A stretch of 64,000 nucleotides of DNA from Micromonospora parva (GTDB lineage Bacteria > Actinomycetota > Actinomycetes > Mycobacteriales > Micromonosporaceae), in the NCBI RefSeq assembly GCF_000718515.1, contig NZ_JNZS01000015.1:167442-231441 (forward strand), in the 5' to 3' direction. How positions within the stretch are numbered: the first letter of the stretch is position 1; every line of letters starts with the position of its first letter. The position numbers were made by a program, and so were the translations under genes. Of this stretch, positions 1 to 64,000 are shown one piece after another. Below the pieces are notes generated by a model. That model was not told the DNA's origin and searched no databases. It saw nothing but the letters and a program-made list of their open reading frames with translations.

Positions 1-1
1 C

Positions 2-196
2 ACCGCCATCAGTGCACAACTCGGCCGCGCGGTCAGCTCCGGGGCGGTGCGCAACAACTGCACCAAGGCCGCCGCCGCCGGCCGGATCCTCCTGGTCTCC
101 GATGCGCCGCTGACCTTCATCTACCCGGCCCAGGCCGACCCGAGCCCCACCGTGGAGCAACCCCAGCAGGACGACAACGGCGCCGAGCAGTCCTGA
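2..196 (+). CDS. C-terminal end of an unknown protein (partial)
   Basis: An open frame enters from the left edge and stops at TGA 194-196, leaving 64 visible residues. They include a small hydrophobic stretch (GRILLVSDAPLTFIYP) and an acidic Pro/Gln-rich tail. No domain is recognisable. It lies 77 bp upstream of the DUF932 gene on the same strand, with a strong hairpin between them, so it may be the previous cistron. The call rests on reading-frame continuity and codon use only. Confidence 0.45.
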   Translation, partial: TAISAQLGRAVSSGAVRNNCTKAAAAGRILLVSDAPLTFIYPAQADPSPTVEQPQQDDNGAEQS

Positions 197-217
197 CCCG
201 CACCATCCCCAACTCAT

Positions 218-251
218 CGTGGGGGCCGAGCGGATGCGCTCGGCCCCCACG
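218..251 (+). terminator. 15-bp perfect intergenic hairpin
   Basis: Arms 218-232 and 237-251 are perfect complements around a GATG tetraloop. It lies between the partial first gene and the DUF932 gene. There is no T-run after it, so it may be a rho-assisted terminator, an mRNA stabiliser or an attenuator rather than a classical intrinsic terminator. Confidence 0.5.
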
Positions 252-273
252 GTATATCGAGAAGGAGAAACCC

Positions 274-1263
274 ATGCCGCACGAACTCGAAACGTTCGCC
301 GACGGAACGACCGCTTTCGCCAGCGCCCGCCTCTCGGCCTGGCACCAGCTGGGCACCGTCACCCAGGACACGATGAAGGCCGAGGAGATCATGGCCGCCG
401 CCCGACTCGGCGACTGGGGCGTACGGACCATCCGCACCGTCGGCATCGACATCGTCAACGGAGCCGAGGTGCAGATCCCCGCCGACGACAAGCGCATGAC
501 GGTCCGCCGCAACCCGGTCACCAGCGCAACCGAGTACCTGGGCATCGTCGGCACCGACTACACCGTGATTCAGAACGAGCAGTGCGCCGAGCTGCTCGAC
601 CGCCTCGTCGATCAGGTAGGCGGCGCCCACTTCGAGACCGCCGGCAGCCTCCGCCGCGGCAAGTCGGTGTTCGTCACGATGAAACTGCCGACGGCGATGG
701 AGATCGCCGGGGTAGACCGGCTGGACCTCTACCTCATCGGCACGACCTCGCACGACGGCACCGCCGCCCTGCGGGTGGACGCCAGCCCGATCCGGGTCGT
801 CTGCGCCAACACCCAACGCGCCGCCTTCGCCCACTCTGCCGGGCACTACACGTTCCGGCACACCTCCAACGTCAACTCCCAGATCAGCCAGGCCCGCGAG
901 GCGCTGGGCCTGATGTGGAAGTACATGGAGACCTTCGAGAAGGCCGCCGAGCGGATGCTCCAGACCGAGCTGACCATGCGCGAGTTCGAGAAGATCGTCA
1001 TCCAGGTGTGGCCGGTCAAGGACAACGCGTCCGAGCAAACCCGCAACAACGCCAAGCAGCGCCTCGGCACCCTCAAGTACCTGATCCGCGAGGCCGACAC
1101 CCAGAAGGCCATCTCCGGCACCCGGTGGGCCGGCTACCAGGCCATCACCGAGTACCTCGACCACTACCAGCCCGCCAAGAACGAGTTCGCCCGCGCCAAC
1201 CGGGTGCTCACTGGCAACGTCGGCGAGCTGAAGGTGGCCGCCTTCGACCTACTGAAGGTCTGA
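274..1263 (+). CDS. DUF932 / phage-plasmid-like protein
   Basis: The 329-aa product matches the DUF932 family of mobile-element proteins by its start (ETFADGTTAF, then SAWHQLGT), the central NEQCAELLDRLV segment and the VDASPIRVVCANT core. Family members are common on phages, plasmids and ICEs of actinobacteria; their biochemical role is unknown. The ATG at 274 has a good ribosome site (AAGGAG at 261-266). The full family length is present and no break is seen. It supports the view that the left part of the window is element DNA. The family call is from memory of conserved motifs, not from a search. Confidence 0.85.
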   Translation: MPHELETFADGTTAFASARLSAWHQLGTVTQDTMKAEEIMAAARLGDWGVRTIRTVGIDIVNGAEVQIPADDKRMTVRRNPVTSATEYLGIVGTDYTVIQNEQCAELLDRLVDQVGGAHFETAGSLRRGKSVFVTMKLPTAMEIAGVDRLDLYLIGTTSHDGTAALRVDASPIRVVCANTQRAAFAHSAGHYTFRHTSNVNSQISQAREALGLMWKYMETFEKAAERMLQTELTMREFEKIVIQVWPVKDNASEQTRNNAKQRLGTLKYLIREADTQKAISGTRWAGYQAITEYLDHYQPAKNEFARANRVLTGNVGELKVAAFDLLKV

Positions 1264-1280
1264 CCGCGCCTCGGCCCCTC

Positions 1281-1308
1281 GGGGCGGCGGTCCACCGACC
1301 GCTGCCCC
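1281..1308 (+). terminator. 12-bp intergenic hairpin after DUF932
   Basis: Arms 1281-1292 and 1297-1308 pair with a single G.T wobble around a CACC loop, 17 bp after the DUF932 stop. There is no T-run. It resembles the hairpins at 218-251 and 2665-2692. Confidence 0.4.
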
Positions 1309-1382
1309 GGACCGCACAGAACGGACATGCCCATGGCAGCACCGAGCACCAGGCGGCGCGGATCAGACGGAACGGCACGCCG

Positions 1383-1784
1383 ATGATCCGCCACATCCGC
1401 CACCCCCGCGACCTCCGACAGTCCGTCTGCGGCCTGCCCGCCGCCGATGTTCCGCGGTGGGACACCGAAGACCCGCCGAGCGTCGAGTCCACCTGCGAGG
1501 ACTGCTACACCCTGCTTCCCGAAGCGCAACGACCCGACGACGCCAACCACCCACCCGGAGACCCCACCCTCATCGACACGCTGCGGCGCATCATCGCCAA
1601 CCGGCAGCACGCCAAGATCGACGGCGTCCTCGTCGACCTGTGGTCGGCCAGCGTCACCATCCTCATCTGGGACCAGCTCCGCGACGACAAGCGGCAACAG
1701 CTGCTGATCCTGCCGTCACACGAGCTGATCCTGCGCTGCATCGCGATCTACACCCGCGTCACCGCGAAAGAGGACCACCAGTGA
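1383..1784 (+). CDS. Hypothetical protein with a CxxC pair
   Basis: This 133-aa frame begins at the first in-frame ATG (1383) after the DUF932 gene. Its N-terminal third holds a cysteine at about residue 19 and the motif STCEDC near residue 40, which could form a small metal site. The C-terminal part is helical and charged (LRDDKRQQLLILPSHELILR). Its stop overlaps the GTG start of the next gene by 4 bp (GTGA), so the two are almost certainly co-translated. No family is recognised, and the start has no clear ribosome site. Confidence 0.6.
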   Translation: MIRHIRHPRDLRQSVCGLPAADVPRWDTEDPPSVESTCEDCYTLLPEAQRPDDANHPPGDPTLIDTLRRIIANRQHAKIDGVLVDLWSASVTILIWDQLRDDKRQQLLILPSHELILRCIAIYTRVTAKEDHQ

Positions 1785-2221
1785 CCGGCCCCCGCCTACC
1801 TCAGTGGTTCCACTTCGGGCCGTGGGTGTTCTCGATCGACGCCGCGCAGGCGCTGATCGCGGCGTCGCCCCGCGACACCCGGCCCCTGGACGTGCCGGCC
1901 TGGGCCGCCGCGTACGGCCTCGCGCATCTCGACAGCCCGTGGACAACCAGCGTCATCGGCCCGACCAGCACCGCCCTCAACCGGACCTACGCCAGGACCA
2001 CCGACCTGGCCGAGCCCCTGATCGTGGCGCAGATCAGCGTCGACGAACAGCCGCCCGCCACGCTCCTCATCGACGGAACCCACCGCCTCTACCGCGCCTG
2101 GCGCGAACACATACCGCGGCTGCCCGCCTACCTGCTCACCGTCGAGGAAACCCGACAGGTCCAGGACAACCTGCTCCTCGGATCAAGCAGAACCTCCGCC
2201 ATCCCACCGCCGAACGCATGA
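1781..2221 (+). CDS. Small protein with a ParB-like DGTHR motif
   Basis: The 146-aa product starts at GTG 1781, overlapping the upstream stop by 4 bp. The segment LLIDGTHRLYRAW near residue 100 resembles the DGxHRLxA signature of ParB/sulfiredoxin-fold domains, and the preceding PLIVAQISVDE strand fits that fold. This is a motif-level resemblance only; the domain would be short and no DNA-binding HTH is present. In mobile elements such proteins can be stand-alone nucleases or regulators, but I infer no specific function here. The partner is the CxxC protein translated just ahead of it. Confidence 0.6.
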   Translation: MTGPRLPQWFHFGPWVFSIDAAQALIAASPRDTRPLDVPAWAAAYGLAHLDSPWTTSVIGPTSTALNRTYARTTDLAEPLIVAQISVDEQPPATLLIDGTHRLYRAWREHIPRLPAYLLTVEETRQVQDNLLLGSSRTSAIPPPNA

Positions 2222-2321
2222 CGGCCTGACACAACCCGATCCCACCGCGTACGCCTTGGAAGCCGCCCCAACTCCGGCGACGACCCAGGCGTACGCGCAT
2301 TCACCCCTTGCGGAGGAACCC

Positions 2322-2651
2322 GTGACGCACACGCCACCGTGGCGCAGGGTCTGCGACTGCCGCTGCATCCTTCACCACCGGCTGCCGCGCACCACCTACA
2401 ACGAGCCCGGCTGCGCCTGCACCATTACCTGCCCCACCCAACCCCTCGCACTTGTGGCCCGTCAGCGGGGCTGCGCGTTCTTCCTCGACCGTAACGGCGG
2501 CCTCTGGCACGTCGCCGCTATGGCCAACGGCACCTGGGACTGGGACAACGCCACCAAGATCGACACCCGCGCCGACGTCCACGACGCCAGCCTCGTCATC
2601 GAGCACCTGCTCCGCCAAGCCGCCAACGTCCTCGGCACGTCCACCGACTGA
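2322..2651 (+). CDS. Cys/His-rich small protein, paralogue 1
   Basis: The 109-aa product has a CDCRCxxHH motif followed about 15 residues later by GCxCxxxC, then a Trp-rich C-terminal half (LWHVAAMANGTWDWDN). The cysteine and histidine spacing suggests one or two bound zinc ions. I chose GTG 2322 because GGAGG lies 5 bp upstream (2312-2316); the frame stays open from ATG 2256, which has no such site. The gene at 2727-3008 is clearly homologous: the CDCRC, HH, P-G-C-x-C and final Trp motifs line up. The pair therefore looks like a tandem duplication. Function unknown. Confidence 0.65.
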   Translation: MTHTPPWRRVCDCRCILHHRLPRTTYNEPGCACTITCPTQPLALVARQRGCAFFLDRNGGLWHVAAMANGTWDWDNATKIDTRADVHDASLVIEHLLRQAANVLGTSTD

Positions 2652-2664
2652 CCCGAGGGCTCAA

Positions 2665-2692
2665 CGTGGGCCGCCCACGAGGGCGGCCCACG
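2665..2692 (+). terminator. 12-bp perfect hairpin between the two Cys/His paralogues
   Basis: Arms 2665-2676 and 2681-2692 are perfect complements around an ACGA loop, between the stop of paralogue 1 and the start of paralogue 2. No T-run follows. Confidence 0.5.
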
Positions 2693-2726
2693 ACCTATTC
2701 GTGCTTGACGACCAAGGGAGACATCT

Positions 2727-3008
2727 ATGCACCGCACTCACCGCAACGTCCGCGAGCACGCCTGCGACTGCCGCTGCCCGATCCACCACGGCCAACCACG
2801 CTCGATCTACAACAACCCCGGCTGCCACTGCCTGGCCACCTGCGCCAGCCAACCCATGACCCTGCTCGCCCCACAGATAAACGGCGCCGTGTCTCTCGAT
2901 GTCGCCAACGCCCTCTGGTACGTACCCAGCTTAGAGCCCGGCCACTGGGACTGGTGCTACGCCACCTGGGTCAAGTGGGCCACCCGCTGCTCCCGGCCAG
3001 CACCCTGA
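2727..3008 (+). CDS. Cys/His-rich small protein, paralogue 2
   Basis: This 93-aa product carries the same layout as the preceding gene: ACDCRCPIHH, then PGCHCLATC, then a Trp-rich end (LWYVP, GHWDWCY). It lacks the roughly 15 C-terminal residues of paralogue 1. The start ATG 2727 follows GGGAG at 2712-2716, somewhat distant. A pair of zinc-binding micro-domains is likely from the cysteine spacing, but partner and function are unknown. Divergence between the copies is high outside the Cys/His core, so the duplication is not recent. Confidence 0.65.
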   Translation: MHRTHRNVREHACDCRCPIHHGQPRSIYNNPGCHCLATCASQPMTLLAPQINGAVSLDVANALWYVPSLEPGHWDWCYATWVKWATRCSRPAP

Positions 3009-3142
3009 TCGCCGGTCTCCTGCGCGAGGCCCACGCCGCGCTGCTCCCCCTTCTCTACCGCCTCTAGAACGCACGTCGCGGCGTCCAGCCGTGCACCCAC
3101 ACGCGGACCGACCCCTTCCTGCTATCCCGAGAGGTCACCACC

Positions 3143-4162
3143 ATGACAAAGGTCATCATCGGCGCCGTTACCGTCGTCGTCATCGCCTGCCTCGGCCTGC
3201 CCCTCCTACTGCTGTCCTCCGTCACCGGCGGCGGCCCCGGCGGATGCGCCATCGTCGCCCCACCCGGCCTACGCCCCTCGGGGCAGCCGTCCGGCCCCGG
3301 CCGATGGGACACTGAGCAACTCGACATCGCCGCCACGATCATCGACGTCGGGGTCACCAAAGGCGTACCCCGCTGGGGCTGGATCGTCGCCGTCGCCACC
3401 GCCATGCAGGAATCCGGCCTACGCAACCTGCCCTACCTCGGCGACCGCAACGACCACGACTCCATTGGCGTCTTCCAGCAACGCCCCAGCCAAGGCTGGG
3501 GCACCAACGCGCAACTGTCCAAGCCCGCCTACCAGGCCGGCATGTTCTTCGACAAGCTCCAGACCGTGCCCGGCTGGCAGACGATGCCGCTCACCCAGGC
3601 CGCGCAAGCCGTCCAGGTGTCCGCCTTCCCCGACGCCTACGCCACCTGGACCGACGACGCCCTGCACCTCGTCGAGCAGTTGACCAACACCCTCGCCGAC
3701 TGCGCCACCGACACCCTCGACGCGCTCCCCGCCGGGTTCGCGTTACCCGCCAACACCCCACCCGCCGTAGCAACCGCCCTCTTCTGGGCTGTCGGCCAGC
3801 TCGGCACGCCGTACCGCTTCGGTGGCTCCTGCACCGACCCGCACTCCGGCGACCCCGACAAGCAATGCGACTGCTCCTCGCTGATGCAGTCGGCATACCG
3901 GGAAGCCGGCATCTCCATCCCGCGCGTCACCACCGACCAGGTCAACGTCGGCACCCCGGTGGCCGACCCGGCGCTCCTGCTACCCGGCGACCTCGTCTTC
4001 ATCCCTGGCAGCCATGGCACCATGGCCAACCCCCGCCACGTCGGCATGTACATCGGGCAGGACCTGATCGCCCAGGCGCCGAAAACCGGCGACACGGTCA
4101 AGATCTCGCGGCTGAGCAACTGGTTCGGCCAGATCGCCGCCATCAGGCGGGTTGTGCGGTAG
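3143..4162 (+). CDS. Bifunctional cell-wall hydrolase: lysozyme-like + NlpC/P60 domains
   Basis: This 339-aa membrane-anchored protein has an N-terminal transmembrane segment (residues 3-28). A soluble-lytic-transglycosylase/VirB1-like region follows (about 50-190): the AVATAMQESGL helix carries the catalytic-type Glu, followed by DSIGVFQQRP. The C-terminal NlpC/P60 (C40) peptidase domain (about 200-339) has its Cys in the CDCSSLMQSAY motif and its His in PRHVGMYIG. Proteins of this architecture open peptidoglycan locally for type IV secretion or conjugation in Gram-positive elements. It is the best hint that the element encodes, or once encoded, a conjugation apparatus. The start ATG 3143 follows GAGAGG at about 3128-3133. 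Confidence 0.88.
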   Translation: MTKVIIGAVTVVVIACLGLPLLLLSSVTGGGPGGCAIVAPPGLRPSGQPSGPGRWDTEQLDIAATIIDVGVTKGVPRWGWIVAVATAMQESGLRNLPYLGDRNDHDSIGVFQQRPSQGWGTNAQLSKPAYQAGMFFDKLQTVPGWQTMPLTQAAQAVQVSAFPDAYATWTDDALHLVEQLTNTLADCATDTLDALPAGFALPANTPPAVATALFWAVGQLGTPYRFGGSCTDPHSGDPDKQCDCSSLMQSAYREAGISIPRVTTDQVNVGTPVADPALLLPGDLVFIPGSHGTMANPRHVGMYIGQDLIAQAPKTGDTVKISRLSNWFGQIAAIRRVVR

Positions 4163-4244
4163 CAGCGTCGGATCCCACCTCGATCTCGCCTCATGCCCCA
4201 TAGCATCACTGCCACCCTTGGTGTGCGCACCGCAGCATGACAGG

Positions 4245-4667
4245 ATGCTCGGCATGGGCGCCGCCAACGATCGCCCCCGTGTAACGCTGGAGATTAATAA
4301 CGACGGCCTGCTCCTCGTGCAGGATGCTGTCGGCACCTGGCTAATCCAGGGCGCTGCCGACGGGTTGGTGCATCCGGCCGGGGACCGGCTGGTGTGGCTG
4401 CTGCCACTGCTGGAGCGCATCCCGACCGACGTCAGGGCGGCGTTGTCTCACGTGCCCCTGACTGACACGCCGCTACCCGCCCTCGTGCGGTTCGCCCTCA
4501 GCGCGTGGGGTGAGCATTGGCCGACGCTGGCACTCGACTGGTTGGACTCCGGGTGGCCGATCCGTGATCTGCTTGACGTACTGGCCGACATGAAGGACTC
4601 GTGCGCACTCTCCCAGCCGCTTCGCTACCGAGCGCATCGTCTCTGGCGTGCCTCGGCACATACTTGA
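4245..4667 (+). CDS. Hypothetical protein
   Basis: This 140-aa frame is taken from ATG 4245; the frame is open further upstream to 4152, overlapping the hydrolase, which I consider unlikely. It has a short beta-rich start (VTLEINNDGLLLVQDAVGTWLIQ, shown here in fragments VTLEINNDG and LLLVQDAVG) and a helical, Trp-rich remainder (WGEHWPTLALDWLDSGWPI). No family is recognised. It follows the cell-wall hydrolase by 82 bp on the same strand. AGG directly before the ATG is too close to be a good ribosome site, so the start is uncertain. Confidence 0.5.
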   Translation: MLGMGAANDRPRVTLEINNDGLLLVQDAVGTWLIQGAADGLVHPAGDRLVWLLPLLERIPTDVRAALSHVPLTDTPLPALVRFALSAWGEHWPTLALDWLDSGWPIRDLLDVLADMKDSCALSQPLRYRAHRLWRASAHT

Positions 4668-4767
4668 CGGGCCTGACAAGCCCAGATCTCGCTGGTCAGC
4701 GCGGATCGCGGTAGATCAGTGGGTTTTGTGCTACGAACGGCAACCCCACGGCCCGTGCTGTTCGTGA

Positions 4768-5162
4768 TCAGTAGGGACGATCGACAAACAGCGCCCAGAG
4801 AAGTGGAGCGGCGGCGAACGGCGCCACGGATAAGGCGAGGATCCGCATCCAGAGTGGCAGGCTAGCCTTGAAGGCCAGACAGCAGCCACCGTGGCGTAGC
4901 CGCCCGCCAGCAACGCGGTCGGAAACACGGCCAATGGCTGGGGCCCGCAGTCCGACCGGTCCTGCACGAATGGGGGCACGCAGGCCTCGGATGGGGCCAT
5001 GGAAACGACAATTTCAATGCCCGACAGGCACATGATCGGCAGTAGCGGGATCGCCAACAGCTCGAGTGCGACCGTTTCGCCGACGCTGGTGCGACCCTGC
5101 GGCGTCGCCCCGCGCTCGTGTCTGGCTGCTCCGCCCGTGCTCCTGCGGTCCATCATCGTCAT
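4768..5162 (-). pseudogene. Frameshifted small membrane-protein gene
   Basis: Read from ATG 5162 on the minus strand, the frame gives a hydrophobic helix (VALELLAIPLLPIMCLSGIE), a short loop with two cysteines and a second hydrophobic run (LLAGGYATVAAVW). After about position 4880 the same frame becomes implausible. Shifting by one base gives a very protein-like continuation (KASLPLWMRILALSVAPFAA, then APLLWALFVDRPY) ending at TGA 4768-4770. The simplest reading is a small three-to-four-helix membrane protein broken by a single-base indel near 4865-4880. Sequencing error is possible. No family was recognised. Confidence 0.45.
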
Positions 5163-5906
5163 CCCCCTGATGCCCGGGGCATTTTTTTATCACGTCGGAC
5201 CATTGGGATCCAACCTCGACGCCTGCCGTCACAGTGCGGTCAACGTGACATGGAAGTTGAGTAACGACAACCAGAGATCCACGCTGTCCAACGCGCGATC
5301 AGCGGCATGAGAGTGAACATCTCGGACGATAGGTTGCCCACTTCGGCCTCGCAGAGGATGCGCTCCAGCATGGGGTGCGACATCTTCACTGCATGCCATC
5401 AGAGAAGCGGGATCAATGGTCTCCCCAAGCCCGTGCCGCCCTATCGCCGGCAATCGTCGGGCCGACCGACGCCGATGCGGTGACGGTGTGGGATGGCTCG
5501 GCCCGGTTCACATTTGCGTCGAGCGGGTCCCTGCAGGCCCGACTCAGGTGGCAAGTTTATTTACCATTTCGCGCGCACGCCTCCGCAAATGTCACGCGAA
5601 CCTCGAAAGAAGAGGGTCACGCATTCGGGTGACATTGCTTGACGCCAAGTCCATTTGCGAGTTATCCGGGCCATGCAGCTGCACGGTCCGCAGGGCTGCC
5701 GGAAGCCCGTGTCCGGCATGGCCGGCATTGCGGGCGCCGCATGTTCAGCATCAGCCAATCGACTGACGCCCATCCCACGGTCGCGGCCTTCACTTGACAC
5801 CTCGGCGTTGCTAGCTTGACCGCATGCAGCGACTGCCTATTCACTCTATGCGATCACCTGTTCGAATGCGACGCCGGACGGCGTGGAGGAGTCGAAGGGC
5901 GGACTG
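5163..5906. other. Intergenic stretch, no gene supported
   Basis: Only short, overlapping open frames with no convincing ribosome sites or protein-like composition are present here, and base composition is less GC-biased than in the flanking genes. A TTGACA hexamer at 5794-5799 lies about 110 bp before the nuclease operon, but I see no well-placed -10 box. The stretch probably contains the promoter of the defence operon. Confidence 0.5.
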
Positions 5907-7565
5907 GTGAGTGAGGAAACGGCGGCGCCCGCAGCCGCAGCCGGCCAGGCGGTGGTCGGCCTGGTGCCTGGGCCGCGAGCCGGTGACGACCCGGCTCCCG
6001 GATGGACGGTGCCACCGGGACTGCGGGGATCACCGAATCTCCTGAGGGTCACCTCGTCGCAGCTGAGCGGCGCAGACCGCAGCTGCCCGACCCACCGAGC
6101 AGTCAAAGCCCGGCCAGGGCTGCGGGCGATGCACTACATCGATGTCGACGAACCACCGATGGTACTCGGTCTGATCATGGACGTGCTCGATGCCGTCGAG
6201 TCCGGGCAGCCACTCGATGCGGCGCTCGGCCTGCTGGACGCGACGTTCTCGTCGGTGGTGGACGCCGACCCGCGCCGCTACATCGCCCATGCCGTCGACA
6301 CCTACCTGACGGCCACCGCCGACCGGCCACCGCTGCTTCCGCACCGGCACATATGGGCAATCCAGCACGAGTCCGACATCATCCGGGAACTGTGGTCATG
6401 GGGACGGCGGTACCAGTCCGCCGACGGCTCGCGGCGGGAACTGCGGTTGCTGCGGGCCAAAAGCCCCGACCCGGCGCGACGCACCAAAGCGGAGGTCGCG
6501 GTCGCCGCCTACGTGACCGCGTTCGGTTCGGCTGCCCGCAAGGGCGAGTATTGGGACAAGCCTTTCGAGCTCTACGACGGGCCGACGCCCGAACAGGTGA
6601 CGGTCCTGGAAATCGGGCTGTTCGACGGTTCCCGGGAGATCCTGTTCGACGGCACGGCGGCTCAGGCCCGCGACAAGTACCAGGCCGAGGGCCGCCAAAA
6701 GGTCCCTATCCTGCTGAACGGCTCCGGTGTGCAGACGGGCGGCGACTGCCCGAAATGCAGGCTCAAGGCCGCCTGCCCGGCTGTTGCTCGCGCCGGCGAT
6801 CTGCTCGGCGTCGTGGCTCGGCCGCGGACACCGCTGCGGAAGGTGTCGGTCAGCGATCTGCGCTATTACGAGCGCTGCCCGGCCCGGTACAGGCTGCAGT
6901 CGATGTGGCTGCCGCAGATCAACGAGTACGACCGGTACGCGCGGCTGGGCAAGGCCGTCCACAAGGTCTTGGAACGGCGGCACGCCGCCGCCACCGGGCC
7001 GTGCTCGGCGGCAAACATGCCCGAGGGCGACGCGTGGGCGAAGTGGGACCTCGACGAGCGTGAGGTGCGGGCGGGCGTGAAGATGCTGGCCAACCATGCG
7101 CTGGTTTGCCCCCTGCACACCGGTACCGGGCTGCGCGTCGAACCCACCTTAGCCTTCCACGACACCTCGGCCCAGGCGATGGTCATCGCCACCCCTGACC
7201 TGGTCTATCAAGACAGGGGCGCCTGGGTCTGGCGTGAAACCAAGACCACGCAACGGCCGACGAGCACCCGCCCACTCCTGGACCTGTACCCGCAGCTCGC
7301 GTTGGCGACAACGGTGCTGGCGGCCGGGCTGCTGGGCGGCGAGGTCAGCCGTGCCCGGATCGAGCTCGAGGTGTTGCGGCCGGAGTCCTCCGATCTGGTG
7401 CCGTTCGACCCGAACGAGCCTGCGAATCTGGCACAAGCGCGCGAGGTGCTGCGCAAACTCGCCCAGCCCTGGCGCGACGACACGGACTTTCCGGCGCGGC
7501 CCGGCGAAAACTGTCGTACCTGTCCGGTACGTAGATGGTGTCCCTCCGCCGTCGCCCCGGAGTAG
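5907..7565 (+). CDS. Cas4/AddB-like Fe-S PD-(D/E)XK nuclease
   Basis: The 552-aa product ends in a RecB/Cas4-type nuclease domain. YERCPARYRLQ near residue 325 gives the first cluster cysteine and the usual YxxCP entry motif. ATPDLVY supplies the Asp and WRETKTT the E-x-K near residues 430-447. CRTCPVRRWC close to the C-terminus completes the C-x2-C-x5-C set for a 4Fe-4S cluster. A further CPKC...C group near residue 280 may bind metal separately. The N-terminal 200 residues are unassigned. I chose GTG 5907 because AAGGGCGG precedes it by a few bases; GTG 5883 is the upstream alternative. It is the first gene of the pPIWI-RE operon, 14 bp from the next gene. Confidence 0.8.
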   Translation: MSEETAAPAAAAGQAVVGLVPGPRAGDDPAPGWTVPPGLRGSPNLLRVTSSQLSGADRSCPTHRAVKARPGLRAMHYIDVDEPPMVLGLIMDVLDAVESGQPLDAALGLLDATFSSVVDADPRRYIAHAVDTYLTATADRPPLLPHRHIWAIQHESDIIRELWSWGRRYQSADGSRRELRLLRAKSPDPARRTKAEVAVAAYVTAFGSAARKGEYWDKPFELYDGPTPEQVTVLEIGLFDGSREILFDGTAAQARDKYQAEGRQKVPILLNGSGVQTGGDCPKCRLKAACPAVARAGDLLGVVARPRTPLRKVSVSDLRYYERCPARYRLQSMWLPQINEYDRYARLGKAVHKVLERRHAAATGPCSAANMPEGDAWAKWDLDEREVRAGVKMLANHALVCPLHTGTGLRVEPTLAFHDTSAQAMVIATPDLVYQDRGAWVWRETKTTQRPTSTRPLLDLYPQLALATTVLAAGLLGGEVSRARIELEVLRPESSDLVPFDPNEPANLAQAREVLRKLAQPWRDDTDFPARPGENCRTCPVRRWCPSAVAPE

Positions 7566-7579
7566 CCCTGGAGCCCCGT

Positions 7580-8725
7580 GTGCCCGCAGCCGCCACAGCA
7601 CCGCCCGACCTGTCCGCGTTTTCCGGCGTGAAACTGCTGCGCCTGGTCGCGACTGCCGTGATCGACCTGTCCCGGCATGCACGAACCCCGGAACCGGTGT
7701 ACTCGGACAACGTGCAGAAGGCTTACAACCACGTCGTGGTGCAGAGCCTGCTTCGTGGCTCGGCGCCGCCGGCGAGCGTGACCGAGCTGGCCGAGTGGGC
7801 CGCCACGAAGCCGCTGGGTCAGTGGCCGCTGGAGCTTCCGGACGACATCGAACCGGTCGAGGAGTACCTCGTCGACGCCGGCACCCGGACCCCGACCCAG
7901 CTCTGTTACGAGTGGCACGTCCCCGCGCAGGACGCCGCGGCCGAGTTGTTCGAGAACGAGGTCATCCGGGACGTGTTCATCCAGTGCGAGGCCGCGGGCG
8001 CGCCGGCCGCCTACACGGCGTTCCGGCAGCTTCTGGTCGAGCATCCGGTGCTCACTGGCGTGCGGATGGCCATGCTGATCGGTGAGGCGCCGGAGCTGGG
8101 GCTGGTCATGGAAACCGTCAAGCGCTGCTACGAGCCCGCCCCCGCGGCGTTCCGGGCCGGTGACGGCACAATCACCACCTGCGCCCGCTGCGGCTGCCTG
8201 CTCAAACCGTACGGCACCGGTTGGCGGTGCGAACTCGACCGATGCCGCCGCGAACAGCGGCCCACCCCGGGCGAGCGGATCAACCCGGCCGCGACCGGCG
8301 GGGTCCTGCAGCTGCGGGCGCCGCTGCGGATGTTCATCACCGGGCCGGGCCTCGCCGAGATCGACCTGCAGAAGGAGCTCGCCCGCCGCGGGCTTCACGC
8401 GGAGATGTGGCCTGGCTGCGACGCCTACGACCTGCGGATCACCCTTCCGAACAAGGCGGTCTGGGCGATCGACGTTAAGGACCGGGCGAATCCCGCCCTG
8501 CTCGGGCACACCGCGACCGCGCTGCGCCATCAGCCCCGCTACGACGAGGCGTATCTCGTGGTCCCGGCCTATCGCTTCGCCGACCGGGAGGATTACGCGC
8601 GCGTGTTCAAGCACTACTGCCCGCCCGAGGTGGCCTCTCGGCTGCGGCTGATGAGCGACACCCAGTTCCTGCGGCACGTCTCGCGGACCCTGGCCCGCCT
8701 CGACGGGCAGACCGCCGATGCGTGA
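7580..8725 (+). CDS. pPIWI-RE-associated restriction-endonuclease-fold protein with zinc ribbon
   Basis: The 381-aa product has an N-terminal helical region, then a zinc ribbon (CARC near residue 200, paired with CELDRC about 20 residues later). It ends in a restriction-endonuclease-like domain: an alpha/beta entry (AEIDLQKELARRG), DAYDLRI supplying an Asp and AIDVKD supplying the D-x-K of a PD-(D/E)XK site. This composition fits the REase component of the three-gene pPIWI-RE cassettes described by Burroughs, Iyer and Aravind (2013). GTG 7580 is preceded by GGAG at 7570-7573 with 6-bp spacing. An in-frame ATG at 7535 would overlap the upstream gene by 31 bp. The stop overlaps the helicase ATG by 8 bp. 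Confidence 0.78.
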   Translation: MPAAATAPPDLSAFSGVKLLRLVATAVIDLSRHARTPEPVYSDNVQKAYNHVVVQSLLRGSAPPASVTELAEWAATKPLGQWPLELPDDIEPVEEYLVDAGTRTPTQLCYEWHVPAQDAAAELFENEVIRDVFIQCEAAGAPAAYTAFRQLLVEHPVLTGVRMAMLIGEAPELGLVMETVKRCYEPAPAAFRAGDGTITTCARCGCLLKPYGTGWRCELDRCRREQRPTPGERINPAATGGVLQLRAPLRMFITGPGLAEIDLQKELARRGLHAEMWPGCDAYDLRITLPNKAVWAIDVKDRANPALLGHTATALRHQPRYDEAYLVVPAYRFADREDYARVFKHYCPPEVASRLRLMSDTQFLRHVSRTLARLDGQTADA

Positions 8726-11700
8726 CCGCAGCAGCTGGCACAAGGAACTGATGGCCGAACTGTCCCCGGTGTGGCCGCGCACCGGCAGCGGCCTGCAGCT
8801 GAGCGACCTGCTCGACGTCGAGCTGGGTCTCTACCTGCTGCACACCGTGATGCCGCACCGGGCCGCCGGCGACGCGTGGACGCTGTTGAGCGGCTACCCC
8901 TACGGCGAAGCGTTCGGCGACGTGCGCAGCCCGCGGGACCGGCTGATGATCCGCCGGGCCCGGCACTACCTGTGGGACCGCGCCCGCCGCTACACCTGGC
9001 GCAACTCACTCGCGCTCTACCGCGAGGTCGAGATCCGGCTGCGCGGCTTCGACCTCGACGACCTCGACGCCCCGCCCCGCCGGCAGCAGCCCTCCCGCGC
9101 CGCCAGCCGGTTCGAGACGTTCCATCGGCTGCTGAGCTCACCGCCGCCGCTGGAACGGCATCAGCTGAGCATCGCCGGCGTGGGCGAGCACGTCTTCCAG
9201 GTCCGCGACCAGCGGTACTCAGCCCGGATCCCCGCCGTGCTGGTCGAACAGAGCACGCCGCTGCGCCACGACCTCGACGCGCTGCCCCCGGGCAAAGGGG
9301 CGCCGATCACCGCCAGTTGGGAGCAGCTGACCACTGCCGCGGCAACGATGGACGACATCGAAGAGCGCACCAGAGGGAAAACCAACCAATGGGCCCGCCG
9401 CCTCGACCGGGTGGCGCTGTTCAGCCGCGACAATACCGCCCGGGAGTACGTGCCCAGCGGCGACCTGCGCATCGAGCAGCTCATGCACATGGTCGGCATG
9501 GTCGGCGCCGGGAAGTCGACCATCCGGGACATCCTCACCTACCACCTGGCCACCGACCCGGCCTGCCGGCGCCACATCACCATCCTCGTCGGTGACGTCG
9601 CCGAGATGCTCACCGTCACCGCCCAGTTCAACCGGCTCGGCGTGCCCGCCGCCCCCGTGCTCGGGCATTCCACCCTGGAACGCAACATCCAGCGCCTGCA
9701 TCGGCGCGCCGAAGCCGGCGCGGAAACGATGCTGGCCCACCAGCATCCCGGATTCGCCTACCTGTCCAGCGCCTGCCCGCTGGATGCGCTGCGCGGATTC
9801 GAAGCCCGCCGCGCGCTGCGCATCGGCGAAGCCCCGTGCGACCGCCTCTACCCCGACCCCGACCCCGACAGCGACGACGGGGGCGCTGACACGCCGTCGG
9901 GCGGCCGGTCACGGGGCCTGACCCGGCAAGGGTGCCCGCTCTGGTACACCTGCCCGCGGCACCACGGCGCCCGGGACCTGGTCACCGCCCGGGTGTGGGT
10001 CGCCACCCCGGCCTCGCTCGTGCACAGCCGGGTGCCCGCCCACCTGACCAGCAAGACCATCCGCTACGCCGAGCTCGCCTGTCGGCGCAGCGACCTGATC
10101 ATCGTGGACGAGGCCGACCGGGTCCAGATGCAGCTGGACACCGCGTTCGCGCCGGCCGCGACCCTGGTCGCCCAGGGCAGCGAGTCCTGGCTGGACGAAG
10201 TCGGGAAACACAAACTCACCGAGCTTGCCCGTCAGGCCCGGCTACAGCTGTCGCGCTACGACATCGACGACTGGGGCAACGCGCTCAACACCGTCATCGC
10301 CGCCACCGACCGCATCTACTCGATGCTGATCACCAACGAGCCGCTGCGCCGCTGGATTACCCAGGACTACTTCTCCGCGATGACCCTGCACCAGTGGCTG
10401 CTCAACGAATGGTTCCCCCAGCTGCGCCGCAACCAGAACAGCGACGAGACCGGCCTTGCCGGGCAGCGGGCGGCGATGGCCCGCGTCGACCAGGTCCTCG
10501 ACCGGTTCCGCGACAACCCGCTCTCCCCGGTGCAGCCGTCTGGCCCGGACGACACGGTCACCGTCCTGGTCAACTCGCTGGTTAACACCGCCATCGAGCT
10601 GCTGCACGCGCAACGCGGCGAAACCGGCCGCCGCTACTTGCGCGACCGGCTGCGCACCCTCATCAGCGAGCTCGTACCCGGCGACAGCCCCGCGCCCGGT
10701 GAGAGTCCGGTGCTGGGCGCCGGGGAGGCCAACCTCGACCGGTTCGAGTTCACCCTGGTGTTGGCTGTGCTGCACAACCGGCTCAACTTCGTCACCACCC
10801 TGTGGCCGCGGGTCGAGGCCGCCCTGAACCTGGAAGCCACCTCGAACGTGCTCTCCCGGCGCCCGCCCAAGGACTACATGCCGATCGTGCCCGAGTCGCC
10901 GATGGGTAACGTGCTGGGCTTCCAGTTCCAGGCCGGCGAACGTAACGCCGACGGGGAGCAGAGCGGCGAGCTGCGGTTCTTTCGCTGTAACGGAGTCGGC
11001 CGGGAACTGCTGCTGGAACTGACCGGCATCCCCGCCATCGACGACCGGCCCGGCCCCAACGTGCTGCTCATGTCGGCCACCAGCTGGGCCGGCAGCTCCA
11101 GCCGCTACCACCTGCACGCCCCCGTGGACGCGATCCTGCGCCCGCACGACCACGAAATCGCTGCGATTAAGCAGAGCCGGTTCCGGACCGAATTCCTGTA
11201 CCGGCCCGACAGCACCGAAGCCCTGCGCCTATCCGGCGTCGACCCGCAACGACGCCCGCAGCAACTCGAGCAGATGCTGCACGCCCTGGCCGTCCCCGAC
11301 CGCACCCTCGGCGGCGCCACCTCCCTTTTGCAGCAGGAACTCGACGCCATCCCCGACCCGCAACGACGCCGGATCCTGCTGCTGGTCGGTAGCTACGCCG
11401 AAGCCGCCCACGCTGGCACCTACCTCAACAGCCAGCCCGAGTGGGCCGGCAACGTCACCGTGCTGGTCGCCGACGACAGCGACCTCGACCACTCCTGGAA
11501 CACCCTGTCCACCCAGCACGGACGCCACTACCTGCGCCGCGGCGAGATCACCACCTTCCCCGACGCCGGCGGGCAGCTGCTCATCGCTCCGCTGCTGTCG
11601 GTCGAACGCGGCCACAACATCGTCACCCCCGGCGGGAAAGCCGCCATCGGCAGCGTCTACTTCCTGGCCCGCCCGCACCACCGGCCCGACGACATCACCC

Positions 11701-12170
11701 TGGCGACCCAGGCCATCAACGACTGGGCGGTGCGCCAATACCGCGGCGCCGGCCGCCCGTTCCAGCAACTCGTCCTCGCCCAGGGCACCCCGGACGCGGC
11801 CGGCGTCCGGTTCCGACAGGAAGCCAGCCGCCGCTGGCACCGCTACCTGACCCGCCGCCTGTCCTGGACCAGCCTGCCCGCCGACGAGAAATCCTCGTTC
11901 ACCTGGGACCAACTAGTCGTCATCTGGCAGGTCATCGGACGGCTCGTCCGCGGCGGCGTCGCCGCCCGCGTCTACTTCGTCGACGGCGCGTTCTCCCCCC
12001 GCGAGGCCGGTTTCAAAGGCGCCGACACCCCGGAAACCAGCCTGCTGCGCAGCATGATCCACGAGCTCGACCCGTATTTCGACCCGGCCAGCGCCGTCGA
12101 CCCGCTCGACCGTTCCCTGGTGCGGGCCCTCTACCAGCCCCTGTACGACGCGCTGCGCGCCATGGGCTGA
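8718..12170 (+). CDS. DinG/XPD-like Fe-S helicase of the pPIWI-RE cassette
   Basis: This 1150-aa superfamily-2 helicase has Walker A (GMVGAGKST) near residue 263 and a DEAD-type Walker B (IIVDEADR) near 463. Between them are four cysteines (ACPLD, APCDR, GCPLWYTCP, at about 352-411) in the place where XPD/DinG helicases hold a 4Fe-4S cluster. The sequence WVATPASLVHS after the cysteines and a motif-VI-like VIGRLVRGG near 1070 complete the set. The first 230 residues form an extra domain, probably the cassette-specific N-terminal module. It is translationally coupled to the REase gene upstream and 31 bp before the pPIWI-RE gene. Expected role: unwinding target DNA or hybrids for the associated nucleases (inference). 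Confidence 0.85.
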   Translation: MRDRSSWHKELMAELSPVWPRTGSGLQLSDLLDVELGLYLLHTVMPHRAAGDAWTLLSGYPYGEAFGDVRSPRDRLMIRRARHYLWDRARRYTWRNSLALYREVEIRLRGFDLDDLDAPPRRQQPSRAASRFETFHRLLSSPPPLERHQLSIAGVGEHVFQVRDQRYSARIPAVLVEQSTPLRHDLDALPPGKGAPITASWEQLTTAAATMDDIEERTRGKTNQWARRLDRVALFSRDNTAREYVPSGDLRIEQLMHMVGMVGAGKSTIRDILTYHLATDPACRRHITILVGDVAEMLTVTAQFNRLGVPAAPVLGHSTLERNIQRLHRRAEAGAETMLAHQHPGFAYLSSACPLDALRGFEARRALRIGEAPCDRLYPDPDPDSDDGGADTPSGGRSRGLTRQGCPLWYTCPRHHGARDLVTARVWVATPASLVHSRVPAHLTSKTIRYAELACRRSDLIIVDEADRVQMQLDTAFAPAATLVAQGSESWLDEVGKHKLTELARQARLQLSRYDIDDWGNALNTVIAATDRIYSMLITNEPLRRWITQDYFSAMTLHQWLLNEWFPQLRRNQNSDETGLAGQRAAMARVDQVLDRFRDNPLSPVQPSGPDDTVTVLVNSLVNTAIELLHAQRGETGRRYLRDRLRTLISELVPGDSPAPGESPVLGAGEANLDRFEFTLVLAVLHNRLNFVTTLWPRVEAALNLEATSNVLSRRPPKDYMPIVPESPMGNVLGFQFQAGERNADGEQSGELRFFRCNGVGRELLLELTGIPAIDDRPGPNVLLMSATSWAGSSSRYHLHAPVDAILRPHDHEIAAIKQSRFRTEFLYRPDSTEALRLSGVDPQRRPQQLEQMLHALAVPDRTLGGATSLLQQELDAIPDPQRRRILLLVGSYAEAAHAGTYLNSQPEWAGNVTVLVADDSDLDHSWNTLSTQHGRHYLRRGEITTFPDAGGQLLIAPLLSVERGHNIVTPGGKAAIGSVYFLARPHHRPDDITLATQAINDWAVRQYRGAGRPFQQLVLAQGTPDAAGVRFRQEASRRWHRYLTRRLSWTSLPADEKSSFTWDQLVVIWQVIGRLVRGGVAARVYFVDGAFSPREAGFKGADTPETSLLRSMIHELDPYFDPASAVDPLDRSLVRALYQPLYDALRAMG

Positions 12171-12201
12171 CCAGCCCGGCACGCCCCCGAAAGGACCCCG
12201 C

Positions 12202-15051
12202 ATGGTCTACGACCGTCAGCAACCCGCCGTGCTCCTGCCCCGCATGCCGATGCACACCACGTTCCAGACGTTGGCTTTCCCGGACGAATGGCGTGAACGC
12301 ATCGCCGGCCTGCACGCGGCGAACTACCCGGACCGAACGCTGTCCCCGACCCGGCGGATCCCGATCCGCCGGCTCAACGCCCTGCTACGCGTCGCCGCAC
12401 CCGACCTGATCTCCGCGGCCACCTACACCAGCGTCCGCGACGGCGACCCCTGGCTGTACGCCAAGACGGCCTGCCCACCACCGGTGCTGCGCACCCTGTT
12501 CAACGCCTGGCTCTACGACCTGGCCCGCAGGGACATCGCCAAGCCGCTCGTGGTGCCCACGATCAAAGCGCTGGATGCTGCCGACCTCCAGTGGCGGCCG
12601 GAAAAAATCGACCTGCTCGAGTGCACCACCTCGGACGGCGGCACCGCCGTTCCCAAGGCGCGGCTCTACACGCTGCTGACCGACGCGATCGCCTGGCAGA
12701 TCGCGCAGCATTCCGCCCGGGACCCCTACACCCACGAGGGCGGGCAGCTGAAGTTCCGGCAGGTCGCGGCCAACCCGTCGGCCGACGGCGCCGAACTGGT
12801 GTCCTGGCCACCCCTGACCTATCAGGCCAAAGGCAAGAACCCGCGTACTTGGCTCTACAGCGCCTACCTGCGCATCGCCCTGCGCACCGTCCCCTTCGAC
12901 CCGCGACCGCGCCTGCACGTCAACGTCGGTGTGCGCCGCTGGACCTCGAACGCGGTCCGGCCGAAAGGCCTCAACGCCGCCTCGGTGTATCTGCTGTCGG
13001 CCAACCCATTCGCGGCCGGCGCCAGCGTGCCCGACAAGTTCGCGGTCGCCCGCGTCCAATGGAACCCCAGGATCGACGCGCTGAGCTGGGTGAACTCCGG
13101 ACCCGAGCAGATGCTATCGCGCCTGAACATCATCGCGAAGCTGCCCGACGCCGCGGAACTCGGCCGCCAGTCCGACCTGTGGCTTCCCGAACGTGACGGG
13201 GTCACCGCCGCCGTCGTCTACCACACCACCATGCAGGGATCCCACGACGTCGGCACCGGGATCATGCCGGCCGAACGGCGACGTCTGCTGGCCTGGGTCG
13301 AGGGCGTCGTCGCGCCTCACTTCGAACTGGCGGAACCGCTGCACAAGGTGCCGGGCATCAAACGGGCCGGTACCACCTTCACCAAACTGACGCCCATCCC
13401 GCGCAGCAACAGCGGCAAGCTGCCGGAAGCCGACTACGAGGCGAAGCTCGCCCAGGCGCGCGCCACCCGCCGGTCCGAGACCGCGGCCAACGCCCGGCTG
13501 CGCCGGCAACGGCTCGCCGAGGTCACCGGCACCGAAGGGTTGACCGTGGCCCTGCTCGATCAGCCGTCCCGGACCATGCGGACCCTGCTTCTCGACACGG
13601 TCGAAGAACTCCTCGACCTGCCACCACGCACCACTGCCGACACGGACACGTGGACGTGGAACGTCGACGGGTTCACCCTCACCGTCCGCGCCCGTGTGCT
13701 GTCCAACCTGGGCGGCCCGCTCGGCAGCGGCAGCACGCCCCGCAAAGGCGCCCAGCACGACGCCGCCGTCACCACCCGGCGCGACCAGGTCGCGGCCGCC
13801 CTGACTACCTGGGGACGTGAGCAGGGTGGCGCGGCCGATGCGGCGCTGGTCGTCTTGGAGGGGCGGGAGAAATTCCGGCGCCGCACCACCGACCCGAAGT
13901 TCGCAATCCGCCTGGGCTGCGCCGACGCCGGCGCGGTCAGCCAGTTCATCAGCCCCGAGAAAGACGGCGAGGACGCCACCGCCGAGCACCGGGCCGAAGC
14001 CACCTGGTTGGACCTGTTCCGGCAGGTCGGCATGCGTTTCGTGCCCGAAGCCCGCGGCCTCGACATCCCCGACGGCCTCAACCAGATCGCGTTCTGGATC
14101 GTCAAACGCCGCAGGGACGACACCAACACCCGCAAGCTGTTCATCCCCGTCGCCGTACTGATCCGCCCCGGCAACCCCTGCGTCATGGGCCGCGCCAAAG
14201 GCATGCCCGGCTGGGTGCCGTACCCGCAGCTACTCAAACACCTCGCCGGCTACCACGAACCGGACATGCCCCGCACCGAGCAGGAGCAGATCGCCGCCGT
14301 CGCGGCCTTCGTCCGCAGCACGCTCAACGCGCTGCGCGCCGACCACACCCTGGTGGTGGTCGACGCCCAGAACATCCGCAACCGGCTGCCCTCAATGCAG
14401 AACACCCACCTCGAGGCCGAACGCATCCAGTTCGCCGACGGGGTGAGCCAGCCCGTGGCGACGTACGGCGAACGCATGCGGCTGGTCCGGATCGGCGGGA
14501 ACGACCGCATGGAAACACCGCAGGCGTGGGCGGCCCAGCCCGACAGCACCGGCATCTCGTCCGGCCTCTGGTACGACGCCCAGCACCTCGACCTCGACAC
14601 CACCCGTGTCTTCTACAGCACCGTCGAAAAGCCGGTCACCCACAACAAGATCGGTGTCGAGCTGGCCAAGCTGACCCCGCATCACACCAAGATCGAACCC
14701 AAGCTAGACGCATCAGACGAGCAAGAGGTGAAAGAACGAGATCACTTCAACCCCGGCTCCGCGGCCTGGAACCCGGAGCTGTTGCAGTTCACCGTCGTCG
14801 CCAAACCCGAAGACGAGACTAGCCTTCTCTGGGCGGCGTTCCTGCACCAGCAGCGGTCCTGCTTCGACGACTACACCTCGGCGCTCGGCGTCCCGCTGAT
14901 CCTGCACCTGGCCACGCTCACCACCCGCTACGCCCTGCCCACCGAAGACGACGAAGCCGACGACGAGGACGAGGGCAGCCCGCAGGCCCCCGCGGATCCG
15001 GAAGCGGCCGCCGAAGCCGACGACGAAGACGACCTCGACCTCGAGCTGTAG
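12202..15051 (+). CDS. pPIWI-RE protein (bacterial PIWI-family, RNase H fold)
   Basis: The 949-aa product fits the pPIWI-RE family. The N-terminal half (about 20-400) resembles the DUF3962-type region (FPDEWRERI, PPVLRTLFNAWLYDLARRD). A linker domain follows, then an RNase H-like PIWI module (about 540-910) with LNQIAFWIVKRRRDD, HTLVVVDAQNIRNRLP, GLWYDAQHLDLDTTRVFYST and a terminal AWNPELLQFTVV/ALGVPLILHLATLTTRYALP block. I cannot tell which acidic residues are catalytic. The last 35 residues are almost all Asp/Glu. A GAAAGGA ribosome site precedes ATG 12202. The operon context with a DinG-like helicase and a REase is the diagnostic neighbourhood for this family. Role: nucleic-acid-guided or structure-directed defence is predicted, not shown here. 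Confidence 0.82.
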   Translation: MVYDRQQPAVLLPRMPMHTTFQTLAFPDEWRERIAGLHAANYPDRTLSPTRRIPIRRLNALLRVAAPDLISAATYTSVRDGDPWLYAKTACPPPVLRTLFNAWLYDLARRDIAKPLVVPTIKALDAADLQWRPEKIDLLECTTSDGGTAVPKARLYTLLTDAIAWQIAQHSARDPYTHEGGQLKFRQVAANPSADGAELVSWPPLTYQAKGKNPRTWLYSAYLRIALRTVPFDPRPRLHVNVGVRRWTSNAVRPKGLNAASVYLLSANPFAAGASVPDKFAVARVQWNPRIDALSWVNSGPEQMLSRLNIIAKLPDAAELGRQSDLWLPERDGVTAAVVYHTTMQGSHDVGTGIMPAERRRLLAWVEGVVAPHFELAEPLHKVPGIKRAGTTFTKLTPIPRSNSGKLPEADYEAKLAQARATRRSETAANARLRRQRLAEVTGTEGLTVALLDQPSRTMRTLLLDTVEELLDLPPRTTADTDTWTWNVDGFTLTVRARVLSNLGGPLGSGSTPRKGAQHDAAVTTRRDQVAAALTTWGREQGGAADAALVVLEGREKFRRRTTDPKFAIRLGCADAGAVSQFISPEKDGEDATAEHRAEATWLDLFRQVGMRFVPEARGLDIPDGLNQIAFWIVKRRRDDTNTRKLFIPVAVLIRPGNPCVMGRAKGMPGWVPYPQLLKHLAGYHEPDMPRTEQEQIAAVAAFVRSTLNALRADHTLVVVDAQNIRNRLPSMQNTHLEAERIQFADGVSQPVATYGERMRLVRIGGNDRMETPQAWAAQPDSTGISSGLWYDAQHLDLDTTRVFYSTVEKPVTHNKIGVELAKLTPHHTKIEPKLDASDEQEVKERDHFNPGSAAWNPELLQFTVVAKPEDETSLLWAAFLHQQRSCFDDYTSALGVPLILHLATLTTRYALPTEDDEADDEDEGSPQAPADPEAAAEADDEDDLDLEL

Positions 15052-15110
15052 CCGGCGGACCGCGCGCTACCGCCGCGCCGCACGACCCCGTCGGCGGCAG
15101 GGCGGTGGAT

Positions 15111-15956
15111 TCAGCCCAGGTCGAATCCGCCGTCGCAAAACCAGTCCGACTCGCTCAACGCGACGTACATGGCCGTCTGCCAGCTGTTCAGGCGCGCATG
15201 CCGGCAGCTGTCGGCGTTCTCCTGCAGAAAGTCGCGCACTCCGTCGGCTCCGCCGGTGGCGGCGAGCTGGCCGAGCCGGTACTCCAGATTTGCCAGTTCC
15301 TGGGCGGCCTGCGCCGTGTACAGCGCGCCCAGCCCGAACCCGTCGAAGTGATGCCGGGCGCGGGCCTGATCGGCGGCCGCCCAGTGCTGCGGCGCCTCGA
15401 CGAAGAACCGCACGGCCGGCGGCCGGTCCTGTTCGACGGCCGCGTGCAGCCACCGGTCGGTGTCGAAATGGTCGTAGTAAGGGTGCACCGCAGCGGTCTG
15501 CGCCGACGCGGCGACCTGGTTGCCTTTCCTCTTGTTGCACTCGTGACAGGCTGGCACCAGGTTGAGCGGGGTCACGGCCAGCGCCGGGAACTTCGTTTTC
15601 GGCAGCACATGATCCAGGGTCCGGGCGTCCCGGTGCCCGCACGACGGGCAGCGGTTGTGCGGGGCTGCGGCACGGATCGCGTCATAGATGTGCCGGGCGG
15701 CCCCCTTCGGGTGGGCCATCCGGTCGTCGTACAGCGTGATCATCTGTTTGCGGGTAACGGCGTCGGCCTCGAAGTCCTTCTCGCGCAGTGCGTGCGCCAG
15801 ACCCCGCTCTGCCGCGGCTGCATAGCTCGCCGCGGCGGCGGTGACCGTGCCGGTCGCCGAGCGGTACACCGCGCGCAGGTCCCTGTCGCGCATCCGGCTG
15901 ATGGCGGCCTCGTAGGTTTCCTGGGCGGTGTGCCGGGGCTTCGGAAGGCTCCACAT
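15111..15956 (-). CDS. HNH endonuclease, partner of the AAA ATPase
   Basis: The 281-aa product has an HNH core at about residues 95-140: CPSCG, then LDHVLPK (the DH pair), NLVPACHECNKRKG with the second zinc CxxC and the downstream Asn. The N-terminal 90 residues are helical. The C-terminal half contains aromatic-rich helices (HPYYDHFDTDRW, HFDGFGLGALY). Its ATG 15956 overlaps the ATPase TGA by one base, so the two are co-translated. Paired AAA ATPase and HNH nuclease genes define Septu (PtuA/PtuB) defence and the effector part of type I-A retrons. The HNH subtype here is not close to the PtuB sequences I remember, so I call it Septu-like only. Confidence 0.82.
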   Translation of the reverse strand: MWSLPKPRHTAQETYEAAISRMRDRDLRAVYRSATGTVTAAAASYAAAAERGLAHALREKDFEADAVTRKQMITLYDDRMAHPKGAARHIYDAIRAAAPHNRCPSCGHRDARTLDHVLPKTKFPALAVTPLNLVPACHECNKRKGNQVAASAQTAAVHPYYDHFDTDRWLHAAVEQDRPPAVRFFVEAPQHWAAADQARARHHFDGFGLGALYTAQAAQELANLEYRLGQLAATGGADGVRDFLQENADSCRHARLNSWQTAMYVALSESDWFCDGGFDLG

Positions 15957-17569
15957 CAGAGGGCCCCGCCGGCTTCGCGGACCGCGATCAGCCCACGAAC
16001 CAAGGCGCGGGCCTCCCCGCCGAGCCGGCCGTCGAACCGCTCGACGATCTCCGGGTACGACTGACCCTGCGCGACCGCGTCCCGCAGCACCTTGTGGAAA
16101 CCCGAGCGGGTGACTTCCAGACCGAAAACCTCCCTGGTTAGCACCCCGACGTTCTCCCCGAACGTTTCGATCTCGGGCCGCTCAGCGACCAGCACGTCGC
16201 CGGCTCGCCGCAGCTTCCACGCACACACCCGCGGCACTTCCTGCAGCACCACCGGCGAGTGGGTCGCGATGATCGCCACCCCGTTGCGGTTGATCAGCAG
16301 ATCCGACAGCGCACGCACGAACGCGGCCAGCAGCGGCGGGTGCAGGTGCGCCTCCGGCTCGTCGAGCAGGACCAGCGATCGCTCCTCGACGGTCTCGACC
16401 AGACGCGTCATCGTCAGCAGCACGATCTTGTGACCGGAGCTCAGGTCACGGAAAAGATCCCGTGCCGTGTCGCCCACGTCGTCGCTGGTCGCCAGGTCAG
16501 CGAGCTCGATCACCCCGGCATCCGCGAAAATCGGATCACCGGCCAGCAACTGCAGGGCGCGTTGCCACCGTCCCCGGCGTGCCGGCTGACGGCACGCCTG
16601 GACGCTCCTGCCGAACTCGCCGGCCAGCGTGCGGTGGTCCTTCGGCGGGAGCGGTTTCTCGTTGGTCTTGTTGCGCCGCACCCGTTTGAGACCGATGTAG
16701 GCGTATCGGGAGTTGCTGCCGCCGATCGGTTCGAACCTGTCGAAGGCGCTGAAGCTGACCGAGATCGCGTTCGTGAAGTTGTCCGCCCGGTCGTCGTCGG
16801 CGTCGAAGGTGAAGGTGCCCGATTGGCCGTCAGCGACCGGGGCCAACTCGCCCGCGACGACATGGCTCAGGTGGTGCAGCAGGTGGGTCTTGCCGACGCC
16901 GTTCGACCCGATGAGCACGTGGATGTTCGTCGGCGGTTCCGATTCGGGGACCACGTCGAACTCCAGCGTGGCGCCCAGATCCGGAAGGTCGGCAGACGGC
17001 GGCGTGCGATAGGTGAACCGGAAGCGGGTCAGATGCAGACCGCCGAGGGCCTGGCGCCGAAACTGACCCAGGACGCTGGTGTGGGTCAGCGCGCGTAGCA
17101 GCGACACGGTCGTGACTTCTTGCGTCAGGGCCCGGGGATACAGATCTTCGTCGGCCGCTATGTCGTGCAACGCCGTCAGGACCTCAGCCCGGACATGCTC
17201 GCCGAGCCGGTTCAGCTGCTCGTAGTAGGTGCCATCCTGGCCCACCGAGAAGAAGTTCTCGTCGAGCCGGTCGAAGGAGTCCGGCAGCGCCGGCGACCGC
17301 TGGTCCGACCCCATACCAAACTGGCCGATCTTGACCTCGCCGATACGGGTCAGTTCGCCTGCCTCGTCACGGACCAGCAGCAGGTACATCGTCTCGAAGC
17401 GGAACCAGTCATCCCAGTTGTCATGCACCAGGAACGCCTCAGGCCCGGCATCATCTTCAGCGCCAGCAACGTCCTCGGGGAAGGCATGCCCGGCTGGGAC
17501 CACGACAAAGTGCACGAGACGATCTCTTCCTGATCCGCGCGACGGCTGGGTGACGTCCGGGTAATGCAC
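15956..17569 (-). CDS. AAA/ABC-type ATPase, Septu PtuA-like
   Basis: The 537-aa protein has a unique N-terminal 200 residues, then an SMC/ABC-like ATPase: Walker A LIGSNGVGKTHLL near residue 221, a long insert with ISVSFSAFDRFEPIGG, a signature-like DLSSGHKIVLLTMTRL, Walker B SLVLLDEPEAHLHPP near 405 and the IIATHSP switch histidine. This is the AAA_21/OLD-like arrangement seen in PtuA and retron ATPases. No TOPRIM domain follows, so it is not an OLD nuclease; the nuclease is the adjacent HNH gene. The GTG start at 17569 lies inside a short direct repeat (17560-17578) and has no strong ribosome site, so the N-terminus may differ by some residues. Confidence 0.8.
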   Translation of the reverse strand: MHYPDVTQPSRGSGRDRLVHFVVVPAGHAFPEDVAGAEDDAGPEAFLVHDNWDDWFRFETMYLLLVRDEAGELTRIGEVKIGQFGMGSDQRSPALPDSFDRLDENFFSVGQDGTYYEQLNRLGEHVRAEVLTALHDIAADEDLYPRALTQEVTTVSLLRALTHTSVLGQFRRQALGGLHLTRFRFTYRTPPSADLPDLGATLEFDVVPESEPPTNIHVLIGSNGVGKTHLLHHLSHVVAGELAPVADGQSGTFTFDADDDRADNFTNAISVSFSAFDRFEPIGGSNSRYAYIGLKRVRRNKTNEKPLPPKDHRTLAGEFGRSVQACRQPARRGRWQRALQLLAGDPIFADAGVIELADLATSDDVGDTARDLFRDLSSGHKIVLLTMTRLVETVEERSLVLLDEPEAHLHPPLLAAFVRALSDLLINRNGVAIIATHSPVVLQEVPRVCAWKLRRAGDVLVAERPEIETFGENVGVLTREVFGLEVTRSGFHKVLRDAVAQGQSYPEIVERFDGRLGGEARALVRGLIAVREAGGAL

Positions 17570-17578
17570 GGTAATGCA
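17560..17578. promoter_or_regulatory. Tandem 9-bp repeat in the divergent ATPase/RT control region
   Basis: GGTAATGCA occurs at 17560-17568 and again at 17570-17578, ten bases apart (one helical turn), overlapping the ATPase start codon. The 129-bp gap between the ATPase and RT genes must contain both promoters. This spacing is typical of an operator bound by a dimer or tandem repressor, but no cognate regulator is visible nearby. A TAGATA box about 7-12 bp before the RT ATG hints at a leaderless RT transcript. Confidence 0.4.
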
Positions 17579-17698
17579 TCGGCACCGCGAACGGCCCGCA
17601 TGCGTCCTGCCCGAGACGCCATCCGGCCTGGAGCCTCGGTCACGTACCTACGCCTCGGCGCAGCACCCAGCCGATGCCGTCTGTGATAGATACGAGCT

Positions 17699-19195
17699 AT
17701 GCAACCGGTGCCCGCTACGGTCTTGTCCCGGCTCGACCTGGAACAGGCCGCCCGCCAGGAAGCCGGCGCCACCGAAGCGCTGATGCCGACGGCGCCGGGC
17801 ACGGTCCAGCTTGCGCAGAACGCCGCACCGTTCGCATCGTGGCTTGCTGGACAGCTTCAAGCCGGTCTTGTCCCGTGCCGTGGTCTCATCGTGGCGGTCG
17901 CCAAACCCGACACCGGCATACGACCGGTCGCAGCCTGGGGTCTCGCCGAACGCGTCACCTACCGGGCGCTCACCGACCTGCTCATGAGCGAAGCGAAGTA
18001 CGAGGGCGGCCGTTCCCCGGAAGCGCACGCGGAGTTCTCGTACGCACCGTTGGCGCACGCCCTGACCCGGGGCAGGCGCCCCGACGCTCCGAAGGAGCAG
18101 CAGTGGCCACACAGCGCCGCCGTCCAGTACGTGGTGAGGGCTGACGTTGCCGCATTCTACGACTACATCGACCACGACATCCTCGCCCGGGAACTGCTGC
18201 TGCGTGCCGCGGACCACGCGGCCATCACTTGCCTGCTGGAGCTCCTGTTCGAGGTGCAGGGCCGCCGCTACGGCCTGCCGCAGCTACTCGAGCCCTCCGA
18301 CCGGCTCTCCGACCTGTACGCGGCACGAATCCTCCGGGCGCTGCGCCGTAAACAGTGGGCGGCGTGGCGGTACAACGACGACTTCCGGATCGCCACCGAC
18401 ACCTTCGAAGACGTCAAACGCTCGCTCGACGACCTGGCGGCGGCCGCCCGCGACAACGGCCTGGTGCTCAACGAGTCCAAAACCCGCACGCCGTCGTTCG
18501 CGACCTACTGGGAAGATAACGAGATCCCCGACTACGACGACAGCGCGGACACTGATCCGCAATGGGCCATCGACGTCCTCAACGCCACCGTGACACCTCG
18601 AGACCTCGCCGCGGGCAGCACGGCCACCGGGCAGATCCCGTTGCACGAGGCTGACCGCGGCGTGATCCGCAAAATCCGACGCGCTCTGATCCGGCTCGCC
18701 GATCCGCCCGAGCCACAGGCGATCACGGTCCTGCCGAAGCTGGAAAACATCGTCGCGTTCGTCAGCTCCAGCACCCCGTACGCCCTGGCCTACCTGCAGG
18801 CGATGGCCCACACCAACCGCTCCGCGGTCGTGACGAGCCTCACCGCCCTCATCGCCGACGTCAGCCTCAGCGGCTGGCAGCGGCTGTGCCTGCTGCGGGC
18901 AATTCACGAACTTGGCCTCACCGACGCCGACCCCTTCAGCACCTGGGTCACCGATCACCGGGCCCAGCGGTACGAGCCTGCCGTGCGCGCCGAGGCCGCC
19001 CTGGTACTGGCCGCAGCAAACAAGATCGATGCGCCGGAGGTCATCCGCGCCCTCGACGAGGAACCCTCGGCCCTGGCCAGCTGGTATCTAGTCGCTTTAC
19101 GGCATCTACATTCACATGGCACCGTCTCGCCGGAGGCCTACGACGCGGTCCGCGACGAGAGCGGCCTGTACGCGGCCATCCTGGCTCGGCCATGA
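17699..19195 (+). CDS. Reverse transcriptase, unclassified (UG/DRT-like)
   Basis: The 498-aa product has the ordered RT palm motifs: KPDTGIRPVAAW and RVTYRALTDLL early, motif A VVRADVAAFYDYIDHDIL near 144-162, motif B-like YGLPQLLEPSDRLSDLYAA near 190-210, catalytic RYNDDF near 225 (Y-N-D-D rather than YADD), and GLVLNESKTRTPS after it. There is no group II intron maturase or X domain, and no clear retron VTG motif. The C-terminal 240 residues are helical repeats (HEAT-like in appearance), as in several defence-associated RTs. The gene is divergent from the ATPase/HNH pair, and its TGA overlaps the start of the next gene (ATGA). I cannot name the RT class without a phylogeny. Confidence 0.85.
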   Translation: MQPVPATVLSRLDLEQAARQEAGATEALMPTAPGTVQLAQNAAPFASWLAGQLQAGLVPCRGLIVAVAKPDTGIRPVAAWGLAERVTYRALTDLLMSEAKYEGGRSPEAHAEFSYAPLAHALTRGRRPDAPKEQQWPHSAAVQYVVRADVAAFYDYIDHDILARELLLRAADHAAITCLLELLFEVQGRRYGLPQLLEPSDRLSDLYAARILRALRRKQWAAWRYNDDFRIATDTFEDVKRSLDDLAAAARDNGLVLNESKTRTPSFATYWEDNEIPDYDDSADTDPQWAIDVLNATVTPRDLAAGSTATGQIPLHEADRGVIRKIRRALIRLADPPEPQAITVLPKLENIVAFVSSSTPYALAYLQAMAHTNRSAVVTSLTALIADVSLSGWQRLCLLRAIHELGLTDADPFSTWVTDHRAQRYEPAVRAEAALVLAAANKIDAPEVIRALDEEPSALASWYLVALRHLHSHGTVSPEAYDAVRDESGLYAAILARP

Positions 19196-19764
19196 ACCCC
19201 GACCAGCCCCGCCTCACGATCACGGAGGACGCCCTCGAGGAACTGCATCGCACCTACTCTCTGCACGCCGCCAGCCGCCCCAGCCTTCCTCGAACGCAGA
19301 ATCCGGGGTACCGCAGCACCGGCGTAACCAGCTCCCCGACCGAGCAGGCCGCATGCTGGATGCGAATGATCAGCACCACCGAGATCTACACCGAGGCCCT
19401 ACTCAAGCACCTCGACGCCGAACGGCCGAATCCGGCGCCGCGCGGCTGGACCGACGTCATCGGATCGTTGAAACAGCGCCACCAGATCGACGCGACCGGC
19501 ATACCCGGCTGGAGCCGGCTCGAGGCTTACATCCTGGTCCGTAACGCGCTCGCTCACGGGCTCGGCCGCTTCACGGCGCACCAGCAGGCCAGGGGCGTTC
19601 CCCGAAAGGTACGCGCAGTCGGCGTTCCGGTACGCGACGGCATGGTCGTGGTCACCGCCATTGCCATGGCCGGCTGTGCAGCGACCTGCAGCAGGTTCAT
19701 GACCGCGCTCGACGCCCACCCCCGCGTCGACACCACGCCGTCGAGACTGCTGCCCGCCCCGTAG
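19192..19764 (+). CDS. RT-coupled small protein with HEPN-type Rx4H motif
   Basis: The 190-aa product is translationally coupled to the RT (4-bp overlap). It is mostly helical and contains ILVRNALAHGLGRFT near residues 112-126; R-N-A-L-A-H fits the Rx4-6H catalytic motif of HEPN ribonucleases. An aromatic-poor N-terminus and a Pro-rich C-terminus flank it. HEPN proteins commonly act as RNA-cleaving toxins in abortive infection. The RT/HEPN-like pairing suggests that cDNA synthesis controls, or is sensed by, the small protein (inference). The motif is short, so the family call is tentative. Confidence 0.6.
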   Translation: MNPDQPRLTITEDALEELHRTYSLHAASRPSLPRTQNPGYRSTGVTSSPTEQAACWMRMISTTEIYTEALLKHLDAERPNPAPRGWTDVIGSLKQRHQIDATGIPGWSRLEAYILVRNALAHGLGRFTAHQQARGVPRKVRAVGVPVRDGMVVVTAIAMAGCAATCSRFMTALDAHPRVDTTPSRLLPAP

Positions 19765-20388
19765 CACGAATCCAACCGCACCGCCGGACCGGCAAAGGCA
19801 CCACAGGTAGACAATTCGGTGCACAGCAATTGAGAGCCCGTCACCAAGCCTCGGAGGGACGTTGCCAGGGGCGCATACTTCGCTGGTGGACCTGCAAGAT
19901 CTTTCTCGCCGCCGAGACTCTGTTCGGCTGGCCGCTCGGCACCATCGACCGATGACCATGCCTACCGCGGAAGGCTCTCGATAGCCGAATGGCGCGGGCA
20001 AGGCGCCGCGCTGCGATCGCAGCTGCCTGCTGTTGCGCCGGAAGACTTGGCCAAGGGCTGCGGATCTCGCTCTGGACGCCGCCATCGACGTTAAGACTCG
20101 CAGCAAGGGCACCGTTCACCTGTCTTCACGTCTGTGCATGACCGGCACCGGCGCTCCCACGGACGACGATCTACGCGAAGAACTGGCCGAACTTGCTTGG
20201 CTGCGCAAGAAGCCTGCACTGGCCGACGACGTCACTGACGGCGCAACGCTCGATGCAACAAGCGGGCGGCGACCGCGTCGAATACGCCTGCCGCACGCTT
20301 GTCTCGTCATGATCGAGTGCACTCAATTCGGCATGACCGGACGGCTTCGAGACCACTGCCGATTACTCACCGCGACGCCCCATTCGGC
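19765..20388. other. Poorly coding stretch with possible decayed gene
   Basis: No intact gene is supported. On the plus strand two frames read like consecutive pieces of one protein: RGRLSIAEWRGQGAALRSQ (about 19965-20045), then in another frame [18 protein letters not shown] and DDDLREELAELAWLRKKP (about 20055-20220). This would fit an old gene with a frameshift near 20050. Near its right end are two imperfect copies of a segment containing ATTCGGCATGA and CATGATCGAGTGC (20308-20338 and 20382-20400). Confidence 0.35.
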
Positions 20389-20988
20389 ATGATCGAGTGC
20401 GTCAGCTCATCCACTACCGTCCGGGCTGTGGCAGCCATAGCAGCGGGAGCGTTTCGTCGGACGCCGATCGAGCGGTCAGACCAACGGGTCGCATGGGACC
20501 GGGCAGACCAGGCCTCTTTCGCTGCCGGAGCCTGTCACATCCTCGCCTGGGTCTGCCGGGACTCCTATTCAGACAGGCCCACCGAGATAGCTGGGGTGCC
20601 CCTCCTGGGTCAGCGGCAGGTCTTCCACACCTACGCGGCCTGGGACGGCTGGGCGTTCGACCACTCAGGCTGGAATCCCGAGCCACAACTGCTGGCGGTC
20701 AACACGGACTTCGAAGGCCAACCGCTCACGCGCCTCAAGATCACCGAAGGTCTCGCTGATTTCTGCCAGAAGCACCATTACCGCATGCCGAACCAGTACT
20801 GGCGTGACCCGCGCCCACATGCGCGGGACTACATCGGCCACTACATCCCACCCTGGGCACAGCCCCTACCCGCACTCGCCCCGGCGAACGCACATCTGCC
20901 GAGGGGGCACCGGCTGTTGACGCGCCCCGATCAGCGGCAGGCCGATGCGTCGGTGGGAGCCGTCGCGCTGATCCTGCGGCGACGGTGA
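20389..20988 (+). CDS. Hypothetical protein (first of a coupled pair)
   Basis: This 199-aa frame is taken from ATG 20389 (MIECVSSSTTVRAVAAIAAG). An upstream extension to 20299 reads poorly and lies in a repeat. The body is aromatic-rich and has one stretch suited to a mixed alpha/beta domain (ILAWVCRDSYSDRPTEIAGV, then HTYAAWDGWAFDHSGWNPE). No catalytic motif or known family is evident. It ends with the GTGA overlap that starts the next gene, so the two form a two-gene unit of unknown role between the RT module and the LysM/BTAD gene. Confidence 0.6.
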   Translation: MIECVSSSTTVRAVAAIAAGAFRRTPIERSDQRVAWDRADQASFAAGACHILAWVCRDSYSDRPTEIAGVPLLGQRQVFHTYAAWDGWAFDHSGWNPEPQLLAVNTDFEGQPLTRLKITEGLADFCQKHHYRMPNQYWRDPRPHARDYIGHYIPPWAQPLPALAPANAHLPRGHRLLTRPDQRQADASVGAVALILRRR

Positions 20989-21578
20989 AGAATCTGCGCG
21001 TGGATGTTGCCGATCTGCTCCGTCGAGCTGCGGCCATGGTCCCAGCGGACGTCGTGAATGAAGCCGGCGTGACGGTCGTGGACGTACGCGAGTACCTCGA
21101 CCACGACGAGTGGGAGATCGCGTTCGACCTCCTTGCAGACCTCCACACGGGTTGGCGACCGCCGACCGCTTGGTGGGATCTACTGGTCGACAGTGCCGAG
21201 TTGATGTGGCTGCCCGACGCTGCCGCGTGGTGCCAGTGGGGCCGCTGGGAGAGCATCCACGGAACTGTCCGCGCCGAGTTGCGGCTACTGTCGCCCACGG
21301 AGGGTGGCCGACGAACACCAATCCCGGGCAAGGGCATCCTCCGACCGCTGTGGAACCTCGGCCGGTGTACGGCTGCGGGCGATTCGGATCTGCTCGTGGC
21401 ACGTGTCTGGGTGGAGTCCGCGCCGGCGTTGCCACCAGGTGCCACCGGGTCGGTCCGCCTAGGCCCGCTGTCCCCTGCCCTCTGGCGTCACCTGCAGCCG
21501 GGCATGACGATCACGATGCACGAGGGCCGACCTGCGGTAGGGACCGCCACCATGATCGAGGTGTCGATCGCGCGTTGA
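20985..21578 (+). CDS. Hypothetical protein with beta-barrel-like C-terminus
   Basis: The 197-aa product starts at GTG 20985 inside the upstream stop. The N-terminal half is helical (VDVREYLDHDEWEIAFDLLA). The C-terminal half (VRLGPLSPALWRHLQPGMTI, then HEGRPAVGTATMIEV) looks like the last beta-barrel of an EF-Tu-type domain, in which LxPGMxITMxEGxxxVGxGxV-like segments occur. That likeness is structural guesswork from a short segment. It is translationally coupled to 20389-20988. No functional call is made. Confidence 0.6.
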   Translation: MKNLRVDVADLLRRAAAMVPADVVNEAGVTVVDVREYLDHDEWEIAFDLLADLHTGWRPPTAWWDLLVDSAELMWLPDAAAWCQWGRWESIHGTVRAELRLLSPTEGGRRTPIPGKGILRPLWNLGRCTAAGDSDLLVARVWVESAPALPPGATGSVRLGPLSPALWRHLQPGMTITMHEGRPAVGTATMIEVSIAR

Positions 21579-21901
21579 CATCGGCAATTGGTGGACGCTG
21601 CCTCCTGTCATCGCGGGCAAGATCCGGTCCGTCGCCGTCTCTCTGAAGTACTGACGAGGTACCGGGACGAGCCCGGTGCCGGCAACCAGAAACCGATCTG
21701 AGCGGCGGGAAGGCTCCGGCTGCGAGGCGACCGGTGCAGCGGAGGTCGATCGCGGTGGCCCGGCAGCAGGAGGGCGGAGGCCAGCACGGTGGCGGTTTCG
21801 ACGGTTTACGGGGGGTGCCGACGCGCAGACGGTATGAGGTGCAGCCACCGGACCGGGCAGACGGCGTTGAAACGTGCGCGGGGCGACCAGGCGGGACTCG
21901 G
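21579..21901. other. Convergent intergenic stretch, nothing recognised
   Basis: This is the space between the end of the coupled hypothetical pair and the stop of the minus-strand LysM/BTAD gene. I see no RNA gene, no strong hairpin with a T-run and no credible open frame. Confidence 0.4.
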
Positions 21902-24625
21902 TCAGTTCCCGCCCAGGCTGTTGCGGAGTCGGGTGGCGAGCGCGATCGTGTCTTCCTGCGGTTCGGCGTCGAGGTCGGCGAGGGCTTTAGTCAGGGCGCG
22001 TAGCAGGGTTCGGATGCCGTCGGGGTCGCCGAGGGCGTGTCGGGCGTGCATCGCCTTGATGTAGAGGGCTTCGTTGTAGTGGTCGAGTCCGATGGCCTTG
22101 TTGAGCAGGTCGGATGCGGCTTGCGGGTTGGTGTCGAGCAGATCGTCGGCGAGCAGGAGGTGGGCTTCGGTGCCCCAGCGGCGAACCGTCTCGCGGTGGG
22201 GCTGCAGCCACTCGTAGTCCTGGCCGTCGGCGAGGGGTGCGGTGTAGAGGTCGCAGGCGGCGGTGAGGAGTTCGCGGCGGCGCGGTTCGGTGGCGATGGT
22301 GGCGCTGCGCATCAGGTCGCGCAGGGTCCATACGTCGACGTCCACGGTCGCGGGGTCGAGCAGGTACCGTCCGGCGGACTTGATGACGTAGGCGTTCTTC
22401 GTCTCAGCGGTGCCGGCGCGGCCGAGGACGTGCCGCAGGTTCGAGGCGTTGGTGTGGACGCGTTGGTCGGCTTGGCTGATGCGAGCGTCGGGTTCGAGGT
22501 ATTCGCCGATGTCGCGGGTGCCGGCTCCGTCGGGGTGCACGGCGAGGTATACCGCGAGTTCCAGGGCTTTGGCTCGCAGCGGTCGGCCTTCCGCGGTGAT
22601 GCCTTCGATGCGCGGTGCGCCGAGCACGCGCAGCCGCGCCCGTCCCGAGAGCAGGTCGGGTTTGACGGCGGTCGAGGTAGACGGGTTCGTGGTGGTGGGT
22701 GTGGTCTCGGTGCGGCTCGCGTGTAGGGGCACGATCGTGACCGGTAGGGCTGGTGAGGGGATGGCAGGCGGTTCGCCGGTCTGTGCCTCGCGGAGCGTGG
22801 TCAGGATTTGGATGGCGGCGGCGGGTTCGAGTACGGGCAGTCGCGGTGGCACTGGTTCGGCGGGGTGCCCGGAGATAAGCGTGCTGTGTCCGTCCTGGGT
22901 GACCTGGAGGGTGGGTCCGTGGTCCCATTCGCCGAGTAGCAGCGCGGACACGCGCAGGCCTTCGCCCAGGGCGAGGGCGACCTTGGCACGCGTTCCGGCA
23001 TTGGCAGGTGGGGTCGCGGTGATGAGCATGACCGGTGGTAGCGCTTCCTCGTCGGGCGCTGTCCGCCGCAGCTCGTCAAGGTCGGTGAGGGTGTGTTCGT
23101 CGAGCGTGCGGCTGCGGTGTAGCAGCTGGGACTCGATGACGGTGAGCGCGTCGTTGATGCTGTCGGTCACGTGCAGTCGCGGCCATGGGCTGAGCGTCAC
23201 CGCGTCCGGGCCGAGCAGCGTGGTCAGGGTGGCGGCGTCGATGACGACCTCGCTGCGGGCGTCAGGGTGGTGCGGGTTGCCGGAGGTCAGCACGGCGACG
23301 AGGGCGGCGCGGGCGGCAGCATGTGCGCCGTCTCCGACGATTCCCGTTCCACCGTCGGGCAGGAGGCCAAGGTCAGGTAGAGGAGCAAACGGCACGCCGT
23401 CATCGCTGCTGGTATCCGAGGGCTCGGGGTTGCGGGCGGCCACGGCGCGGTGGACCTGGACCACGGTCGGGGGCAGTTCGGTGGGCGGATAATCGTCCGG
23501 CTCGGCGGAGTATCGACGGCGGCGTTGGAGCCAGAGCATTGCTACTGCGGCACTGATCGCGGCGGCGAGCGACCATGTCAGCCAACCGGAGTCCGACAGA
23601 TCAACACCCCCCTGGTCGTCTGTGTCCGCCGCAGGACTGTTTATGGCGGGCGGCGATGTGGCGGGGTTGGGGATGCCCGACGACGGCGCTGGCGACGAAG
23701 CGGACCCGGTTGGGACTGCGGACTGCGTGGTGGTGGGAGTGGCGGCCGATGGCTGGGGCGCGGGTGGCGGCACGACGGGATCGTGCGGATCCGGTGCGGC
23801 ACTCGGCGTTGCGGTTGATGTCGCGGGCCGGCCTGACCGGGGGGTGGCGGGTGTGGCGGCATGTGGTGGGCGGGCGTCGGCAGGGAGGCGTAGCTCCCAG
23901 CCGGGATAGATGAGGTCGCAGTCGCGCAGGACACCGCCGACGGGAAAGTGGCGGTGCTTGTTCAGGCGGCAGACCTCTGGCCACCGACCCGCGTCGCCGA
24001 GCCACTCCTTCGCGACCTTGGACAAGGTGTCGTGTCGCTCGACCGTGTAGAGGTAGCGCTGGTTGGCGACGTGGATGACGGCGGGTCCACGGGCTGCAGC
24101 TTGCCGGGGAACATCGGCCCTCTCGGTCGCAGCGACGGGCGTGGACGCCCGATCCGCGTGCACTGCCGCGAGAGAGCCGGCGGGAGTGACGGCGAGCGCG
24201 GCGGTGCCGGCCAGACCGAACACGAGCCGGTGCAATGGGGCCGGCAGCCCGGGTATGGGGATGCGCCACCGGGTCACCGCCGCGAGGATCTCGGCGAGCA
24301 GGAACAATGTGAACAGGCCCCACAGCAGCCACATCGCCCAGAGGGCCGCGCCGATGAGGAAGTCTGGGGTGAACCGCCCGCTGGAGCGCGCGAACCAGTC
24401 GGGGATCTGCGACCAGGACGGCAGTCGACGGAGCGGGTTCCCGCCTGCGGCCCACAGCAGCACCGGAATGGCGACCAAGAAGAGTCCGGCACCGATGGCG
24501 CCGCGTACAGCCCGGCCGAGGGACGGTCTTGTGCGGCGCGGCCGAGAATCTGATGGGATGCGGACGGTGGCTCGTGCACCGTACTCGGCGAGTTTGTCGT
24601 CTCTGCCTCGGTGCGGCTGCGGCAC
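21902..24625 (-). CDS. Membrane-anchored LysM/BTAD-domain regulator-like protein
   Basis: The 907-aa product begins with about three transmembrane segments (GAIGAGLFLVAIPVLLWAAG; FLIGAALWAMWLLWGLFTLF; a third near 130-150). A LysM-like domain follows (YLYTVERHDTLSKVAKEWLG, near residues 205-260), then a long Pro/Thr/Ser-rich linker, another transmembrane helix near 350 and a cytoplasmic part. The cytoplasmic part ends in an OmpR-type winged helix (LRVLGAPRIEG, RAKALELAVYLAVHPDG) plus a BTAD helical domain (about 760-905). The family is recurrent in actinobacterial mobile elements. The sensing/transcription role is inferred. It is divergent from the actin-fold membrane gene, with 119 bp between the starts. 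Confidence 0.82.
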   Translation of the reverse strand: MPQPHRGRDDKLAEYGARATVRIPSDSRPRRTRPSLGRAVRGAIGAGLFLVAIPVLLWAAGGNPLRRLPSWSQIPDWFARSSGRFTPDFLIGAALWAMWLLWGLFTLFLLAEILAAVTRWRIPIPGLPAPLHRLVFGLAGTAALAVTPAGSLAAVHADRASTPVAATERADVPRQAAARGPAVIHVANQRYLYTVERHDTLSKVAKEWLGDAGRWPEVCRLNKHRHFPVGGVLRDCDLIYPGWELRLPADARPPHAATPATPRSGRPATSTATPSAAPDPHDPVVPPPAPQPSAATPTTTQSAVPTGSASSPAPSSGIPNPATSPPAINSPAADTDDQGGVDLSDSGWLTWSLAAAISAAVAMLWLQRRRRYSAEPDDYPPTELPPTVVQVHRAVAARNPEPSDTSSDDGVPFAPLPDLGLLPDGGTGIVGDGAHAAARAALVAVLTSGNPHHPDARSEVVIDAATLTTLLGPDAVTLSPWPRLHVTDSINDALTVIESQLLHRSRTLDEHTLTDLDELRRTAPDEEALPPVMLITATPPANAGTRAKVALALGEGLRVSALLLGEWDHGPTLQVTQDGHSTLISGHPAEPVPPRLPVLEPAAAIQILTTLREAQTGEPPAIPSPALPVTIVPLHASRTETTPTTTNPSTSTAVKPDLLSGRARLRVLGAPRIEGITAEGRPLRAKALELAVYLAVHPDGAGTRDIGEYLEPDARISQADQRVHTNASNLRHVLGRAGTAETKNAYVIKSAGRYLLDPATVDVDVWTLRDLMRSATIATEPRRRELLTAACDLYTAPLADGQDYEWLQPHRETVRRWGTEAHLLLADDLLDTNPQAASDLLNKAIGLDHYNEALYIKAMHARHALGDPDGIRTLLRALTKALADLDAEPQEDTIALATRLRNSLGGN

Positions 24626-24744
24626 CTGTCCCCCTGCCGTCGATCCCCCGAATCCTCATCAAATACACGATCGCGAGTGTCTGCGACTATCCCATCGGGA
24701 GAGATTCTCACCATCCGCGTACAACGAGTCACGTTCCGCGGATC

Positions 24745-26721
24745 ATGGTTGACACCTTGCCCTCAGAGGCGAGACTGCCCCTCATGCCAAGCGGGGGCAC
24801 TGTGTTGTCGATCGACCTCAGCTCGTCGGCCATCGCGGCCACCGTCAGCCGGCAGGGCCTCAAGGTCCCCGTCCTCATCGACGGTCGCCTCGTCATGCCG
24901 CCTGGCATCGTCATCGGACCCGCAGGGGAGATTTACGTCGGTCTCGACACCATGACCGCGACGTCGCTGCCGGCAGATCACCAGTTCGTCGACAATCCGG
25001 CGGACCTTCTCGGCCGGCCCATCGACACCGCTAATGAGGCCCGACCCGATCCGGTGGATCTACTCGCCACCGTGCTGCGGCACGTCACCCATCACGCTGC
25101 CGTCCACGTCAACGGGCCGATCAACGCGCTCACCCTGACCGTGCCACCGAGCTGGGGACCACGCCGCTGCGGACACGTCAGCGAGGCAGCAACCCGCGCG
25201 GGATTTCCGCCTCCTGCCCTGGTCACCGCACCCGCCGCCCTCGCCGCCTACGCCACAGTCCTCGGCGTCACCGCGCCGGGAGGCTCCTGCGTGCTCATAT
25301 GCCAGGCAGACCGCGAACCGGCAACCCTCACCGTCCTGCAAACCGTCGCCAACGGCTACCGCGAACTGGCGACCCAGCAGATCAGCCTCGCCCACGGCCT
25401 CGACCACCTCATCGCCCACCACGTCGTCCAGACGGCCACCACAGACTCCGACCCACTCCAGGCGATGATCGCCGCGCCCGGTAGCGACCGGTCGGACGTC
25501 GGACGTGCAATTCTGGAATCTGTCCGCACCGCCAGGCAGCTACTCGCGACCCAAGACCGAGTCCCGATCCTGCTGCCCGCGCCCCGCCAACCCGCCGTCC
25601 TCACCCGCGACGACGTCACGGCCGGCGCACAGCCCCTCCTCGACCAGATCCCCGGCACAGTCGACGGACTCCTCGACGCGGCCGACGTCGACAAGACGCA
25701 CCTCGCTGACGTCGTCCTCAGACCAGCCACCGGCGTACCCGCGCTGGCCGAAGCGCTCGCCGCTGCCACCGGCAAACCCCCCACGCTCATCGACCACCCC
25801 CACGCCCTCGCCGACGGCGCCCTCTCCCTCACCACCACGCACCAATCAGGCCCGGCAGCCGCCGCACGGCTACCCCGCGTGCGCCTACGTATCAGCGACC
25901 TCACCGGTGCCCTGCTCCTCGGTGCCTGTTCCCTGGTCCTGCTCCTGCAAGCCGTCCTCACCGCCTACATCACCACCTTCAGCACCTGGGTCGTCGGCGT
26001 CCGCACCTCCTTACCGCAACTCGGCACCGCCGGCGCACTCGTCATGCTCACCGCATTCGCTGTTGCGCACCTCGCACCCACCACCTTGCTCGCCGGGACA
26101 CCCCCCGCATCAACCCCCGAACCCACCACAGGCAGCCTCATTCGACGCGGATACCTCACCACCGCCGTCGGCGGCGGCATCACCGCAGCCCTCTACGGCC
26201 TCGCCACCGGCACCGCCGTCGAATACGACTACACCCCGTACCTCAGATGGACCCTTGGCGCCGCCCTACCGCTGGCCGCCTGCGCCGCCGTCATCGCCGC
26301 CACCGCACCCCGCATCCCCGCCGACGCACTACCCACGTGGCTCGCCATGACCCGCCCCGCCGTCACCCACGCGCTCACCGCCACCGCAGGCATCTACCTC
26401 ATGCGCGCCGCAATCACCCTCACCACACCCATCTCCACGAACGCCGTCGCCCCCATCGCTGGCAGCATCGGCGCAGCCCTCGTCGGCATCGCCACCGCCC
26501 TCACCATCAGCCGCCGCCGCACGATCCGCGCTATCACCGCACCGGGCCTCGCCATCGGCTACGCCCTCGTCTTCACCGTCGACACCACCGGCGCCCTCAT
26601 CGTTGGCTACCTCGCCGCCCTCACCTGGTGGGGTATCCGGCTCACCGCACACACCCTGCGGCTGGCCTTCCCCCAGCCAGGAACGGCGCTACGCCGCCGC
26701 GTCGACCGCACAGGCGACTGA
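24745..26721 (+). CDS. Hsp70/actin-fold N-domain fused to multi-pass membrane region
   Basis: The 658-aa product has an N-terminal actin-like ATPase segment: GTVLSIDLSSSAIAATV (phosphate-1-like), MPPGIVIGPAGEIYVGLDTM, ALTLTVPPSWGPRRCG followed by APAALAAYA, and a DVVLRPATGVPALAEAL stretch as in the DnaK phosphate-2/adenosine region. A Leu/Ala-rich membrane region follows, with about eight hydrophobic helices (residues 390-640). Actinobacterial proteins with this architecture are found beside LysM/BTAD genes, as here. I chose ATG 24745; ATG 24784 is an alternative closer to the domain. The two divergent genes probably share a control region and act in one envelope-linked process (inference). 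Confidence 0.7.
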   Translation: MVDTLPSEARLPLMPSGGTVLSIDLSSSAIAATVSRQGLKVPVLIDGRLVMPPGIVIGPAGEIYVGLDTMTATSLPADHQFVDNPADLLGRPIDTANEARPDPVDLLATVLRHVTHHAAVHVNGPINALTLTVPPSWGPRRCGHVSEAATRAGFPPPALVTAPAALAAYATVLGVTAPGGSCVLICQADREPATLTVLQTVANGYRELATQQISLAHGLDHLIAHHVVQTATTDSDPLQAMIAAPGSDRSDVGRAILESVRTARQLLATQDRVPILLPAPRQPAVLTRDDVTAGAQPLLDQIPGTVDGLLDAADVDKTHLADVVLRPATGVPALAEALAAATGKPPTLIDHPHALADGALSLTTTHQSGPAAAARLPRVRLRISDLTGALLLGACSLVLLLQAVLTAYITTFSTWVVGVRTSLPQLGTAGALVMLTAFAVAHLAPTTLLAGTPPASTPEPTTGSLIRRGYLTTAVGGGITAALYGLATGTAVEYDYTPYLRWTLGAALPLAACAAVIAATAPRIPADALPTWLAMTRPAVTHALTATAGIYLMRAAITLTTPISTNAVAPIAGSIGAALVGIATALTISRRRTIRAITAPGLAIGYALVFTVDTTGALIVGYLAALTWWGIRLTAHTLRLAFPQPGTALRRRVDRTGD

Positions 26722-27703
26722 GGGACCCCCAAGCCGTCCGGGCCATTACCACCGCACAGACAGCGGCGATGACAACGAGGCCATTCGAATCCACCCAGCC
26801 GTGCAGGTCTACGTCGGCGAGCAGCAGATCCCTGCCCCAACGCGACCCATCGCCCGTCCACGCTTCCCTACCTGCCACAAGGGAACTGAGTCGGCAGTCC
26901 ACCAACGTCACCAAACGACCAGAGAAATCCTGATACGCCAGCCGATCGAGGAGGCAGCAGAAATGCCACGCCAATAAACAGCGATACGTACAGCAAGGCG
27001 AGTGCCGGTTGAGCGAAGGCTCAACCGGCACTCGCCTTTTCGGAAGGAGCTCAAAATCGCCGAAGTATCAACAATCCCGGCCATCTAGACCGGCCACATG
27101 AGGGCTAGCCGAGCCCGAAATCGAAGAACCTCCAGTAAGCCAGGCGCCACGAGACTGCGAGCCGGACAGTCCTCCCAAACACACGGGCCGGCAATCGCCC
27201 AGCGGTGCGACCTCAAGACCTCAAGTTCGGACGCGCTGACAAGCACCACAACGCCGCTATCGACCACACCTCTACCGGGTCAAACGCGGCTACCACACTT
27301 CACCGAAGGGCCACAACATGGAAACGCTTCAGACCTTCCGCATCAGCAGTGATGCCGAGCAGGCCAAGCCGATGCGCCCCACAACCTGCTCAACAAACGA
27401 CTACGCACCTCAGCCCTGCACGAAGTCCCGCAATGCCACACGGCCACCGGGCGAAGAAACGGCAAACACACGTCACGTGCCGGCGTCAAGGATCGAGTTT
27501 CACGGCAATGGTTTCTGCCATGCCGAGCCGCACTGCCCGCAGCATCTTACGCGGACAGCCATCAACGAGAGGCTTGACACCATACGAACGAAGAGAGTGG
27601 ATAAACATCCACAGTCGATAAATCCGACGACCGTATATGGCGGCGACAGCGTCAATAACCCCCGACACCAATCAGACTGGAATCCTGAAAGGACACCTGA
27701 CCC
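26722..27703. other. About 1 kb without a supported gene
   Basis: Base composition is lower in GC than elsewhere and open frames are short with mixed codon use. A minus-strand frame around 26740-26950 reads moderately like protein (RLVTLVDCRLSSLVAGREAW) but lacks a credible start or end. The only clear structure is the hairpin at 26995-27038. The stretch near the xis/int genes probably carries their promoter and the arm-type integrase sites. Confidence 0.45.
26995..27038 (+). terminator. Strong intrinsic terminator, 19-bp stem
   Basis: Arms 26995-27013 and 27020-27038 are perfect complements around a CGAAGG loop. The right arm ends in TTTT (27037-27040) and the left arm begins AA, so it could act on transcripts from either side. 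It lies 270 bp after the actin-fold membrane gene. Confidence 0.8.
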
Positions 27704-28027
27704 ATGCCCGCCGCACCCCCGCACCGCCCCCGGTTCCGCGCCGCCAGATGGCCGGCAACCTGCCGGCTGCGCCACGCGACGCCGACCGCCCGGCTCCACC
27801 ACCACGCTGGGCCGTCGATGACCGGCCCCGCCGCCCCGCAATGGCGGCCAGACCCCCTCCTGAGCATCGACGACGTCGCCGCCTGGCTGGGCAAGCCCAA
27901 GAACACCCTCTACGCCTGGCACAGCCGAGGTAAGGGACCCCGCGCCATCCGCGTCGGCAACACCCTGCGCTACCGGCGCAGCGAAGTCGAACGCTGGCTC
28001 GACGACCACACCGACGTGGAGCGCTGA
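27704..28027 (+). CDS. xis: HTH excisionase-like protein (Xis)
   Basis: The 107-aa product carries a MerR-type winged HTH at about residues 50-100 (LLSIDDVAAWLGKPKNTLYA, then GKGPRAIRVGNTLRYRRSEV) typical of element excisionases and recombination directionality factors. The basic N-terminal 38 residues are unconserved in appearance, and ATG 27818 could be the real start. I kept ATG 27704 because GAAAGGA precedes it by about 10 bp, whereas 27818 has no ribosome site. The gene ends 5 bp before the integrase start, the usual xis-int arrangement. Expected role: binding arm sites and steering the integrase to excision. Confidence 0.8.
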   Translation: MPAAPPHRPRFRAARWPATCRLRHATPTARLHHHAGPSMTGPAAPQWRPDPLLSIDDVAAWLGKPKNTLYAWHSRGKGPRAIRVGNTLRYRRSEVERWLDDHTDVER

Positions 28028-28032
28028 ACCTC

Positions 28033-29250
28033 ATGGCCCGACCCGAACTACCGCTGGGCACCTGGGGCAAGATCCGCACCCAGCAACTCGGACCCAATCG
28101 GTTCCGCGCGCGAGCGCGCTTCCGCGACTACGACGGCAAGACCCGCGACATCGAGGCCACCGGCACCACCGGACCCGCCGCAGAACGGGCGCTGAAGGTC
28201 AAGCTGCGTGACCGCACCACCCCTAACGACGACGAGATCACCCGGGAGACCCGCGTCAGCAGACTCGCCGATCTGTGGATCGAGGAGATCACCACCGAGG
28301 AGCGGATCGCGCCACAAACCATCCAGCGATACGAGACCAGCACCCGCAACGCGATCCTGCCCGCCCTGGGCAACCTCCGGATCAGAGAAGCCAGCGTCGG
28401 GCGCCTGGATCGGTTCCTGCGTGACATCGCCAAGGACCGTGCCTCGGCAGCCAAAGGCGCGAAAGTCGTCCTGAGCCAGATGTTCGCACTGGCCGTTCGC
28501 CACGGCGCGATCCCCACCAACCCCGTCCGCGACACCGGCCGGCTCCGCAAACCCCGCCGCACAGTCGTCGCCCTCACCGACGAGAACCTCCAGGCCGTCC
28601 GGACGGCTATCCGTGACTGGCAGCGGCCGATCCCCGGTAAGCCTGGACCACGGCACAGCGGCGATCTGGCGGACGTCGTTGACCTGATGCTCGCCACCGG
28701 TGCCCGCATCGGCGAGATCCTCGCCCTGCGGTGGGAGGACCTCGACCTCGTCGCCGTACGCCCCACCCTGACGATCTGCGGCACGCTCGTCTTCGTCAAA
28801 GGCCAGGGCTTCTTCCGCCAACCCTGGACCAAGAGCGACGCCGGCTGGCGAATGGTCGTCCTCCCCCGGTTCGCCGTCGGCATGATCATGGCCCGCAAGC
28901 TCGTCGCCGCCGACAACCCCCACGACGCGATCTTCGCCTCCCGCCGCGGCACCTGGCTCTCACCCAACAACGTCCGTCGCCAGTGGCGCGAGGCCCGCGC
29001 CGACACCGACCTCGCCTGGGTTACCCCCCACACCTTCCGCAAGACCGTCGCCACCCTCATCAAGGAAGAGACCGACACGAAAAGCGCCGCAGCACAGCTC
29101 GGACACTCCAGCGAGGAGGTCACCGCCACGTACTACATCGCCAAGCCAGCCCAAGCCCCGGACGTCTCGGACATCCTCGAGCGACTCGGCATCGACCACG
29201 GGACGCGGCAAGATCCCCCAACCGGCTTGCCCAACGATGCACAGGGATGA
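28033..29250 (+). CDS. int: Tyrosine integrase of the element
   Basis: This 405-aa phage-type integrase has an N-terminal arm-binding region, a SAM-like core-binding domain (about 70-160) and a C-terminal catalytic domain. Catalytic residues visible are Arg in ATGARIGEILALRW (about 220), the HTFRK box (H..R, about 335) and LGHSSEEVTATYYI with the nucleophile Tyr near 365. The gene points at the tRNA-Pro 3' end 115 bp away, which identifies that tRNA as its attachment site. Upstream is the xis-like gene, 5 bp away. Length is normal for actinobacterial tRNA-targeting integrases. Confidence 0.93.
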   Translation: MARPELPLGTWGKIRTQQLGPNRFRARARFRDYDGKTRDIEATGTTGPAAERALKVKLRDRTTPNDDEITRETRVSRLADLWIEEITTEERIAPQTIQRYETSTRNAILPALGNLRIREASVGRLDRFLRDIAKDRASAAKGAKVVLSQMFALAVRHGAIPTNPVRDTGRLRKPRRTVVALTDENLQAVRTAIRDWQRPIPGKPGPRHSGDLADVVDLMLATGARIGEILALRWEDLDLVAVRPTLTICGTLVFVKGQGFFRQPWTKSDAGWRMVVLPRFAVGMIMARKLVAADNPHDAIFASRRGTWLSPNNVRRQWREARADTDLAWVTPHTFRKTVATLIKEETDTKSAAAQLGHSSEEVTATYYIAKPAQAPDVSDILERLGIDHGTRQDPPTGLPNDAQG

Positions 29251-29266
29251 CGAACCTGGTTCCCGA

Positions 29267-29287
29267 CCCCGGTAAACGGGGGGTTTT
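29267..29287 (+). terminator. Short GC hairpin plus TTTT after the integrase
   Basis: CCCCG (29267-29271) and CGGGG (29277-29281) pair around GTAAA, followed by GG and TTTT. It lies 16 bp after the integrase stop. Stem strength is modest. Confidence 0.5.
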
Positions 29288-29320
29288 CGGGGGACGGTTC
29301 AAAACCCCATAGACAAACTT

Positions 29321-29360
29321 AAAGCCCTGACCAGCGTTTCCGCTGGTCAGGGCTTTTTGT
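29321..29360. terminator. Perfect 16-bp hairpin terminator beside tRNA-Pro
   Basis: Arms 29321-29336 and 29341-29356 are perfect complements around TTTC and end in TTTTT on the plus strand. The hairpin separates the integrase (plus) from the tRNA (minus) and could terminate both. Because recombination occurs within the tRNA 3' end, this hairpin is on the element side of the crossover. Confidence 0.8.
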
Positions 29361-29364
29361 CTGT

Positions 29365-29437
<73 letters not shown>

Positions 29438-29585
29438 CCCCCGCGTGGTTTCCCCCGCGGCAGCCGGTACAGCTTAGCGCAGCGGTTGCGGGTCCCCCAC
29501 ACAGGCCCCATCAGTGTTGCGGGGCAGGCGAACCACCCCACAACCCCTAAAGCTTCCTAGGAGGGTGGGGTGGTGGGTGGGCAGG

Positions 29586-29621
29586 AAAATGCCGGATGGC
29601 GGGAGGCCATCCGGCATTTTT
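29586..29621 (-). terminator. Intrinsic terminator of der
   Basis: Perfect 14-bp arms 29586-29599 and 29607-29620 lie just after the der stop (minus strand) and end in TTTT on that strand. Confidence 0.8.
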
Positions 29622-29639
29622 CAGGGAGAACTGGAAGGG

Positions 29640-31040
29640 TCAGCCGTGCGCCTTGCCTCGGCCGCCGGGGCCGAGCTTCTTGCGCGGGCGGACCGAGATC
29701 TCGATCGGGCTGCCCTCGTACCCGAATTCCTCGCGGAGCTTGCGCTCGACGAACCGCTGGTAGCCGGCGTCCAGCGGGCCGGTGGTGAAGAGCACGAACC
29801 GTGGCGGTGCCACCCCGGCCTGCGTCGCGAACAGGATCCGCGGTGCCCGTCCACCACGCACCGGGTGGGGGGTGGCCTGCACCAGCGCGGTCAGCCACTG
29901 GTTGAGGTGCGCGGTCGGTACGCGGGTTTCCCAGCTGGCCAACGCCTTGTTCAGGGCGGGGGCCAGCTTGTCGACGGCACGGCCGGTCATCGCCGACAGG
30001 TTCAACCGGATCGCCCAGGGGATGCGGCGCAACTCCCGGTCGATCTCCTTGTCCAGGTAGTACCGACGGTCGGCGTCGACCAGGTCCCACTTGTTGAACG
30101 CGATGACCAACGCCCGGCCCGACTCGGTCACCATCGACAGGATCCGCTGGTCCTGCTCGCTGATGGGTTCGCTGGAGTCCAGCAGTACCACGGCCACCTC
30201 GGCGGCCTCGATCGCGCCGGCGGTACGCAGGCTGGCGTAGTACTCGGTGCCGCTGGCCTTGCCGACCCGCTTGCGCAGCCCGGCGGTGTCCACCAGTTGC
30301 CAGGTCTGACCGCCGATCTCGACCAGGCTGTCCACCGGGTCCACAGTGGTGCCGGCCACCGAGTCGACGACCGCCCGCTCCTCACCGGAGAACCGGTTGA
30401 GCAGGCTGGACTTGCCCACGTTCGGCCGACCGACCAGCGCCACCCGGCGCGGCCCCCGCGGACGGTTCTCCACGATCGCCGGTGCCTCCGGCAGCGCGGC
30501 GAGGATGGCGTCCAGCAGGTCGCCGGAGCCGCGTCCGTGCAGCGCGGACACCGGGAACGGCTCACCGAGACCCAGCGACCACAGCGAGGTGGCCTCCATC
30601 TCGATGGAGTTGTTGTCGGCCTTGTTGGCCACCAGGATCACCGGCTTGGCGCTGCGCCGCAGCATCTTCACCGCGGCCTCGTCCACGTCGGTGGAGCCCA
30701 CCATCGCGTCGACCACGAAGAGCACCACGTCGGCGGTGACGACAGCCGTCTCGGCCTGCGCCGCGATGGCCGCCGCCCGATCCTTGGCGTCCGGCTCCCA
30801 ACCGCCGGTGTCCACCACGGTGAACGCCCGGCCGTTCCACTGCGCGTCGTACGGGACCCGGTCGCGGGTCACGCCGGGAACGTCCTCGACGACCGCCTGC
30901 CGGCGGCCGATGATCCGGTTGACCAGCGTCGACTTACCCACGTTGGGGCGGCCGACCACGGCCACCACCGGCTGCGGGCCGCTCGGCTCCTCGACGGCGA
31001 CGTCGGGCTCACGCAGCTCCACCCAGGAACCCTCGCTCAT
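29640..31040 (-). CDS. der: Ribosome-biogenesis GTPase Der (EngA)
   Basis: The 466-aa product has two tandem Era-type G domains. The first G1 is [18 protein letters not shown] near residue 25-45, with G3 DTGG and G4 NKAD; the second begins [18 protein letters not shown] near 200, with DTAGLRKR and NKWD. A C-terminal KH-like domain (about 375-455) follows. Der acts in 50S subunit assembly. I chose ATG 31040 because GGAG lies 4 bp upstream (minus strand) and the protein then has normal length; the frame runs open to 31151 through repeat DNA. It is the last gene of the cmk-der pair, followed by a terminator. Confidence 0.95.
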
Positions 31041-31159
31041 GCCACTCCTCCGCTTCGCTCCGGAGCGCCATGAGGCACAACCACGCCGAGCCCGATGATT
31101 CGCTCGCTCCGCTCGCTCATGCCGCTCCTCCGCTTCGCTCCGGACCGTCATGAGACACG
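31034..31159. repeat. Two copies of a 46-bp start-codon-containing repeat
   Basis: The segment 31034-31079 recurs at 31114-31159 with five mismatches (80-bp period). Each copy carries CTCATGCC, TCCTCCGCTTCGCTCCGGA and CATGAG. The first contains the der ATG and its GGAG; the second contains an equivalent unused ATG and GGAG. The space between holds CGCTCGCTCCGCTCGCTCAT. This looks like a dispersed GAGCG-rich repeat that has inserted at a gene start. Confidence 0.7.
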
Positions 31160-31169
31160 ACCGCGCTAC

Positions 31170-31850
31170 TCATGCCACGCCCCGCTCGGTGAGCAGGTCG
31201 CGCATCCGCGCCACGACCTCGTCGATGCCCAGCTCGGTGGTGTCCAGCACCACCGCGTCGGGCGCCTGGGCCAGCGGGTTGACCTTGCGGGTCGAGTCGA
31301 GGCGGTCCCGCCGCGCCAGGTCGGCGGCCGTGGCCGCCACGTCGGCGGCGTCCTCGGCGCTGCGCCGGGCCGCACGGGCCGCCTCGGACGCGGTCAGGAA
31401 GACCTTCAGGTCGGCGTCCGGGGCCACGACCGAGCCGATGTCGCGGCCCTCGACCACCATCCGACCGGCGTTGGCGATCATCTCGCGCTGCCGGCCGACG
31501 AGCAGCTCACGAACAGCCGGTACGGCGGCGACGGCGGAGACCGCTCCGGTCACCTCGGCGCCACGGATCTCCGCGTCCACGCCGACCCCGTCGACGGTCA
31601 CGCCGTACCCCTGCGGGTCGGTGCCGATGCGCAGGTCGACCTCGCCGGCGACCTTCGCCACCGACGCGGCGTCGGTGAGGTCCACGCCGGAGCGCAGCAC
31701 GGCCCACGTGATCGCCCGGTACATCGCCCCGGTGTCCAGGTAGCGCGCACCGAGGGCGGCGGCGAGCCGCCGCGACACGGTTGACTTCCCCGAACCGGAC
31801 GGCCCATCCACAGCGACCACACATCGCCCGAACCGTACGTTTTCCTCCAC
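31170..31850 (-). CDS. cmk: Cytidylate kinase
   Basis: The 226-aa P-loop kinase phosphorylates CMP/dCMP. VAVDGPSGSGKSTVSRRLA near residue 12 is the P-loop; YLDTGAMYRAITW binds the nucleotide; VVEGRDIGSVVAPDADLKVFL and RAARR in the lid are family hallmarks. GTG 31850 has GGAGGA 4-5 bp upstream and gives the usual length; the open frame to 31925 adds an untypical tail. It lies between rluB and der in the order conserved across actinobacteria (Rv1711-Rv1713). Confidence 0.93.
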   Translation of the reverse strand: MEENVRFGRCVVAVDGPSGSGKSTVSRRLAAALGARYLDTGAMYRAITWAVLRSGVDLTDAASVAKVAGEVDLRIGTDPQGYGVTVDGVGVDAEIRGAEVTGAVSAVAAVPAVRELLVGRQREMIANAGRMVVEGRDIGSVVAPDADLKVFLTASEAARAARRSAEDAADVAATAADLARRDRLDSTRKVNPLAQAPDAVVLDTTELGIDEVVARMRDLLTERGVA

Positions 31851-32046
31851 CGTGTCCTCCTCAGCCCGTACCTCACGGATCGCCCGGTGAGCTGGCGCCG
31901 CAAGCGGTTGTTCAATCGTCATCAATCATGCCCGGGTCGTCTGGCGAACCCGCGCGCGACGCCGCCGGAGGCGACCCACGCCACCCGGGCGACCGCGTCT
32001 CGGCCGTCGGTGGAGCCTACCGGCTGCCGTACCCCGAACTCGGGGG

Positions 32047-32823
32047 TCAGTCACCCACCGCGTGGAACAGGGCCGCGACCTCCGCGTTGGTCAGGCGCCG
32101 CAGACGCCCGGTGCGCAGGTCGCCCAACCGGATCGGACCGATGGAGGTACGCACCAGACGGGTGACCGGGTGCCCGACCTCGTCCATCAACCGCCGGACG
32201 ATGTGCTTGCGCCCTTCGTGCAGGCTCAGCTCCACCTGGGCGCTCTTGCCCAGGGTGCCGACCACCTTGAACGAGTCGACAGTGACCGGCCCGTCCTCCA
32301 GCTCGACGCCCGCGAGGAGCCGCTTGCTCAGGTTGCGCGGGATCGGGCCGACCACCTCGGCGAGGTAGGTCTTCAGCACCTGGTACGAGGGGTGCATGAG
32401 CTTGTGCGCGAGGGTGCCGTCGTTGGTGAGCAGCAGCAGGCCCTCGCTGTCCGCGTCGAGCCGCCCGACGTGGTACACCCGCTGATCCAGCCGCCTGCCG
32501 ATGAAGTCGGCCAGCTCGTTGCGGCCCTTGTCGTCCGCCATGGTGGTGACCACCCCGCGCGGCTTGTTCATCGCCACGTAGACCAGTCGGGTGTCGACCT
32601 GGAGGCGCTCTCCGTCGACGTGGATCACGGCCTTGGCCGGGTCGACCTTGTCGCCGAGCTTGGCGACCCGCCCGTCCACCGTGACCCGGCGGCGGAAGAT
32701 CAGGTCTTCGCAGGCGCGCCGGGAACCCACGCCGGCGGCGGCGAGCACCTTCTGCAGGCGCTCAGCCCCCTCGAACACGGGGGCGTCGGGTTTGGGGACA
32801 CGGTTATCGGGTCGCATCAGCAA
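32047..32823 (-). CDS. rluB: rRNA pseudouridine synthase, RluB family
   Basis: The 258-aa product has an N-terminal S4 domain (ERLQKVLAAAGVGSRRACED, residues 22-80) and an RsuA/RluB catalytic domain. YHVGRLDADSEGLLLLTNDG holds the catalytic Asp, and EGRKHIVRRLMDEVGHPV is the other family motif. It modifies 23S rRNA near the peptidyl-transferase region. It overlaps the 3' end of scpB by 20 bp, so ATG 32823 or the nearby ATG 32817 is used. The synteny position equals Rv1711. Confidence 0.92.
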   Translation of the reverse strand: MLMRPDNRVPKPDAPVFEGAERLQKVLAAAGVGSRRACEDLIFRRRVTVDGRVAKLGDKVDPAKAVIHVDGERLQVDTRLVYVAMNKPRGVVTTMADDKGRNELADFIGRRLDQRVYHVGRLDADSEGLLLLTNDGTLAHKLMHPSYQVLKTYLAEVVGPIPRNLSKRLLAGVELEDGPVTVDSFKVVGTLGKSAQVELSLHEGRKHIVRRLMDEVGHPVTRLVRTSIGPIRLGDLRTGRLRRLTNAEVAALFHAVGD

Positions 32824-33775
32824 GCTCTTCTACGTCGTCGGGCAGGAAGGGTGCGAGGGGCGGCAGCTCGTCGACGGTGTTCAGCCCGAGCTTCTCCAGG
32901 AACAACGTGGTGGTCCGGTAGAGGAACGCCCCGCTGTCCTGTTCGGTGCCGCACTCCTCGACGAGGCCACGGGTGACCAGCGTACGGATGACCCCGTCGC
33001 AGTTCACACCCCGGATGGCTGAGATTCGCGAACGGGTCACCGGCTGCTTGTAGGCGACCACGGCGAGCGTCTCCAGCGCCGCCTGGGTCAGCCGCACGGA
33101 CTGCCCGTCCAGCACGAACCGCTCAACGTACGTAGCGTATTCCGGCCGGGTGTACAGCCGCCACCCGCCGGCCGCCCGGCGCAGCTCGAACCCGTGCCCG
33201 GCCGTGGTGTAGCCGGCGGCGATCTCGTCGAGCATCGGCCCGACCCGCTCGGCGGGCTGGTCCAGCACCTGGGCCAGCACCAGCTCGCTGACCGGCTCGT
33301 CGACGACCAGCAGGATCGCCTCCAACGCGCCGCGCAGCTCGGCGTCGGACAGCTCGGGCGCGGGCTCCGGCGCGGCCGTCGCCCGCCGCCGCCCCGCCGA
33401 CTGCCGCCGGGGTACGTCCCCCGCCGCGCTCGACTCCCCCGCCGTGTCCTCCGTCACCGCGCCGAGGTCCGGCGCCGTCAGGTCCACCTTGTTGGAGGCC
33501 CCGTCCGGGTCTGGCTCAGTCGGGCGCGGGTCGTCGGGGCCGCGCTCATGCGGATCGCCCGGCGCCGGGGCCGAGCCGACCGCATCCGACTCGCCGGGAC
33601 CGGCGGCGGATTCGACCTCGGGTCGGGGCTGTGCCGCTCCGGGTTCGTCGGTGTCCGCGGCCGGCTCGTCCGGCGGCGCGGGCGCGTCAGTGGCGGGCGG
33701 GCGCGGGCGGGCCCACGGGGGCACCCAGGCGGCGGCCTGGTCGGCCAGCGAGTCCCGGCGTTCCTCGTCACTCAT
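32804..33775 (-). CDS. scpB: Segregation and condensation protein B
   Basis: The 323-aa product has an acidic, Pro-rich N-terminal extension (residues 1-130) and the two winged helices of ScpB: LRGALEAILLVVDEPVSELV and LTQAALETLAVVAYKQPVTR, then ISAIRGVNCDGVIRTLVTRG. It is the kleisin-binding partner of ScpA in the SMC condensin complex. ATG 33775 lies inside the end of scpA (8-bp overlap). An open frame upstream to 33904 is the scpA shadow and is rejected. The extension is longer than in M. tuberculosis Rv1710. Confidence 0.93.
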   Translation of the reverse strand: MSDEERRDSLADQAAAWVPPWARPRPPATDAPAPPDEPAADTDEPGAAQPRPEVESAAGPGESDAVGSAPAPGDPHERGPDDPRPTEPDPDGASNKVDLTAPDLGAVTEDTAGESSAAGDVPRRQSAGRRRATAAPEPAPELSDAELRGALEAILLVVDEPVSELVLAQVLDQPAERVGPMLDEIAAGYTTAGHGFELRRAAGGWRLYTRPEYATYVERFVLDGQSVRLTQAALETLAVVAYKQPVTRSRISAIRGVNCDGVIRTLVTRGLVEECGTEQDSGAFLYRTTTLFLEKLGLNTVDELPPLAPFLPDDVEELADATR

Positions 33776-34805
33776 CCCGCGCACCCTCCGTCGTCTCCGT
33801 CCCGTCCGGCCCGCCGGCCTCCCCCACCGACCCGGGCCCAACGCCCGCCGACTCAGGCGCGGCCAGCACCGGCGCGGGCCCACCCGCCGCCGGCGCAACC
33901 GCAATCCCCGCCGGCTCCGCGTCGTCCGCCGGGGTGCCGGCGTACTCGTCGACGTGCAGCTCGGTGTCGCCGTCGGCCGGGCCGGTCCAGCGCACTGTCA
34001 GCTCCTCCAGGGCCTGCTCCTGCACGAACGACACCAGGCCCTCCCGGTACAGCTCCAGCAGCGCGAGGAACCGGGCCACCACCTCCAGGGTGGCCTCGCA
34101 GTCGGCGCAGAGCAGCGAGAAGGTGGCCGTGCCGGCCCGGCGCAGTCGCGCGGTGAGGATGGCCGCGTGTTCCCGGACGCTGACCCGGACCATGTGCACG
34201 TGGGCGATGGACACCTCCGGCACCGGCTTCGGGGTCATCGCCTTCACGGCCAGCTTCAGCAGCCGCTGCGGGCCGATGCCGAGCACCAGGTCGGGCAACG
34301 CCTCGGCGTAGCGGGGTTCCAGGCTGACCGCGCGCGGATACCGTCGGCCGCCGACGGCCTCCAGCTCGGCGATGTGGGCCGCCGCCTCCTTGTACGCCTT
34401 GTACTGCAACAGTCGGGCGAAGAGCAGGTCCCGGGCTTCCAGCAGGGCGAGGTCGTCCTCGTCCTCGACCTCGGCGGCGGGCAACAGGCGGGCCGCCTTC
34501 AGGTCGAGCAGGGTCGCGGCGATGAGCAAAAACTCGCTGGCCTCGTCCAGGTCCCAGTTGTCGCCCATCGCCCTGATGTAGGCGATGAACTCGTCGGTGA
34601 CCGTGTGCAGGGCCACCTCGGTGACGTCGAGCTTGTGCTTGCCGATCAGTTGCAGCAGCAGGTCGAACGGGCCGGTGAAGTTGGCCAGCCGCACCGTGAA
34701 GCCGGTGGCGGCCGGGTCGGCGGGCTGCCCACCGTCGACCACGGCCGCGGTGGCGGTCTCGGGTGGGTCGATGGGTGGCGCGGTCACCGGACGACCGTAG
34801 TCCAC
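33768..34805 (-). CDS. scpA: Segregation and condensation protein A (kleisin)
   Basis: The 345-aa product contains the ScpA N-domain (FTVRLANFTGPFDLLLQLIG near residue 36), the central EFLLIAATLLDLKAARLLP helix and the C-terminal winged helix region (VRFLALLELYREGLV-like, VSFVQEQALEELTVRW). It bridges SMC heads with ScpB. A Pro/Gly-rich tail (about 290-345) follows. The start is GTG 34805; GTG 34787 is an alternative. It is followed by scpB with overlap and preceded by parA, 23 bp away. Confidence 0.93.
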   Translation of the reverse strand: MDYGRPVTAPPIDPPETATAAVVDGGQPADPAATGFTVRLANFTGPFDLLLQLIGKHKLDVTEVALHTVTDEFIAYIRAMGDNWDLDEASEFLLIAATLLDLKAARLLPAAEVEDEDDLALLEARDLLFARLLQYKAYKEAAAHIAELEAVGGRRYPRAVSLEPRYAEALPDLVLGIGPQRLLKLAVKAMTPKPVPEVSIAHVHMVRVSVREHAAILTARLRRAGTATFSLLCADCEATLEVVARFLALLELYREGLVSFVQEQALEELTVRWTGPADGDTELHVDEYAGTPADDAEPAGIAVAPAAGGPAPVLAAPESAGVGPGSVGEAGGPDGTETTEGARDE

Positions 34806-34828
34806 GAGGCGGGCACCGGGCGTTCCGG

Positions 34829-35752
34829 CTACCGCTCCGACTGGGCGGCGATCACCTCGCGGGCCAGCTGACGGTAGTTACGTGCCCCGGAGGATGCCGG
34901 GTCCATCGTCGTGATGGGGGCACCGGCCACGGTGGACTCGGGGAACTTCACCGTCTTGGTGATGACCGTCTGGTAGACCTTGTCGCCGAACGCCTCCACC
35001 ACCCGCTGCAGGACCTGGCGGCAGTGCGTGGTGCGGCTGTCGTACATCGTGGCGAGGATGCCTTCGAGCTCCAGGTCGAAGTTGAGCCGCTCGCGCACCT
35101 TGTCGATGGTGTCCAGCAGCAGTGCCACACCGCGCAGGCTGAAGAACTCGCATTCGAGCGGGATGAGCACACCGTGCGCGACGGTCAGCGCGTTGATCGC
35201 CAGCAGGCCGAGCGACGGCTGGCAGTCGATCAGGATGTAGTCGTACTCCTTGCGGACCGTGCGCAGGACCCGGGCCAGGGCCATTTCCCGGGCGACCTCG
35301 TTGACGAGCTGGATCTCGGCGGCGGAGAGGTCGATGTTGGCCGGCAGCAGGTGCAGGCCCGCCACGTCGGTCTTGATCAGGACGTCCTCGGCGGTCACGT
35401 CGTCCTGCATGAGCAGGTTGTAGACGGACAGGTCGAGGTTGTGCGGGTTGACGCCCAGGCCCACCGAGAGGGCGCCCTGCGGGTCGAAGTCGACCAGCAG
35501 GACCTTGCGGCCGTATTCCGCGAGGGCCGCGCCCAGGTTGATGGTGGTGGTCGTCTTGCCGACGCCACCCTTCTGGTTGGCCATCGCGATGATGCGCGCG
35601 GGGCCGTGCCGGTCGGTCGGCATCGGCTCGGGGATGGGCTTGCGCATCGTGTAGGCAGCCGGGTCCGCAGGACCGAGATCCGCGCCGAGCGTGGCCTGCT
35701 GCTCGCGGAGCTCCGACGTCCAGGTCTCGGCACGGTCACCGTTGCCAGCCAT
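34829..35752 (-). CDS. parA: ParA/Soj-family ATPase
   Basis: The 307-aa deviant-Walker ATPase has IAMANQKGGVGKTTTTINLG at about residue 54 with the signature lysine, DFDPQGALSVGLG, DYILIDCQPSLGLL and PLECEFFSLRGVALLL. A 45-residue N-terminal extension precedes the domain. The position between xerD and scpA matches Rv1708, a Soj-like paralogue distinct from the ori-proximal parA. It likely assists chromosome organisation with ScpAB. No parB lies beside it. Confidence 0.9.
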   Translation of the reverse strand: MAGNGDRAETWTSELREQQATLGADLGPADPAAYTMRKPIPEPMPTDRHGPARIIAMANQKGGVGKTTTTINLGAALAEYGRKVLLVDFDPQGALSVGLGVNPHNLDLSVYNLLMQDDVTAEDVLIKTDVAGLHLLPANIDLSAAEIQLVNEVAREMALARVLRTVRKEYDYILIDCQPSLGLLAINALTVAHGVLIPLECEFFSLRGVALLLDTIDKVRERLNFDLELEGILATMYDSRTTHCRQVLQRVVEAFGDKVYQTVITKTVKFPESTVAGAPITTMDPASSGARNYRQLAREVIAAQSER

Positions 35753-35931
35753 GTGCTCGTTGCCCCCTCCCGACGACCCACCCGGCGTCGGAGCCGTCCG
35801 ACGTCCTTCGCGGCGCCGCTGCGCACCCCGGTCGTGTCGCTCCAGGAGGTCCGCGCCGATGCCGACTGTACGCCACCGACCAGCAGGGGGTTCGGCACCG
35901 GCCCGGCGTGTCGGCGCCGACCGCGACCGGT

Positions 35932-36930
35932 TCAGCCCCGGGCGCGGGGATGGGCGGTGGCGTACACCTCGCGCAACCGCTCCACGGTGACCAACGTGTA
36001 GACCTGGGTGGTGGTCACCGAGGCGTGCCCGAGCAGTTCCTGGACCACGCGGACGTCGGCGCCGCCGTCGAGCAGGTGGGTGGCGTACGAGTGGCGCAGG
36101 GTGTGCGGGGAGACGGCGGCGGGCCCGTCGACGGGCAGCCCGGCCCGGTCGGCGGCGCGGCGCAGGATGCCCCAGGCGCCCTGGCGCGACAGCGCGCCGC
36201 CGCGGGCGTTGAGGAACACCGCCGGGGTGCCCCGGCCGACGGCGGCCAGGCCGGGGCGGGCCCGGACCAGGTAGGCGCGGACCGCGTCGACGGCGTACCC
36301 GCCGATGGGCACCAGCCGTACCCGGCCGCCCTTGCCGCGCAGCAGCACCGTGCCCTCGTCGGTGTCGAGGTCGTCCACGGCGGCGCCGACCGCCTCGGAG
36401 ATGCGCGCGCCGGTGCCGTACAGAAATTCCAGCAACGCCCGGTCGCGCAGCGCCAGGGGCGCGTCGTCGCCGGTCGCGGTGATCGGGCCGGCGGTCTCCA
36501 GCAGCCGGACCACGTCGTCGACCGGCAGCGCCCGGGGCAGCCGCCGCGGCGGCGTGGGCGGGCGGACGTCGCGGCTCGGATCGGCCCCGGTCAGGCCCTC
36601 ACGCAGCGCGAAGCGGTGCAGGCCGCGGACCGCGCTGGCGGCGCGGGCGGCGGAGGAGACAGCGAGGGGCGGGTGCGCGTCGTCGCCGGCCCGCAGCCGC
36701 GCCAGGTGCGTCTCGACGAGGCCGGCGCCGACCGACGCGAGGTCGGTGACGCCGGCGTCGACCAGGGTGGCGAGATAACGGTCCAGATCCCGCCGGTACG
36801 AGGCGAGCGTGTTCGCGGAGAGGCCACGTTCGACGGTCAGGTGGTCGAGGTAGCCGCGAACGGCACGGCGCAGCGCCGGCGTGGGTGCGGTGCTCACGCC
36901 GGCGCCGGCTAAGTCGTCGGTCAGTGCCAT
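35932..36930 (-). CDS. xerD: Tyrosine recombinase XerD
   Basis: The 332-aa product has a core-binding domain ([20 protein letters not shown]) and a catalytic domain with Arg in [23 protein letters not shown], and [16 protein letters not shown] with the nucleophile Tyr. It resolves chromosome dimers at dif with XerC. The location in a conserved housekeeping block (Rv1701) shows it is not part of the element. The start ATG 36930 is conventional. A 179-bp gap with no obvious gene separates it from parA. Confidence 0.93.
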
Positions 36931-36964
36931 GCTCCTCGGCTCGCTACCGCTCGGCCGCCACCGT

Positions 36965-38080
36965 TCAGGCCAGCGCGTCGGCCAGCGGCAGCACGTCCAT
37001 GCCGTGCGCCTCGGCGACCGGACCGTAGGTGACCTGACCGGCGTGGGTGTTCAGGCCCAGGGCCAGCGCCGGGTCGTTGCGCAGCGCCTCACGCCAGCCC
37101 TGGTTGGCCAGCTCCAGGGCGTACGGCAGGGTGACGTTGGTCAGCGCGTAGGTGCTGGTGTTCGGCACCGCGCCGGGCATGTTCGCGACGCAGTAGAAGA
37201 TCGACTCGTGCACCTTGTAGACCGGGTCGGCGTGCGTGGTGGGGCGCGAGTCCTCGAAGCAGCCACCCTGGTCGATGGCGATGTCGACGAGCACGCTGCC
37301 CGGCTTCATCCGGGACACCAGCTCGTTGGAGATCAGCGTCGGGGCCTTCGCGCCGGGCACCAGCACCGCGCCGATGACCAGGTCGGCGTCGAGCACGGCC
37401 CGCTCCACCTCGTACGCGTTGGACGCGACGGTCTGCAGGTGGCCCCGGTAGATCGCGTCGGCCTGCCGCAGCCGGGCGACGTTCTTGTCCAGCAGCAGCA
37501 CCTCGGACTGCAGGCCCAGCGCGATGGCGGCGGCGTTCATGCCGGAGACGCCGGCGCCGATGACGACGGTCTTGGCCGCGTACACGCCGGAGACACCGCC
37601 GGGCAGCACACCGCGCCCACCGCCGGTGCGCATCATGTAGAAGGCGCCCACCTGCGGGGCGAGCCGGCCGGCGACCTCGGACATCGGGGCGAGCAACGGC
37701 AGCGACCGGTCGGGCAGCTCGACGGTCTCGTACGCGATGCCGGTGACCTTGCGGTCGATCAGCGCGTCGGTGCACTCCTTGGAGGCGGCCAGGTGCAGGT
37801 AGGTGAAGAGCACCTGCCCCTCACGCATCCGGTGGTACTCCTCGGCGATCGGCTCCTTGACCTTGAGCACCAGCTCGGCGGTCTCCCAGACCTCGTCGGC
37901 GGTGGCGAGGATCTTCGCGCCGGCGGCGGCGAACTCCTCGTCGGTGATGCTGGAGCCAACCCCGGCGCCGGACTCGACGAAGACCTGGTGGCCGCTGCGG
38001 GTGAACTCGTTGACGCCCGCTGGCGTGATCGCCACGCGGTACTCGTGGTTCTTGACCTCGCGTGGGATTCCGACCTTCAC
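36965..38080 (-). CDS. ald: Alanine dehydrogenase
   Basis: The 371-aa product catalyses NAD-dependent interconversion of alanine and pyruvate. [21 protein letters not shown] starts the protein. VLKVKEPI and LFTYLHLA hold the substrate-binding region, and [18 protein letters not shown] is the NAD-binding Rossmann loop. GTG 38080 gives the family length of 371; a 26-residue longer frame exists but is unlike the family. GAGAGG lies a few bases upstream. It is transcribed alone; the next gene upstream runs the other way. Confidence 0.95.
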
Positions 38081-38372
38081 GATGCAGACACCTCTCTTCG
38101 GGGCTGCTCTCCCCCGACTGCTCGGTGCCGCGGCGGCCCCTTTGCCACCGCGGTACACCGGTCCCGCGGCGGCAGTCTAGGCGCGCCCGACGCCGCCGAG
38201 AGCCAGCACAGTGGCATCCGGTGCGCGGGTGTCCTGACGAAGTGTCAGGGCACCGCCCGGATCGAGCGGTCGAGCGTCACCTCAGCCGACAGGACAGTGT
38301 TCCACCATTATCGTCCCATCTGCCGGGTGGCGGTGCGGACAGCCGGCGAGTGGATCACTAAGGTGTCCCGCC

Positions 38373-38645
38373 ATGACCACTCCTCCTTATCAGCCCGGCT
38401 ACCCCCAGCCGGGGTACCCCCAGGGCGTTTCCGACAAGAGCAAGATCGTCGCGGGCGTCCTCGGCATCCTGCTCGGCTTCTTCGGGGCCGGCCGGTTCTA
38501 CATCGGTGACGTCAAGACCGGCGTGCTGCAGCTCGTCGTGAGCGTGGTGACCTGCGGCGTCGGCAGCATCTGGGGCCTCATCGACGGCATCCTCATCCTG
38601 GTCAACGGCGGCACGGACGCGCAGGGTCGTCCGCTGCGCGACTGA
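38373..38645 (+). CDS. TM2-domain membrane protein
   Basis: The 90-aa product has a short Pro/Tyr/Gln-rich N-terminus (YQPGYPQPGYPQG). A TM2 domain follows: KSKIVAGVLGILLGFFGAGR, FYIGDVKTGVLQL and a second helix ending CGVGSIWGLIDGILIL, with the DxDG-like Asp in the turn. Function of TM2 proteins in bacteria is unclear. It has its own promoter region (38159-38372) and a strong terminator right after it. Confidence 0.9.
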   Translation: MTTPPYQPGYPQPGYPQGVSDKSKIVAGVLGILLGFFGAGRFYIGDVKTGVLQLVVSVVTCGVGSIWGLIDGILILVNGGTDAQGRPLRD

Positions 38646-38661
38646 CGGACCGGACAGCGAC

Positions 38662-38694
38662 AAGGGGCCCCGCGGCTGACCGCGGGGCCCCTTT
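38662..38694 (+). terminator. GC-rich terminator after the TM2 gene
   Basis: Perfect 14-bp arms 38662-38675 and 38680-38693 surround CTGA and end in TTT. It lies 16 bp after the stop and also sits 40 bp downstream of the convergent NUDIX gene, so it may serve both. Confidence 0.85.
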
Positions 38695-38734
38695 CGCGCG
38701 TACTCCCCCGCCGGCTGGACCGGCGGGGGACGCC

Positions 38735-39340
38735 TCAGCGTGGCAGCGGCGCTTCCGCCCGACGCAGCAGCGTGAAGCCGGTGTCCCGGGCGCGGGCGGC
38801 GGCCAGCAGCCCGGCCACGGCGGCGGCGTTGGTGACCTCACCGGCCAGGACCATGGCGACCGCCTCGTCCAGGTCGATCCGGACGACCTGGAGGTCGGCC
38901 TCCTCGTCGTGGCGCTCGTGCCGCTCGTCGGCCGGCACGTCGGCGAGGTCCCGGGCCAGGAACACCCGGACGATCTCGTTGGTGAACCCCGGCGAGCTGT
39001 GCAGGTCGACCAGCACGTCGACCCGCCCGGCGGTCAGGTCGGCCTCCTCGGCCAGCTCCCGCAGCGCCGCCGCCGGCAACTCCTCGCCGGAGACGTCCAT
39101 CAGACCGGCCGGCAGCTCCCACAGGTGCCGCCCGACCGGGTGCCGGTACTGGCGGATCAGCACCACCTGGCCGGCGTCGTCGAGCGCCACCACGGCCACC
39201 GCCCCGACGTGCCGGACCAGGTCCCGCAGCGCCGTCCCACCGCCCGGCATGCTCACCTCGTCGGTGACCACGTCGAAGATGCGCCCCTGGTACCGCTCCT
39301 GCCGGGACCGCACCTCGTAGCGGTGCTCAAGCCCGCTCAC
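38735..39340 (-). CDS. NUDIX hydrolase, ADP-ribose pyrophosphatase type
   Basis: The 201-aa product carries a complete NUDIX box in GLMDVSGEELPAAALRELAE followed by EADL. The upstream LIRQYRHPVGRHLWELPAG segment is typical of ADP-ribose/ADP-sugar pyrophosphatases. The start is GTG 39340. It follows pyrG by 73 bp in the same direction, as in Rv1699-Rv1700. Substrate is inferred from family likeness only. Confidence 0.9.
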   Translation of the reverse strand: MSGLEHRYEVRSRQERYQGRIFDVVTDEVSMPGGGTALRDLVRHVGAVAVVALDDAGQVVLIRQYRHPVGRHLWELPAGLMDVSGEELPAAALRELAEEADLTAGRVDVLVDLHSSPGFTNEIVRVFLARDLADVPADERHERHDEEADLQVVRIDLDEAVAMVLAGEVTNAAAVAGLLAAARARDTGFTLLRRAEAPLPR

Positions 39341-39413
39341 GCCGCCGCCCCGCTGCGCGCGGCGCCGGCGTGCGGCACCCGGCTGAGCCTGCTGGTTCGC
39401 TCGCTGCGCCCGC

Positions 39414-41192
<1,779 letters not shown>

Positions 41193-41328
41193 TCATGCAG
41201 ACCGCCGTGCTTGATCAGCAAAGTGATCACGCGATCCACGGGATTCGACGGTAACACCTCCCGGGCGGGTACCCGCAGGCCGCACCCCGGCTGCGACACC
41301 TGCGGGACATCCGGACGAGGCCCGGCGC

Positions 41329-43743
41329 TCAGGACGCGGCAACCTCCGTCGATGACCGGGAGGCCTGCCGGGGCGGCACGGGCACCGGCGGCGTGCCGTC
41401 CGGCGTCGACCCGCTCGCGGTCGGCCCGGCCGGGTCGTCGGCGTCCCCACCGTGCTCCCCCGGAGCGTCCGAGCCCGCTCGGGTGACGGTCGCCGGCGTG
41501 CCCGTCGGCGGGTCGCCGATCGGCGCGGGGTGCGCGGCACCCAGGGGTCCGCCACCGCCGGTCGGGCCGTCGCCCCCGTCGACCGGGCCCACCCCACCCG
41601 GCCCCGACTCGTCCTCGGCGCCGTTGGCCCGGGAACGGGCCGGTGCCGGGCGGGTCCGGTCCGCGGCGTGCCCGAGCACCCGCAGCGACGCCAGGGCCGC
41701 CATCGGCACCACCAGGGCGGCGGCAGCACCCATCACATCCAGTGCCGCGCCGTCGAGCACCCCACCGAGCACCGCGGCGACCACAGTGCCGGCCAGCGCC
41801 GCCCGGACCGCCGGGTAGATGCCGAACAGCCGCATCAGCCCACCCCACGGCTGCAACAGGGCGAACCACACCAGCAACCCGCCGGCCAGCGCCAGCACCG
41901 TCAGCGGGCTGTTGACCAACGTCTCGAAGTTCTCCGTGCTGGACCGGTGCACGGCGAACCCGCCGGTGCCGTCGCCGAGCGCGGAGAGGAACCGGCCCAG
42001 GCTGCCCCGCTCCCCCGCCGGACGCCGCAGGTCCACCACGGCGAACCCGATACCGACCGCCAGCGCGGCCATGGTGGCCCAGGCCAACCGGCTGATCGTC
42101 AACCAGCCGCCGGCGCTGATCACGGCGGCGACGCTCACCCCGGCCGTGAGCGCGATCGCGCCGACCGGGTCGGCACCCAGGTACGGACTGCCGACCACCA
42201 CCACGGCGAGACCACCCACCGCGACCATCACCGCTGGCCGCCAACCCCGGTGCACCCGTTGAGCGAGCCAGCCGCCGGTGACCAACGCGCCGGCGAGGAA
42301 CACCCCCAGCCCCACGGTGCTCAGCCCGGCGTAGCGGCCACCCTGCAACGCCGAGTAGCCGACCACGCCGTTGAGCTGGAGTCGAGCCCCGGTGAGCACG
42401 TCCAGCCCGACCACGAGCGTGGTGAGGCCGGCCACCGCGCCGACCGGCCCGAGGGTGTTCGCGTACCCGGGGGCGAACCGCACCGCCGCGGTGCCGGCGG
42501 CCACCAGCAACGCCGTCACCCCGGCGAAGATCCACCCGGGGTGCTCGCCGCGCCACCAGGGCACCGCGTCGGCCAGCAGCGCCGCCGGCACCGTCAACGC
42601 CGCGGCGACCAGCAGCAGCTCGACCACCGCCACGATCCGTCCGGAGACGGGCGTCGGACCGGCCGGGCCGGCATGCGGACGGGCCCGGCGCAGCAGCGGC
42701 AGGATCGCGAGCGCCAGCAGCACCTGCACCCCGGCGAGCAGCGCGAAGAACCCACCGGAGACCGCACGCTGGGCGGCGGCCTCCCGGTCGGCGTTCGCCG
42801 GCGCGGCGATGGCCTCGGCCAGGTCGGTCGGACGGTCGCCGGTGCTGATCGCCGGGCGGCCGAGGAAGAGCCGCTCCGGCATCGGCCGGCCCAACGCGGC
42901 GAGGGCGGTCGGCGCGAGGTCGACAAGTTGCAGGTACCCGTCGCGGCCGGTGCTGGCCGAGGTGAGCCACCCCCGCTCCCAGCCCGGCCCGTCGGCGACC
43001 GCCACGTGCAGCCGCGACGGCTGGGTGGTGTCGGAGATCCCGGCGACCAGCACCAACGACCGTGGGGGTCGCGCCGCCAGCACCCGGGCCAGCTCGGCGT
43101 CCGCCGCGCGGGCCTCAGCGGCGCGGGTCGCCGGGTCGGCTCCCCCGACCGTGCCGAGGTCGACGATGCTCAGCACACAGGAGCCGAGCAGCGGCCGCGG
43201 ATCGGCCGGCAGCGCCGACGCGTACCGGTCGACGCGGCCGAACGGTCGGGCGGCGGCCACTGCCGCGCCCGGGCCCACCGCGACGGAACACCGCACCGAC
43301 TCCGACAACGAGCCGGGCAGCGCCCCCCAGGGCAACCGCTGCTGGTTGTACTGGACCACGCTCTCCTGGTCGGGCAGGTTCGCGCCGATGCCGTCCGGTT
43401 GTTCCACCGTCACCGCCGCCGCCGGGCAACCACCGGCCGCCCGGCTGCCGTTCCACGCGGCGAAGCTGCCCGCGCCCACCGTCAGCCAGCCGTCCACCGG
43501 GCAGGTGGGCCGGTGGGCCGAGCGCACCGACAGGGAGCCGATCGACCCGTCCTGGGCCATCCGCCACAACGTCGGGGTGCGCTGCGGATCCACGTCCTCC
43601 CAGCGCAGCCCGGCGATCCCGGCGAGCACCACGAAGTCGGCGGTGCGTTGCGGGGTGCCCTGGGGTGGGCGGGCGGCGAGCGCGGTGACGCCCAACGCCA
43701 CCACGAGCACTGTCAACAGGGCGGGGGCGATTCGGCGCAGCAT
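41329..43743 (-). CDS. Multi-pass membrane protein with alkaline-phosphatase-like N-domain
   Basis: The 804-aa product has a signal anchor (ALLTVLVVALGVTALAA), then an extracytoplasmic domain of about 330 residues. That domain resembles alkaline-phosphatase/phosphodiesterase folds (VDPQRTPTLWRMAQDGSIGS, SLVLVAGISDTTQPSRLHVA). About ten hydrophobic helices follow (residues 340-680), then a Pro/Gly/Asp-rich tail. No metal-ligand set can be assigned confidently. ATG 43743 shares one base with the TGA of the glycosyltransferase upstream, so it belongs to the envelope operon. Function unknown; envelope polymer or lipid phosphodiester turnover is a guess from context. Confidence 0.75.
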   Translation of the reverse strand: MLRRIAPALLTVLVVALGVTALAARPPQGTPQRTADFVVLAGIAGLRWEDVDPQRTPTLWRMAQDGSIGSLSVRSAHRPTCPVDGWLTVGAGSFAAWNGSRAAGGCPAAAVTVEQPDGIGANLPDQESVVQYNQQRLPWGALPGSLSESVRCSVAVGPGAAVAAARPFGRVDRYASALPADPRPLLGSCVLSIVDLGTVGGADPATRAAEARAADAELARVLAARPPRSLVLVAGISDTTQPSRLHVAVADGPGWERGWLTSASTGRDGYLQLVDLAPTALAALGRPMPERLFLGRPAISTGDRPTDLAEAIAAPANADREAAAQRAVSGGFFALLAGVQVLLALAILPLLRRARPHAGPAGPTPVSGRIVAVVELLLVAAALTVPAALLADAVPWWRGEHPGWIFAGVTALLVAAGTAAVRFAPGYANTLGPVGAVAGLTTLVVGLDVLTGARLQLNGVVGYSALQGGRYAGLSTVGLGVFLAGALVTGGWLAQRVHRGWRPAVMVAVGGLAVVVVGSPYLGADPVGAIALTAGVSVAAVISAGGWLTISRLAWATMAALAVGIGFAVVDLRRPAGERGSLGRFLSALGDGTGGFAVHRSSTENFETLVNSPLTVLALAGGLLVWFALLQPWGGLMRLFGIYPAVRAALAGTVVAAVLGGVLDGAALDVMGAAAALVVPMAALASLRVLGHAADRTRPAPARSRANGAEDESGPGGVGPVDGGDGPTGGGGPLGAAHPAPIGDPPTGTPATVTRAGSDAPGEHGGDADDPAGPTASGSTPDGTPPVPVPPRQASRSSTEVAAS

Positions 43744-44912
43744 CACCGGTGTTCCGTTCTCGGGGCGTCGGAGCCCGGGGCGGCCGTCGGGCCACCCGGA
43801 CTCCCGGCCAGCTCGGCGTAGAGGGCGACGAGCGTGGCGACGGTGTCCGCCTCGGTCGGCCACGTCGCCGCCCGTTCGACGCCGCGCCGGCTCAACTCCG
43901 CCCGCGCCGCCGGGTCGTCCAGCAACGCGCGTACAGCCGCGTCGACAGCGTCCACGTCACCGGCGGGGACCAGCGTGGCGGCGTCACCGACCAGATCCGG
44001 CAGCCCACCGACCGCCGTGGCCACCAGCGGAACACCGGCGCGCAGCGCCTCCTGGGCGAAGAGCTGCCGCGCCTCCCAGTCGCTGGTCACCACCGCCAGG
44101 TCCGCGCCGGCGAGCAGGTCGGCCACGTCGGTACGGTGCCCCAGCAGGGTCACCGGCGCGCGGGCGGCGGAGGTCCGTGCCGCGAGCGGCAGGTAGGCCG
44201 GCCCGCTGCCCGCGATCACCACGACCGGCGGCGGGGTACGGGTACGCCAGCGGGCCGCCGCGTCGATCAGCACGTCGTAGCGTTTCTGCGGGTGCAGTCG
44301 ACCGACCGAGACGATCAGCGGCTGGTCCGGGCGGACCCCGAACTCGGCGCGTACCGCCGCCGGGCGTCGACGCGGCGCGGGCAACGTCGGCGCCGCGACC
44401 GGGGCGAGCCGGGCGTCCGCGGCGCCCACCTCGGCGGCCCGTCGCACCAGGTCCATGGAAGCGCCGAGCGCCACCCGCACGCCCCGGGCCACCACCCGTT
44501 CGACGAGCCGGGACACCCCGCCGCGCAGTCCCCCGGCGAGCACCGCGTTGTGCCAGGTGACGACCAGCGGGGCGGTGGGGCGGGCCAGCACGGCGACCAA
44601 CCCGGCCCGCAGGCCGTGCGCGTGCACCACGTCGACGCTGGCGGCGGCGAGCACCCTACGCAGGGCGAGCACCGCCCGGGCGTCGGCCGGAGTCGGACTG
44701 GCCGGGATCTCCACCGGCGCGAAACGCGCACCGACACCGGTGAAGTCGAACTGCTCCTGAGTCGCCGCGGGCCCGCAGACCAGCACGCTGGTGCCGCCCG
44801 CGACGAGGCCACCGGCCACCGAGCGGACGTGCTGGCCGACGCCACCGGTGCTCGACGCGAGCACCAACGCGACGGTGCCCGACCAGCCGGTGGGCAGAGC
44901 TGGCTCAGTCAT
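43743..44912 (-). CDS. GT4-family glycosyltransferase
   Basis: The 389-aa GT-B fold enzyme has an N-terminal VALVLASSTGGVGQHVRSVA loop, a middle PLIVSVGRLHPQKRYDVLID motif and a donor-site segment LAVVTSDWEARQLFAQEALR carrying the E-x7-E motif. It likely transfers a sugar from a nucleotide donor to an envelope precursor. ATG 44912 overlaps the murJ stop by 4 bp, so translation is coupled. The acceptor cannot be read from sequence. Confidence 0.9.
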   Translation of the reverse strand: MTEPALPTGWSGTVALVLASSTGGVGQHVRSVAGGLVAGGTSVLVCGPAATQEQFDFTGVGARFAPVEIPASPTPADARAVLALRRVLAAASVDVVHAHGLRAGLVAVLARPTAPLVVTWHNAVLAGGLRGGVSRLVERVVARGVRVALGASMDLVRRAAEVGAADARLAPVAAPTLPAPRRRPAAVRAEFGVRPDQPLIVSVGRLHPQKRYDVLIDAAARWRTRTPPPVVVIAGSGPAYLPLAARTSAARAPVTLLGHRTDVADLLAGADLAVVTSDWEARQLFAQEALRAGVPLVATAVGGLPDLVGDAATLVPAGDVDAVDAAVRALLDDPAARAELSRRGVERAATWPTEADTVATLVALYAELAGSPGGPTAAPGSDAPRTEHR

Positions 44913-46594
44913 CGCGTCGCCGTCTCCTTCCCGTCGCCCCGCTCCGCGGCGTCCGCGCCCGGTGTCGGCGCACCGCCGGACGGCCCCCGCCGGCCCAGAC
45001 GCCGCAGCACCCCGGCGAGCAGTGGCTGTACGTCCCGCCGGTCGACGAACCAGACCACGGCGAGGAACACAACCCCAATCAGAACCCCGGACAGCATGCC
45101 CTGACCGAACGCCGCCGCGATCGTCGGGGTGCCGCCGTCCGACGGGGCGAGCCAACCGGTGAGGCCCCACCCGGCGAGCCCGGCGAGCACACCGCCGAGG
45201 CCACCGGCCGCCCCGGCCCGCCCCGCGCCGGCGAGGGCGCGACGGCCGGCGCCGCGCAGCACCGCCAGGAGCAGCAGGGCACCGAGCACCAGCATCCCCA
45301 CCGAGTTCGCCGACGTCACCGCGAGCACCCGGTCGGCGGTGGGGAGCAGTGCCGTCAACGGCAGCGCCACCGCCGGAACGACCAGCCAGCCGAGTGTGAT
45401 CGCCACGGTCGCCGGCCGGGTGTCGCCGCGCGCGTACAGCGCGCGGGACAGGATCGCGAACACGCCGTAGCCGAGCAGACCCGGCGCGAATCCGATGATG
45501 GCCGCCGCGGTGGACGCCGGATTGTCCGGGTAGAAGAGGGCAGCGACCGGCCGCGCGGTACCGATCAACGCCGCGGCGCCCAGGCAGCTGAAGAGCAGCA
45601 CGCCCCGCACCGCGCTGGACAGGGTCCGCCGGTAGCCGTCCTCGTCACCGGCGGCGCTGGCGGTGGCCAGGGTGGGGTACGACGCCACCGCCAGCGGCAC
45701 GGCGAGCACCGCCCACGGCAACAGGTAGATCGCCTGGGCCAGGTTGAACACCTGCGGGGAGCCGGTGGGGCCGCCGGAGACCCGGTTCAGCACCACCAGC
45801 AGCGCCACCTGCTGCGCGGCCACCGTCACCGCGCCGGCCGTGGCGAGTCCGCCGATCCGCGCCCGGGCGTCATCGGTGAAGGCGTACCCGAACCGGGGCC
45901 GTAGCCGCAGCCCCCGCAGCGGGATCAGCAGCGAGAGCGACAGCACCACCACGCCCAGCGTGGTGCCGCCGGACAGGAGCAGTTCGCCACTGCGGCCGAC
46001 CTGGGCGACCGACACCCCCCGCCCCTGGGCGGCGCCGAAGGCCACGTAGACGACGACCACGGTGAGGCTGGACAGCAACGGCGCGATGACCGGCCAGGCG
46101 AAACGTCGGTGCGCCTGCAGGACGCCGGTGAGCACGATGCCGATCCCGTACAGCGGCAGCTGCGGGGCGAACACGCGCAACATCCGGGCGCCGGCGGCGA
46201 GTTCCGCCGCCGATCGTCCCTCGCTGATGAGCGAAATGATCGGGTCGGCGAACACGGCGACGAGCACGGCGAGGGGAACCAGCAGGCTCACCGTCCAGGT
46301 GAGCAGGGCGCCGGTGGTCGCCGCCACCGCCCGCCGGTCCTGCGCCGCGACCGCCCCGGCCAGCAGCGGCACGACCAGGCTGGCCAACGCCCCACCCGCG
46401 ACGATCTCGAAGACGATGTTCGGCACCGTGTTCGCGATGACGTACATGCCGCCGAGGTCGCTCTGCTCGACCACCCAGGTGAACACGGCGGTACGGCCGA
46501 AGCCGGCGAGTCGGCTGGCCACGGTGAGGACGGCGATGAGCGCGGCTGCCCCGGCCAGCCGGCCGGCGCCGGCGAGGGGTGCCGGTCTGTTCAC
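44909..46594 (-). CDS. murJ: Lipid II flippase MurJ / MviN family
   Basis: The 561-aa integral membrane protein has about 14 hydrophobic helices in the MATE/MviN pattern. AVLTVASRLAGFGRTAVFTW near the N-terminus, VPNIVFEIVAGGALASLVVP and PLYGIGIVLTGVLQAHRRF are MurJ-like. It is expected to flip lipid-linked peptidoglycan or related precursors. It starts at GTG 46594 with a 1-bp gap to the WecA-like gene. Actinobacteria often carry several MviN paralogues, so essentiality of this one is not certain. Confidence 0.87.
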   Translation of the reverse strand: MNRPAPLAGAGRLAGAAALIAVLTVASRLAGFGRTAVFTWVVEQSDLGGMYVIANTVPNIVFEIVAGGALASLVVPLLAGAVAAQDRRAVAATTGALLTWTVSLLVPLAVLVAVFADPIISLISEGRSAAELAAGARMLRVFAPQLPLYGIGIVLTGVLQAHRRFAWPVIAPLLSSLTVVVVYVAFGAAQGRGVSVAQVGRSGELLLSGGTTLGVVVLSLSLLIPLRGLRLRPRFGYAFTDDARARIGGLATAGAVTVAAQQVALLVVLNRVSGGPTGSPQVFNLAQAIYLLPWAVLAVPLAVASYPTLATASAAGDEDGYRRTLSSAVRGVLLFSCLGAAALIGTARPVAALFYPDNPASTAAAIIGFAPGLLGYGVFAILSRALYARGDTRPATVAITLGWLVVPAVALPLTALLPTADRVLAVTSANSVGMLVLGALLLLAVLRGAGRRALAGAGRAGAAGGLGGVLAGLAGWGLTGWLAPSDGGTPTIAAAFGQGMLSGVLIGVVFLAVVWFVDRRDVQPLLAGVLRRLGRRGPSGGAPTPGADAAERGDGKETATR

Positions 46595-46595
46595 G

Positions 46596-47462
46596 TCAGT
46601 CGGCGCGTCGGCCCAGTGCGTCGAGTTCGCGGAGCCCCGGGGTCCGCTGGATCACCGCCGTGAAGCTGACCTTCTCACTGGCGGCGGTCAGCCCGGCCAG
46701 GACGGCGAGCAGACCGGCGCGGCCCAGTGGACCGGTGCGGGCGGCGAGCGCGACGCCGAGCAGCGCCCCGAGCGCGTTGGCGCCGCTGTCGCCGAGCATC
46801 ACGTCCTCGGCCAGGTCGTCGCGGAGCAGGCCGGCGGCGGCGCCGGCCGCACCGGCGGCGATCCCACCCTGCGGGCCGCCGGTGAGCGGCGCGGCGAGCA
46901 GCAGACCGGACTTGATCGCCCGGCCCGGTCGTAGGTCGAGCAGGTTCAGCAGGTTGGCCGTGCCGGCGATCACGCCGGCACCGAGCAGCACGTCGACCCC
47001 CCGGCCGAACGCCCGGTGCCGCTGCCGGCGCGGGTGCGCGGCGACCCGGGGGTCGGCGGCGAGCAGCGCGGCGGCGCCCAGCCCGGCGGCGCCCACCCCG
47101 ACGACCTTGACCAGACCGGCGGTGATGCGTCCCTCACGCAGCGCGGCGAGGTGCCCGGCGAAACCCTTGGCGGCCTTCTGCTCCGGGCGCGCGCCGACCA
47201 CGTCGTCGTAGAGCCCGACGCCGCCCGCACCGAGCCCGGCGACCAGTGCGGCACCACCGGCGGCACCGCCGGTGGCACCGAACGCGCCGGCGGCGGCAGC
47301 GCCGGCGGCGAGCGCCGGGCCGGCGGCCAGGCTGACCGTGCGGCCGCGGAAGTTGGTGCGCTCCAACGCGGGCCCGGCCGGTGAGGTACGCGCCTCACGC
47401 AGCGCGTAGCGGGCCGCCGCGGCACCTGCGGCGGCGATCAACAGCCGACCCAGCGCGCTCAC
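46596..47462 (-). CDS. MraY/WecA-like sugar-phosphate transferase
   Basis: The 288-aa membrane protein keeps the family's key motifs despite reduced length: GLYDDVVG (the DDxxG acidic pair) near residue 82, NLLNLLDLRPGRA near 170 and MLGDSGANALGALLG near 220. The helices are Ala/Gly-rich. It should attach a sugar-1-phosphate to a polyprenyl phosphate. It is shorter than MraY (about 360 aa), and motif order rather than overall similarity supports the call. It is in an operon with the flippase and the GT4 enzyme, which fits assembly of a lipid-linked glycan. Confidence 0.8.
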   Translation of the reverse strand: MSALGRLLIAAAGAAAARYALREARTSPAGPALERTNFRGRTVSLAAGPALAAGAAAAGAFGATGGAAGGAALVAGLGAGGVGLYDDVVGARPEQKAAKGFAGHLAALREGRITAGLVKVVGVGAAGLGAAALLAADPRVAAHPRRQRHRAFGRGVDVLLGAGVIAGTANLLNLLDLRPGRAIKSGLLLAAPLTGGPQGGIAAGAAGAAAGLLRDDLAEDVMLGDSGANALGALLGVALAARTGPLGRAGLLAVLAGLTAASEKVSFTAVIQRTPGLRELDALGRRAD

Positions 47463-47529
47463 GCCGCCACCTCGCTCGCTCGGTCACGCGCCGCCTGGTC
47501 GGATCCGGACACGGGGGTACGTCGTTCGC

Positions 47530-48471
47530 TCACTGGGGCAGTCTAGGCAGCAGCGACGGGGCGTTGTCGCCGACGCCGTACTGTCCGGCCTTCTTCTCGG
47601 TGAGTTGCTCCACCAGGGCGAGGGTGGTCACCACCTGCCCCTGCACCGTGTTCGCGTTGTCGACCGTGGAGATGGTCTGGGTGAGCACCGGGTCGCCGCG
47701 CACCACGCCGACCAGGTTGCCCCCGACGGAACCGTTGCCGGCCACCACTATCGACCCGGTGCGGTCGAACTGCTCGGCGATCTTGACGACCGACTCGTCC
47801 CGCTTGTCGGAGTCCTTGTCGACGTACGGCTGGCCGCTGACCACGACGACGGCCTCCGCCGAGGCGGTGACCTTGTTGCTGTCGGTGGTCAGGTAACCGG
47901 CGTTGTTGTACGCGGCGAGCACCGCCCGCCGGTCGGCGTCACTGACCGGCGCGACGCCCTGGGCCCGGTCCAGCAGGACGCTGGCCAGCAGCGCGCTGGA
48001 GGTCTCCACGCCGTGCCCGTTGCCCGGCAGGCCGGTGGTCTGCGCGGTCGGTCGGGCCGCGGTGACCGCCAACTCCAGCAGGTTGGAGTTGTTGTCCGGG
48101 TTGATGAACTTGTCCTGCAGGTCGACCTGACCGGTGATGGTGGCCCCGGCCTGCTGGAGCTTCTTGAGCACGCCCTCGGTGTGGTCACGGCCGTTGGGCA
48201 GGCTGAGCACCACCACCCGCCGCCCGGTGAGGGTGCCGGGCAGGACGACCTGGGAGATCTCCTCGGCGAACTCCTCCTCCAGGGCGAGTTGCTTCTCCAT
48301 GTTGCTGACCGTCTGGCGCCAGTGTTGGTTGTCCTTGCGCAGCCCGGTGACCTGCCCCTCGAGCGAGTCGGCGACCGGGCCGTTGAGGGCGGCCGTGCCG
48401 ACCACCAGGCCGATCGCCAGAGCCAGGAAGACCGCGGTGAGGGACACCACGTGGTAGCGGAAGTTGATCAC
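47530..48471 (-). CDS. MctB / SteB-like copper-transporter-family protein
   Basis: The 313-aa product opens with INFRYHVVSLTAVFLALAIG, a single N-terminal helix typical of the MctB family. A coiled coil follows (residues 35-75, RKDNQHWRQTVSNMEKQLAL), then an extracytoplasmic alpha/beta domain. Homologues are Rv1698 (MctB, copper tolerance) and SteB of Corynebacterium, which works with SteA at the division ring. The steA gene lies directly upstream (28 bp). The division role is at least as likely as copper export. Confidence 0.85.
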   Translation of the reverse strand: MINFRYHVVSLTAVFLALAIGLVVGTAALNGPVADSLEGQVTGLRKDNQHWRQTVSNMEKQLALEEEFAEEISQVVLPGTLTGRRVVVLSLPNGRDHTEGVLKKLQQAGATITGQVDLQDKFINPDNNSNLLELAVTAARPTAQTTGLPGNGHGVETSSALLASVLLDRAQGVAPVSDADRRAVLAAYNNAGYLTTDSNKVTASAEAVVVVSGQPYVDKDSDKRDESVVKIAEQFDRTGSIVVAGNGSVGGNLVGVVRGDPVLTQTISTVDNANTVQGQVVTTLALVEQLTEKKAGQYGVGDNAPSLLPRLPQ

Positions 48472-48498
48472 GCTTGCAGCCTCTTGATCGGTCGGGAA

Positions 48499-49677
48499 CT
48501 AGAAGAGCCGGTACAGCTGGAACACGAAATTGTCCCACCACTCGGCGACCACGCCCAGGTACGCCTTCCCGACTGTCGACACGGCCACCGCGGACGCCAT
48601 CGCCGCGATCGCCGACAGCACCAGCAGCAGCAGCGACGAGCCGGAGATGCTCTGCCGGTAGAGCCGGCTCACCCCCTTGGCGTCGACCAGCTTGCCGCCG
48701 ACCTTCAGCCGGGTCAGGAACGTCGAGGCCATCCCGCCTCGACCCTTGTCCAGGAACTCGACAAGTGTCGCGTGGGTGCCGACCGCTACGAGCAGCGAGG
48801 CGCCCTTCTCGTCGGCGAGCAGCATGGCCAGGTCCTCGCTGGTCGCCGCGGCCGGAAAGGTGATCGCCGGCACACCGAGGCCGTTGACCCGGGGCAGGCC
48901 GGGCGCCCGACCGTCCGGGTACGCGTGCACGATCACCTCGGCGCCGCAGCGCAGCACGTCGTCGGTGACCGAATCCATGTCGCCGATGATCATGTCGGGG
49001 GTGTAGCCGGCCTCGACGAGCGCGTCCGCGCCACCGTCGACGCCGATCAGCACCGGCTTGAACTCCCGGATGTACGGGCGCAGCACGTCCAGGTCGGCCT
49101 TGTAGTCGTAGCCGCGCACCACGATCAGGCAGTGGCGACCCTGGATCTGGGTCTCGATGTCGGGCACCCCGACACCGTCGAGCAGCAGGTCGCGCTCCTG
49201 GCGCAGGTAGTCCATCGTGTTGGCGGCGAACGCCTCCAACTGCACCGACAGACCCTCCCGGGCGTCAGCCATCGCCTTGGCGACCGTCTCGGCGTCCTGC
49301 AGGCTGCCGTGGGCCACCGGCTCGTCACCGGCGAAGACCGTGTTGCCCTCGATGCGCACCTGGTCGCCCTCGCGGATCCGCTCGAAGACGCCCTCACCCA
49401 GGTCGTCGAGGAGCGGAATGCCGGCGGCGACCAGCACCTCCGGGCCGAGGTTCGGGTAACGGCCGGAGACCGACGGCTTGGCGTTGAGCACCGCCGCGAC
49501 CCCGACGGCGACCAGCGAATCGGCCGCCACCCGGTCCAGGTCGACGTGGTCGATGACCGCGATGTCACCGGGTCGCAGCCGACCGACCAGGCGTTTCGTC
49601 CGGCGATCAAGGCGCGCGGTGCCGAGGACTCTGCCCGGTTCGGAGTTCCGGTTCCGGCGCAACGTGGGTAGACGCAT
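48499..49677 (-). CDS. steA: Putative cytokinetic ring protein SteA
   Basis: The 392-aa product matches the SteA family: MRLPTLRRN start, LRPGDIAVIDHVDLDRVAAD, ARCHLIVVRGYDYKADL-like RHCLIVVRGYDYKADL, IGDMDSVTDDVL (thiamine-pyrophosphokinase-like fold) and a C-terminal transmembrane helix (LLLLVLSAIAAMASAVAV). I chose ATG 49677 because AGGA lies about 8 bp before it; ATG 49686 is three codons earlier. It works with the SteB-like neighbour in septation (family knowledge). Confidence 0.9.
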   Translation of the reverse strand: MRLPTLRRNRNSEPGRVLGTARLDRRTKRLVGRLRPGDIAVIDHVDLDRVAADSLVAVGVAAVLNAKPSVSGRYPNLGPEVLVAAGIPLLDDLGEGVFERIREGDQVRIEGNTVFAGDEPVAHGSLQDAETVAKAMADAREGLSVQLEAFAANTMDYLRQERDLLLDGVGVPDIETQIQGRHCLIVVRGYDYKADLDVLRPYIREFKPVLIGVDGGADALVEAGYTPDMIIGDMDSVTDDVLRCGAEVIVHAYPDGRAPGLPRVNGLGVPAITFPAAATSEDLAMLLADEKGASLLVAVGTHATLVEFLDKGRGGMASTFLTRLKVGGKLVDAKGVSRLYRQSISGSSLLLLVLSAIAAMASAVAVSTVGKAYLGVVAEWWDNFVFQLYRLF

Positions 49678-49748
49678 CGTGACCATCCTGGCATGTGAGG
49701 CAGGCTTTTCTGTCGCGACATGCCTGAGCAGGGCCGCCTACCCAGGGA

Positions 49749-49781
49749 AGCACACACCGGCACAAGCCGGTGTGCTTGCGC
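49749..49781 (-). terminator. Imperfect hairpin downstream of recN
   Basis: AAGCACACACCGGC and GCCGGTGTGCTT pair with a two-base bulge around ACAA, in the 110-bp recN-steA gap about 16 bp after the recN stop. A short T-rich run is lacking, so efficiency is uncertain. Confidence 0.4.
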
Positions 49782-49796
49782 TCACAATACGCGGCG

Positions 49797-51560
49797 TCAC
49801 AACCGCCTTTCCTTGGCGGCCACCGCCAGCAACTCCTCGGCGTGGGCGATACCCAGATCCGAATCGGGCAAACCCGCCAACATGCGCGCCAACTCCCGGG
49901 CCCGCTCGGTGTCCTCCACCACCCGCACCCCGCTCGTCGTCACCGCGCCGCCGGTGTCCTTCGCCACCACCAGGTGCCGATCGGCGAAAGCGGCCACCTG
50001 CGGCAGGTGCGTGACCACCAGCACCTGGTGGCTGCGGGCCAGCCGCGCCAACCGGCGGCCGATCTCCACCGCCGCCTGACCGCCGACCCCCGCGTCGACC
50101 TCGTCGAAGACCAGTGTGGGCGGGCCGCCCGAGCCGGCGAACACGACCTCGATGGCGAGCATCACCCGGGACAGCTCACCGCCGGAGGCGCCGCGTTGCA
50201 ACGGCAGCGACGGCGCGCCCGGATGGGCCAGCAACCGCAGCTCCACCTCGTCACCGCCGTCCGGTGTGACACCCACCTCGACGCCGTTGACCGCCAACGT
50301 CGGCTCCGCGCGACCGGCCGGACGGGGCAGCACCGCCACCTCGATCCGCGCGTGCGGCATGGCCAGCCCGGCAAGCTCGACGGTGACCTGGTCGGCGAAG
50401 CGGATCGCCGCCTCCTGCCGGGAGGCGGACACCCGGCCGGCGAGGTCGGCCACCTCGACGGCGAGCCGCTGACCCTCCCGCTCCAACTCGTCCAGCACGT
50501 CGTCGGACATGTCCAGGTCGGACAGTCGGGTGCGCGCCCGGTCAGCCCAGGCGATCACCCCGTCCACGTCGTCGGCGTACTTGCGGGTCAACGCGCGCAG
50601 CGCCGCCCGCCGCTCGTAGACGTGCTGCAACCGGGCCGGGTCCGCGTCCAGCGTCGCCAGGTACGTCGACAGCTCCGCGGACACGTCGGTGACCAGGGTG
50701 GCCGCCTCCTCCAGGCGGGCCGCCAGCTCACCGAGCGCCGGATCGGTGCCGGACTGCGCCTCCAGGGTCCGCCGGGCGGTGCCCAGCAGTGCCGCCGCGT
50801 CCGGGGTCTCGTCGGTGGCCTCCGCGCCACCGGCCACGCACTGCTGGGCGATCTGCGCGGCCGTCCGCAGGCCCTCGGCGTGCTCCAGCCGCTGCGCCTC
50901 GGTCTTCAGCTCGTCGTCCTCGCCGGGCTGCGGATCGACCCGGGTGATCTCGTCGAGGCCCAGCCGCAGCAGGTCGGCCTCCTGGTTGCGCTCACGGGCG
51001 TTGCGCCGCCGGTCGGCCAGGTCGTCGACCACCCGACGCCACCCCGTGTACGCCTCCCGCAGCGCGTCGAGCAGCTTCTCGTGCGCGGGGCCGGCGAACC
51101 GGTCCAGTGCGGCCCGCTGCTCGGCCGGGCGCAGCAGCCGCAACTGGTCGGACTGACCGTGCACGGCCACCGCCTGCTCGCCGACCTCACCGAGCATCGA
51201 CACCGGCATGCTCCGGCCGCCGACGTGGGCGCGCGAGCGCCCCTCCACCGTGACCGTGCGGCTCAGCAGCACCGTGCCGTCCTCGTCGGGCTCGCCACCG
51301 GCCTCGGTGATCCGCGCGTGCACGGCGTCGGCGACCCGCCCGTGCAGCCGCAACCGCCCCTCCACCACCGCCCGGCCTGGTTGGGCGCGGACCCGCCCGG
51401 CGTCGGCCCGGCCGCCGAAGAGCAGGCCGAGGCCGGTCACCACCATCGTCTTGCCCGCACCGGTCTCGCCGGTGATGACGTTCATGCCGCCGGTCAACGG
51501 CAGCGTGGTGTCCTCGATGACGCCCAGCCCGGTGATGCGCAGCTCTTCCAGCACAGCCAC
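49797..51560 (-). CDS. recN: DNA repair protein RecN
   Basis: The 587-aa SMC-like ATPase starts LEELRITGLGVIEDTTLPL with Walker A VITGETGAGKTMVVTGLGLL. It has a central coiled coil (about 150-360), the signature LQRGASGGELSRVMLAIEV, Walker B TLVFDEVDAGVGG and the D-loop/H-loop VLVVTHLPQVAAFAD. It acts in double-strand-break repair. The order recN-nadK-tlyA is interrupted here by a regulator and a subtilase, compared with Rv1694-Rv1696. Confidence 0.95.
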   Translation of the reverse strand: MAVLEELRITGLGVIEDTTLPLTGGMNVITGETGAGKTMVVTGLGLLFGGRADAGRVRAQPGRAVVEGRLRLHGRVADAVHARITEAGGEPDEDGTVLLSRTVTVEGRSRAHVGGRSMPVSMLGEVGEQAVAVHGQSDQLRLLRPAEQRAALDRFAGPAHEKLLDALREAYTGWRRVVDDLADRRRNARERNQEADLLRLGLDEITRVDPQPGEDDELKTEAQRLEHAEGLRTAAQIAQQCVAGGAEATDETPDAAALLGTARRTLEAQSGTDPALGELAARLEEAATLVTDVSAELSTYLATLDADPARLQHVYERRAALRALTRKYADDVDGVIAWADRARTRLSDLDMSDDVLDELEREGQRLAVEVADLAGRVSASRQEAAIRFADQVTVELAGLAMPHARIEVAVLPRPAGRAEPTLAVNGVEVGVTPDGGDEVELRLLAHPGAPSLPLQRGASGGELSRVMLAIEVVFAGSGGPPTLVFDEVDAGVGGQAAVEIGRRLARLARSHQVLVVTHLPQVAAFADRHLVVAKDTGGAVTTSGVRVVEDTERARELARMLAGLPDSDLGIAHAEELLAVAAKERRL

Positions 51561-51643
51561 CGACAGTAGACGCGAGGCCCGACACTTGACCAGCCGACGG
51601 GCCCGGGCACGGCCCGCACCCGGCCGACGTACAGTTCTGCCCC

Positions 51644-52663
51644 GTGTTGGACGTGATCGGCCTGACCCCGGCTGAGGAGGAGCTCTACCGCTGCCTGCTC
51701 CAGCTCACCACGGCCCGCATCGACGAGTTGGTCCATCGCCTGCACCGCCCCCGTGAGCAGGTCGTCGCCCAGGTCGAGGCGCTGCGCGGCAAGGGCCTCG
51801 TGCAGCCCACCGACAACGACCCGGACGCCCCGCTGCGCCCGACCGCCCCGGACGTCGCCCTCGGCGGGACGCTGCTGCGCCGCCAGGAGGACCTGGAGGC
51901 GGCCCGCCGGCTGGTCACCCAACTGGCCGAGGAGTACCGCTCCGGGCTGCGCCGGCACCACGTCGACCACCTCGTGGAGGTGATCACCGGTGGCCGGGTC
52001 CTCCGGGACCGCCTGCGTGACCTGCAGAACTCGGCGCGTACCGAGGTGCTCTGGTTCTGCCGGGCCAATCCCCTGGCCATGGCCGGCCCGGAGAACGTCG
52101 AGGAGTTCGACGCGCTGGCCCGTGGGGTGAGCTACCGGGCCATCTACGAGCGTGACCTGCTGCTGGAGCCGGGCGCGTTGGCCGACCTGGCCAAGGGCGT
52201 CGCCGCCGGCGAGCAGGCCCGCGTCCTGGACCGGCTGCCGGTCCGACTGGCCATCGTGGACGCCCGCACCGCCATCTGCCCGCTGGTGCCCGACCGTGCC
52301 GGCGGCGAACCGAGCGCCGCCGTGATCGGGCGCAGTCAACTGCTCGACGCCCTGCTCGCCCTCTTCGAGAGTCACTGGCGGGTGGCCACCCGGCTGCGGC
52401 TCGACGACCCGCTCGCCGTCGCGGCCCCCGAGGGTCGACGGCCGGAGCCCGAGTGCCATCCGGGCGACGGTTACCAGCCCGACGCCGACGAGGCGCGGCT
52501 GCTGTCGCTGTTCGTGGCGGGCGTACCGGACAAGTCCATCGCCTCCCAGCTCGGGGTGAGCCGACGGACCGTGCAACGGCGCATCGCCGACCTGATGGCC
52601 GCCGCCGGCGTGGACACCCGGCCCGGGTTGGCGTTCCAGGTCGCCCGCCGCGGCTGGCTCTGA
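51644..52663 (+). CDS. TrmB/LuxR-type transcriptional regulator
   Basis: The 339-aa product has an N-terminal winged-helix of TrmB type (IGLTPAEEELYRCLLQLTTA, residues 5-70). A central sensor-like domain follows (about 95-260), then a C-terminal LuxR HTH (DEARLLSLFVAGVPDKSIAS, then QLGVSRRTVQRRIADLMAAA). The start is GTG 51644. It is divergent from recN and convergent with the subtilase gene; regulators of this architecture often flank secreted-enzyme genes in Micromonosporaceae. Ligand and targets are unknown. Confidence 0.85.
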   Translation: MLDVIGLTPAEEELYRCLLQLTTARIDELVHRLHRPREQVVAQVEALRGKGLVQPTDNDPDAPLRPTAPDVALGGTLLRRQEDLEAARRLVTQLAEEYRSGLRRHHVDHLVEVITGGRVLRDRLRDLQNSARTEVLWFCRANPLAMAGPENVEEFDALARGVSYRAIYERDLLLEPGALADLAKGVAAGEQARVLDRLPVRLAIVDARTAICPLVPDRAGGEPSAAVIGRSQLLDALLALFESHWRVATRLRLDDPLAVAAPEGRRPEPECHPGDGYQPDADEARLLSLFVAGVPDKSIASQLGVSRRTVQRRIADLMAAAGVDTRPGLAFQVARRGWL

Positions 52664-52667
52664 CGCC

Positions 52668-52705
52668 GCGAGGGCCCGCCGTCGACCCCGACGGCGGACC
52701 CTCGC
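52668..52705. terminator. Shared hairpin between convergent regulator and subtilase genes
   Basis: Arms 52668-52684 and 52689-52705 are 17 bp with one mismatch around an ACCC loop. It lies between the two convergent stops and probably acts on both strands, though no T-run is present. Confidence 0.6.
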
Positions 52706-52745
52706 CGACCGGGCGGGACGGCCAGGCAGCCCCGCCCACGCCGCG

Positions 52746-55700
52746 TCAGCGCAGCCCGTACGCCTGGAGCACGGTCTGGTCGACGGTGTTCCCGGCCCGG
52801 TCGGCGGCGTGCACCCGTAGCGACACCGTTCCGCGCCCCGCCGGCACTGTCGCGGTGTACCGGGTGCCCGACCCCTTCGTCGGCGCGGTGCGCCAGGTGA
52901 CGCCCCCGTCGAAGGAGACCTGCACCCGGACGCTGGTGCCGGTCGGCGCCGGCACCCCGGCCGGCTGCCGCAGGGTCAGCCCCACCTGGTGTGAGCGGTT
53001 GCCGCGGACCGTGCCGGACAGGTCGGCCGGCACCCGGTAGTCCACCTGCAGCAGCGACAACGGCGTGGCGGCGTCGCCCGCCGGTCGGGCCGAGGTGAAC
53101 TCCCAGGCGGTGTCGGTCCGCGTGCCGTAGCGCCACTCGTCCGAGGACCGCTGCGTCGTCAGGTCCAGTCGGTAGCGGGCCGACTTCGCGGTGGTGGGCA
53201 CCGGCGCCCACCCGCCGGAGAGGTCGGCGATCTGCTGCCCGTCGCGGCTGACCCGGATCGCGACAGTGTCCGACTCGTCGCTGCCGCCGGCCTCCCTGAA
53301 GTTCCCGTCGGCGTCGACGAACTCGGCCACCCGCAGGTTCAAGGTGTCCCCGGTACGGGTCGGTACCGGGACACCGCCGCCGGCCGGCACGGCCGGTCGG
53401 ATCACCGGAGCGTGCCAGGTCTCGGCGACCCGGTCGTCGGCGGCGTACTGCCGGGGCTGCTGGGTGAGCCCGCCGAGCAGCCGCCCCCAGGACCAGGTGA
53501 CCTTGTGCAGGACCTGGTGCTGCCACCAGTTGTCCCCGGCGCTGACGAACTCCTGGCGGGTGGTGCCGGTACGCACCGGGCGCTGGTCGTCGTTCCAGGA
53601 GGTCTCCTGCCACGGACGCCAGCCGAACCGCTGCTCGCTGGCCCACGGCGTACCGCCGACGTCGCCGTAGCTGGCGGTCACCTCGGCCGTGTTCTTCCCG
53701 GTGACCGTGTGCGTGATCCGCTCCGGCACGCGCCCCTTCGACACCTGCCACACGTCGTACAGGTACGGGCTGTCCACCGTCAACGTCAGGTCCAGCGTCG
53801 CCCGGCCCTTCCTGGCCGCCGCGATCAGCCGCTGCCCGTCGTCGTTGGCCACCACCATCGACGGGATCGGTAGCCGTTCCCCGAGCGGCTGCCACACCGT
53901 CCACGCGCTGAAGTCCGCCGGCCGGACGATCAGCACCACGGCAGCGCCGGCGGCGGCCGCCGCCGCGATCTGCTCCTCCTCCGAGGCGTCCGGGCTGCTG
54001 GTGAGCAGCGCTGCGGCGCCGCGTACCCGGGTCAGCTCGGCGGGGGTGCCGGTGCCGGCCCAGACCAGCGGCAGCTTGCGTCGGTCGGCCGGCGCCGGCG
54101 AGTAGCCCAGTAGGTTGATGTCCAGCGGTCCGGACACCCCGCTGATCTTCGCGTCCACCATCGGAGCGACCAGTTGCCAGCGGGACGCGAACTCGAACTC
54201 GCCCTGACGGACCGGGCGGGTCGGCGTGACGTTGACCTGCTGGATGGTGCTGTAGGTCATCACCCCGTGGTCGACCTGCCGGCCGTTGCCGAAGACCCGG
54301 TGCTCGTAGAAGCTGATCGTCGACCGCTGCTCGGTCGGCTTCGGCGTCTCGATCCGTACCGGGGTGCCCTTGCGCGGGTCGAGCACGACGGTGAGGTCCC
54401 GGTCGACCAGCAGCTCCGGGTCGGTGACCAGGGTGATCTGCTCGTCCAGTGGGGCACCGTGCTCGATCAACGCCTCGACCAGGTAGGGGCCCTCCTCGAC
54501 CTGGAGCTGCACCTCGCCGCCGACCCAGCCGAGCCAGTCGGATTCGGGCTGCTCACCGAAGAGGGTGAGCACCGACGCGAGGCCCGGCTGACCCTTCATG
54601 TCCAGCGCCTTCACGGTGACGGTGTGCAGCGGGCCGCTGAGGGTCAGCGCGACGGCGGTACGCACCGCGACGCCGTCCGCGCCGGTGGCCACCAGCCACC
54701 CGCCGTGCACCCCCCGGTCCAGCTTCGCCGGGTCCGCCCGCAGCGGCACGGCGACGCTGCCGCCGGCCGGCACCGTCACCTCGGTGCCGCCGACCGCCAC
54801 CCCGTCGGTCTCGGCCGCGCGGGTGTCCAGGTTGCGCAGCTCCAGGGCCAACCGCAGGGTCTGCGGGGTCGTGCCGCCGTTGGTGTACGTCACGGTCCGC
54901 TCGACCGTCGCGCCACCGGTGCTGAGCCGACCGAAGTCGGCGGTGGCGGAGGAGTACACCCGCTGGCCGAGCGCGCGGGCCACGTCGACCCGGCCGGCGC
55001 CCTGCTCGAAGACGGTCAACGCCGGGTTCGCCTTCGTGGTGCTGACCAGCGCGTCCTTGAGCTTCACGGCGGACCAGTCGGGGTGTTCCTGGGCGAGGAT
55101 CGCCGCCGCTCCGGCCACGTGCGGGGTGGCCATCGAGGTGCCCGACGCGGTCGTGTAGGCGTCGTCCACCGGCGTACCCATGGCGGTTCCGGCGGCCCGG
55201 GCGGCGATGATGCCGACACCCGGCGCGGTGATCTCGGGCTTGAGGCCGTTGTCGCCGAGGCGCGGGCCCCGGCTGGAGAACTCCGCCAGGTTGTCGGCGC
55301 GGTCCACCGCGCCGACGGTGAGCGCCGCCGAGGCCGCGCCGGGCGCGCCGACGGTACGCGCGGCACCCGAGTTGCCGGCGGCGACCACGAAGAGCGCGCC
55401 GGTCTCGGCGGTCAGGTCGTTCACCGCCTGGCTCATCGGGTCGGTGCCGTCGGTCGGGTCGCCGCCGAGGCTCATGCTGACCACCTTCGCGCCGGAGTGG
55501 GCGGCCCACTCCATGCCCGCGATGATGGACGAGCTGTAGCCGGAGCCCGCGTCGTCGAGCACCTTGCCGACCAGCAACCGCGCGCCCGGGGCGACGCCCT
55601 TGCGTCGCCCGTCGGACGCCGCCCCGCTGCCGGCGATGGTGGCGGCCACGTGGGTGCCGTGACCGTGCCCGTCGCGGGCGCTGCCACTGTCGGAGAAGTC

Positions 55701-56468
55701 CTGCGCCTCGGCGATCCGACCAGCCAGGTCGGGGTGGGTGGCGTCGACGCCGGTGTCGAGCACCGCCACCGTCACGCCGGCACCGTCGCGGCCGGCGGCC
55801 CAGGCGGCCGGGGCGCCGATCTGCGGCACGCTGTGCTCCAGCGTCGGGCGGACCTTCCCGTCCAGCCAGATCCGGGCGACACCCGCGCCGAGCCGGGCGG
55901 GTGAGCCGGCGGTGACCCGCTGCCCGGGCGCGCCGCGCAGCGACGTCCACAGACCGCCGAGCTCGCCCTTGCCGACCCGCATCGCGGCGCCGTTGATGCT
56001 CCCCAGGGGACGCGCGCCGGTGGCGCCGGTCAGCGGCCTGACCCGTCCGGCGGCCGGCTCCTGGTAGCGCACGATCAGCGGCAACGTGGCCTGCGCGGCG
56101 TCGCCGTACCCGTCGGCCGCCAACTCCTGGACGTCGAACAGGTCGGGGTCGAGCACCCCGGCGGAGAGGTACGGCACGACGTCGCTGGGCAGCACCCGCA
56201 ACCCGCCGTCGGCCTCGACGGTCTGGAAGGTGATCCGGTTGCGCCCCGGGCCGGGGTGGACGGTGGCGGCGACCCGACCGGGTGCCGCCTGGACCAGATC
56301 GACCTGATCGCCGGTGATCAGGGTGATGCGGACGGGTGCGTGCTGGGCGGGCGTGCCCGACGTCGGGCCGGTGGGCCGGGCGGGCGGGTCGGCGGACGCC
56401 GGTGCGGCGACGCCGACCACCAACGCGCCGACCGCGCCGACGGCGAGCCAGCGGGGGGACCAGTGCAT
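52746..56468 (-). CDS. Secreted S8 subtilisin-like serine protease
   Basis: The 1240-aa exported protease has a signal peptide (LAVGAVGALVVGVAAPASA, residues 8-27) and a propeptide-like region to about 210. The catalytic domain has Asp in VAVLDTGVDATHPDLAG, His in GHGTHVAATIAGSG and Ser in TASGTSMATPHVAGAAAILA. A Ser-linked oxyanion Asn is expected in VVAAGNSGAARTV. About 700 residues of beta-rich accessory domains follow, including a PA-like insert (LPIPSMVVANDDGQRLIAAA). It is a large extracellular peptidase of a type common in filamentous actinobacteria. It interrupts the otherwise conserved recN-nadK order. Confidence 0.92.
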   Translation of the reverse strand: MHWSPRWLAVGAVGALVVGVAAPASADPPARPTGPTSGTPAQHAPVRITLITGDQVDLVQAAPGRVAATVHPGPGRNRITFQTVEADGGLRVLPSDVVPYLSAGVLDPDLFDVQELAADGYGDAAQATLPLIVRYQEPAAGRVRPLTGATGARPLGSINGAAMRVGKGELGGLWTSLRGAPGQRVTAGSPARLGAGVARIWLDGKVRPTLEHSVPQIGAPAAWAAGRDGAGVTVAVLDTGVDATHPDLAGRIAEAQDFSDSGSARDGHGHGTHVAATIAGSGAASDGRRKGVAPGARLLVGKVLDDAGSGYSSSIIAGMEWAAHSGAKVVSMSLGGDPTDGTDPMSQAVNDLTAETGALFVVAAGNSGAARTVGAPGAASAALTVGAVDRADNLAEFSSRGPRLGDNGLKPEITAPGVGIIAARAAGTAMGTPVDDAYTTASGTSMATPHVAGAAAILAQEHPDWSAVKLKDALVSTTKANPALTVFEQGAGRVDVARALGQRVYSSATADFGRLSTGGATVERTVTYTNGGTTPQTLRLALELRNLDTRAAETDGVAVGGTEVTVPAGGSVAVPLRADPAKLDRGVHGGWLVATGADGVAVRTAVALTLSGPLHTVTVKALDMKGQPGLASVLTLFGEQPESDWLGWVGGEVQLQVEEGPYLVEALIEHGAPLDEQITLVTDPELLVDRDLTVVLDPRKGTPVRIETPKPTEQRSTISFYEHRVFGNGRQVDHGVMTYSTIQQVNVTPTRPVRQGEFEFASRWQLVAPMVDAKISGVSGPLDINLLGYSPAPADRRKLPLVWAGTGTPAELTRVRGAAALLTSSPDASEEEQIAAAAAAGAAVVLIVRPADFSAWTVWQPLGERLPIPSMVVANDDGQRLIAAARKGRATLDLTLTVDSPYLYDVWQVSKGRVPERITHTVTGKNTAEVTASYGDVGGTPWASEQRFGWRPWQETSWNDDQRPVRTGTTRQEFVSAGDNWWQHQVLHKVTWSWGRLLGGLTQQPRQYAADDRVAETWHAPVIRPAVPAGGGVPVPTRTGDTLNLRVAEFVDADGNFREAGGSDESDTVAIRVSRDGQQIADLSGGWAPVPTTAKSARYRLDLTTQRSSDEWRYGTRTDTAWEFTSARPAGDAATPLSLLQVDYRVPADLSGTVRGNRSHQVGLTLRQPAGVPAPTGTSVRVQVSFDGGVTWRTAPTKGSGTRYTATVPAGRGTVSLRVHAADRAGNTVDQTVLQAYGLR

Positions 56469-56626
56469 GCGATGCGCTCCTCTACTCCTCCAGGCCCACC
56501 ATCCGTAGATGAGGGCCGATCGGAGTCTGCGACGGCGCGCGTCACCAGGTCACTAGTCGCCAGCCGCCGCAGCGGCGACATGTCGTCAGGTGGACACCGC
56601 ACATCCACCGACAGTGTGTGCCGCGG

Positions 56627-57511
56627 TCACCGGCGGCTGCCGCGCCACCCGTGCACGGGCAGGTCGAACTTGGCCACCAGCCGGTCGGTGAACGGGCGGG
56701 GGCGCAGCCGCACGATGCGCACCGGCAGGGCGCCGCGGCGCACCGTCACCCGGGCGCCGGGTGGCAGGTCGTAGACCCGCCGGCCGTCGCAGGAGAGCAC
56801 GGCGAGGGTGGTGAACGGGTCCACGGTGATCACGAAGGTGGACGTCGGGGCCGTGACCAACGGGCGGCTGAACAACGCGTGCGCGCTGATCGGCACCAGC
56901 AGCAGCGCCTCCACCTCCGGCCAGACCACCGGACCGCCACCGGAGAACGCGTACGCGGTGGAGCCGGTTGGGGTGGCGCAGACGACACCGTCGCAGCCGT
57001 AGCGGGACAGCGGCCGGCCGTCCACGTCGACGAGCAGCTCCAGCATCTGGGCACGCTCGCCCTTCTCGATGCTGATCTCGTTGAGCGCCCACGACTCGAT
57101 GGTCGGCCCGCCGTCGAACTCGGCGGTGACGTCCAGGGTCAGCCGCTCGTCGACGGTGTAGTTGCGGCCGACGACGTCCCGGACGGCGGTGTCCAGGTCG
57201 TCGATCTCCGCCTCCGCCAGGAAGCCCACCTTGCCGAGGTTGATGCCGAGCAGCGGCGCCTTCGCCGGCCGGGCCAGCTCGGCGGCGCGCAGGAAGGTGC
57301 CGTCCCCACCGAGCGCGAAGACGATCTCGGCGCCCTCGGCGGCCTGCGGGCCGCCGACCGGCACCACGCCGGGCAGGTCGAGGTCCTCGGCCTCATCGGC
57401 GACCACCCGTACCTCGAAACCCGCGTCGATCAGGTCGGCGGCGACCGACCGGGCGTGCTCGGTGCTGCGCCGACGACCGGTGTGGGTCACCAGCAGCGCG
57501 GTCCGGCTCAT
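56627..57511 (-). CDS. nadK: NAD kinase
   Basis: The 294-aa product phosphorylates NAD to NADP. It carries the GGDG motif in VFALGGDGTFLRAAEL, the INLGKVGFLAEAE segment, NEISIEKGERAQML and the TPTGSTAYAFSGGGPVVWP conserved loop. ATG 57511 fits the family start (MSRTALLVTHTGR). It matches the Rv1695 position between tlyA and recN. Confidence 0.94.
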   Translation of the reverse strand: MSRTALLVTHTGRRRSTEHARSVAADLIDAGFEVRVVADEAEDLDLPGVVPVGGPQAAEGAEIVFALGGDGTFLRAAELARPAKAPLLGINLGKVGFLAEAEIDDLDTAVRDVVGRNYTVDERLTLDVTAEFDGGPTIESWALNEISIEKGERAQMLELLVDVDGRPLSRYGCDGVVCATPTGSTAYAFSGGGPVVWPEVEALLLVPISAHALFSRPLVTAPTSTFVITVDPFTTLAVLSCDGRRVYDLPPGARVTVRRGALPVRIVRLRPRPFTDRLVAKFDLPVHGWRGSRR

Positions 57512-57602
57512 CGGGTCGCCCGCCCATCCTGGACCGGGCGGCACCGCGACACCGTCGCCCCGCCACACCCGCGTGTCGTCGCGGTGCCCTCGCTGCGCGC
57601 GT

Positions 57603-58463
57603 TCACCCTGCGACCTCCTCCGCCGCCCCGTCCGGCACGTCGCCGGTCGTCGTCGGGCCGTCCGGCCCGGCCGCCACCACGGCCCGCACCCGCTGCGGGT
57701 CGGCCGGTGGTGCGCCCCGGCGCAACCATACGAAGAACTCCACGTTGCCGCTCGGCCCGGGCAGCGGGCTGGCCGCCACATCCGCCAGGCCGAGGCCGAG
57801 CCGCGCGGCCGCCGCGGCCACATCCAGCACCGCTTCGGCGCGCAGCTCCGGATCGCGGACCACACCGCCGGCGCCGACCCGCTCCTTGCCGACCTCGAAC
57901 TGCGGCTTGACCATCAACGCCAGGTCACCGTCGTCGCGGGTGCAGCCGGCCAACGCCGGCAGCACCAACCGCAGCGAGATGAACGACAGGTCGGCCACCG
58001 TGAGATCGACCTGACCGCCGATGGTGTCCGCGTCGAGGGTACGAACGTTGGTGCGCTCCAGAACGCGGACCCGCTCGTTCGTGCGCAGCGGCCAGGCGAG
58101 CTGCCCGTACCCGACGTCCACCGCCACCACCTCGGCCGCGCCGGCGCGCAGCAGCACGTCGGTGAACCCGCCGGTCGACGCGCCCGCGTCCAGGCAGCGC
58201 CGCCCGGCGACCCGCAACCCTCCGGGGGCGAACGCGGCCAGCGCCCCGGCGAGCTTGTGCCCGCCCCGGGAGACGTACTCCTCGGCGGGGTCCGCACCGG
58301 TCACCAGGAGCGGATCGGCGGGGTCGACCATCGCGGCCGCCTTGCGGGCGACCACGCCCCGCAGTTGGACCCGGCCGGCCTCCACCAACGCGGCGGCCTG
58401 CTCACGGGAGCGGGCCAGACCGCGCCGGACGAGTTCGGCGTCCAGCCGGTTACGACGTGCCAT
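57603..58463 (-). CDS. tlyA: TlyA-family 16S/23S rRNA 2'-O-methyltransferase
   Basis: The 286-aa product has an N-terminal S4 domain (RLDAELVRRGLARSREQAAA), the YVSRGGHKL hallmark and an FtsJ-like methyltransferase: CLDAGASTGGFTDVLLRAGA is the SAM-binding loop, LTVADLSFISLRLVLPAL the Asp-containing strand, and LMVKPQFEVGKERVG the catalytic Lys segment. TlyA methylates ribosomal RNA and determines capreomycin sensitivity. GGAG lies about 9 bp before ATG 58463. The former hemolysin label is historical. Confidence 0.94.
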   Translation of the reverse strand: MARRNRLDAELVRRGLARSREQAAALVEAGRVQLRGVVARKAAAMVDPADPLLVTGADPAEEYVSRGGHKLAGALAAFAPGGLRVAGRRCLDAGASTGGFTDVLLRAGAAEVVAVDVGYGQLAWPLRTNERVRVLERTNVRTLDADTIGGQVDLTVADLSFISLRLVLPALAGCTRDDGDLALMVKPQFEVGKERVGAGGVVRDPELRAEAVLDVAAAAARLGLGLADVAASPLPGPSGNVEFFVWLRRGAPPADPQRVRAVVAAGPDGPTTTGDVPDGAAEEVAG

Positions 58464-58501
58464 GGGTGGTTCTCCGGTCTGCTCAGGCCTGGTCGTCCCG
58501 C

Positions 58502-58816
58502 TCAGGTCTGGTCGATGGTGGCGAGGGTTTCCCGCAGCGTCTCGTAGGCCGCCTCGTAGTGGGCGATCTGGTCGGCGGGGGCGAGCGTTGCCGCGTTCGC
58601 CAGGGACTGCACGGCGGCGTCCACCGCCGGGTGTCGCGTGTCGTCGTCGTCCCCGAACTCCGCTGGCGGCCCGGGGCGGGCACCCGCCGGCGGCCCGGGC
58701 CGGGCCGGGAAGGAGCTGCCCGCCGGTGGGCCGGGCCGGGCCGGGAAAGACCCGCCGGGCGGTGGGCCGGGCCGGGCCGGGAAAGAGCCGCCCGCCGGTG
58801 GGCCGGGCCGGGTCAT
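58502..58816 (-). CDS. Small protein with 12-residue Pro/Gly repeats
   Basis: The 104-aa product begins with about three copies of a 12-residue repeat of type ARPGPPAGGSFP (36-bp DNA period, about 58700-58800). A soluble helical C-terminus follows (AVDAAVQSLANAATLAPADQ and IAHYEAAYETLRETL). Its ATG 58816 overlaps the stop of the phasin-like gene by 4 bp. The C-terminal helices are likely the conserved part; the position between tlyA and a coiled-coil protein equals the short Rv1693 gene. Function unknown. Confidence 0.75.
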   Translation of the reverse strand: MTRPGPPAGGSFPARPGPPPGGSFPARPGPPAGSSFPARPGPPAGARPGPPAEFGDDDDTRHPAVDAAVQSLANAATLAPADQIAHYEAAYETLRETLATIDQT

Positions 58817-59391
58817 TCGGCGTCGTCCGGCCGCTGCTTGCGGACCGCCTTCTTGGCGGGCATCGCCGCCGGCGTCGGAACGTCCTCGTCGGCGGTCCGG
58901 CTGACCGTCGCCGGAGGCTTCTTCGCGATGGCCTTCTTGGCGACCGCCTTCTTCGCCACCGCCTTCTTCGCCACCGGCGCGGAGACCGGCGCACCGGCCG
59001 GGGCGTCGGACGGCACGAGGCCGGTGCCGGGCCGCGCGGCGGCAGTCGGGTCGGGTGCTGCCGTCGGGCCGGCGGTCGACGCGTCGACGGACCGCGCCTC
59101 CCGCAGTTGCCGCTCCAGGTCGTGCACCCGTCGGGTCAGCTCGGCCACCTCGTCGGCGGTGGCCAGACCGACCGCGCCGAGGGCCCGGTCGACCTCGAAG
59201 CGGACCAGTTTGGTCAACGCCTCCCGGTTGGCGGCGCTGGTGGTGAGCAGTTCCTCGCCGAGGGCCTGGAGTTGGGCGGCGGTCGCGCCGCCGGAGCCGA
59301 CGAGGCGACGTGCCACGTCCTGGGCCTTCTTCCGGGGCGCCTCCGTCAGGCCCATGGCCAGCTCGAGGTAGGCGCGCCACGCGTCCTGCAT
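58813..59391 (-). CDS. Phasin/PhaF-like coiled-coil protein with Lys/Ala tail
   Basis: The 192-aa product has an N-terminal helical domain (AWRAYLELAMGLTEAPRKKA, VARRLVGSGGATAAQLQALG), a leucine-zipper-like coiled coil (DEVAELTRRVHDLERQLRE, about 90-110), and a C-terminal Pro/Ala linker ending in AKK repeats (VAKKAVAKKAVAKKAIAKK). This layout resembles PhaF/PhaI-type phasins and histone-like tails that can bind DNA or polymer granules. ATG 59391 was chosen at the start of the conserved helix. No catalytic role is visible. Confidence 0.8.
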   Translation of the reverse strand: MQDAWRAYLELAMGLTEAPRKKAQDVARRLVGSGGATAAQLQALGEELLTTSAANREALTKLVRFEVDRALGAVGLATADEVAELTRRVHDLERQLREARSVDASTAGPTAAPDPTAAARPGTGLVPSDAPAGAPVSAPVAKKAVAKKAVAKKAIAKKPPATVSRTADEDVPTPAAMPAKKAVRKQRPDDAE

Positions 59392-59502
59392 GCCTGAGTC
59401 CTTCCACGGGGCGGGGTGTGCAGGTGTCACGCTACCGGGCACCCCGGACCGGTCCGTGCGGTACGGTGCCGAGGACGGCGTGGCGATCAGCGAGGGGGAG
59501 AT

Positions 59503-59841
59503 GTGGCCAGCGTGGACGAGTGCCGCCAGGCGTTGCAGGAGCTGGCCGCCCGGTTGGACCGCAACGCCGAGACGGTACGCGAACGGATCGACCTGGACCG
59601 GACGCTGGCCTGCCGGATCACCGACCTGGACACCGCGTTTCACGGCCGGATCACCGGTGGCCGGCTGGTCGAGCTGACCGACGGCGACGACCCCAAGGCC
59701 AAGATCGCGCTGAGCACGTCCAGCGACGACCTGCTCGCCCTGGTCCGCGGCGACCTGGACGTCACCAACGCGGTGACCTCCCGCCGGGTGTCGATCAAAG
59801 CCAACCCGTTCGACCTGCTGAAGCTGCGCAAGCTGCTCTGA
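59503..59841 (+). CDS. SCP2 sterol-binding-domain protein
   Basis: The 112-aa product is a stand-alone SCP2 domain: an N-terminal helix (VDECRQALQELAARLDRN), then the beta sheet with GRLVELTDGDDPKAKIALST, DLLALVRGDLDVTNAVTSRR and VSIKANPFDLLKLRKLL. SCP2 proteins bind lipids or coenzyme-A esters. GTG 59503 has GGGGGAG just upstream. It is the only plus-strand gene in this part and is convergent with the HAD gene, 10 bp away. Confidence 0.85.
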   Translation: MASVDECRQALQELAARLDRNAETVRERIDLDRTLACRITDLDTAFHGRITGGRLVELTDGDDPKAKIALSTSSDDLLALVRGDLDVTNAVTSRRVSIKANPFDLLKLRKLL

Positions 59842-59851
59842 ACTGTTGCCG

Positions 59852-60883
59852 TCACTCGGCAGCGGTCAGACCGAAGCTCTCCATCGCCTGGGCCGCGTCC
59901 GGGCCCACCGGACGGATCTTCGGCAGCGCCGGCACCGGCGCCGACCAGGCCACCGCGCAGAGCGCCGCCAGGGCGTCCAGCTGTCGACCGGTCCCCGCCA
60001 GCTCCAGCGTGCCGTCCCGGTCGGTCACTGACCAGCCGCCGGCGTCCGCCGGGCCCGGGACCCGCACGGCGGCAGCCGGGTCGAACAGCCCCGCCAGGTC
60101 CCTCGCGACGTACGTGGGACGCCGCTGCGGCTCGGCGGCCAGCAGATCCGGTACGCCGTGCACGCCGGTGAGCACGAGCAGGCTGTCCAAACCCGCCCGA
60201 CAGGCGCCCTCGATGTCGGTGTCCAGCCGGTCACCCACCACCAGGCTCCGCCCACCGCCACTGCGGCGAGCGGCGGTCTCGAACAGCGCCGGCTCCGGCT
60301 TGCCGACCACCACGTCGGGGTCCCGCTCCAGCGCCGTCCGCAGCACGGCGACCAGCGAACCGTTGCCCGGCAACGGACCCCGCCCACTGGGCAGGGTCCG
60401 ATCGGTGTTGGTGGCGATCCAGATGGCACCCGCCCGCACCGCGATCGACGCTTCGGCCAACTCGGCCCAGCCGACCTGCGGGCCGTACCCCTGCACCACC
60501 GCCGCCGGCTTCTCGTCGGCCTGGGTGACCGGGGTCAGACCGACCGCGCGCAGTTCCGCGCGCAGCGCCTCCGCGCCGACCACCAGCACCGACGCGCCGG
60601 CGGGCAGCCGGTCACGCAGCAACTCGGCCGAGGCCGCGGCGGAGGTGAGGACCTCCTCCGGCCGGGCCGCCACACCCATTCCGGTCAGCAGGTCCGCGAC
60701 CTCGCTGGAGCGGCGGGACGCGTTGTTGGTCGCGTACGCCACCGCCCGTCCCTCGGCGTGCAGCCGGGCCACCGCCTCGACGGCGCCGGGGATCGGCCGG
60801 TCGATCAGGTAGATCACGCCATCCAGATCGAAGACGACCAGGGTGTACCCGTCGACCAGCCGTTCCCCCACGCCCGCGCTCAC
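59852..60883 (-). CDS. HAD-IIA phosphatase (NagD/PGP-like)
   Basis: The 343-aa product has HAD motif [20 protein letters not shown], motif [12 protein letters not shown], and motif [22 protein letters not shown] with the C2-type cap between. A C-terminal 70-residue extension resembles an SCP2-linked region. It probably dephosphorylates a small phosphometabolite such as phosphoglycolate. Its GTG 60883 overlaps the stop of the TPR gene by 4 bp. The position equals Rv1692. Confidence 0.9.
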
Positions 60884-63702
60884 CGCCGCGTCGACCCTGA
60901 CTCGTCGCCCTCGGCCGGCACGGTCCCGGCGGCGTTCGCCGTGTCCCCGTCCGCTGTGTCCCCGTCCGCGTCGCCGGACGTCACACCGCTGTCGCCAGCG
61001 GTGCCCGCGTCGGCGTTGCCGCTTCCGCTCGGGTGACGGTCCTCGTCCTCGTCGTCGAAGTCCTCGTCGTCGCCGGGACGGCTGACAGCGGCGTCGTCCT
61101 CGTCGTCGTCGAAGTCCGCGTCGTCCTCGTCGTCGTCGTCTTCGTCGTCGTCCTGGTCGTCGTCGTCTTCGTCGTCGTCCTGGTCGTCGTCGTCGTCCTG
61201 GTCGTCGTCGTCGTCTTCGTCGTCACCGGTCAGGTCGGCGTCGGGTCGGGCCGGCACCGCGCCGGGAGCCCCCGGGCCCGCGGCGATCTCCTCGGCGGCC
61301 TCGTCCTCGTCGTCACCCTCGATGACCACACCGTCGAGTTCGAGCAGCCGCTCGGCGGCGTCGGTCTCGCCCTCGGTGTCCACGTCAGCGGCGCGGGAGA
61401 ACCACTCGCGGGCCTCGTCGCGCCGACCCACCGCGAGCAGCGCGTCGGCGTACGCGTACCGCAGCCGGGCCGTCCACGGCACGGTGGCCTCGCTGGTGAG
61501 GTCCGGGACCTGGAGCATCGCGACCGCGGCGTCCTTCTGCCCGAGGTCGCCCCGTGCCCCAGCGGCGACGATCAACAGTTCGATCGCCACGGCCTGGTCC
61601 AGCTTCTCCCGGTCCGCGCCCCGGAACAGGTCGATGGCCCGCTCCGGCCGGCCGAGAGCCCGCTCGCAGTCCGCGAGCACGGCCAGGTGACTCTGCAACC
61701 CGCTCATCCGGTGGTACGTGCGCAGTTCGGCGATCGCCGACTGCCACTCCCCCGCGTGGTACGCGGCCAGACCGACCGCCTCACGGACGGCGGAGATGCG
61801 CGACGCCAACCGCCGGGCGGCCAGTGCGTGCGCCAACGCCTCGGCGGGATCCTCGTCGATCAACTGCCCGGTCGCGACCAGGTGCCGGGCCACCGTCTCG
61901 GCGACCGGCTTGTTCAGCGAGAGCAACTCGGCGCGGACGTCCTTGTCGAGGTCGGTCGCGACGATGTCGTCCGGCAACGCCGGGGCCGAACTGCGCCCGC
62001 CCTCGAACGACTCGGAGCCACCCGCGCGGTCGTCCCGACGGAACTCCCCCTCGCGACGTGGCCGCTCGTCGGCCCGGGAACCGCCGGTGCGCTCTCCGCC
62101 CCGGTAGCCGCCCTCACGGTCACCGCCCCGGAACCCGCCCTCACGGCGGTCGCCGGAACGCGAGCTGTCCCGGTCGCCGCCACGGAAACCGCCTTCACGG
62201 CGGTCACCGCCGCGGAAGCCACCGTCGCGGTCACCACCGCGGAAGCCACCCTCACGCGGCGGGCCGGAGCGAGTGCGGTCACCACCCTGGTACCCGCCCT
62301 CACGGCGATCGCCGCCACGGAACCCGCCGTCGCGGTCACCACCACGGAAACCGCCTTCGCGCGGGGCGCTGGAACGCGAGCTGTCCCGGTCGCCGCCACG
62401 GAAACCACCTTCACGGCGGTCACCGCCACGGAAGCCACCCTCGCGCGGCGGGCCGGAGCGAGTGCGGTCGCCACCCTGGTACCCGCCCTCACGCGGGGCG
62501 CTGGAACGCGAACTGTCCCGGTCGCCGCCACGGAAACCGCCCTCGCGGCGGTCACCGCCACGGAACCCGCCGTCGCGGTCGCCGCCGCGGAAGCCGCCTT
62601 CACGCGGGGCGCTGGAACGCGAACTGTCCCGGTCGCCGCCACGGAAACCACCTTCACGGCGGTCACCGCCACGGAACCCGCCGTCGCGGTCGCCGCCGCG
62701 GAAGCCACCCTCGCGCGGCGGGCCGGAGCGAGTGCGGTCACCACCCTGGTACCCGCCCTCACGACGGTCACCACCACGGAAACCACCATCGCGGTCGCCA
62801 CCACGGAAACCAACCCTCACGGCGGTCACCACCACGGAAACCACCGTCACGGTCGCCGCCACGGAAACCACCCTCACGCGGCGGGCCGGAGCGAGTGCGG
62901 TCACCACCCTGGTACCCGCCCTCACGACGGTCACCACCACGGAAACCACCATCGCGGTCGCCACCACGGAAACCAGGTCGCCGCCACGGAAACCGCCCTC
63001 GCGGCGGTCACCGCCACGGAACCCGCCGTCGCGGTCGCCACCGCGGAAACCGCCTTCACGCGGGGCGCTGGAACGCGAACCGTCCCGATCGCCGCCACGG
63101 AAACCACCTTCACGGCGGTCACCACCACGGAAACCACCGTCACGGTCGCCGCCACGGAAACCACCCTCACGCGGCGGGCCGGAGCGAGTGCGGTCGCCAC
63201 CCTGGTACCCGCCCTCACGACGGTCACCACCACGGAAACCACCGTCACGGAAACCGCCCTCACGCGGGGCGCTGGAACGCGACCCGTCCCGATCGCCGCC
63301 ACGGAAACCACCCTCACGGGGAGGTCCGGACCGGAACCCACCGTCACGGGGAGCACCCGAGCGCGACCCGTCCCGGTCACCGCCGCGGTAGCCGCCCTCG
63401 CGGGGGGCGCTGGAACGCGAACCGTCCCGGTCACCGCCGCGGAAGCCACCGTCACGGCGATCGCCGCCGCGGAAACCGCCGTCACGCGGGGCGCTGGAGC
63501 GCGAGCTGTCCCGGTCACCACCACGGGAGCCAGAGTCGCGGCCGCCGGCGTATCCGCCGCGGGCGCCGCCGCTGTCACGGTCTCCCCGGTACGGAGGCCG
63601 GTCTCGGTCGTCGCGGCGCGGGCCGCGGTCGCGTCCGCCCGCACCGTCAGTACGGTCTTCGTAACGACGGGGACGATCTCCGCCCTGCGGTCCTGAACTC
63701 AC
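60880..63702 (-). CDS. TPR-like protein with Gly/Arg repeat head and acidic tail
   Basis: The 940-aa product is three-part. Residues 1 to about 560 are a low-complexity Gly/Arg/Asp region of dozens of near-identical units of type [21 protein letters not shown] and [10 protein letters not shown], resembling RGG RNA-binding tails. Residues 570-800 are TPR-like helices ([36 protein letters not shown]), homologous in position to Rv1691. Residues 825-900 are nearly all Asp/Glu. GTG 63702 follows AAGGA with 7-8 bp spacing. Around residues 242-297 the repeat is read out of frame (see findings). The opposite charges of head and tail could drive self-association or RNA binding (inference). Confidence 0.85.
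62100..63540 (-). repeat. Coding tandem repeats (RGG-type), about 1.4 kb
   Basis: Short units of about 30-33 bp, encoding [12 protein letters not shown] decapeptides, alternate in several higher-order combinations inside the TPR gene. Third positions vary (for example CGC/CGT and GGT/GGC), so copies are not all identical, although long near-identical blocks occur (for example around 62480-62640). The stretch is prone to slippage and misassembly. Confidence 0.9.
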
Positions 63703-63741
63703 AGGTACATCCTTCCTGATTGCGCCACCAATGGCGCTACG

Positions 63742-63779
63742 CAGTCGAGGGCCGACCCGGATGGGGCGGCCCTCGACTG
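63742..63779 (-). terminator. rRNA operon terminator
   Basis: Perfect 13-bp arms 63742-63754 and 63767-63779 surround a 12-nt loop, 9 bp beyond the 3' end of 5S on the minus strand. It probably ends the rrn transcript before the TPR gene. Confidence 0.75.
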
Positions 63780-63787
63780 GAAGATTG

Positions 63788-63905
63788 TCCGGCGGCGTCC
63801 TACTCTCCCACACCCTCACGAGTGCAGTACCATCGGCGCTGGAGGGCTTAGCTTCCGGGTTCGGAATGTAACCGGAACATATCAAACAACCCCGGCACAC
63901 ATCAC
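63788..63905 (-). rRNA. rrf: 5S rRNA (5' third atypical; 5' end uncertain)
   Basis: From 63875 down to 63788 the minus strand carries the canonical 5S core: GGTTACATTCCGAACCCGGA, AGCTAAGCCCTCCAGCGCCG, ATGGTACTGCACTCGTGAGG, GTGTGGGAGAGTAGGACGCC and the 3' end GCCGGACA. Upstream of that, the expected 5' strand of helix I (complement of GCCGCCGG) and the GGAGGG partner of CCCTCC are missing. The sequence instead reads GCCGGGGTTGTTTGATATGT. The feature is either a diverged or a 5'-truncated 5S. Confidence 0.65.
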
Positions 63906-63951
63906 GGGTGTTCGCTTGTTCAGAGTTGCACAGTGGACGCGTAGCAGCTTA

Positions 63952-64000
63952 GTAGTCAAGTCCTCGGCCTATTAGTACCGGTCAACTGAACCCGTTACCG
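63952..64000 (-). rRNA. rrl: 23S rRNA, 3' end (partial)
   Basis: The last bases, read on the minus strand, give the universal 23S 3' end: CGGTAACGGGTTCAGTTGAC, CGGTACTAATAGGCCGAGGA, CTTGACTA. The remainder lies outside the window. Orientation agrees with 5S following it on the minus strand. Confidence 0.9.

Follow-up and report, generated by a model that had tools for sequence, protein, structure and literature searches.

The question raised by the window analysed here, a stretch of 64,000 nucleotides from Micromonospora parva, is whether the Fe-S-type nuclease gene that opens a four-gene pPIWI-RE operon belongs to that system and, if so, what it may do there. In the accessible part of their 2013 paper, Burroughs, Iyer and Aravind described pPIWI-RE as a three-gene triad in strict order or as standalone genes (PMC3702460), the three-gene form being the one cited in the first-pass annotation, and the terms Cas4, RecB, four-gene and fourth occur nowhere in the main text. 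The likeness of the window operon to the three-gene system, as far as that part describes it, lies in the domains of B, C and D, in the order REase-DinG-PIWI and in the overlapping or close genes, and the difference is the extra gene A upstream.

The four plus-strand genes (A-B-C-D, window 5907-15051; Table 1) were found in the order and at the coordinates and spacing given by the first-pass annotation, with a gap of 14 bp between A and B, an overlap of 8 bp between B and C and a gap of 31 bp between C and D, and all four show strong GC3 bias. Profile searches matched A to PDDEXK_1 (E 1.3e-27), B to pPIWI_RE_Y (3.3e-41) and pPIWI_RE_REase (8.7e-36), C to pPIWI_RE_Z (3.9e-43) and D, all above cut-off, to pPIWI_RE_X (5.4e-95), MID_pPIWI_RE (2.5e-29) and RNaseH_pPIWI_RE (1.8e-59), so that the naming of D as a pPIWI-RE protein held. 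In PADLOC-DB 2.0.0 each protein best matched its namesake (A PprPDDEXK, 4.4e-108; B PprRE, 1e-78; C PprDinG, 5.2e-237; D PprPIWI, 1.3e-167), and the common Ppr prefix indicates that the partnership with a PDDEXK protein had been noticed by 2023.

Table 1. Features of the window, with positions counted from its first letter.
Feature	Position	Strand	Description
Shared block	5723-17851		90.9% nucleotide identity over 12,154 columns with Actinoplanes xinjiangensis (L009); spans the operon and the HNH/ATPase pair
Gene A	5907-7565	+	Tandem Fe-S-type PD-(D/E)XK nuclease (predicted), 552 aa from GTG 5907
A, first (degenerate) nuclease-like domain	6009-6806	+	Residues ~35-300; Cys set C60/C281/C284/C290; no D-ExK
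A, second (active-type) domain	6807-7562	+	Residues ~301-552; H359, D431, E444, K446, Q463; Cys set C324/C536/C539/C545
Gene B	7580-8725	+	Domain Y, zinc ribbon and REase-fold domain
Gene C	8718-12170	+	Domain Z and DinG-like helicase
Gene D	12202-15051	+	pPIWI-RE protein; domains X, MID, RNaseH
HNH + PtuA-like ATPase pair	15111-17569	-	Directly after the operon; PADLOC PDC-M01B 7.5e-107, PDC-M01A 6.2e-194, PtuA 2.2e-176; Septu-like
Reverse transcriptase, class UG22	17699-19195	+	PADLOC 7.4e-124
Tyrosine integrase	28033-29250	+	Adjoins tRNA-Pro; presumed right edge of integrative element
tRNA-Pro	29363-29437	-	EngA-type GTPase gene comes next

The motifs of B and C are intact in the window. 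B, the REase with domain Y and zinc ribbon that is first of the B-C-D triad, keeps the ribbon, D284 and D298-x-K300, and C keeps Walker A (GAGKST), DEAD, a four-Cys insert (Fe-S cysteines) and motif VI (QxxGR). D is the single RNaseH_pPIWI_RE (PF13032) match in the whole genome (7.13 Mb, 87 contigs). Among A-bearing rows R763 is kept in 28 of 29 and E771 in all 29, and we infer from hairpin position that these are the Arg and Glu pair for which the pPIWI-RE family is named. D is predicted to be an Argonaute-fold protein with its presumed slicer residue replaced, the position being W632. Since operons without A also lack Asp there (24 letters in the D alignment, of 54 rows that include fragments and one locus twice as L088 and L089, and eight plasmid rows), A is no simple replacement for a lost slicer, and that candidate role was rejected. 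On a plasmid of Microvirga sp. VF16 (L188 10020-16979, record 49737-59921), the RNaseH/pPIWI-RE gene is annotated as one frame of ~3,400 residues, well above the length of any other pPIWI-RE protein in this analysis.

Gene A carries an H-D-ExK-Q active site and the C-xn-C-x2-C-x5-C motif, which makes it a Cas4/AddB-type Fe-S nuclease in the broad sense, with a predicted metal cluster; both Fe-S binding and nuclease activity are predicted. The first-pass annotation had called it Cas4-like with a full cysteine set and D/ExK residues, and those residues are present, but a second complete set (C60, C281, C284, C290) had been overlooked and Cas4 proper was ruled out, as A scored only 27.6 bits against TIGR00372 (cut-off 65) with its best stretch confined to residues 314-357. 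In the operon proteins H359, D431, ExK and both complete cysteine sets are kept in 29 of 29. The protein appears to have arisen by duplication of a Cas4/AdnA-type domain, the first copy having lost its active site. This reading is drawn from three weak-to-fair lines, namely half-profile alignment (hhalign, E 4e-5 for one comparison with a probability of only 42.9), a secondary-structure order that matches by eye, and cysteines at equal spacing; the first half alone gave no Pfam match. Few relatives cover residues 1-31 (numbered from GTG 5907), where pLDDT is below 50, so translation may in fact begin as much as ~100 nt further downstream. Among solved folds the AdnA nuclease domain comes nearest, the fold of ACE1 is similar, and the nearest folds act beside helicases or Argonautes, RecE excepted. 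AdnA of mycobacterial AdnAB is a nuclease joined to an SF1 helicase; A differs from it, as Pfam finds no helicase domain in A at E 0.1.

How often A accompanies pPIWI-RE operons was measured in samples drawn by the PIWI profile, independently of A. In the class sample (394 genomes) 17 had a PIWI match, and A stood directly before B in 7 of 14 operons (G000, G161, G246, G524, G557, G591 and G633, with B and C without A in G023, G182, G500, G501, G522, G666 and G667), leaving aside G607, where neither B nor C was found, G470, which runs into a contig end, G573, whose match fell below cut-off, and two fragments (G246 contig 32 and one G023 match). The family sample (200 genomes) had a PIWI match in 23, and A was present in 11 of 22 loci (G000, G754, G776, G824, G841, G872 twice, G875, G879 over two contigs, G899 and G924, against G785, G828, G845, G869, G870 twice, G874, G893, G917, G919 and G920), with G880 (contig end) and fragments of G829, G833 and G919 contig 28 dropped. 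Six genomes of the phylum sample (396 genomes) had a PIWI match, five of them shared with the class sample, and the sixth (L086) holds B-C-D without A. A further scan with a pattern from alignment A2 gave 14 loci, 12 with A, and was not used as a frequency because it favours near relatives. As few first-look candidates were scored per genome (3 to 11), the genome-survey counts are lower bounds.

Taken together, with the shared G000 counted once and the 12 loci of the biased scan included, A adjoins B in 29 loci, so the gene is linked to pPIWI-RE well beyond the window. The order is always A-B-C-D where D is present (L129 is cut in C by a contig end, L131 has its B split in two, and L085/L095 and L124/L125 are near-copies), and B and C overlap by 8 nt in 26 of 29, as extrapolated from the profile start. 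A scan of genome contigs with D alone gave 0 of 593 stretches, and A was found in 0 of 15 stretches of viral contigs and in 0 of 50,697 phage records. Proteobacteria, Cyanobacteria and Bacteroidota were covered through plasmid records only; among plasmid records, A matches (2 records) and C matches (26 records) overlapped in none, and eight plasmid pPIWI-RE regions had no PD-(D/E)XK gene before B among the genes listed.

In a tree of 47 helicase rows, all 28 with A fell together on one side of a single branch (SH-aLRT 100), and the presence of A required one change, against ~15 with shuffled labels. This was a quick tree, with long rows on both sides (L086, L089, L163; L092, L126) and a root that is not known, so that gain and loss are not separable on it; cut loci (L129, L157) and very distant A-less loci below the E 1e-100 entry limit (L094, L096, L098, L158, L164) were left out. 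As the A-less rows include other phyla, the simplest reading is a single gain of A in an actinobacterial clade, followed by its retention. Over 28 loci, distances of A correlated with those of D (0.911), C (0.854) and B (0.668), uncorrected for shared host ancestry, where the best of 500 shuffles reached 0.30, 0.33 and 0.44, a pattern most simply explained by common descent of the genes. Adjacency in 29 loci, the single helicase-tree branch and the parallel divergence led us to reject A as a chance neighbour, and they support A as a genuine fourth component in a subset of pPIWI-RE operons. The extended variant proposed by the first-pass annotation thus stands for that subset, but PADLOC-DB already holds PprPDDEXK and the family also occurs outside pPIWI-RE loci.

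Taking E < 1e-30 as a strong A match, the class sample searched by A gave 27 genomes (89 at E 0.001, mostly weak C-terminal matches), with 7 matches in pPIWI-RE operons and 20 elsewhere, and the family sample gave 14 genomes with 15 strong loci (52 at E 0.001), 11 in operons and 4 elsewhere. With G000 common to both samples and a weak partial match (G763) dropped, 24 of 41 distinct strong loci lay outside pPIWI-RE operons. In nine of these (L108, L112-L114, L116-L120) A directly follows a single-domain Cas4-like gene and makes a nuclease pair with it; the scanned representative of that gene (L112) matched PDDEXK_1 at 2.8e-26 together with Cas4-like matches. Eight others (L106, L107, L109-L111, L115, L121, L122) lie in a conserved chromosomal region, and there E444 and K446 are lost in 8 of 8 while most cysteines are kept (L122 is truncated), so that this copy would apparently be a dead nuclease that is retained. 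Four loci from the window's family (L133-L136) and plasmids of Rhodococcus antarcticus and Streptomyces albidoflavus (L176, L177) combine A with a small ~270-aa gene, PIN-like by eye and with no Pfam match, and with a convergent gene whose scanned representative is of Peptidase_M78/IrrE type and which adjoins A in 3 of 4; the three genes are a possible separate cassette. The last three loci had no shared partner. E444 and K446 are kept in 18 of 18 rows of the three contexts that are neither operonic nor chromosomal, so conservation of the active site is not special to pPIWI-RE, and the PprPDDEXK model also matched 4 of 4 representatives outside these operons. In a tree of A (55 rows) loci group by context, with two changes needed for the operon rows and two for the nuclease-pair rows, and the chromosomal group adjoins operon row L091 (support 88). 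The tandem domains with two complete cysteine sets are an unusual protein design that recurs in three or more further gene contexts, including one present on plasmids.

The integrase at tRNA-Pro and conjugation-type genes upstream (TraG/VirB4-like, TrwB-like and Replic_Relax genes, T4SS-type, in the 20 kb before the window; L178) indicate that the operon is cargo of an apparent integrative conjugative element, which presumably carries three defence modules. For its left end, no repeat of the tRNA-Pro region was found by exact 16-base words in the window and 40 kb upstream, and Rfam found only tRNA-Pro in window 1-30000; the genome has a second, partial integrase copy on contig C7, which matches at 92% over 404 query bases. 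Apart from the block shared with L009, phmmer at E 1e-10 found no match to the HNH/ATPase pair beside the other four-gene loci, whose available flanks often reach only 3-8 kb past D. A UG22 reverse transcriptase lies just downstream of D in L125 in two pieces (6062-7324 and 4291-4653, minus strand), and a fragment of one is present in L009; a reverse transcriptase beside a PIWI protein could matter for guides.

The kind of system, and a fourth gene in a database, are already known. No paper on the fourth gene was found in the open-access literature, a scope that mostly excludes subscription papers and preprints, and the 2022 PADLOC paper, in its accessible part, cites the 2013 paper and mentions no fourth gene. 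Accessible parts of two other papers report that inactive pAgos are often encoded with nucleases, Cas4 included (PMC6299218), and that long-A pAgos now and then cluster with a Cas4-like gene (PMC10653904); these are classical pAgos, not pPIWI-RE, and DinG partners go unmentioned there. ACE1 (Argonaute-associated Cas4 family protein 1; PDB 9iac, 9iab), whose structures are solved, has a chain of ~270 residues and an Argonaute partner, whereas A, compared with it by fold and by entry titles, consists of two domains and is encoded with a pPIWI-RE protein, a helicase and an REase. According to the available text of PMC10991935, PsPIWI-RE of Pseudomonas stutzeri, the one pPIWI-RE protein for which our searches gave biochemistry, is encoded beside dinG and a nuclease gene and cuts nucleic acid with active-site residues D525 and D610; D of the window has W at the place presumed to correspond to D525. 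As far as our searches show, four features are undescribed: the confinement of A-bearing operons to one branch, the double-domain build of A, its fully conserved active site in these operons and its recurrence in other cassettes.

The reading we prefer, at a probability of about 0.5, is a four-component pPIWI-RE defence operon on an apparent integrative conjugative element, in which D with a short guide would recognise invading DNA (or an R-loop), C would unwind the target, B would make a cut and A would load on the exposed end or single strand and degrade the DNA; guide-dependent restriction of invading DNA by the operon is what we infer from its components. The dead first domain of A may be a DNA-holding or end-gating module, comparable to the nuclease/helicase partners in AdnAB, and guide supply may draw secondarily on the products of A. 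An effector role on DNA is favoured by the kept active site of A, by nearest folds that act beside helicases or Argonautes, and by two operons with broken B but intact A (D-x-K of B is gone in L092 and L126; L091 has G and E at D284 and D298). Against it stand the roughly half of operons that lack A, the strong homologues at 24 of 41 loci outside, the equally conserved active site in three contexts other than the operon, and the missing Asp at position 632 in A-less rows too. The main rival is guide making, a role also suggested by the first-pass annotation, in which A would cut host, plasmid or phage DNA into short fragments to be loaded into D. A has a Cas4-type fold and motif, and Cas4 trims CRISPR prespacers. 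The solved structures of the Argonaute-associated, Cas4-like ACE1, known here from their entries, and the preference of PsPIWI-RE for DNA guides, which it binds more tightly than RNA guides and uses to cut RNA in the available text (PMC10991935), also favour it; we regard guide making as a tentative possibility, however, because A-less operons are as frequent as A-bearing ones (7 and 7; 11 and 11), so that guides can be made without A, and because the same text has PsPIWI-RE cutting ssDNA only with RNA guides, which are not the product of a DNase.

Two further roles for A appear less probable. A regulator or safety factor, sensing redox or DNA ends and gating the helicase or REase while the nuclease only clears self-derived intermediates, would suit the degenerate first domain, whose full cysteine set persists in all 29 A proteins of the operons, and PMC3702460, in its accessible part, names the DinG cysteine domain as a redox sensor, but catalytic residues kept in the same 29 proteins make such a role distinctly unlikely. 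That A is a separate defence or repair gene, a mere upstream neighbour in a defence island, is suggested by its homologues in other contexts (9 loci; 4 loci and two plasmids; 8 loci; 3 loci) and is very unlikely given the same order and adjacency in 29 loci, the one helicase branch and the parallel divergence.

An improbable but bolder reading is that the slicer-less PIWI, DinG, REase and two-cluster nuclease make up one complex that would resect invader DNA and supply its own DNA guides, the dead domain measuring or holding the strand and so fixing guide length; if true, guided immunity here would be self-priming and would have an end-resection machine of its own. The operon bears on two questions, the source of the guides of pPIWI-RE proteins and the destruction of their targets, and the clade with A offers a defined component set, since each of its operons tested pairs a putative processing nuclease with a PIWI protein that lacks the usual slicer residue. 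This suggests that DNA-end processing has been built into PIWI-RE defence in one actinobacterial lineage.
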